29,004 bases of DNA, from positions 1 to 29,004 of the IMG/VR virus record IMGVR_UViG_3300010885_003468, one strand, 5' to 3'. The stretch comes from a virus. The notes under the pieces were generated by a model. The model was given only the letters and a program-made list of their open reading frames with translations. It was not told the origin of the DNA and made no database searches. The position numbers and the translations under genes are program-made. This document shows, piece after piece, positions 1 through 29,004 of the stretch; the stretch's first letter is position 1; each line of letters opens with the position of its first letter.

Positions 1-1
1 C

Positions 2-298
2 AGAGCTGATGAGCTTGTATCTGGTGTTGACTACTGCGTTTTTGATGTCGCTGTTAACTCTGGTGTTGGGCGAGCCATTAAGTTTTTGCAGTCGTGTGTT
101 GGGGCTACTCCTGATGGCGACTTTGGTAGCATTACTCTTGCATTAGTTAAAAAGACAGACCCTGCTAAGCTAATAGAAGAGTATTGCGCAAAACGGCTAG
201 AGTTTTTAAAATCACTAAAGACTTTCCCTGTATTCGGAAATGGTTGGTCTAGGCGTGTTGCCGAGGTAAAACAAGAATCACTTAATATGTTAGGGTAA
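2..298 (+). CDS. Endolysin, GH108-type muramidase (C-terminal part, cut by left edge)
   Basis: The reading frame is open from base 2, so this is the 3' part of a longer gene (98 residues visible). The segment FDVAVNSGVGRAIKFLQ matches the conserved core of glycoside hydrolase 108 lysozymes. It is followed by a peptidoglycan-binding-3 type region (TPDGDFGS, then a helix ending in GWSRRVAEVK). The family cleaves the glycan backbone of peptidoglycan, and in a phage it serves lysis. The catalytic Glu near the N-terminus lies outside the window and cannot be checked. A TTG at 86 could be mistaken for a start, but the homology-bearing segment begins before it. The gene is followed after 5 nt by the structural gene run on the same strand. 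No holin is visible. Confidence 0.85.
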   Translation, partial: RADELVSGVDYCVFDVAVNSGVGRAIKFLQSCVGATPDGDFGSITLALVKKTDPAKLIEEYCAKRLEFLKSLKTFPVFGNGWSRRVAEVKQESLNMLG

Positions 299-303
299 AC
301 CCT

Positions 304-2538
304 GTGCCGTTACAGAAATTAGTCTTCAAACCTGGTATTAACAAAGAAGGTACAAACTACACAAATGAAGGTGGTTGGTTTGACTGCGACAAGGTTCGCT
401 TTCGTTCTGGCAATGCTGAAAAATTAGGCGGCTGGACACGTTTATCAAACAACACATTTCAAGGAATATGCAGAGCTCTTTGGAACTGGGGAACTCTAGC
501 TGGTGCTAATCTACTAGGTCTAGGCACTAACCTTAAATATTATATTGAACAAGGTGGAGCATATAACGATGTAACACCTATTAGGGCTACATTTACCCAT
601 AGTACGGCAGTTAGTACTGATAACATGTTCTCTACAACTATTGGGTCTAATCTGGTCACTGTAACGCTGCTTAATTATGGCGGAGTTACTAATGACTTTG
701 TTACCATTTCTGGTTCTACAGCTGTTGGTGGTATTCCTGCATCTGAAATAAATATTGAGCAGAAAATAACGTATAAATCAAGTTCTCAGTTTACCTTTAC
801 TACAACTACTTCAGCTACATCGACTGTTGCTGCTGGCGGTGGCACTGCTATTACGGCAGCGTTTCAGATTAATACAGGCTTAGAAGTTGAAATTTTTGGT
901 ACTGGATGGGGCGCTGGTACTTGGCCTACTTATGTTGATACTACTCTTACAAACCCTTTTACAGCAGCAAGCATTGGTGTATCTACTCTTACTGTTACCA
1001 AAACAGGTCATGGTTTAGCGACTGGGGATTATGTTTACTTTTCTAGCATAGCTTCTAATCCATGCGGCATTAACCGATTAGTTCTGCAAAAAGCATTTCC
1101 TATTACTAATACTGGGGCTAATACATTTACTATTTCCACAGTCATAGGATCTAAGACATATACAACAACATCTACAGCCGCTTCTGGCGGTACTGTTGTT
1201 ATTAGTACTCCTGTAGCACCTGTTCGTGGATGGGGTGCTGCAGCAGATGTAGGCATTCCTCAACAACTTAGAATATGGACTAATGATAATTTTGGTCAAG
1301 AACTGGTTATTGCTCCTCGTGGTGGTGCAATTTATCTTTGGCTTCCTACTGGACAAACATACCCAAGCGGAGCTAGTGGAGGGTTTACTACTAGAGCCAA
1401 GCTTTTATCAGACGAATCTACAGCAGCTGGATATTCAGGACAGTTTGTACCAACTAGCACTAATCAAGTAATTGGTTCAGCAATTCAGCGTTTTGTAATA
1501 GCATTTGGTGCAAATCCATATGATTCCACCAATGCCGCTACTGCATTTGACCCGTTATTAGTACGCTGGTCTGACCAAGAAAATCCTTATCAATGGGTTC
1601 CTCAAGTAACAAACCAATCTGGAGAATTCCGTCTTAATATTGGTTCATACATTGTTTGCGCAAGGTCAACCCGTCAAGAGATTTTAGTTTGGTCTGATGC
1701 AGCGCTATATTCTATGCAATACCTTGGATCACCTTATGTTTGGAATTTTCAATTGTTGCAGGACAACATATCAATTATGGGTCCTAATGCTTCTATTACA
1801 GTAAATAACGTAACATATTGGATGGGTACAGATAAGTTCTATCGCTATACTGGTCGTGTAGAAACATTAAATTCTACTTTGCGTCAGTACGTTTTTCAAA
1901 ATATTAACCAAACGCAAACCTTTCAAGTGTACGCAGGTAGCGTAGAGGGCTACAACGAGATTTGGTGGTTTTATTGCTCTGCAAATAGCAATATTGTTGA
2001 CCGATATGTAATCTATAACTACGCAGATGACGTATGGTATTACGGCAATATGAGCCGTACAGCTTGGTTAGATTCTGGTTTACGTACTTATCCTATGGGT
2101 GCAAACACCGCTAATTATCGTGTTTTGTATCACGAGAATGGTGTAGATGATGTATCAGGGTTAACCCCAGCACCAATTACATCTTATGTTCAGTCTTCTG
2201 ATTTTGATATTGGTGACGGGCATAACTTTGGATTTGTCTGGAGAATACTGCCTGACTTAACATTTAACGGTTCTAATGTAAATACACCGCAAGTTACCAT
2301 GACTGTACTTCCACGGGTTAATTCAGGAACAGCGTATGGAACTGGAGATAATCCAGTTGTAGCAAGTCCATTAAATTATGTGAATCAGCATACTTATACC
2401 GTTCAACAGTTTACTGGTCAGGTGTATACCCGTATTAGGGGTAGGCAAATGGCCTACAGAATCGAATCGGATACCCTTGGTGTTGCTTGGCAAATGGGTT
2501 ATCCACGGCTAGATATTAGACCTGATGGGCGCAGATAA
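304..2538 (+). CDS. Tail/stabilisation structural protein (744 aa)
   Basis: The gene starts with GTG preceded by a weak AGGG. The N-terminal segment reads MPLQKLVFKPGINKEGTNY and continues with EGGWFDCDKVRFR and EKLGGW. I associate this signature with large phage structural proteins annotated as P22 gp10-like stabilisation protein or T7 tail tubular protein B-like. The body is rich in Thr, Ser, Gly, Asn and aromatic residues, as expected for a beta-rich tail component, with few Cys and no membrane segment. It probably forms the tail tube or nozzle next to the portal. It overlaps the next gene in a TAATG junction. Exact family assignment needs a profile search; the structural role is more secure than the specific name. 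Confidence 0.65.
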   Translation: MPLQKLVFKPGINKEGTNYTNEGGWFDCDKVRFRSGNAEKLGGWTRLSNNTFQGICRALWNWGTLAGANLLGLGTNLKYYIEQGGAYNDVTPIRATFTHSTAVSTDNMFSTTIGSNLVTVTLLNYGGVTNDFVTISGSTAVGGIPASEINIEQKITYKSSSQFTFTTTTSATSTVAAGGGTAITAAFQINTGLEVEIFGTGWGAGTWPTYVDTTLTNPFTAASIGVSTLTVTKTGHGLATGDYVYFSSIASNPCGINRLVLQKAFPITNTGANTFTISTVIGSKTYTTTSTAASGGTVVISTPVAPVRGWGAAADVGIPQQLRIWTNDNFGQELVIAPRGGAIYLWLPTGQTYPSGASGGFTTRAKLLSDESTAAGYSGQFVPTSTNQVIGSAIQRFVIAFGANPYDSTNAATAFDPLLVRWSDQENPYQWVPQVTNQSGEFRLNIGSYIVCARSTRQEILVWSDAALYSMQYLGSPYVWNFQLLQDNISIMGPNASITVNNVTYWMGTDKFYRYTGRVETLNSTLRQYVFQNINQTQTFQVYAGSVEGYNEIWWFYCSANSNIVDRYVIYNYADDVWYYGNMSRTAWLDSGLRTYPMGANTANYRVLYHENGVDDVSGLTPAPITSYVQSSDFDIGDGHNFGFVWRILPDLTFNGSNVNTPQVTMTVLPRVNSGTAYGTGDNPVVASPLNYVNQHTYTVQQFTGQVYTRIRGRQMAYRIESDTLGVAWQMGYPRLDIRPDGRR

Positions 2539-2852
2539 TGGCTGTTAATCCACAAGTTAAAGCTGGAATACTGCGTTCTTCGAAAGCGCCAAATCTACCT
2601 AATGCTCCAAAGCAAGGATACGATTCTAGCTATTTTGACCAATACTCCAATGTATTACGTTTGTACTTTAACCAGATTGACGGCTTTACCCAAGCAGTAG
2701 TTATACCCGATTCTGGGACTACGGCAAATAGACCCGTCAGTACGGTGCAAGTACCTTTGCCAATAGGATATTTTTATTACGATACTACTCTTGACAGGCC
2801 CATATGGTGGAATGGTACTGTATGGAAAAAAGCTGACGGAACAACTGTTTAA
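2538..2852 (+). CDS. Small virion-associated protein of unknown function (104 aa)
   Basis: Its ATG overlaps the preceding TAA (TAATG), and its own TAA overlaps the next ATG in the same way, so it is translationally coupled on both sides. The C-terminal segment GYFYYDTTLDRPIWWNGT resembles a short motif (YFDTTLGKPIWWNG type) that recurs at the ends of phage tail and fibre-associated proteins. I recognise the motif but know no assigned function. The position between the tail protein and a cupin-like gene suggests a minor virion part or adaptor. There is no signal peptide, membrane segment or catalytic motif. Confidence 0.6.
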   Translation: MAVNPQVKAGILRSSKAPNLPNAPKQGYDSSYFDQYSNVLRLYFNQIDGFTQAVVIPDSGTTANRPVSTVQVPLPIGYFYYDTTLDRPIWWNGTVWKKADGTTV

Positions 2853-3364
2853 TGACAAACTTAGTCAAACTAGATAATTCGCTAGATACAGTTAAGCGAC
2901 GTGAAAACATTATGTGTGTTCAACACAAAATAGAAAAACTGGTCTCTTCTGGCAAATTAGAATCAGGTATTGAAGGGCGTAAATTAACCCATCACTTTAC
3001 AGATATAGATGATGAGCACGGTTGTGGTTTGTATGGCAGAGAAATGTTTATGCCCAAAGGTACTCTTGTCGTAGGAAAAATTCATAAAAGACAAGGACTA
3101 AACTTTCTTTTACAGGGTAAAATCTACGTAGCTACAGAATTTGGTAAAACGTGGTATACCGCGCCGTGTATTATTAAAGGCGAAGCTAACGTAAAACGTG
3201 TTGTATTTGCATCGGAAGACAGTATATTTGTAAACGTACACTTGACTAAATACGTAGGCGAAGAGAATTTGAACAAAATTGAAGAAGACATTGTAGCTAC
3301 AAACTATTCAGATGTAGGTTTAATGGACTCAGTAGACAGATTGCTGGCAAGCAAGGGAGAATAA
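2852..3364 (+). CDS. Cupin-like beta-barrel protein (170 aa)
   Basis: After a helical, charged N-terminal 40 residues, the region from about residue 50 to 135 has the pattern of a single cupin/jelly-roll domain. It begins YGREMFMPKGTLVVGKIH, then GLNFLLQGKIYVATE, then WYTAPCIIKGEANVKRVVFA, then FVNVHLT. Histidines occur near the expected metal-site strands, but a complete cupin metal triad is not obvious, so a structural role is as likely as an enzymatic one. It sits inside the virion gene run and starts with a TAATG overlap. I infer a minor structural or assembly protein. Confidence 0.55.
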   Translation: MTNLVKLDNSLDTVKRRENIMCVQHKIEKLVSSGKLESGIEGRKLTHHFTDIDDEHGCGLYGREMFMPKGTLVVGKIHKRQGLNFLLQGKIYVATEFGKTWYTAPCIIKGEANVKRVVFASEDSIFVNVHLTKYVGEENLNKIEEDIVATNYSDVGLMDSVDRLLASKGE

Positions 3365-3365
3365 T

Positions 3366-5228
3366 ATGGCATTTGAAGTTAGCGGTGCAATCCTCGCAGA
3401 AGGGTTAATAGACACAGTAGCGGCAGATGCGGCGTTGGAGTTAATGCCTTTGGCAATGGAATCCCTTGCTCCAGAAGTTTTAGGTTCTCTTGCACCCGAA
3501 GCGTTTGCTGGATTTGGCGGTGAAACTTTGTCTAGTTTGTTTGGTTCTGAAATGGTTCCAGCTGCAATTCAACAAGCCGCTACTCCGATGGCAGAAAGCG
3601 CATTAGCTGGTGGCGCTGGCGCTGGTGAAGGTATAACTGCCGCTACTAAAGGCGCTTTGGAAACAGGCGCTGCTACTCTTCCTGAAGCCGCTTCTCCGTT
3701 TGCGCAGACTGCTCCAATGCTAGATTATGTAGAACCAAGTATAGCTACTATTCCAACTCCTGAAACCGTAAACCCTTACGAAAGCCAATTTAATGAGGCT
3801 TTCCAAAACCCAGACCCATCATTAAACGGACCTTCTCCGTATGAACCTACTGCATCTACTGGTCAATCACCACTAGTAGAAAAAGCTTCCAGCTACACAC
3901 CAGATCAGCTAAATGAAATAGCAAGAGGTCAGGGTGTTTTTCCAGAAGGTTCTAATGCTTTGCCTGGATCAGAAGTAACAGGGAATGCTAGCTTACCAGC
4001 TGGACCTCCAGCGCCTGATTCTGGATTTATGGAAGGGTTTAGTAACTTTGTAGATAAACATCCGTTTATGACAGGCGCAGGTATTTATGGGATTGCTAGT
4101 GCTACTGGGGTTTTAAACCATAATCAACAGACTTTAAATAATCAAAATCAAAACACTTATAGTAGCCCATATAAGTTTGATTCTAAAAACTTTAAAGGCT
4201 CACACCCTGACCCACAACCGTACCAAGTAAATTATTCTGGTTACGCTAAATCTAATTATGCTGATGGCGGTATTACTCAAGCTTCTCCACAAACTAATTT
4301 TGCTAAAGGTGGTTCTTTATTACAACAACTTATAGATTCTGCGGCTCAATCAGGGCAACCAATAACTCAAGACGACTATTTACAGGCTCAAGGGTTACAT
4401 ACTAGTTTTAACCCTGATTATTATTTTGATAAAGCAAACGCTAAATTTGTACCAACAAGTTCTGTTAGCATACCAACGCCTGAAGCTTCTGCCCCTGCTC
4501 CAACTTCAGATGGTGGCGGCGCTGGTGGCGGCTATGCTGGCGGTTCTATGCCTGATGAACTTAAATATGCTTCTGGTGGAATTGCTCATTATTATCGCGG
4601 TAACTTAGCTACTAGCACGGGTGGGCGAAACGATGTTTATGGCGCAACCCAACGCTTTTTAGATATGTATGACCCAGCTTCTAAATATGAAGCCCCGTCA
4701 GGAACACCAGATGTAGGTATTTTTCATGATACTAATCCGTCTACACGCGACAAAAGCGCCTATCAAGCATCAGGCATTAGAAACAAAGCTATTGCAAATA
4801 AAGCTATGGTAAAAACAGGCGCAAACTATATGCCGCCTAGCCGTCAAATGGGGCAACTTAATCTTAATACTCCTAGCGCTAAAGCAGATAATGATTCTGA
4901 TTCAGACCAAGTGTTGACTGGCGCAAGCGGCGGTATTATGGGAGCTAGTCTAGGTGGTTATGCTGCGGGTGGAAACCCCCGTTTATTGCGTGGGCCTGGT
5001 GATGGCATGAGTGATAATATCCCCGCAACTATTGGTGGGCGTCAGCCAGCGCGCTTAGCGGATGGTGAGTTTGTTGTTCCTGCTGATGTTGTCTCGCATC
5101 TTGGTAATGGCTCTACTGAAGCTGGTGCAAAACGACTACACGAGATGATGAACAAAGTAAGAGTAGACAGAACTGGGAAAAAGAAACAAGCCCCAGCAGT
5201 AAAGGCAGATAAATACATTCCTAAGTAA
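3366..5228 (+). CDS. Structural protein, likely internal virion or tail component (620 aa)
   Basis: The ATG follows the previous stop by 1 nt, with an AGGGAGAA-like ribosome site inside the end of that gene. The N-terminal 130 residues are Ala/Leu/Glu-rich and helical. The middle is low-complexity, rich in Ser, Pro, Gly, Asn and Gln. The C-terminus, about residues 535-605, holds a compact conserved-looking module: GPGDGMSDNIPA, then RLADGEFVVPADVVSHLG, then AGAKRLHEMMNKVR. I have seen this module in structural proteins of uncultured phages, with unknown biochemical role. Short A-x-G-G tags occur at about residues 299 (YADGGI), 313 (FAKGGS), 402 (YASGGI) and 520 (ASGGIM). By gene order it may correspond to an internal core protein such as T7 gp14, but no sequence match is visible. 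Confidence 0.55.
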   Translation: MAFEVSGAILAEGLIDTVAADAALELMPLAMESLAPEVLGSLAPEAFAGFGGETLSSLFGSEMVPAAIQQAATPMAESALAGGAGAGEGITAATKGALETGAATLPEAASPFAQTAPMLDYVEPSIATIPTPETVNPYESQFNEAFQNPDPSLNGPSPYEPTASTGQSPLVEKASSYTPDQLNEIARGQGVFPEGSNALPGSEVTGNASLPAGPPAPDSGFMEGFSNFVDKHPFMTGAGIYGIASATGVLNHNQQTLNNQNQNTYSSPYKFDSKNFKGSHPDPQPYQVNYSGYAKSNYADGGITQASPQTNFAKGGSLLQQLIDSAAQSGQPITQDDYLQAQGLHTSFNPDYYFDKANAKFVPTSSVSIPTPEASAPAPTSDGGGAGGGYAGGSMPDELKYASGGIAHYYRGNLATSTGGRNDVYGATQRFLDMYDPASKYEAPSGTPDVGIFHDTNPSTRDKSAYQASGIRNKAIANKAMVKTGANYMPPSRQMGQLNLNTPSAKADNDSDSDQVLTGASGGIMGASLGGYAAGGNPRLLRGPGDGMSDNIPATIGGRQPARLADGEFVVPADVVSHLGNGSTEAGAKRLHEMMNKVRVDRTGKKKQAPAVKADKYIPK

Positions 5229-5229
5229 T

Positions 5230-5657
5230 ATGTTACAGAGCGCTCAATCTTTAGAAGCAAAAAATTTAGCAGCGAGCATATTACTTAAGGAAATAGGGGT
5301 ACAGCCTTGTGGTGATTTACAAGCGTTGTTTTGGGTAGATGAAAAGAATAAAATTGAATGGGTTATTGGTTATACAGCTTTTATAGGAAAGACCTGTCAG
5401 ATGCACATGGTTAATTTAAAAGGCGGGTATACCCCTAAAAGTTTGTTATTTGGTGCGTTTGATTATCCATTCAATAATTGCGGTTTAGAAAAAACTTTTG
5501 GAATTGTAAATAGCCTAAATATTAAAGCTATGGAATATGACCGAAAATTAGGCTTTAAAGAGGCTGTTAGATTTGCAGGAATGCATGAAGACGGCGGTGA
5601 CCTTGTAGTTTTTGAAATGAACAAATCTGATTGTAGGTGGATCAGGGAGCGAAATAA

Positions 5658-5661
<4 letters not shown>
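5230..5661 (+). CDS. GNAT-fold acyltransferase-like protein, T7 gp13-like position (143 aa)
   Basis: The C-terminal half has the GNAT motif B pattern GIVNSLNIKAMEYDRKLGF (N97, A100, LGF at 107-109), followed by beta strands ending DLVVFEMN. The N-terminal half is compatible with the first GNAT strands (ALFWVDEKNKIEWVIGYTA). T7-type phages carry a GNAT-related protein (gp13 / internal virion protein A) at this relative position, where the role is in virion assembly rather than proven acetylation. The classic acetyl-CoA loop R/Q-x-x-G-x-G/A is not evident, which favours a non-catalytic role. It starts 1 nt after the previous stop without a clear ribosome site and overlaps the next gene by 4 nt (ATGA). 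Confidence 0.65.
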
Positions 5662-8609
<2,948 letters not shown>

Positions 8610-8620
8610 TAAGGTATAGC

Positions 8621-11600
8621 ATGCCTATATACGAGTACGAAGGTCTTCAGTATGACATAGCTACTGACGACCAAGCTGCGGCTAAAAATAAAATTCTTGC
8701 CCATTTAGGTAAGGCTCCAACGCCTACGGCTCCAGCTGGGTTCTCCGCCAAAGAGACTGGGCTTGCTTTTGGTCAGGGTATTGTTGGTGCTGGTAAATCT
8801 TTAACTGATGTTTTTGGCGCTAACAACGTGGCGTCTCAGGCATTGGGCAAAGTACAAGATGTATTGGGTGAACAGTATTCGCCAGAGCGTAAAGCAGAGA
8901 TGGCTCGCCGCGAAGAAATTCAAAAGAAAGCCGCTGAGTCTGGTAGCCTTACGGAAGAAATTAGCGCCTATCTAGGTAGCGTGGCAGATGCCCCAGTTCA
9001 GTCATTAGCACAGGGTTTAGGTTCTATCGTGCCATACATTGGTACGGGCGTTATTGGCGGCATAGCTAAACTAGGTGGCGCTACAGTTAAAGCTATCAAC
9101 ACGGTAATTGGTGCGGCGCAAGGTGCAGGTGCAGTAAAAGGTTCTATCTACGATGGCGTCCGTAATGAGTTAATTAATACAGGCATGGACCCTAAAGAAG
9201 CGGAAGCTAAAGCTTCTAAAGCCCAAGAGTATCTTGGAGGGAACTTCTTAGACATAGCTGGTGGCGCTGCATTAGGTGGTGTTGGCGCTCGCGTTGGTGT
9301 AGAAAACATGCTAACTCCTGGCGCAGCCGCTAAGCTAGACTCAAGATTACTAACCCGCATGGGCAAAGCCGCATTAGCTGAAGCCCCATTAGAAGGTGTA
9401 CAGGCTGGTCAAGAACAAGTAGCAGTTAACAGAGCCTTACAACAAGCAGGGTTTGATGTTGATACATTTAAAGGCGCAGCAGGCGCTGCCGCTAGAGACG
9501 CCGCTATCGGTGCTCTGACTGGAGCCGCAGTTGGTGTTCGTGGGCCTGGGGCTACTCCTGTAAAACCTCCTACAACTAAAGAAGAAACTAAAGAACAAGC
9601 TGATAAAAAGCGTGAGTTTAACAACGTTGAAACATTTACTGAAGAAGTAAAGAACCCTGACCCAACGATTGCCGCTGGGTTAATGCCTAGGTTTGATGAA
9701 AAAGGTAATCCGATTGCCGCTAACGCAGCGCCTAAACCGCCAGTAAGCCAAGAGTTGGCTGATGAAACAATAGACTTTGAAGCTAATCCAGAGATAGCTA
9801 CGCTACAAGCAGAGTACGATAAACGTGCCCAAGAGATAGCGACTGGTACTAATAAAGGTAAGATAGCCGCGCAAACTAAAAAGAATGCGGCGCTTAAAAC
9901 TAAAATTGATGAGCTTAAAACTCAAGTAGTTCAATCAAAGCCAGCAGCTGAAGAAACAACACAACAAGAAACGCCTAAAGAATCTATTTATGAAGTGCCT
10001 AAAAAAGAAGCAGATGCTTACGTAGCCGCTATAGAATCTCAAACAGTTAAACCAAACGCATCTATTCTTAAAAAACACATTAAAGCTCTTGGCATTGAAG
10101 TACCACCAGGTGTAGGGTTTAATGAAAGAGCAATTCAAGCTATTAAAGGAGCGCAAAATGCTATTCAACCGACTGACGCTGGAACAAGTGGAAATGGCGC
10201 TGAAGTACTTGGAAGACCCAATGCAAATGCAGCCCCCGCAGGAACTACAACAGCTGGACTTGGACGACCTGGAGTGGACAGCAATCAAAGTATTGAGTCA
10301 ACACCTCAAAATAGAGAGGGAGTTCAACAGTCTGCATTAGACTTAACTAAATACACAAATGTACCTTTTACCGATCTAGATACTAAAGAAGCAACTACAG
10401 TAGATTTTAGTAAAGCTTATGTTGAAAACGGGATTATTTATGTACCTAGCAGTGGCAAATTTGACTATCCTTTAGATAATTTTAGTTTTAATAATCCAAA
10501 AGCCAAAGCATTGGAAAAAATGTTATTAGATAAGTTTGCAAAAGGTATTGAGTCTCAGACTTCTTTAGCCCAATCAAAAGTTGGTCCTCCAGTTAGAAAC
10601 GAAACGTTTAATACAATCAATCCCGCTGAATCTCAAGCTGGGTTAGAAAGAAATGAAGCGCAAGCCATTGCAGACGAAGCACAACGTCAAGCTGATTTAC
10701 AAGAAATTGCTGGTAAAAATATTCCACAAGTTAAAACCGATGAAACTATCCGTGAAGAATATGAACTATCGCGCCAAGCAATTAGCGAAGAAGGTATTGT
10801 AGTTCCAGAATGGAGTAAGTTAACTGCAGATGAGCGAGACAAGTATTTAGGGACAATTACTACTAACCCATCCGCCCAAGATTTTGATAATGCAGCCAAA
10901 ACTTTAGCCACATATCGTGAACAGAAAAAAGGAACTGGCATCAAACCAGGCGAGCAACGCGTAATTAATAGTTATGAAGACGGTCGACCAATTTACCAGC
11001 GTTCTATGGTTATTGATTTGCCAGCATGGAGTGAACTATCTCCAGAAGCTAAATCTGCATACTCTAATAATGTTATAAATAATACTGTAACTGAACAAAA
11101 CATTGGGTTTGAAGCCGTTGCCGCTCAACTTGAAAAAGAAGGTAAAGGTATCCGTGGCGTATCTCGTGAAGGGGTTAAAAACCTAAAACTTAAAGGCGCT
11201 GAAGAAGTATCTTTAACAAAAGCGCAAGAAGAATTAGCTAAGTCACTTGCAGACAGGGCGCAAGCGGTAGGTAAGGGTAAACCATTATCTAACGGTTTAA
11301 TTATGTTATTAATAACGGGCAACGTTAATGGTGTTTTAAAACAACTTGGCGATGGAAAAGCTCAAGGTTTAAATATTGGCCCCCAAGAAGGAGAAAGAGG
11401 TGTTGTTAAAGAGGCAGCTAAACGTCAATCTATCCTTACAAAATTAGTATCACAGTTTTTATCCCAATCTTTAAATACTATTAAATACGAATCAAACGTA
11501 GTTGTAGCAGACTCTAACAATTCTGTAATCCAGCGTTTAGAGCGTGAAGGTAAATTAGCAGAATACGACCCAAAAACTGATACATTTTATTTTACAGAAA

Positions 11601-14600
11601 AAGGTTTGGACGAAGCAACGTTTTTACATGAAGTAGTACACGCTGGAACTGTTAAATTAATCAATCAATATTTAACTAATCCTTCATCTTTAGACAAAAA
11701 TCAGCGCGAAGCTTTAGATCACTTACAAACTATATTTGATTTTTCTAAAAAACGGTTAGGTGGTAAATATAAAAACGCATATGAAAATTTATATGAGTTT
11801 GTTGGTTATGCGTTAACAGATTCTAAATTTCAAGACGCTTTAGCAAGCATGCAAGTTCGGCCTCTTGCTAAGTACACTATTAAAGCCCAAGATTTATGGA
11901 AACAGTTTACTCAAGTGTTAGCTGATTTATACGGGCTTGTTACTGCTAAAGCTAAAGGAATGGAATTACGCCCAGAAGTATTTGACGCTTTTGCTAAAAG
12001 TTTAGCGCCGATGAATAAAGAAGGGCTTTATGAAGCGACAACTGAAGAAGAGGGCGTTACAACTCTTGAAGGTGAAATTGCTACTGAAACTGATTACGCA
12101 CAACGGGGCGCAGAAACTGAATTAAAAGAAAAGAAACAAAGATATAAACCAGGAAAAGCTTTTTTAAGTGTGCAGCCAGGGTATGAAGGTAATTTATTAC
12201 TAGAAGTAACTGAAGCATTTAGAGAAATTCTTGCGTCGCCAGAAGTAGGAATTGATGTTGCTCCACTAGCGGCTAAAAAAGCTGGTGCTAAAACACCAAA
12301 GAAAGCTGAAAAGACGCCAGCCCGTATAGCTACATTTAACGACCCAGGCAAGGAATATATGCCTAGCGAAGTACTTGCACCTAAAAACGTACGCTGGTTT
12401 AAAGAACGCTTCTTGACAAAACCTGGTTGGAGAAAGATTGCCCAAGAGTTTCAGAATGACCGTTACTATATTAAAGTCTGGGAAGATACGCTTGAGTTAG
12501 CAGGTCGGGTTTCGCATGGTGTGAATGAAAAGTTTAATAACATATACACTCAACTAACCCTTGCTACCAGCGCTGCGTCTAATTTTTATAAAGCCTACGT
12601 TGCTCAGCCAGTTGAAGCTTTAGACACCGCTATTATGGAATACTCTAAAGCGGCTAAGATTTCTACCGATGAAACACTAGCAAAACTACACGTCTTGTAT
12701 GAAGCCCTGCATGAGCCAGAGCGTCGCTTAGTAAAGTATTTGATGAACGTTCCGCTTAAAGACGCAGCTGCCGACCGACGCAAAGAAATCTTAGATTTGG
12801 TTCGTAAGAATAATAAGATTACCCCAGCTCAAGCTCAAGCATTACGCAAAGAACTAGAAGCTATTGTTGGTAACAAAAAGAACTTAGATACAGCTAGTAA
12901 GAAGTCTACAGACATGGCTAACGACGAGTACAACGTCTTGGGTATTGACCAAGCTGCGGCAAGAACTAGCGAAGAGCAGTACAGAAATGATCCTAATAAA
13001 GCGTTGTTAGATAATATCTTAGACCAAGTTAAAACAATAAACGACGTTACAGCAGAGCTTAATAAGATTGCTAACTACTGGTCACAACCTGTAACTAACA
13101 TCGTTAACTTTTACGGCTGGAAATACTACACCCCATTTAAAGGTAAGAAATATTCTCGCCATGGTGACGCTGATGAGCTATTAGACTTTGATAGCGCAAA
13201 GAATGGTAAAGAACTCCAAGAATTGGCTTACACATTTGATGGTCGTGAAAGCATAGCTGAAAACCCAGTACTTCAAGTGTTGGCAGATGCTAGCAAAGCC
13301 GCAGCCCGCGCTGGTCGACGTAACTTAACTAAGTCAATCCTTAATGCTATTACACCTAATGCTGATGGTAAAAAATTATTAGAAGGTTCTGTAGTACAGA
13401 CTATTAAGTTTGAAGACCGCTATAACGTAGATAATATTCTTAAAGATGTTAAACGTGAAAATACAGTATTTCACTATAAAGAAGACGGCAGCATTGATGT
13501 AATTGAGATTAACGACAAGAAACTACGTGAGTCTATCCGCCGTACTTATAAAGATAGCAACCCAATGGTAGACGTTGCCAATACTATTACTAGTAAGTTA
13601 GGTCAGTTACATACTCGCTACAACTACAACTTTGCCCCAATGAACTTTGTTCGTGACGCATTGACCAACGCTTGGACTATCGGTGCAGATATGGGTCCAG
13701 CTGCTTCAGCTAACTTCATTAAAGAGATTACTGGCTCAGTAGCAAAAGGTGGTTTGGCAAAGGCAATGAGAGTAGCTTATTTATTACAAAAGAATAATAT
13801 TGCTGGAATACAAGAGCTTGCTAAGACTGACCCTGGCTATAAAGATATGGTTGACTACATCCGTCATGGTGGTATGGTTTCTTATTTGCAAAGCTTAACT
13901 ACTAAATCTAACTTTGAACAGATTCAAAAACGCTTAGGCAAGAACAAGATTGCTAAGACTAAAGATCAGTTAGATAACGTTGTAGATACTTGGACAGATA
14001 TGTTTGAGATAACTAGCCGCGCAGCCGCGTTTGGTATTGCTAAGCGTTCCGCAATGCAAGCTAACCTAGCCAAAGGCATGTCACCAAAAGATGCTGAAGA
14101 TGCCGCCAACATTAAGGCAGCGGGTTATGCTAAGAACCTAGCTAACTTTGAGCAAGTCGGTGAGTACGGTAAGGCTATGGGCGCGTTCTATATGTTCTTC
14201 CGTCCATCAGCAACAGGTGCTGTTCGTGCTATTGAGGCAGTTGCTCCAGCATTTAATAGCGTAAGTTCGGCTGTTACTAATCTTCCTCCGCATATCCAGA
14301 ACCCAAAGAACGAAGCTGACGCACAAGCACTTAAAACATTTAAAGATAGCTACGCTCAGAAACAACAGAACGCCCGTATCATGGTAGCCGCTTTAATGGG
14401 CTTGGGCGCTCTTGCCTACACTATGTCCGCTATGATGGCTGACGACGATGATTTGGGTCGTAATAAGTTAATGACAGACAACATGGATCAATGGACTCGT
14501 TTCTGGCGCTTACATATTCCTGGCTTTGAAACTCCTATTCAGATTCCTTGGGGCTTTGGACTTGGTTCATTTGCCGCCGCTGGAGCGCAATTAGCTAGTG

Positions 14601-15400
14601 TAGCGTCAGGTCATCAACCTGCTAGTAAAGCATTGGCTAATGTATTCTTACAAGTATCTTTAGACTCGTTTGTGCCAATCCCAATATCCCGCATGCCACC
14701 AGCAGATAACCCATTAGCGTTTGCTGTAGATTCAATTGCGCCAAGTACAGTACGCCCAGTCATTGAGTTTTTAATTAATAAAAATGGCTTAGGTCAAGAC
14801 ATTTATAACGCTGCATCTGGTCGTCGTATGGGTGATGCGTTCTTGGGTGGGGATAAAATTCCTGAGATGTATAAAAACGCGGCAGCGGCGTTGTGGGATG
14901 CAACAAACGGCGCAATTGATATTAGTCCTAACACTATGTATTTCTTATCTAATAGTTACGTAGACGGCCCAGCTAGAATATTTGAAGGAACGTTTGGTAT
15001 TACTGATACTATATCTGGTAGAAAAGAATTTAGTGCTAAGACTGACTTACCATTAATTGGTTCGTTCTTTGGTGCGGAAGCCAACGTAGACTCTAGAGAG
15101 TTTACATCGGTAGAAAAACAAATTACAGAAAAAGCTGGTAGATTAAAGTCCGCTGAGCTTAAACCAGAACGCTATATTAAATACATGGAAGCTAATCCGT
15201 TTGACGATTTGCTAGTAGAGTCTTACAACAAAGATATTGTTGAGTTAAACGTATTGCGCAAAGAAGCAAAAGAGATTCGTTTAGATAGTAATATGACGCC
15301 TAAAGAGCGGCAAGAGTTAATTAAAGTTCTTAACAAACAACAGGATCTTATTAAGCGAAATCTAATTGAGCAATACAAAGCTTACGGAGTAGAACCCTAG
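8621..15400 (+). CDS. Giant polyvalent virion protein with HExxH metallopeptidase motif (2259 aa)
   Basis: ATG at 8621 has AAGG 8 nt upstream. The N-terminus MPIYEYEGLQYDIATDDQ is a short domain seen at the start of phage polyvalent proteins. Residues about 120-250 are Gly/Ala-rich and hydrophobic. A zincin site lies at H1003-E-V-V-H1007 with a candidate third ligand E1059 (NLYEF), the gluzincin spacing pattern. Around residues 1660-1700 the segment NFAPMNFVRDALTNAW resembles the LPD38 type of large polyvalent domains. A hydrophobic helix at about 1918-1940 precedes DDDD. The C-terminus is charged and helical. As the last and largest gene of the virion arm it parallels T7 gp16, an ejected inner-core protein; no lytic transglycosylase motif is obvious. 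It ends at the CTAG shared with the opposite gene. Confidence 0.75.
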   Translation: MPIYEYEGLQYDIATDDQAAAKNKILAHLGKAPTPTAPAGFSAKETGLAFGQGIVGAGKSLTDVFGANNVASQALGKVQDVLGEQYSPERKAEMARREEIQKKAAESGSLTEEISAYLGSVADAPVQSLAQGLGSIVPYIGTGVIGGIAKLGGATVKAINTVIGAAQGAGAVKGSIYDGVRNELINTGMDPKEAEAKASKAQEYLGGNFLDIAGGAALGGVGARVGVENMLTPGAAAKLDSRLLTRMGKAALAEAPLEGVQAGQEQVAVNRALQQAGFDVDTFKGAAGAAARDAAIGALTGAAVGVRGPGATPVKPPTTKEETKEQADKKREFNNVETFTEEVKNPDPTIAAGLMPRFDEKGNPIAANAAPKPPVSQELADETIDFEANPEIATLQAEYDKRAQEIATGTNKGKIAAQTKKNAALKTKIDELKTQVVQSKPAAEETTQQETPKESIYEVPKKEADAYVAAIESQTVKPNASILKKHIKALGIEVPPGVGFNERAIQAIKGAQNAIQPTDAGTSGNGAEVLGRPNANAAPAGTTTAGLGRPGVDSNQSIESTPQNREGVQQSALDLTKYTNVPFTDLDTKEATTVDFSKAYVENGIIYVPSSGKFDYPLDNFSFNNPKAKALEKMLLDKFAKGIESQTSLAQSKVGPPVRNETFNTINPAESQAGLERNEAQAIADEAQRQADLQEIAGKNIPQVKTDETIREEYELSRQAISEEGIVVPEWSKLTADERDKYLGTITTNPSAQDFDNAAKTLATYREQKKGTGIKPGEQRVINSYEDGRPIYQRSMVIDLPAWSELSPEAKSAYSNNVINNTVTEQNIGFEAVAAQLEKEGKGIRGVSREGVKNLKLKGAEEVSLTKAQEELAKSLADRAQAVGKGKPLSNGLIMLLITGNVNGVLKQLGDGKAQGLNIGPQEGERGVVKEAAKRQSILTKLVSQFLSQSLNTIKYESNVVVADSNNSVIQRLEREGKLAEYDPKTDTFYFTEKGLDEATFLHEVVHAGTVKLINQYLTNPSSLDKNQREALDHLQTIFDFSKKRLGGKYKNAYENLYEFVGYALTDSKFQDALASMQVRPLAKYTIKAQDLWKQFTQVLADLYGLVTAKAKGMELRPEVFDAFAKSLAPMNKEGLYEATTEEEGVTTLEGEIATETDYAQRGAETELKEKKQRYKPGKAFLSVQPGYEGNLLLEVTEAFREILASPEVGIDVAPLAAKKAGAKTPKKAEKTPARIATFNDPGKEYMPSEVLAPKNVRWFKERFLTKPGWRKIAQEFQNDRYYIKVWEDTLELAGRVSHGVNEKFNNIYTQLTLATSAASNFYKAYVAQPVEALDTAIMEYSKAAKISTDETLAKLHVLYEALHEPERRLVKYLMNVPLKDAAADRRKEILDLVRKNNKITPAQAQALRKELEAIVGNKKNLDTASKKSTDMANDEYNVLGIDQAAARTSEEQYRNDPNKALLDNILDQVKTINDVTAELNKIANYWSQPVTNIVNFYGWKYYTPFKGKKYSRHGDADELLDFDSAKNGKELQELAYTFDGRESIAENPVLQVLADASKAAARAGRRNLTKSILNAITPNADGKKLLEGSVVQTIKFEDRYNVDNILKDVKRENTVFHYKEDGSIDVIEINDKKLRESIRRTYKDSNPMVDVANTITSKLGQLHTRYNYNFAPMNFVRDALTNAWTIGADMGPAASANFIKEITGSVAKGGLAKAMRVAYLLQKNNIAGIQELAKTDPGYKDMVDYIRHGGMVSYLQSLTTKSNFEQIQKRLGKNKIAKTKDQLDNVVDTWTDMFEITSRAAAFGIAKRSAMQANLAKGMSPKDAEDAANIKAAGYAKNLANFEQVGEYGKAMGAFYMFFRPSATGAVRAIEAVAPAFNSVSSAVTNLPPHIQNPKNEADAQALKTFKDSYAQKQQNARIMVAALMGLGALAYTMSAMMADDDDLGRNKLMTDNMDQWTRFWRLHIPGFETPIQIPWGFGLGSFAAAGAQLASVASGHQPASKALANVFLQVSLDSFVPIPISRMPPADNPLAFAVDSIAPSTVRPVIEFLINKNGLGQDIYNAASGRRMGDAFLGGDKIPEMYKNAAAALWDATNGAIDISPNTMYFLSNSYVDGPARIFEGTFGITDTISGRKEFSAKTDLPLIGSFFGAEANVDSREFTSVEKQITEKAGRLKSAELKPERYIKYMEANPFDDLLVESYNKDIVELNVLRKEAKEIRLDSNMTPKERQELIKVLNKQQDLIKRNLIEQYKAYGVEP

Positions 15401-15427
15401 GCGGTACGCCAGCAACGTACCCCTAGG
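15396..15427. terminator. Hairpin spanning the convergent stop codons (possible bidirectional terminator)
   Basis: Two CCTAGG palindromes (15396-15401 and 15422-15427) flank GGTACG (15403-15408) and CGTACC (15416-15421). Together they form a 12-bp stem with one bulged C (15402) and a 7-nt loop. The stop codons of the + strand 2259-aa gene and of the - strand 69-aa gene both lie in its outer CTAG. Neither strand has a U-run after the stem, so it is not a textbook intrinsic terminator; it may pause transcription or protect RNA ends. Confidence 0.55.
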
Positions 15428-15606
15428 TAACCTTCTTGGTGTGTAACGTATGACTTTACACGCATGCCAACGCGCTTTGCACCGCAATCTATAGAGTAAA
15501 TTAACTCCGCAGGACGCAGCGTGGGGATGAAAAAACTTTCCCCAATCGCCATGCCCTCAAACGGTAGCAGCCACTCAGGTTCAATTAATTGCGTGGGATT
15601 CAACAT
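15397..15606 (-). CDS. Small phage protein of unknown function (69 aa)
   Basis: ATG at 15606 lies inside the end of the primase-helicase gene (26-nt overlap), with GGAA upstream. The segment PFEGMAIGESFFIPTLRPAEL followed by YV..QEG.LGVRCWR resembles a small phage protein family I have seen as hypothetical, often near replication genes, without known function. It is compact, with no membrane segment, and has two Cys. It is the last gene of the - strand arm and its stop codon overlaps that of the convergent structural gene. Confidence 0.7.
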   Translation of the reverse strand: MLNPTQLIEPEWLLPFEGMAIGESFFIPTLRPAELIYSIDCGAKRVGMRVKSYVTHQEGYLGVRCWRTA

Positions 15607-18493
15607 CTAAAATTTCCAGCGTGTTTTTGAACAGATATACATTAGCCGCCTTAGTTGTAGTGGTTGGTTTCCAACCAGTCTCTAAATGTTTCTTAGCAGA
15701 CTTGTCTAGCATGTCACCTGACTCTAACATAGCACGTTCAAACTCCCGTGGGGTAATCTTCTTTTTATGTAAATACTCTTTAAATGCTTCTTTAGATACT
15801 CTTGTAGGTTCGTCTGTAGCTACCCTTGCTACCAACTTACCGCGAGGTTCATCAGTAACTCTACCTTCTTTAATACGTAGGGTATTCCCCATGTTCTCAT
15901 ACATAAAGTCTGCAAGAACGGCTGAATAATCGGTGCTGTTAACTTTAATTACGTTTAATTTAATGTTGTTAAGTTCAGCAATTACCTTGTGGTAAATACG
16001 CTCTAAGTCGTAGTCTACAATGCCAATCTCTATAGCAATCTCGCCAGCAGTAAAGACCGCCGCTACAAAGTTCTGATGGAAACGATACGCAGAGTCGCCC
16101 TTGGTATCAGTCAAATATCTATCAATCCAGTAGTCAATCCGTTTCTTAATATGAGCATCGCCAGCTTCTAAAGCCGCCACAATAAATTTCGGACCAGCGT
16201 GACCGTAGTTGTACTTGAACGCGTCGAAGATATGAACACCTAGCTTTGCGCCATCAGTCCCCTTTAAGTCGTTTGGTTGCTCAATTAAAAACTCAATTAC
16301 ACGGGCAACTTCTCCGTCGGGGCTTCCCTTATGAAGTTCAAACTTGTTGTAAACAGACTCGTTGGTAGTTAAAACTGCAATCAAAGAAGCCGACATTTCT
16401 GTAACCCGCTCAGCGTTAACCGATGCTTGCATGCGAATCTTAGCTTTGCCGTTAGAGACGTTATGAACTAGCTGGGATAGCGGCTTGGGGTCTTTGTTAC
16501 CAATCTCGTCAACACCAAACATCAGATTTTTTAAACCAAGCATGCGACCTGTCAAACCATTGTCTGTACTTTCAAATACGCTAAGCGCATCGGGGTCACC
16601 AAAGGCGCTAATGCCAGCATACATAGCCCCAGTCTTAGCACAACCAGACCTACCAAGAAGGGATATAACAACGCCTGGAGTCGACATGTAGGGCATCAAT
16701 GTGGTACCAAAACCAGCAAGGCAAGTCATGGCATGAAGTTCAAACCCTGGGCGGTTAAGGGCATTAGCAGATTCTTGCCAACGCTCATATGTACCTACTT
16801 CTCTAAAGTGTTTAACTACGCCTCTAATGTATGGAGATACTGGAGACTCTACCATCTCTTTTTTAAACGTAATTTCACGTTCACCAATAACAAAACTTCT
16901 ACCTGACCATTCGTCTGAATTACTCGTAGCTGTCCAACCTAACTGCATGCGCATCATTTGCGCTTTTCCTACGTTAATCATGTACTGACTCCATTTCACA
17001 AGGTATTCTTGTATGTTGTTAATCCATTTGGGGGTATAGATTACTTGGTGAAATGCCAAAGTTTTCTTTAATTCTTCTAGCGCATAGACTGACTTCATTG
17101 GTAATAAAAACTCTTTGAGTCCATCATTAGGAAGAATCAAGTGCATTGTCATACACTCTCCATCCAGCGGGCTAAACAAACGACGTACAGGAAATATAAC
17201 GTGCGCTAGTATTTCTACTGGGTCTTCGTAGTGCGTAACACCTTTCTTATCTACTTTTGGTGGGGGATTGTAATAAACACCGCCTACTTGTCCGCGACTA
17301 TATGGGCTTAAGAAGGCTGGGAATTTTGGAATTTCTTGGGTATTCGATGTCTCCCGAATTGGTTCCGCTTCATAGGTTTGTGTTCCGAGGAGGGCGTTAA
17401 TTTCTGCGGCGTTTGGCTCGAGAGGGGTATGTTCGGCAATTGGTTCTGGCTCTGTAATTTGTTTAAGAGCTTTTCCCAAAACGATTGGGGTATGGATTTT
17501 TCCACGGTGTTTACATCCTTCGCATCTATCTGGGTTTTGGCTGGCAAGATATTCACAAGTTTGTGGCTTGCCGCGTTTTATAAATTCAAGTTTCTTTTCT
17601 TCTACACCTTTGGCTGTGTAGTCAGGATGATCTTCAGATACGGTGTGTATCATCTTGTCGCCATCTTTGCAGAAGTAAGCAATATTCATACTGGAAAACC
17701 AGTCGTCGTAACTTAAAGTCTCTGCGTTTTCTAGCCAATATTTAACTTGGTTGCATCCGTCTCCAGCTAAGGAGCGCTCAGCAATCTTCATAAAGTCCCA
17801 CTCAAAGTTATCGAGCTTCTTCATAGCCATTGTGTCTTCGTCTAAACCCTTCTTCACATTGGCGAACGGGTCAGTTGGCTTAGTCTCTACTTCGCTGTCT
17901 AAAAACTCTTTAAACTCATCCCAGTTGTAGACATGGATTTCCTCACCAATAACAGACGTTGGTTCTGGTGGGTCATACTTATAGTTAAACGACTCAGGGC
18001 AACGCATAATACGCGCTGGGTCAGCCATTACCGATGAATCTGCCGCTATTTTAGATAGTGCGTAGGCTTTAAATTTATGCGCATAAGGTAAGTACTCTTC
18101 AATTGCAATATCCCTATCCATAATCCAATAGGCATGCAAGCCACCACCAGAATCAACGCAAACAGGATTAGGCAAACTTGTTTCACCAAGGAATTTCCAT
18201 AGGGCTGTTTGCGCCTCGCCTTTGTCACCATAAGCCTTACCCTCACCTACATCTAAATCAACAAAGAATGTGCGGTAAAATAAACAGTTGTCCGCCTTCC
18301 TACTAAATCCTTCAAAACTACCTAGTGCTACAAATACATTTAATTTTTGTCCGTTTAATTTTTCTACTAATTTAAATACATCATCAAGTGTTTCAGCAAA
18401 GCGGTTAGTTGTTTTCTTTGTTGCTTGTTCTATACCACTTACACAATAAACACCCTGCGATGGCAATGCTTTCTCATAGAATTGTTTTAACAT
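15581..18493 (-). CDS. Bifunctional primase-polymerase / helicase (970 aa)
   Basis: The N-terminal part has archaeo-eukaryotic primase (PrimPol) motifs: VDLDVG with D79 and D81, then SGGGLHAYW with H120, then DPARIMRCP near 158-166. A possible zinc cluster follows (C313, C324, C327). The C-terminal part is a P-loop ATPase: a Walker A-like GRSGCAKT (residues 614-621, K620) and a Walker B VDEIGN (D662, E663), resembling DUF927-type or SF3-like replicative helicases. It probably primes and unwinds DNA at the phage fork with the family A polymerase. The residue before the Walker A Lys is Ala rather than the usual Gly. The start lies a few nt after a terminator-like hairpin, with no obvious ribosome site. 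Confidence 0.85.
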   Translation of the reverse strand: MLKQFYEKALPSQGVYCVSGIEQATKKTTNRFAETLDDVFKLVEKLNGQKLNVFVALGSFEGFSRKADNCLFYRTFFVDLDVGEGKAYGDKGEAQTALWKFLGETSLPNPVCVDSGGGLHAYWIMDRDIAIEEYLPYAHKFKAYALSKIAADSSVMADPARIMRCPESFNYKYDPPEPTSVIGEEIHVYNWDEFKEFLDSEVETKPTDPFANVKKGLDEDTMAMKKLDNFEWDFMKIAERSLAGDGCNQVKYWLENAETLSYDDWFSSMNIAYFCKDGDKMIHTVSEDHPDYTAKGVEEKKLEFIKRGKPQTCEYLASQNPDRCEGCKHRGKIHTPIVLGKALKQITEPEPIAEHTPLEPNAAEINALLGTQTYEAEPIRETSNTQEIPKFPAFLSPYSRGQVGGVYYNPPPKVDKKGVTHYEDPVEILAHVIFPVRRLFSPLDGECMTMHLILPNDGLKEFLLPMKSVYALEELKKTLAFHQVIYTPKWINNIQEYLVKWSQYMINVGKAQMMRMQLGWTATSNSDEWSGRSFVIGEREITFKKEMVESPVSPYIRGVVKHFREVGTYERWQESANALNRPGFELHAMTCLAGFGTTLMPYMSTPGVVISLLGRSGCAKTGAMYAGISAFGDPDALSVFESTDNGLTGRMLGLKNLMFGVDEIGNKDPKPLSQLVHNVSNGKAKIRMQASVNAERVTEMSASLIAVLTTNESVYNKFELHKGSPDGEVARVIEFLIEQPNDLKGTDGAKLGVHIFDAFKYNYGHAGPKFIVAALEAGDAHIKKRIDYWIDRYLTDTKGDSAYRFHQNFVAAVFTAGEIAIEIGIVDYDLERIYHKVIAELNNIKLNVIKVNSTDYSAVLADFMYENMGNTLRIKEGRVTDEPRGKLVARVATDEPTRVSKEAFKEYLHKKKITPREFERAMLESGDMLDKSAKKHLETGWKPTTTTKAANVYLFKNTLEILDVESHAIN

Positions 18494-18503
18494 GTGCGCA
18501 GAG

Positions 18504-18530
18504 TTTAAAAAACCGAGATATCCTCGGTTG
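18504..18530 (-). terminator. Intrinsic terminator-like hairpin just before the primase start
   Basis: Read on the - strand, AACCGAG (18529-18523) pairs with CTCGGTT (18517-18511) around a 5-nt loop GATAT, and a run of six T (18512-18507) closes it. This is a good Rho-independent terminator shape. It follows the HTH gene and ends about 13 nt before the primase ATG, so either it leaks or it works as an attenuator. Confidence 0.75.
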
Positions 18531-18560
18531 AGTTATTGGGTAGGGATTGCTCCCCGTTGT

Positions 18561-18872
18561 TTAAATCTTTTCGCCGATCATATCCTCTAAATATGCCTTA
18601 GCGTGGGCAATATCTTTTGCTGGAAGATATCCTTTAGCCGTGTCGCTTTCCACTAAGTCGGTAAATACTTCGACGAGTTGTTGATTTTTAAAACGAATTG
18701 GTTTGCCACGGAACCAGCTATAAAGCGTCATCCGAGTTACTTTAAGAGCTACAGCTACATACTTGGAGGGTAAATTCGCTTGTATACATGCTTTAGCTAG
18801 TGCCACCCCTGGGTAATTAGGGTTTAACTTACTAACCGTTTCGATTAGTTCTTGGCTATATGTCCGTGGCAT
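18561..18872 (-). CDS. Helix-turn-helix DNA-binding protein (103 aa)
   Basis: Residues about 36-60 (SKYVAVALKVTRMTLYSWFRG) form a helix-turn-helix of the kind that recognises DNA in small regulators and terminase-small-subunit-like proteins; the next residues are basic (KPIRFKN). The rest is helical. It lies between the Cys4 putative ssDNA-binding gene (9-nt gap) and the terminator before primase. It may regulate early transcription or assist replication initiation. AAGGATAAGGA precedes the ATG. I do not recognise a specific family. Confidence 0.65.
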   Translation of the reverse strand: MPRTYSQELIETVSKLNPNYPGVALAKACIQANLPSKYVAVALKVTRMTLYSWFRGKPIRFKNQQLVEVFTDLVESDTAKGYLPAKDIAHAKAYLEDMIGEKI

Positions 18873-18881
18873 TCCTTATCC

Positions 18882-19730
18882 TTACTTCTTAGTAGACCAT
18901 TTTTTAACAACATCTGAAACATCAGATGATTTCTCGCTAGTATCAGCTTTAGATTCACGCTTTACTGGCTCTGCTACCGCCTCTGGCTGGGCTACTTCTA
19001 CATCGCCTGAGCTATCTGACTGAAATACGTTGAGTTTGATAGCCGCTTCTGCCGCTGGGCTTTTGGCTTGGCGAGCAATGATTTCTAAATCTTCATCAGG
19101 TACAGCACCTACAGGAGCAAACAAAACCTTTGGTGTAGGAGATTTTGTATCGAAAGCCATCTTAGTTACCACGCGGCCCGCTGACACATTGTGTGACGCT
19201 AAGTGTTGGATATATGGACGGAAAGGCCAACGACCATTATCTTCTTTACCAAAAGCTGAAGTAGCTGGGAGGACTAACTGCATTACATCACCTGCTGGGT
19301 CGTTCGGTAAAACGACTGCGGTACGCCATGACAGTTTGCATTTTGCGCCCATACCATTGTCACCAGAACCCTTTGCGCTATTTGGGCAAGAGTTACAAGC
19401 GGCGGCTACTGGAGTTTTTACATCTGCGTCTGGAGCTTCGGAGTTAGATGACCAACAAGCTGGAGACACCTTCTCACCTTCTTTGTATCCCTTGTCATAA
19501 AACATACGGGACGCTTTGTGTGCCATCTTAACAATAATGACATTCATGTAGCGGTCTTCAATCGAACCAATTTCTTTGCCGCCTACATACTTACGGAACA
19601 CGCTACCTTTAATAGATAGACGCTTATTACCTTGACGATTACCACCAGCTACGGCTAATGTGTCTTCATCTAAACCACCTACTGTTGCTAATGCGCCTAA
19701 AGCGCTTAAGTTCACTAATTCTGTACTCAT
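18882..19730 (-). CDS. Putative ssDNA-binding protein with four-Cys cluster (282 aa)
   Basis: The protein has a beta-rich core (GSVFRKYVGG, then RYMNVIIVKMAHKASRMFYDK) and a possible zinc site from C92, C112, C115 and C131. The C-terminal 45 residues are low-complexity, rich in Ser, Asp, Glu and Lys. I have seen this architecture in phage replication clusters with no firm name. The candidate role as single-stranded DNA-binding protein rests on the position between helicase and primase genes and the flexible tail. The tail ends in KKWSTKK, not the acidic tip typical of bacterial SSB or T7 gp2.5, which is a reason for caution. AAGGAG precedes the ATG at good spacing. Confidence 0.5.
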   Translation of the reverse strand: MSTELVNLSALGALATVGGLDEDTLAVAGGNRQGNKRLSIKGSVFRKYVGGKEIGSIEDRYMNVIIVKMAHKASRMFYDKGYKEGEKVSPACWSSNSEAPDADVKTPVAAACNSCPNSAKGSGDNGMGAKCKLSWRTAVVLPNDPAGDVMQLVLPATSAFGKEDNGRWPFRPYIQHLASHNVSAGRVVTKMAFDTKSPTPKVLFAPVGAVPDEDLEIIARQAKSPAAEAAIKLNVFQSDSSGDVEVAQPEAVAEPVKRESKADTSEKSSDVSDVVKKWSTKK

Positions 19731-19760
19731 TTTTAAAGCTCCTTATTTAACTAAATTTAA

Positions 19761-20177
19761 CTATTCTGAAGTTGGTTTACGGACAGAGACTGTAAACTCC
19801 CTCATTACATTCACACCAGGCGGTAAACCATCGTTCATATGCTCGGCAATGAATTCTTTAAAATTGCCCTGATGAATCCGTGCCTCATACAATTCCACGG
19901 CATCGTTCTCACGGACAAACTCATCAAACGCACTTCTATCTGACAAGGTATATCTTTCATTCAATTTCTTAATTACAGTTCCTTGATTCGTTTTAATACT
20001 TGTTGCGTTTGACTCGTTACATACAGCAAGCATCTGCTGGGAAAGGATGGACATTTCGCCTTCAATTTCTTTGAGTTTGCTTTTCCACTCGCCTTCCAAT
20101 TTATCACGCTCATTTCTTATTGTCAAGTATATTTTTACTAATTCGTCTAGATTTGTTTCAACTATTTCACTCATCAT
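19761..20177 (-). CDS. Gp157-like coiled-coil phage protein (138 aa)
   Basis: The N-terminal half (residues about 10-55) is a charged heptad-like coiled coil. The C-terminal half carries SIKTNQGTVIKKLNERYT, then FDEFVRENDAVELYEARIHQG, then LPPGVNVMREFTVSVRK. This pattern is familiar from small phage proteins beside recombination or replication genes, related to or resembling Siphovirus Gp157 proteins, whose biochemical role is not settled. It overlaps the helicase gene end by 11 nt, so it is probably translated with it. Two adjacent ATGs (20177 and 20174) could both be starts. Confidence 0.65.
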   Translation of the reverse strand: MMSEIVETNLDELVKIYLTIRNERDKLEGEWKSKLKEIEGEMSILSQQMLAVCNESNATSIKTNQGTVIKKLNERYTLSDRSAFDEFVRENDAVELYEARIHQGNFKEFIAEHMNDGLPPGVNVMREFTVSVRKPTSE

Positions 20178-21735
20178 TTATTCCTAACTCTTCTTTGTAC
20201 AGATCAACCAACTTCTCGTGGTTAGCAACTTTCCCTTGTAGCATTTGGTACATCTTGCGTTCAACTTCTGAACCTTGTAAATGCACAACGGTCATCTTAT
20301 TAACCTGACCATAACGATCAATACGAGCTATACATTGCAAGTATGTTTCCACACTCATGACTGGAGACCAAAAAACTACTGTATTGGCGGCAGTTAGAGT
20401 CACACCGTGCGATGCGGCTTGTGGTTGGATTATTAAAACTCGTGGAAATTCTGAATTTTGGAAACGATTAATTAAATCGCCTCTTTGTTTTGCTCCTACA
20501 TCTCCGTTAATAATTTCATTAGTAATACCTTCTCCTTTTAAATGTTTAGAAACTAGCTCGATAGTGTGACGGAATGGAACGAAGATTATAACTTTGTGTA
20601 TCGTCTCATCAATCACTTCCATTAGGGCATTTAGCCGTGGCGATACATCAAACTCCACAACTTCACGGGTGTCGGTATAGACCGCCCCTCCCGAAATCTG
20701 TAACAACTTTGTTAACTTTGCCGCCGCATTAACAGCACTAATCTTTTCACCCGCCGCCTCAATAAGCATCTGATCTTTAATAGCTCTGTAGTATCTAGTG
20801 ACTTGTGGTGTAAGCGGTACTTCGCGGGTCTGATATGTTACATCAGGTAAGTCTAAACATTGGGCTTTTTCAAACCTGATTGCTGGTTGTAATGCGTTGA
20901 ACACGTCGTTCCTTGATGTTGGTTTTGGTACATATTTAAAGCGTGTAAGCTGGTGCATTACTTTGTCACGCCACGCTGTAAAATATTTAGGTACGTTATC
21001 AGGACATACTAACTTGGCTAAACCAAACGCATCAAGCGGAGACTGAGAAGCTGGTGTGCCAGTCAGCATCCAAAGTTTAGTAGAAGGTTTCAATATTTTT
21101 GCCAGCGTCTTAAATCTTTTAGTCGTAGCTGTTTTATACGCATTAGCTTCGTCAACTACAATTAGGTCAAACCCTAACTTACTTATGTCTTCGGCAACTA
21201 TATTAACACCGTCATAATTAATAATTACAAACTCATAAATTCCATTAATTATTTTTTTGCGTTTTTCTGCGTCGCCATAAGCCACGGCTACGCTACGGTG
21301 CATAGATGTTTTAAAAATATCAGCTTGCCATGCAGAATACATAATTGATAGAGGGCAAATAATTAACACGCGTTTAATTAAACCTTGCGTCATTAAATAA
21401 TCGGCAGCCCAAATGACAGATGAAGTTTTGCCTGTGCCAGCCTCATTAAAACAAAAAGCGCGTTTGTGTAGGGATAAAAACGCAGCCGTGGTTTCTTGGT
21501 GTTTGAACGGTGTATACATTCCAGGCCACTTGTAATCGCGTTGTATCGGTGAAGGAACTTTCTCGTCACAAATACGGACTAGGTGTTGCATCTCTTCAAT
21601 GCCCCAGTAGACTGCTACTTCAGCAATTTGACCGTTGTCGTTTAGAACTTCGCTTTTCTCTAAGTAGTCAGTTACCAATTCTATTTTGTCTGACGGCATC
21701 TTAAATTTAACGGCTACATTTTCTACTATTTCCAC
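20167..21735 (-). CDS. SNF2/SF2-type DNA helicase (522 aa)
   Basis: The SF2 motifs are in order: Q-like region FKHQETTAAFL, Walker A EAGTGKT (98-104), motif II VVDEAN (195-198, a DEAN variant of DEAD/DEAH), motif III WMLTGTPAS (223-230), and motif VI QCIARIDRYGQ (Q467, R471, R474). The residues around motif VI (RIDRYGQ followed by VVHLQGSEVE) are characteristic of SNF2-like enzymes, which translocate on double-stranded DNA and remodel protein-DNA complexes. In phages they support replication or recombination. The start is GTG with AAAGGA upstream and lies after a hairpin at 21762-21780. Confidence 0.85.
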   Translation of the reverse strand: MEIVENVAVKFKMPSDKIELVTDYLEKSEVLNDNGQIAEVAVYWGIEEMQHLVRICDEKVPSPIQRDYKWPGMYTPFKHQETTAAFLSLHKRAFCFNEAGTGKTSSVIWAADYLMTQGLIKRVLIICPLSIMYSAWQADIFKTSMHRSVAVAYGDAEKRKKIINGIYEFVIINYDGVNIVAEDISKLGFDLIVVDEANAYKTATTKRFKTLAKILKPSTKLWMLTGTPASQSPLDAFGLAKLVCPDNVPKYFTAWRDKVMHQLTRFKYVPKPTSRNDVFNALQPAIRFEKAQCLDLPDVTYQTREVPLTPQVTRYYRAIKDQMLIEAAGEKISAVNAAAKLTKLLQISGGAVYTDTREVVEFDVSPRLNALMEVIDETIHKVIIFVPFRHTIELVSKHLKGEGITNEIINGDVGAKQRGDLINRFQNSEFPRVLIIQPQAASHGVTLTAANTVVFWSPVMSVETYLQCIARIDRYGQVNKMTVVHLQGSEVERKMYQMLQGKVANHEKLVDLYKEELGINDE

Positions 21736-21761
21736 AACTGTCCTTTAACTGAATATTAACG

Positions 21762-21780
21762 TAACCCCTTACGGGGGTTA
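21762..21780 (-). promoter_or_regulatory. 7-bp stem-loop before the helicase start
   Basis: TAACCCC (21762-21768) and GGGGTTA (21774-21780) form a perfect 7-bp stem with a 5-nt loop. On the - strand it is followed by CGTTAATATT, not a U-run, so it is not a clear terminator. It lies about 27 nt before the helicase GTG, and could act on mRNA stability, translation or DNA-protein binding. Confidence 0.5.
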
Positions 21781-21805
21781 GTCGGTCAAGCCTGTCGCGC
21801 CAAGG

Positions 21806-21836
21806 AGAAGTCTCGAGTCAAACAAAGAAATCTCGA
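21806..21836. repeat. Pair of 11-bp repeats spaced 20 bp
   Basis: AGAAGTCTCGA (21806-21816) and AGAAATCTCGA (21826-21836) differ at one base and start exactly 20 bp apart, close to two turns of the helix. That spacing suits a dimeric or paired protein-binding site. Confidence 0.5.
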
Positions 21837-21924
21837 ACCTCACAAACGCCGCCTGACTGACACGGTTATTGAGTTACTATGTACTCGCCGTTCACTCATG
21901 CCTTACAACGGAACACCCCACCAA

Positions 21925-22236
21925 TTATTTCTTACGCTCTTTCTTGCTTGTTTCTGATACTAAATTACCTTTTGAATCACGCTTAAAGCTACGATTTTTA
22001 GCTGCGCTTTCAATGCGTAATCCATCTTTATTTAATCCGCCTTTATCCAACGCTTTGACATGGGCTACGTCTTTGCCTTCTCGTTTGTCGGCTTTTCCGT
22101 TTCCATTAGCATCGACTCCTGTCTTATCCACCGACCGCCTCGCTCTTTGACGCTCCATACGACGTTCGTGTTCTCCACGGGCTTTTTCTTGCTGGTATTC
22201 TTTTGCATAAGGTCTCGGTTTAGTAACATAAGGCAT
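21925..22236 (-). CDS. Basic HNH-like protein (103 aa)
   Basis: The protein is strongly basic. It carries GKDVAHVKALDKGG (D57, H59) followed by LRIESAAKNRSFKR (N81, R82, S83). This resembles the DVDH...N..NRS core of small phage HNH-type nucleases, which nick or cut DNA with a single metal ion. A complete first Cys/His pair for a zinc-bound HNH is not seen, so it may be a reduced or non-catalytic relative. It begins 2 nt after the end of the Fe-S nuclease gene and is last in that coupled group. Confidence 0.45.
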   Translation of the reverse strand: MPYVTKPRPYAKEYQQEKARGEHERRMERQRARRSVDKTGVDANGNGKADKREGKDVAHVKALDKGGLNKDGLRIESAAKNRSFKRDSKGNLVSETSKKERKK

Positions 22237-22238
22237 GA

Positions 22239-22895
22239 TTATCTTTCTTTGTGAAACTCACAAGTTTTTACTGGACACCAACCACATAAAGGAGTAGGGT
22301 TCGGATTCCATATATCATTTTCGTAGGATATCTTTAATCTTTCAAGGTCTGTAGAGAAATAACTCCACAACTTTGGAATCTGATCTTTAGAATATTCTTC
22401 AGCCATAAAGCTCTCGTGCATCACAAACAACAACCCAGCTTTAATTACTTTAACTTCAGGAAAGTGGGCAAACGTCATAAGAGCCATCAGCTTTAACTGT
22501 TTTGGGTCAGGGTATCTATTACTGCCAGTCTTGTAATCAACAATAAACGCATGGTCACCATCTACAATAAGCAAGTCTACAATGCCACGAACCCAACGAT
22601 TTTTATCAGCAAACTCACACGGTACTTTGTCACGAGTCAATGCCATCTGATACTCAGGGTACTTAGTCCCAGGAATTTCAATCAAAGAATCAAGCACAGG
22701 CTTAAATCTAAGGTAGTTTTTTTCTAAGGGTTTACCCTCGGCTACATAATCTTCACAAACTTTATGGACAACTGTGCCATATAGCATTTGTTCTGTGGCT
22801 TTCTTTTCAAAGCGCTTTAATACCTTCAATTCCTGATATTGCCTAGGACAGTTAACGTATTCTTTAAGAGAGGAAAACGACCATGTAAAGTTCAT
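22239..22895 (-). CDS. PD-(D/E)XK exonuclease with Fe-S cluster, Cas4/AddB-like (218 aa)
   Basis: The RecB-family motifs are complete: H44 (GTVVHK), D107 (GIVDLL), D120-Y-K122 (IVDYKTG) and Q133 (PKQLKLMA). Four cysteines C16, C204, C207 and C212 are arranged as one near the N-terminus and three near the C-terminus, the layout of the 4Fe-4S clamp in AddB and Cas4 nucleases. Such proteins digest DNA ends, in recombination, replication-end processing or host DNA breakdown. There is no cas1 or cas2 gene nearby, so a CRISPR role is not indicated. Its ATG overlaps the stop of a 28-aa ORF (ATGA), placing it in a coupled group with the sigma-like gene and the polymerase. Confidence 0.85.
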   Translation of the reverse strand: MNFTWSFSSLKEYVNCPRQYQELKVLKRFEKKATEQMLYGTVVHKVCEDYVAEGKPLEKNYLRFKPVLDSLIEIPGTKYPEYQMALTRDKVPCEFADKNRWVRGIVDLLIVDGDHAFIVDYKTGSNRYPDPKQLKLMALMTFAHFPEVKVIKAGLLFVMHESFMAEEYSKDQIPKLWSYFSTDLERLKISYENDIWNPNPTPLCGWCPVKTCEFHKER

Positions 22896-22978
22896 GTTGA
22901 CATATTACATTGTTTTAAATAATTTTCAAGCCATTCGTAATATTTTTTCATCTCTTCTTTCAACAAATTTTCAATCAT
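22892..22978 (-). CDS. 28-aa micro-ORF coupled on both sides
   Basis: From ATG at 22978 to TGA at 22894-22892 the frame encodes 28 residues, starting MIENLLKEEMKKYYEWLEN and ending in CNMST. Its ATG overlaps the stop of the sigma-like gene (ATGA, 22978-22975) and its stop overlaps the ATG of the nuclease (ATGA, 22895-22892). Without it the two neighbours would be separated by 79 untranslated bases. The peptide is predicted to be one amphipathic helix rich in Lys, Glu and aromatics. It may be a functional microprotein or mainly a translational bridge. Confidence 0.6.
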   Translation of the reverse strand: MIENLLKEEMKKYYEWLENYLKQCNMST

Positions 22979-23205
22979 ACTAAGTCCTCTCTATTAATAC
23001 CTTTTTCAAACAACGCTTTGCGTATCTTTTTAAATGCGCTTGCTTCTATATTTCTAACTGTCTGACGGCTAACACCCAGCTCAGCGGCAATAGCTTCTTG
23101 TGTCATCTGAGGATTGTTTAAATTAACCATACCCGCAAATGGAATGGGTTCTAATTCTGTTTCAAACATTGCTCTTATTCTGTCTTCTGTTGTAAAGGTT
23201 GTCAT
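22975..23205 (-). CDS. Stand-alone sigma-70 region 4-like regulator (76 aa)
   Basis: Residues about 34-65 read MTQEAIAAELGVSRQTVRNI followed by EASAFKKIRKAL. This closely follows the helix-turn-helix of sigma-70 region 4 (LGVSRERVRQIEAKALRKLR type), which contacts -35 promoter DNA and the RNA polymerase beta flap. No region 2 or 3 is present, so it cannot be a full sigma factor. It may redirect host polymerase, as an activator or anti-sigma-like protein. I chose ATG at 23205 because it overlaps the polymerase stop (ATGA); an in-frame ATG at 23217 would add four residues. Confidence 0.75.
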   Translation of the reverse strand: MTTFTTEDRIRAMFETELEPIPFAGMVNLNNPQMTQEAIAAELGVSRQTVRNIEASAFKKIRKALFEKGINREDLV

Positions 23206-25088
23206 GTTTTTTTCCATTCTTCCATATCACCATAATTATATCCATGATGTGCTTCACAGGCGATAGGTAAATCTTTAGCCCAATCTGGTGGTGTTGACAT
23301 AACCTCGACAATCCAAGCACAAGCTTCATCTACGTCTTCTTCGGGAACTACGCACACCGCCGCATCATGCACAGTTAACACGGGTCGATAACGCTTAGCT
23401 AATTTAAGCATCTGTTCACCGACGATAATTCTTGCTAATGCTTGAACTACGTTTTCCACAATAGAACCGCCCCATAGAGACACGGGGCCTTTGCGTGACT
23501 TATATTGGTATCCGCTATTAACATCATCAGTATCAAGTTTTAACTCTGGGTAGCGTATATATAGCCCATTAGGTAGTAAGAACCCCTCTTTAGTTACTTT
23601 TACACAGTCATGTTCGCCATAGCTAAATGGCTGGTACTCGGGTAGCCAATCAGATAGATGCTTCAATACCGAGTCGCCTTCTCTCCAAAGCTTAACAACC
23701 ATGTCATTAGTTGACCTGTACAATTTAACTATCTCGTCACACTTTTCTTTAGTAAGGTCTGCGCCAGGTGGACTAGTCTTTAGTGTGTGCTGTAACTTTA
23801 AAGCGCCAGTACCATATCCGAGACCGAGAATGCAAGTTTTACCCACGAACCTTTCAATAGGGTTTTCTTTGGTAATAGTTCTTTCATATATTTTCGACGC
23901 AAAAATGGAGTAAACATCATCTCCCAACTTGAACTCTTTAACCAAGTCTGCCTGACCCGCAAGGTAGGCAAGGACTCTTGCCTCAATCTGAGACGAGTCG
24001 CAATTGATAATCTTATATCCCTCTGGGGCGACCACCGCTTGCTTAAGAGCCTTTTTCTTCTTGTCACGGGACGGCAGATTTTGGAAGTTAACCTTGTCCG
24101 ACCCCGCCCAACGACCCGTGTGTGCCCCGTAGTATTTAAGTGGGATGGGAAGCAGTCCTCTATTACGAGATCCAACGTCAATGAATCTTTCAATCCTACT
24201 CTCCTCAATAGTTGATTTAGTCCCCAAACGCACAGCAGCGAGTTGTTGAATGAATGGGTCGTCGTGTTCCGTCAACGCTATGAATCCTGTGTCGTTTTTT
24301 GCTAGCGCATAGGTTAGCTTGCCAGTAGTCTTGCTTTCCTTCATTGGCACTTCAACATTAAATTCTTCTAACACGGCAGCGAATTGTTTATTACTAGCTA
24401 ACTTCTTACGCACCGCCTCTTCGCTGTCGCACTCTAACTTTTCTTTTAAAGAGCCAAGTAACTTAAATTTCTCGTCTTTAAGTTCTTCTAGCCGTTCAGA
24501 TAAAAGGGCATCGTCAACGCTTAGGATTGGGTTGATAAACATTCGCAAAGTCAAATCAATCAAATCTAATTCATTTTGCGGAAACGCTCTCGACAATACT
24601 TGGAAGAGTTTAAAAGTTAGCTCCACGTCGTTTTTGCAGTATTCGCCGTACAAGGCAAGCTCGCTATTTGAGAAACCAGTTATATTTTTGCCTTTTGCCT
24701 CGATGACCTCTGTACCCTTTTTGCCTAAGTTGTAGCGCTCAGATAGGTATGCTAAAGAGCCACCCACATCAACACCGTTAGTAGCCCGACCCATACATAG
24801 CGTATCTAAATAAAACTTAGGTTTGATACCAAACTTCCAAGCAAGGATTGCGCCATCAAACATCGTATTGTGGCAAAGAAGAGCCGAGTCTTTCCACGGA
24901 AGTGTGGAAAGGTATTTTTGAGTCTCGAGGTGTGAGCCAGAAAACCATTGGGTGACGCCCTCGTCAATCTTTACACCAACACCAATAACCTCGAACTTCT
25001 TACTGCGGATATATTCTTCGGTTGTAAACTTGGTTAGTGAGAAGTCTTGAGCATAGTACGTCTCAAAGTCTAGGGTGATTAGTTGCAC
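23202..25088 (-). CDS. Family A DNA polymerase with 3'-5' exonuclease domain (628 aa)
   Basis: The exonuclease motifs are LDFET (D7, E9), NTMFD (D78) and YCKND (Y150, D154). The polymerase motif A is NCDSSQIEARV with D364. Motif B is GKTCILGLGYG with K417 and Y425. Motif C is TVHDAAV with D575. The Glu that usually follows the motif C Asp in E. coli Pol I (VHDE) is Ala here, which I have seen in other phage polymerases. There is no 5'-3' exonuclease domain. It is the replicative polymerase of the phage. The start is GTG with AAGGA at good spacing. A terminator-like hairpin lies about 30 nt upstream, and its stop is coupled to the sigma-like gene. Confidence 0.95.
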   Translation of the reverse strand: MQLITLDFETYYAQDFSLTKFTTEEYIRSKKFEVIGVGVKIDEGVTQWFSGSHLETQKYLSTLPWKDSALLCHNTMFDGAILAWKFGIKPKFYLDTLCMGRATNGVDVGGSLAYLSERYNLGKKGTEVIEAKGKNITGFSNSELALYGEYCKNDVELTFKLFQVLSRAFPQNELDLIDLTLRMFINPILSVDDALLSERLEELKDEKFKLLGSLKEKLECDSEEAVRKKLASNKQFAAVLEEFNVEVPMKESKTTGKLTYALAKNDTGFIALTEHDDPFIQQLAAVRLGTKSTIEESRIERFIDVGSRNRGLLPIPLKYYGAHTGRWAGSDKVNFQNLPSRDKKKKALKQAVVAPEGYKIINCDSSQIEARVLAYLAGQADLVKEFKLGDDVYSIFASKIYERTITKENPIERFVGKTCILGLGYGTGALKLQHTLKTSPPGADLTKEKCDEIVKLYRSTNDMVVKLWREGDSVLKHLSDWLPEYQPFSYGEHDCVKVTKEGFLLPNGLYIRYPELKLDTDDVNSGYQYKSRKGPVSLWGGSIVENVVQALARIIVGEQMLKLAKRYRPVLTVHDAAVCVVPEEDVDEACAWIVEVMSTPPDWAKDLPIACEAHHGYNYGDMEEWKKT

Positions 25089-25120
25089 TTAAATCCTTAA
25101 ATAATAAATTAAATAGATAC

Positions 25121-25153
25121 AAAAATAGGGAATAGAGCCTAAACCCTATCCCC
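25121..25153 (-). terminator. Terminator-like hairpin before the polymerase gene
   Basis: Read on the - strand, GGGGATAG (25153-25146) pairs with CTATTCCC (25135-25128) with one G-U pair and a 10-nt loop, followed by TATTTTT. It lies between the Cys-rich peptide gene and the polymerase start, with about 30 nt left before the GTG, which is too little for a normal promoter. Confidence 0.6.
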
Positions 25154-25164
25154 TAGGAAATTTC

Positions 25165-25359
25165 TTAGTTACAAATAAATGGTTTGCTCGGCCCGTAAAT
25201 GGATGAGTCCCAGCAACAAACTTTTCCATTACGATCAGTCTCGCAGATCATTACACCTCGTTGTGCGTTTGCACGATGATAGACTGCTAACCCCGCAATT
25301 AAAATCAGCGCAGCGACACAAAACTTAACAAATATGTTAACTACTTTTTGTGCTCTCAT
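25165..25359 (-). CDS. Exported or membrane-anchored Cys-rich peptide (64 aa)
   Basis: Basic N-terminus (RAQK), then a hydrophobic segment at residues 9-27, then RANAQ with an A-x-A site that fits signal peptidase cleavage after residue 32. The remaining 32 residues carry C39, C48, C49 and C63, suited to two disulphides in the periplasm. No catalytic motif is seen. It might act on the cell envelope, for instance in superinfection exclusion or lysis control, but this is speculation. It could also stay anchored by the hydrophobic helix. Its ATG overlaps the stop of the DUF3310 gene (ATGA). Confidence 0.6.
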   Translation of the reverse strand: MRAQKVVNIFVKFCVAALILIAGLAVYHRANAQRGVMICETDRNGKVCCWDSSIYGPSKPFICN

Positions 25360-25616
25360 GATTTCTCCATGTTAGCAATTTCACGCTTCAAGTACCACTC
25401 GGCTTTGCGCAAGTCTTCTATAAGACGACCCTTGTACTCTGCTCTAGAAACATACTTGACAACATTACCTAGGTTATACCCTAGCTTCTTTGCCTCAATG
25501 AAATCAATTGTTTCAATCCCTCCAGCTTTGTAATGCGTTGGGCTATTGACGCTATCCGTTATTACTTCCTTACGTGGTCTTCCACGCTTACGTGGAACGT
25601 TAATTAACTTCTTCAT
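25356..25616 (-). CDS. DUF3310 protein with N-terminal AT-hook (86 aa)
   Basis: The C-terminal 55 residues read HYKAGGIETIDFIEAKKLG, then YNLGNVVKYVSRA, then DLRKAEWYLKREI, the DUF3310 signature. This family includes T7 gp1.7, reported as a nucleotide kinase. The N-terminus carries PRKRGRPRKE (residues 8-17), an AT-hook core (GRP flanked by basic residues) that binds the minor groove of AT-rich DNA. I chose ATG at 25616, which has GGAG 8 nt upstream. An in-frame ATG at 25658 would extend into the previous gene. Overlaps the genes on both sides. Confidence 0.8.
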   Translation of the reverse strand: MKKLINVPRKRGRPRKEVITDSVNSPTHYKAGGIETIDFIEAKKLGYNLGNVVKYVSRAEYKGRLIEDLRKAEWYLKREIANMEKS

Positions 25617-25818
25617 CTTTACTTCTCCTTTTGGTTGAACTACGTTTAACTGCAACAATGCCTGATTCTTCTTTAGGTTTACGAGCCTTCAACATCGAAT
25701 CTGCTAATGAATAAGATAACTCCGCAATGGCTTGGTCGTTGTAGGCACCCATTGCCTCAGTAAGCAAGCCATTCAAAGCAAACATAGCAAAACAATCTCT
25801 TAGGTCTTGCTCATTCAT
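25600..25818 (-). CDS. Small phage protein of unknown function (72 aa)
   Basis: The N-terminal 45 residues (LRDCFAMFALNGLLTEAMG, then YSLADSMLKAR) form two helices of a type often seen in small uncharacterised phage proteins. The C-terminus is basic and likely disordered (KRSSTKRRSK). It overlaps the neighbours on both sides. It has no recognisable catalytic motif. Confidence 0.65.
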   Translation of the reverse strand: MNEQDLRDCFAMFALNGLLTEAMGAYNDQAIAELSYSLADSMLKARKPKEESGIVAVKRSSTKRRSKDEEVN

Positions 25819-26023
25819 TAGTCATCTCACGATTCTTCTTAAACAAAAAGTCCTCTCGATACTCGGTAGGCGGAACAAAACCGTATCGTTTAAAAGTCTT
25901 CATAACATCAGAACCTTTTATGTAAACAAATTTGGAGTTTAAGCCTATAGCTAGAGGCAACTTCTTTTCTTTCTTAGGCTCTTGCTCTACCAATTTAACT
26001 TTGCGTAGTATGTTTAGATTCAT
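25811..26023 (-). CDS. Hypothetical protein (70 aa)
   Basis: I do not recognise a family. The protein is basic, with a central LNSKFVYIKGSDVMKTFKRYGFVPP segment broken here as two parts: LNSKFVYIKG and MKTFKRYGFVPP. It has a strong ribosome site AAAGGAG inside the end of the preceding ORF, which supports the ATG at 26023. It overlaps the next gene by 8 nt. Confidence 0.6.
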   Translation of the reverse strand: MNLNILRKVKLVEQEPKKEKKLPLAIGLNSKFVYIKGSDVMKTFKRYGFVPPTEYREDFLFKKNREMTNE

Positions 26024-26162
26024 CGTGATTCTCCTTTAAAAATAATTCCATTAACTCAACCGCCCGATTGAAACCAGTTGTATAAGCTTCTTCAAGTCCA
26101 CCTTCTGATGTTACAAACTTCTCGCCTTCAATCCAGTCGTTAAACTCTTTTCTTGCTCTCAT
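25995..26162 (-). CDS. Small hypothetical protein (55 aa)
   Basis: ATG at 26162 overlaps the stop of the preceding 57-aa ORF (ATGA), and the frame runs 55 codons to TAA at 25997-25995, overlapping the start of the 70-aa gene by 29 nt. The product begins MRARKEFNDWIEGEKF, followed by a helix with GGLEEAYTTGFNRAVELME. The composition is like that of a real small protein (acidic, helical). It contains the ribosome site of its downstream neighbour. No family is recognised. Confidence 0.6.
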   Translation of the reverse strand: MRARKEFNDWIEGEKFVTSEGGLEEAYTTGFNRAVELMELFLKENHDESKHTTQS

Positions 26163-26332
26163 GCTTTCTCCTTGTCAGTTATCTCAACAACATAAACACC
26201 ATCATCAACTTCCTCTATTTTGGCTTTCTTTTTGTTACCAAAGATTGCCTCAAAAGTTTTATCAAATTGCTCTTGGTTATATATTGGTCTTGGCTTGTCG
26301 CCCTTACCGCCGTCTCGATAGTTATGGCTCAT
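26159..26332 (-). CDS. Small hypothetical protein (57 aa)
   Basis: The frame has ATG at 26332 overlapping the stop of the 78-aa gene (ATGA), and its own stop overlaps the next ATG (ATGA, 26162-26159). The product starts MSHNYRDGGKGDKPRPI, a polar segment, followed by FDKTFEAIFGNKKK and a short beta-like KIEEVDDGVYVVEIT. It is charged and soluble. The double coupling supports it as a real gene; no family is recognised. Confidence 0.65.
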   Translation of the reverse strand: MSHNYRDGGKGDKPRPIYNQEQFDKTFEAIFGNKKKAKIEEVDDGVYVVEITDKEKA

Positions 26333-26565
26333 TTCTCTTGTGCCTTTAACTGTTTATTAAACTCATCAACTTCTTTCCACCAAGCGTCTGTGTACTTTGC
26401 TGGTTTTGGTTCTTGCATCTGCATAGCCTTGTTAAACTTATCTTTCCAGTACTCTATTTCTTCTGCATGTTTTCGCAACATGGTTACAGCTTGGCATACT
26501 ACCAATACAGGCATACCATCTTTGTTATATTCATCTAATTTATCGGCTAGTTCTTTTGCGTTCAT
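26329..26565 (-). CDS. Small coiled-coil hypothetical protein (78 aa)
   Basis: The start MNAKELADKLDEY followed by QAVTMLRKHAEEIEYWKDK resembles a widespread small phage protein with an N-terminal helix pair and coiled coil; no function is known. Its ATG overlaps the stop of the VRR-NUC gene (ATGA), and its stop overlaps the 57-aa ORF. Confidence 0.65.
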   Translation of the reverse strand: MNAKELADKLDEYNKDGMPVLVVCQAVTMLRKHAEEIEYWKDKFNKAMQMQEPKPAKYTDAWWKEVDEFNKQLKAQEK

Positions 26566-26849
26566 GAGAAAAATAACTCCATATAAGAATTAACATTAGA
26601 TTCATTAATAACAACACCATGACCGCCGTTATCTTCTATGCGTTCTAGGTTGTCCATCTGCAATGCCGTAGGTTTGTTAGTGCCCGACTTAATCTCTAAG
26701 CCGTAAAACTTTCCTTTGTGACACACGACAATGTCGGGCACACCGCTACTTCCGTATCCACCTGTGGATGGCATGATGTAATAGATTTCTCTTTGTTTAA
26801 GATACTTCTTAACTATTTCTTTAACTTTTCCTTCGGGGGTCATTGCCAT
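26562..26849 (-). CDS. VRR-NUC domain endonuclease (95 aa)
   Basis: The VRR-NUC motifs are complete in a minimal protein: E6 near the start, GVPDIVV with D39, LEIKSG with E52 and K54, and KPTALQ with Q64. The family belongs to the PD-(D/E)XK fold; stand-alone phage members have been described as structure-selective nucleases that can act on Holliday junction-like DNA. Expected role: resolving branched replication or recombination DNA before packaging. The ATG overlaps the preceding TAA (TAATG); a second ATG two codons later could also be used. Confidence 0.85.
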   Translation of the reverse strand: MAMTPEGKVKEIVKKYLKQREIYYIMPSTGGYGSSGVPDIVVCHKGKFYGLEIKSGTNKPTALQMDNLERIEDNGGHGVVINESNVNSYMELFFS

Positions 26850-27187
26850 TAACTCTCTCCTTTCAGTTTCATTAGTGCATCATAAGTAAGAATTACTACA
26901 AACCACATATCACTTACTCTCCAACCTATTTCTATAAAGTCATCGTTCCGTAGTGGGGTAGTCATTAGATTTAAATGTGTTACCTCATAATCATGCAGTA
27001 TAGGGTTACCCCTTGCCAACACCATAGCCATTTTAGATTTGATATTGTCAGGCAATGTATCTTCGTCAAATACCCGATTAAATCCATCAGCAACGAATAT
27101 GGTGTAGGAGTTTCCTTCCTTACGCAATGGGACACGATAGAGCGCATAGTTATATTGGTGAACTACTGGGCTTAAATTCCCGAGCAT
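26849..27187 (-). CDS. Hypothetical protein (112 aa)
   Basis: I do not recognise a family. The sequence looks like a small alpha/beta protein: YNYALYRVPLRKEGNSYTIF, then strands and loops to EIGWRVSDMWFVVILTYDA. I chose ATG at 27187. A TTG at 27202 would add five residues. Neither has a convincing ribosome site, and both lie inside the end of the upstream gene. Its TAA is shared with the VRR-NUC start (TAATG). Confidence 0.55.
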   Translation of the reverse strand: MLGNLSPVVHQYNYALYRVPLRKEGNSYTIFVADGFNRVFDEDTLPDNIKSKMAMVLARGNPILHDYEVTHLNLMTTPLRNDDFIEIGWRVSDMWFVVILTYDALMKLKGES

Positions 27188-28110
27188 GGCACTAATGTCC
27201 AAGCGAGATTAAACTCATCAACTTTGCGAGCTACTGTATTTATCAGGTCAAGGTCAGGATTGTATCCATTAGCCTGTGGAATGATATTTGCGTAAAAAGT
27301 AGAACTTTCTTTGCCTTCCATATAAACCTTATTCATTGTTAGCACCGCTTTAAGTTCGTCAGGTACATCAACCATACGCTTAAAAGGTTTGACAATCTCG
27401 AAAGAATAATGACTCGTCGCACTTTTTTGCACACGCTTGACTGAACCTACAACTAAATGATTTAATATATCCGCACCGATTGCATAAAACTCTGTATTAA
27501 AAAAGCGTTCAATATCTTCTTGCTTCTTAATACATATTCTATCTTGCTCGTTCCATTTGTCAAGTACTTCTTTACAATTATTTATATTTAATTGATTAGT
27601 ACTTTCCCCTAGTAAGATAACTTTTAACATCGCATGGATATCATCTACCGAAAAAGGACTATTCTTATAATCACGACCATGATGAGAGTCCATATGACTT
27701 ATCGCTTGATTTAACGAGTCGCAAATTTGAAACTTATTTATCATTCCATCAGGGGGTGGAACAACATGGTTGCGTTTAAGTGTAGCTACTAGCGTTGAAA
27801 GTTTCTTACTGTGCAAAGTCTCTCGGTCAGCAGAATCAGAACCACGATCTTTACGATAAAACGGCGAGCGATAGTTAAATATATCATAACCATCTTCCTT
27901 ATCAGTCCACACCTTTGCAACTGCAAACCCATTAGTGTCAACTAATAAAAACTTATCGACTGGATTATATTTTCTCGGGTCTTTATCTTCTTTATGGATT
28001 ACCTTCAGACCATACTTAAAGTTTAGTTCTTGAATGAGTTTCTTACATAATGACTCCTCGATTGATTCACTGAGCTGTTGGGTTTCAAACCCTTCGTATA
28101 TTAGTTTCAT
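27172..28110 (-). CDS. Hypothetical protein (312 aa)
   Basis: The start at 28110 is supported by AAGGAGAAGGA immediately upstream; the in-frame start at 28170 would give a Cys/Arg-rich lead lying inside the preceding gene. The product has an N-terminal domain of mixed alpha/beta (residues about 1-110, with FLLVDTNGFAVAKVW), a helical middle, and a C-terminal part with ADILNHLVVGSVKRV and FEIVKPFKRM. I recognise no catalytic or binding motif. It follows a similarly sized unknown gene after 11 nt and probably shares its mRNA. Confidence 0.65.
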   Translation of the reverse strand: MKLIYEGFETQQLSESIEESLCKKLIQELNFKYGLKVIHKEDKDPRKYNPVDKFLLVDTNGFAVAKVWTDKEDGYDIFNYRSPFYRKDRGSDSADRETLHSKKLSTLVATLKRNHVVPPPDGMINKFQICDSLNQAISHMDSHHGRDYKNSPFSVDDIHAMLKVILLGESTNQLNINNCKEVLDKWNEQDRICIKKQEDIERFFNTEFYAIGADILNHLVVGSVKRVQKSATSHYSFEIVKPFKRMVDVPDELKAVLTMNKVYMEGKESSTFYANIIPQANGYNPDLDLINTVARKVDEFNLAWTLVPCSGI

Positions 28111-28121
28111 TGTCCTTCTCC

Positions 28122-29004
28122 TTATAGTTGTTCTACTTCTACACCCTTGACATAAATATCCACACCCCACTCACTAGCTGGATATGATTTGTTCGGTTCA
28201 TATTCTGTGAGTTTCATTACCGATGGATTTGCTTTATACAACTCTTTGTTTAGCTTGCGTTTTAGGTTGGCGAATATTAAGTCCAACTCTATCGGTTGCA
28301 TATAGTAGCTATTGCTAACTCCACTAAATGCCCGAACCCTAGAATATAAATTCTGCACATCATAAGCAAGACCAAACGCAATGCCAGCATCAAGCGGAGC
28401 ATCGTTAATATTCTTATCGGCAAAGGCAACTAACTTATCTTTTTGGTCGTTATCCAATCCCCAACACTCTGTGGTTATGCCTAATTGAGTCAGCACATCG
28501 AGACCAGTTTCCATGTACCCTTTCCACTCCATCGCTTTAAGCATTACCTCGTTGACCTGATAGAAGTCTGTGTATCGTGTAAGAAACTCCTTAGCATCCT
28601 TACGACTAATTTTCTTACCTATAACCTTGTACTCGCTATCCTTGTGGGGCATCATCGTGTCGCAATTAACTCGCATACCCTTGAAGATTGGATGGAATAT
28701 GTCGTTGCTTTTATATATCATTCCACCATGTCGTGAACTTCTAAAGAAGTACCCTCTCGCCCAGTTGCTCATGATTTGGTTATCGCCCTGTCCGTAGTAC
28801 CTACCCACGAATTCAAAGGTGTTATCCGAACGCACTATGCCTAGCTCACTAGGGACTGATTTATAGCTTTGATAAACGGTGACTCCATCAGTAGTCCTCT
28901 CGTGGATAGTGCTTGGACTAGCAAGGTATTCTTCTTTGGTATGCTCGCAAGCCTGATATGTAAAACCATATCTAATGACATAAACCTTCTCGCCATTACG
29001 CTCC
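28122..29004 (-). CDS. Hypothetical protein, 5' part beyond the right edge (at least 293 aa)
   Basis: The frame is open to the last base of the window, so the gene begins outside. A GTG at 28835 would give 237 aa, but the codons before it continue without a stop and keep protein-like content (for example GEKVYVIRYGFTYQACEH), so it is not the true start. Segments such as MRVNCDTMMPHKDSEYKV and KDAKEFLTRYTDFYQVNEV suggest a soluble, mostly helical protein. I do not recognise the family. It is the first visible gene of the - strand arm. Confidence 0.7.
   Translation of the reverse strand, partial: ERNGEKVYVIRYGFTYQACEHTKEEYLASPSTIHERTTDGVTVYQSYKSVPSELGIVRSDNTFEFVGRYYGQGDNQIMSNWARGYFFRSSRHGGMIYKSNDIFHPIFKGMRVNCDTMMPHKDSEYKVIGKKISRKDAKEFLTRYTDFYQVNEVMLKAMEWKGYMETGLDVLTQLGITTECWGLDNDQKDKLVAFADKNINDAPLDAGIAFGLAYDVQNLYSRVRAFSGVSNSYYMQPIELDLIFANLKRKLNKELYKANPSVMKLTEYEPNKSYPASEWGVDIYVKGVEVEQL

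Follow-up and report, generated by a model that had tools for sequence, protein, structure and literature searches.

The question posed by this locus is what a metallopeptidase motif, buried in a giant structural protein, would contribute to a phage infection, and in particular what it would cut. The window (the whole 29,004-nucleotide stretch of viral DNA that was analysed) carries on its + strand a block of structural genes, the last of which lies exactly where the initial annotation placed it and specifies a protein of 2259 aa; a convergent replication block comes right after it. Family searches with the protein encoded directly upstream gave no useful match; of the loci searched, 48 have a sequence resembling it on the same strand, and it is possibly a second internal virion protein. 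The features relevant to the argument are as follows.

5658..8609, + strand: 983-aa Gln/Gly/Ala-rich protein, directly upstream of the giant gene
8621..15400, + strand: 2259-aa giant protein, ATG start, closing the + strand structural block
10298..12325, + strand: peptidase cassette, aa ~560-1235, approximate, with limits carried over from related pairs
11237..11959, + strand: predicted zincin (MPTase) domain as modelled, aa 873-1113, from AlphaFold2 and profile matches
11627..11641, + strand: HEVVH, aa 1003-1007, invariant in 67/67 proteins; two predicted zinc ligands and the predicted general base
11795..11797, + strand: E1059 in NLYEFVG, invariant together with F1060 in 67/67 proteins; predicted third zinc ligand
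12371..15397, + strand: C-terminal region, aa 1251-2259, conserved in the alignment and almost wholly helical in the AlphaFold2 model
14477..14998, + strand: LPD38 (PF18857), aa 1953-2126, Pfam E 1e-13, 52.3 bits against a cut-off of 27

The residues to which attention had been drawn, H1003-E-V-V-H1007 and E1059, were present and proved to be strictly conserved. Sixty-six relatives were gathered via the C-terminal region, so that there was no selection for the motif, and in the resulting alignment of 67 proteins (the window protein included) the only invariant residues of aa 1-1250 were H1003, E1004, H1007, E1059 and F1060. Aligning 54 peptidase regions independently gave the same five. HEXXH occurred exactly once in each of the 67 proteins, against an expectation from composition of about 0.0075 in the window protein and a mean of 0.0175 in the relatives, and it was present in all 72 of the C-terminally retrieved ORFs long enough to cover the site. 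The equivalent of E1059 followed the first His by 50-69 residues in nearly all proteins, and by 112 in two. Homologues without the His or Glu residues, which the initial annotation had named as evidence that would count against a peptidase, were not encountered among those covering the region.

Structure prediction agreed with this assignment. The AlphaFold2 model of aa 873-1113 (pLDDT 88.7, pTM 0.84) shows helices at model residues 55-79, 126-147 and 185-194 and strands at 87-90, 108-111 and 116-119, that is, a helix, three strands, the HEXXH helix and the Glu helix, which is the order described for the core of zincin MPTase domains in phage polyvalent proteins (PMC5512222). HEXXH is predicted to lie on one helix and E1059 (model residue 187) on a later one, the second C-terminal helix, with an additional helix (154-174) between them; variable inserts at this position have been described for the MPTase family (PMC5512222). 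A Foldseek search of the PDB with the domain returned nothing significant; its top matches included jannalysin, PPEP-1, selecase and Zmp1, at E 0.65 or worse (0.65-0.76 for the best zincins). Projannalysin was matched by the sequence profile of the region at E 0.005. Invariance, homology and predicted fold together support a zinc metallopeptidase-type domain with Glu as third ligand.

This domain has kin among other virion proteins. Searches of Pfam, PHROGs and NCBIfam with the whole protein gave no peptidase match, and the domain had to be isolated before its homology could be seen. Profile searches with the peptidase region then recovered virion RNA polymerases (vRNAPs), ejection proteins and, weakly, zincins. 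Residues 873-1113 matched phrog_2206 (virion RNA polymerase) at E 1.5e-13, over the peptidase segment only, and the same family was matched by 45 of 54 relatives. Among solved structures the region profile matched 9sfn_G (E 3.7e-13), 11fw_A (E 3.7e-8) and 8vb2_A (E 3.8e-5), and profile comparison linked the domain to the vRNAPs of Schitoviridae (N4-type; hhalign E 2.5e-19) and to the internal virion protein of phiNV3 (E 3.8e-12). No Pfam peptidase family was matched by the window domain itself; the three Pfam families with the largest numbers of matching relatives, each match being weak, were SprT-like (7), Peptidase_M91 (4) and DUF6782 (3), which are zincins or predicted metallopeptidases. 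Bacterial genomes gave three weak matches only, and no relevant literature was found on PDB 9sfn or on HEXXH in internal virion proteins.

The MPTase domains of polyvalent proteins resemble the window domain in placing HEXXH and the Glu on the first and second C-terminal helices and in having a three-strand core, and they too are found in phage-type giant proteins carrying an LPD domain; 12 clades have been described, one of them a phage clade marked by an Asp three residues past HEXXH, which the window domain lacks (PMC5512222). Like N4-type vRNAPs, which have a homologous peptidase domain (C1), the window protein continues for ~1200-1300 residues after HEXXH and its gene is the last on its strand ahead of a convergent replication block, but no T7-like RNA polymerase module was found in it (no polymerase family was matched), and no homology could be detected between its helical C-terminal part and N4 C2 (hhalign E 0.29). 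The phiKMV-type internal virion or tetrameric ejection proteins (phiNV3 p38; PDB 9sfn_G; phiM1 gp48, PDB 8vb2_A) also carry a homologous HEXXH...Glu domain, but are only 1263-1337 aa long, and the C-terminal part of the phiNV3 protein is unrelated by sequence. In these profile comparisons the C-terminal region thus showed homology neither to N4 C2 nor to phiNV3. As judged from sequence, kinship with both groups is confined to the peptidase domain. The likeness to T7 gp16 suggested by the initial annotation was not supported as homology, since searches with the protein turned up neither a T7 ejection protein nor a lytic transglycosylase domain; what they share is the proposed role of a large internal virion protein.

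The C-terminal region is of a different character from the N-terminal half, with 72 invariant columns in the 67-protein alignment. No PDB entry matched the region, and Foldseek with its AlphaFold2 model (pLDDT 83.5, pTM 0.83) gave nothing significant there; in BFVD the model matched LPD38 phage proteins (E 6.1e-27, TM 0.68), some of which carry LT_GEWL or RelA/SpoT annotation. LPD38 had been anticipated near residues 1660-1700; the domain is indeed present, at aa 1953-2126, and was not found at the earlier position. A giant protein of Vibrio phage 1.205.O shares the helical region (hhalign E 1.6e-28) and has its own HELIHAAT, and gp69 of the Bcep22-like phage JC1 has LPD38 close to its C-terminus, but also LT-like, helicase-like and LPD3 domains, none of which was found in the window protein. 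Such comparisons indicate that the helical LPD38-type half is a scaffold common to many podovirus giant proteins. With LPD38 and a zincin-type domain in one large polypeptide, the window protein can be assigned to the phage-type polyvalent (ejection-class) proteins, in agreement with the view that it is of a kind delivered at infection; gene position and homologues suggest that it is packaged in the virion.

The new observation of this study is that the peptidase sits in a repeatedly exchanged cassette, in which the catalytic set is always kept. In several phage pairs the backbones were 74-93% identical while the cassettes were <45% identical or not detectably similar. The exchanged block extended from about 440 residues before HEXXH to 230 residues after it (~650 aa), with limits read from L105/L098, L107/L095, L107/L111, L100/L108, L152/L156, L161/L167 and L119/L122; those of the window's own cassette were inferred from alignment because no close backbone relative was found. 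Low cassette similarity might instead reflect fast divergence or assembly chimeras, given that all sequences compared are metagenomic contigs and that conservation of the middle region is weak overall. This is very improbable, since the converse pattern also exists: other pairs have cassettes that are 72-81% identical on backbones of 45-50% identity, and the window protein and L130 are 83% identical in aa 976-1050 against 23-64% elsewhere. In addition, at least seven pairs have intact, in-frame ORFs and a similar exchanged block, and the two peptidase subtypes require at least 10 switches on the C-terminal tree (11 by direct count) but one on the peptidase tree. Downstream of the block, the DNA of L105 and L098 aligned without a break over 8.5 kb (88%), implying that no cognate immunity gene moves with the cassette next door. 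The idea of a polymorphic toxin whose cognate immunity gene lies beside it was rejected, there being no swapped neighbour in this pair.

We are confident that the variable N-terminal half closes with a zincin metallopeptidase of the N4 vRNAP C1 type, placed inside a delivered protein of the LPD38 class. H1003, H1007 and E1059 would bind zinc and E1004 would serve as the base, and it is very likely that this is an active zincin, of an already known kind, delivered into the cell at infection. These proposals draw on homology and the predicted fold, on the catalytic set being kept without exception, and on the repeated replacement of the cassette. On the other side, no demonstration of activity was found in the literature for this class of MPTase domain, and the N4 vRNAP has been reported to be packaged unprocessed (PMC5512222). 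HEXXH could alternatively be the metal site of a non-peptidase enzyme, such as an oxygenase-type HExxH, or a structural zinc site, and the authors of the N4 vRNAP study name radical SAM enzymes among the other users of the motif, with reference to fused radical-SAM/alphaKG-HExxH proteins (PMC12633501). That reading is improbable, because invariance extends to Glu 1004, which in zincin peptidases is the general base and binds no metal, the weak matches are mostly to peptidases, and the predicted order of strands and helices is that of zincins. Scarcely better placed is an envelope role, in which the domain aids the ejected channel through the cell wall. The phiM1 authors describe TEP D268-D528 as endolysin/exotransglycosidase-like (PMC11440229), the region profile matches inside that segment of gp48 (379-474), and LT_GEWL is annotated on some LPD38 proteins; but the matching phiM1 residues are a HEXXH zincin set (HEAAHA ... 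HEF), unmentioned in PMC11440229, the window protein matches no muralytic family, and the same domain is present in vRNAPs, whose polymerase acts on DNA inside the cell.

If the domain is a peptidase, its substrate may be the protein itself or another. A zincin acting on the polyprotein that contains it, either ahead of packaging or once delivered, could release the N-terminal part from the scaffold at the C-terminus; the same has been proposed for DdrB of phage P1. Its place at the border of the variable and conserved halves suits this, as does the general role proposed for MPTase domains by Iyer et al. (PMC5512222). Nevertheless we consider it unlikely: beyond the catalytic five, aa 1-1250 hold no invariant residue in the 67-protein alignment, very different peptidase lineages occur on nearly the same backbone, which is not easily reconciled with a conserved cleavage site in the backbone, and every relative reaching the site is a single ORF. 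Our best guess, a tentative one, is that soon after infection the delivered peptidase would cut a protein of the host, or another variable protein. The exchange of cassettes hints that substrates or inhibitors are diversifying, and weakly favours an outside target as more probable than self-cleavage, although a cis cleavage site within the exchanged cassette would also fit.

Metallopeptidase is the commonest domain reported in polyvalent proteins, the N4 virion RNA polymerase included (PMC5512222), and no report was found of their substrates. In the present case nothing but the catalytic set is fixed across a 1250-residue half, and the cassette around it is swapped between near relatives, so that L105/L098 and L152/L156 provide natural allele exchanges that make the substrate question testable. 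The result also suggests that the label 'endolysin', where given to the corresponding domain in ejection proteins of the phiKMV type, should be looked at again. A possible, somewhat more speculative, view is that the injected metallopeptidase is a diversifying internal cassette, the backbone staying constant while peptidase lineages are recombined under selection by a host protein or inhibitor, whose variation would drive the swaps. If this is true, the slot would be a natural collection of peptidase specificities directed against hosts, with no immunity gene alongside.

The gene for the giant protein, a putative ejection-class phage protein, and the exchangeable cassette that surrounds its predicted peptidase are located as follows.

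8621-15400, plus strand: open reading frame of the giant protein, 2259 aa
about aa 560 to 1235 of that protein, plus strand: cassette, its position transferred from relatives because the window protein has no close backbone relative

The HEXXH motif (H1003-E-V-V-H1007) and E1059 (in NLYEFVG), proposed in the initial annotation as a gluzincin-like zinc site, were confirmed at these residues. Relatives were fetched from viral contigs by the C-terminal region (aa 1640-2150), that is, without selection for the motif, giving 79 further loci. Exactly one HEXXH was present in all 72 ORFs extending far enough upstream (0.0175 per protein expected by composition), and the other seven begin near a contig end, short of the site. 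No homologue lacking the His and Glu was seen among the ORFs and alignments covering it. In an alignment of 67 proteins, the only invariant columns in aa 1-1250 were H1003, E1004, H1007, E1059, and F1060, with 72 in aa 1251-2259, and the same five residues were invariant when 54 peptidase regions were aligned separately. A divergent subtype (HExxHY or HExxHS) retains the Glu too, mostly within [IL]KEF[IVA]AE. E1004 is as strictly kept as the metal ligands, which points to a predicted role in catalysis, beyond a metal site alone. The N-terminal halves of relatives also included an FtsK gamma domain in two (best E 1e-21), WHEP-TRS in one, and a weak tautomerase-like match in one (alignment A5). 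The truncated N-terminal part of homologue L001 carried a run of ATTPE repeats (L001 1-150).

An AlphaFold2 model of aa 873-1113 (54 sequences; pLDDT 88.7, pTM 0.84) placed a helix, three strands, the HEXXH helix, one more helix, and the Glu helix in that order. MPTase domains of phage polyvalent proteins, including N4 virion RNA polymerase (vRNAP), have been published (PMC5512222), and the modelled domain has the core described for them. Foldseek against PDB gave no significant match for this domain, the zincins jannalysin, PPEP-1, selecase, and Zmp1 being among the first matches. Its probable kin were clearer from sequence profiles, which matched the peptidase region to 9sfn_G (internal virion protein, E 3.7e-13), 11fw_A (virion DNA-directed RNA polymerase, E 3.7e-8), 8vb2_A (the tetrameric ejection protein of phiM1, E 3.8e-5), and projannalysin (0.005). 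The domain alone matched phrog_2206 (virion RNA polymerase; profile positions 2039-2221, E 1.5e-13), as did 45 of the 54 members of the peptidase set, and profile-profile comparison linked it to four Schitoviridae vRNAPs (E 2.5e-19) and phiNV3 p38 (E 3.8e-12). An HExxH was noted in the C1 domain in the N4 structure preprint (PMC12633501), and a zincin domain was reported for Cbunavirus vRNAPs (PMC8472413).

The corresponding phiM1 region was termed endolysin/exotransglycosidase-like (PMC11440229). Residues 379-474 of phiM1 gp48 (8vb2_A) and the domain of phiNV3 p38, labelled endolysin in its RefSeq record, both match the profile of the zincin and contain an HExxH followed further along by a Glu, and these labels may be wrong. 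Some Schitoviridae vRNAPs have two HEXXH motifs (L174, residues 2187 and 2424; L177, residues 1218 and 2449), and perhaps hold two zincin domains.

PHROGs and NCBIfam gave no useful match for the whole chain. The sole Pfam domain found was LPD38 at 1953-2126 (E 1e-13), not near 1660-1700 as first annotated. The C-terminal 1009 residues were predicted to be almost all-helical (pLDDT 83.5), without a match in PDB; many LPD-annotated phage giant proteins were matched in a viral structure library (E down to 6e-27, TM 0.68), some carrying LT_GEWL or RelA/SpoT names. This region shares homology with the giant protein of Vibrio phage 1.205.O (E 1.6e-28), and showed none that was detectable with the C-terminal parts of Schitoviridae vRNAPs or phiNV3 p38, so the same peptidase domain occurs on scaffolds without detectable homology to that of the window protein. 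Schitoviridae nevertheless share the gene layout. A convergent block follows the giant gene in this family, in 1.205.O, and in Schitoviridae (seen in the window from 15581 onward and in L172 and L174-L177), and comprises replication genes in the window and Schitoviridae. Upstream are two Gly/Ala-rich proteins (3366-5228 and 5658-8609) with common recurring SGGIAGY/GGI-type motifs and no useful family match; similar same-strand sequences occur in 41 and 48 related loci, respectively. A 143-aa acyl-CoA N-acyltransferase-like gene (5230-5661; phrog_4470, E 4e-22) lies between two structural-block genes, with no homologue in the related loci searched.

Comparison of relatives revealed a pattern of exchange. 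L105 and L098 proteins were 80-98% identical across most of the flanks and 18-46% over ~700 intervening residues; in DNA, flanking sequence both inside the gene and beyond it aligned at 86-88% (8.5 kb downstream), leaving a ~2 kb block unaligned. Similar replaced blocks were found in L152/L156 (backbone 93%), L161/L167, L119/L122, L107/L095, L107/L111, and L100/L108. In L105/L098, L152/L156, and L119/L122, ~600 residues around the peptidase were replaced on backbones otherwise 82-93% identical. The converse was seen in L105/L115 (cassettes 81%, backbones 50%) and L100/L130 (73% and 45%), and the window protein was 83% identical to L130 in aa 976-1050 against 23-64% elsewhere. On the C-terminal tree, 11 switches between the two peptidase subtypes were needed, of which supported branches force at least 10; the peptidase tree, with few columns and a support of 84, needed a single switch. 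Fast divergence alone does not account for the pattern. No report of recurrent cassette replacement with strict retention of catalytic residues was found in the literature, of which coverage was incomplete.

That the putative zincin processes its own chain is less likely than an external target: the N-terminal half has no conserved site beyond the catalytic set, and dissimilar peptidases sit on nearly identical backbones, both of which count against a purely self-cleaving role. Envelope opening ranks behind self-processing and is improbable, and other roles rank behind both self-processing and an external target. A toxin-immunity pair was also considered and rejected, as no adjoining gene was swapped along with the cassette in L105/L098. 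The favoured candidate, at slightly less than even chances, is a variable external protein, as either target or inhibitor. The giant protein would be packaged as an internal virion protein and expelled during infection, and its zinc-loaded zincin would then act in the cell or envelope.

Follow-up and report, generated by a model that had tools for sequence, protein, structure and literature searches.

How the primase-helicase gene in this virus is expressed is not obvious from its position, as it begins directly after a hairpin with a T-run that looks like a transcriptional stop. To answer this we examined the gene, its leader and the same region in related phages. The window, meaning the whole stretch of DNA analysed, is a viral record 29,004 bases long, and the leader described here lies on its minus strand (Table 1).

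Table 1. Genes and putative RNA features around the start of the primase-helicase gene, in window coordinates.
Feature	Position	Strand	Basis
HTH-like small gene 5′ of the leader, 103 aa	18561..18872	-	ORF list; own 6-nt Shine-Dalgarno; weak HTH_3 match
P0, small hairpin GGGGA-GCAA-TCCCT, 5 nt after the HTH-like stop	18542..18555	-	Folding; comparison with relatives
P1, terminator-like stem-loop, 7 pairs, loop of 5	18511..18529	-	Sequence and folding; conserved in relatives with varying paired stems
Six-T run of the terminator-like site	18507..18512	-	Sequence; T-run kept in relatives
P2 5′ strand, ACTCTGCG	18497..18504	-	Leader alignment and pairing tests
P2 loop: start codon (18493-18491) and codons 2-12; AUG predicted to pair with GCAU of codons 9-10	18460..18496	-	Folding; codon constraint
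P2 3′ strand, CGCAGGGT, from the last part of codon 12 through codon 14	18452..18459	-	Permutations and synonymous reshuffles
Primase-helicase gene, 970 aa	15581..18493	-	PHROG 25314 (E 3.5e-70); PHROG 8841 DNA primase/helicase (E 2.5e-27); Pfam DUF927

The preliminary description of this locus reported a textbook terminator with a 7-bp stem and six T, ending 13 nt before the ATG, and the coordinates bear out all three measurements. On the minus strand the 5′ arm of P1 is AACCGAG (18529-18523), the loop is GATAT (18522-18518) and the 3′ arm is CTCGGTT (18517-18511), followed after the T-run by AAACTCTGCGCAC and the ATG at 18493. Four of the seven pairs are G-C, the stem folds at −9.2 kcal/mol, and dinucleotide shuffling gave an equally good fold in only 1 of 200 trials (z −3.52). 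As in an intrinsic terminator, the stem is G+C-rich with a short loop and the T-run follows it directly. The hairpin and T-run are real, but "textbook" is too strong a word: two of the six T lie inside the stem, leaving four after the full 7 bp, a Carafa-type score is borderline at 0.1, and a terminator consensus scan that listed 21 terminator-like sites in the window, where 15.7 are expected by chance, did not include P1. Taken alone, the window copy is only a moderate terminator candidate.

The case for P1 comes from its relatives. A search with the primase gave the best 80 of 132 related viral loci (39-88% identical), and a second search, started from a distant member, yielded 80 further places, mostly on the same contigs. 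Loci cut before the start codon (L062 and L076; L233, L235, L236 and L247; truncated ones from the later C-terminal searches), loci with identical sequence from −45 to +60, and L036, which has a short upstream region, were left out, and removal of rows at least 97% identical reduced 66 leaders to 53. Since the first search patterns included an N-terminal peptide, the searches were repeated with C-terminal queries, which gave ten further leaders; all ten have the hairpin, with the T-run judged by eye. A hairpin precedes the primase ATG in 52 of the 53 nonredundant relatives, or 62 of 63 with the later ten, so the conservation in related phages that the preliminary description had proposed as a check is there, and loss of the stem in close relatives was not seen. 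The sole exception, L069, has an HTH-like gene that reaches almost to the primase ATG, and it also lacks the 5′ strand of P2.

Among the 52 loci there are 26 distinct P1 stems, so that the sequence varies while the pairing stays. All seven inner positions show at least two kinds of pair, and one of them occurs as C-G, G-C and A-T. As the stem search accepts paired stems only, the evidence is the variety of the stems and their position, and not the pairing itself. The loops also vary (GCAA, GATAT, CATAGT, GAAA and others), and the distance from stem to ATG is 10-27 nt. Within 8 nt after the trimmed stem there are 4-7 T in 52/52 hairpins, with only four in some relatives; among the ten later leaders the run is weak in some (ATTTC in L392, TTCTT in L413), and the same Carafa-type score is not above zero in 13 of the 52. 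Among the other ORF starts on the same strand of these 53 loci, 16/311 passed the hairpin test, mostly without a real T-run, and all 16 lie approximately 3.2-3.6 kb upstream of the primase and apparently belong to one other gene, at a distance that fits the helicase gene. Retention of P1 in nearly all relatives means it is not there by chance; P1 is a real and conserved hairpin.

Other hairpins were noted in the window. Directly 5′ of the helicase start is a CCCC-CGTAA-GGGG hairpin (21762-21780), and hairpins with a CGTAA loop account for 13 of the 16 control passes approximately 3.2-3.6 kb upstream of the primase, mostly without a real T-run. Between the helicase start and a 103-aa ORF that ends at 21925, ~160-190 nt (21762-21925) are noncoding and have no Rfam match. 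At 25126-25155 a strong terminator-like hairpin (13 pairs, −18.3 kcal/mol, TTTTT) stands ~40 nt before the GTG of polA; it is kept in some relatives only, as 6/69 polA starts pass the hairpin test (over 90 nt) and a few more do by eye.

Only 13 nt separate the hairpin from the ATG in the window, so a promoter cannot fit there, and with 10-27 nt between stem and ATG in the family the earlier remark that there is no space for one holds. The absence of a clear ribosome site proved to be a trait of the whole family: the longest match to TAAGGAGGT at the window primase start is 3 nt, and a Shine-Dalgarno match ≥4 nt long occurs at 1/63 primase starts compared with 230/323 other ATG starts in the same loci, pointing to family-wide initiation without one. 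It had been proposed that expression must rely on readthrough, antitermination or a promoter within the HTH-like gene. With no room for a promoter and no Shine-Dalgarno, expression would come from transcription that passes the hairpin, and this part of the proposal stands. The promoter inside the HTH-like gene is not supported, as no sigma-70-like site matching at least 9/12 was listed on the minus strand from the hairpin to 20098, and the last part of that gene is little constrained beyond its protein (codons 60-94 have a mean excess codon identity of 0.03-0.04).

What the preliminary description missed is a second pairing, P2, which encloses the AUG and is new here. Between the T-run and the ATG the relatives share a conserved ACTCTG with a few variable bases. 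In the window ACTCTGCG is complementary to CGCAGGGT within the coding region, in another group ACTCTGAC is complementary to GTCAGGGT, and in L392, where the loop sequence differs, pairing of CTCTGCGA with TCGCAGGG is kept (by eye). Each locus's own strands pair more strongly than swapped partners, with 0/5000 permutations as good, and the fraction of paired cells is.808 as opposed to.760 (sd.011) in permutations (0/2000 as high), although the sequences are related and these figures overstate independence. Sliding the 3′ strand by 1-6 bases lowers the paired fraction to.19-.53, compared with.81 in register. Three of the 63 loci (L069, L078 and L211) have no motif and were excluded when pairs were counted. 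The counts retain some 5′ strands in which an arm of P1 was mistaken for the motif (ACCCCGCC and similar), as well as L392, whose register is off by one codon, and these cases work against the pairing. L012, L013, L055, L071, L075 and L211 have weak or broken P2 pairs.

Since the 3′ strand is coding sequence, P2 was also compared with synonymous reshuffles. The duplex is −11.2 kcal/mol as opposed to −7.7 after reshuffling codons 11-16, with a mean z of −1.45 compared with +0.31 in control genes. In the window 1/100 reshuffles is as strong, and 25/63 primase genes fall at or below 5% of reshuffles compared with 8/323 controls. The predicted probability that the AUG is unpaired is.20 for the primase genes' own sequences,.45 for reshuffles and.47 for control genes. 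Taken as a whole, the start region folds no more stably than its reshuffles do (mean z +0.47, controls +0.48), suggesting that any selection acts on the P2 pairing and the AUG and not on overall stability. By these comparisons P2 pairing exceeds chance.

A third helix, between the linker before P1 and codons 15-18, would close P1 and P2 together; it occurs in the minimum-energy fold of the window, and we rejected it because many relatives are non-complementary there by eye. The motif TTTTTAGACTCTGCG was found in 86 stretches of viral contigs, 24 of which have a hairpin and an ATG, and all 24 are primase starts. Extension of the layout beyond the primase was likewise dropped, as the other 62 stretches lack the hairpin and ATG; two of these contigs adjoin a tRNA-Arg gene. 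In one such phage contig a TTTTTAGACTCTGC repeat occurs twice just before the tRNA-Arg gene (L105:7395-7448; also in L135), and its likeness to the primase leader motif is probably a coincidence.

The earlier reading of the start had also left out conservation at the nucleotide level. Among the 49 of 53 coding sequences that were long enough, excess codon identity peaks at codons 3-17 of the primase, which reach 0.257, the top value among 156 windows, compared with 0.069 elsewhere. Codons 3, 4 and 7 lie inside the P2 loop and are AAA in 48/48, CAA in 48/48 and GAG in 45/48, and over codons 3-8 (18470-18487 in the window) AAA, CAA, GAG and AAA are near-invariant beyond what the protein needs. 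P2 pairing does not account for the constancy of codons 3, 4 and 7, and it is possible that codons 3-8 are a contact site for a protein or the ribosome. We considered whether the T-run pairs with GAGAAA (codons 7-8) and so causes the constraint there, and set the idea aside, as such pairing was seen in L079 by eye only.

On the upstream side, the small gene, whose product the preliminary description had suggested might control this step, has weak HTH character, with an HTH_3 profile match in 6/13 family members (best E 0.0014). Its codons 54-56, TTC CGT GGC (Phe-Arg-Gly), are unusually constant, with CGT in 48/53, and are perhaps a nucleotide signal within the gene. The median distance from its stop codon to P1 is 31 nt, and it is at least 30 nt in 34/54 loci. 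According to data reported for lambda tR2, a terminator near a stop codon is suppressed and reaches its full efficiency of ~0.9 beyond ~30 bp (PMC4824070). Set against these data, the spacing fits a working terminator in approximately two-thirds of the loci and partial suppression in the rest.

A small hairpin such as P0 often occupies the gap before P1, with a second hairpin of −3 kcal/mol or better in 39/62 relatives and in 22/63 control windows. In some relatives (L061:3796-3954, L063, L074, L219, L008, L075, L086, L019 and L020) an element of 50-90 nt, GGGGGAAAGC...GAGTACCCCACC, stands in place of P0, with what appears by eye to be a loop-E-like internal loop, GAAA/AGUA. The pattern has at least 120 matches in viral contigs (including L249-L328). 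Among the matches listed, 80 places were examined; 73 of them have over 300 nt of sequence on their upstream side, and 49 of these 73 sit within 12 nt after the end of a same-strand ORF. A covariance model of the element found 10 copies in 73 sources (the window and the primase loci), all at the P0 position and none in the window, and matched 6/17 whole records, five of them once. It has no Rfam match at the gathering threshold, and the papers listed by a literature search for its sequence letters looked unrelated. It is possibly an undescribed intergenic RNA element.

The reading that we favour, with a probability of about 0.55, is that P1 is a fixed attenuator between the HTH-like and primase-helicase genes that is passed by readthrough, after which the message would meet a P2-folded start without a Shine-Dalgarno. 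Transcription of the replication operon from an upstream promoter would end in part at the P1 T-run, and the readthrough transcripts would carry the primase message. In that message ACTCTGCG would pair with codons 12-14, leaving the AUG enclosed and itself tending to pair, and such a start would initiate poorly or only conditionally. Both stages would reduce primase-helicase relative to the products of the preceding genes, so that little is made or it is made late, and a factor or ribosome traffic may open P2. Going by the conserved sequence features, the leader probably acts as a brake on the amount of primase-helicase made. A more elaborate form, which we offer tentatively, is a compact two-stage RNA valve in which the terminator would gate primase-helicase synthesis at transcription, the P2-held start would gate it next at initiation, and the conserved AUG loop would be read by a phage or host factor. 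Its layout joins a terminator within ~20 nt to a start codon that lacks a Shine-Dalgarno, using a helix made partly from the gene's own codons.

Several other explanations were weighed against this attenuator. Lambda early terminators stand before a replication gene, as P1 does, and P1 could likewise be a regulated switch: a strong stop early in infection that an antiterminator, small RNA or protein factor later allows to be passed, thereby timing the primase. Retention of the P1 site and its spacing in 62/63 loci agrees with this, but no alternative pairing for the P1 arms appeared in 14 folded leaders (minimum-energy folds only), no shared nut-like element was noticed by P1, no antiterminator gene was identified, and regulation is not required by any of the data, so that we regard a switch as unlikely, though it is the alternative we would turn to first. 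Next to it, and also unlikely, comes a translational operator, where a phage protein (e.g., the primase or another replication protein) would bind P1 together with P2 and its conserved AUG loop and repress translation, making the T-run secondary. The constraint on codons 3-8 beyond the protein and the predicted sequestration of the AUG would suit an operator, and T4 gp43 and gp32 offer a precedent by binding RNA structure 5′ of their own starts (PMC3014915). However, the stem and loop sequences of P1 vary freely, unlike the loop recognised by gp43 (PMC3014915), L392 keeps P1 and P2 despite a different loop sequence, and the T-run is kept in 52/52.

Intergenic stem-loops are reported to guide processing in some bacterial operons (PMC10311766), and P1 could similarly be an RNase cut site or a 5′-protection structure that frees the primase message from the transcript of the operon and leaves a protected end; this is improbable, as the conserved T-run and the lack of a Shine-Dalgarno would go unexplained. 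The conserved dyads and their position at the primase gene would also fit hairpins that form when the DNA is single-stranded and serve the adjoining primase as an origin or a site for priming, but in most loci P2 places a T opposite a G, which is a pair in RNA and a mismatch in DNA, the T-run is on one strand only, and the stem sequences are not conserved. We consider a DNA-level signal highly improbable. With the window copy alone, which is moderate, one could suspect a chance hairpin without function; conservation in 62/63 with varying paired stems, compared with 16/311 controls, makes this scarcely credible.

The layout of the leader resembles that of E. coli rpsU-T1-dnaG and of the T4 gene 43 and gene 32 operators, and it is neither. 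The dnaG gene of E. coli is poorly translated, and we know of no start-codon pairing like P2 in it. This operon is the nearest layout, as rpsU is separated within it from the primase gene dnaG by a conserved rho-independent terminator (PMC7863352); we do not claim homology, and the phage hairpin differs in ending 10-27 nt before the ATG. The autogenous translational operators of T4 gene 43 and gene 32 share with the phage leader an RNA structure 5′ of a phage replication gene and sequence that overlaps the ribosome site (PMC3014915). They are unlike it in that the part of that account dealing with them describes no T-run terminator and that gp43 recognises a loop (PMC3014915). A gp43-type hairpin with a conserved loop was not found among the P1 hairpins, as their loops vary, and membership of that type is not claimed. 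In lambda, tR1 is Rho-dependent (PMC3526286) and is overcome by N at nut sites, and tR2 is rho-independent; these terminators also interrupt an early phage operon (PMC3526286, PMC4824070), whereas the phage leader has no identified nut site or N.

Two distant homologues of the primase were compared. In Rhizobium phage RHph_TM27A (MN988461; 22% identical) the primase homologue is separated from its upstream neighbour by a strong hairpin of 13 pairs (−22.8 kcal/mol), but this stops ~28 nt short of the annotated ATG, only TTAATG comes after it, and no P2 5′ strand was seen. The hairpin is absent in Pseudomonas phage Rollin (23% identical), which has a GGAGG site. No primase relatives were found in cellular genome contigs. 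An Rfam search of window positions 15000-29004 with E up to 1 gave one weak match, outside the leader, the leaders of 13 relatives gave no match at gathering, and literature searches for a terminator before a phage primase listed no match.

Directly 5′ of its primase, this family of uncultured phages keeps a hairpin that resembles a terminator, together with a folded start that lacks a Shine-Dalgarno. If both stages work, phages and cells would have primase level in common as a control point, and Shine-Dalgarno-free initiation at a structured start could be well studied in this leader.
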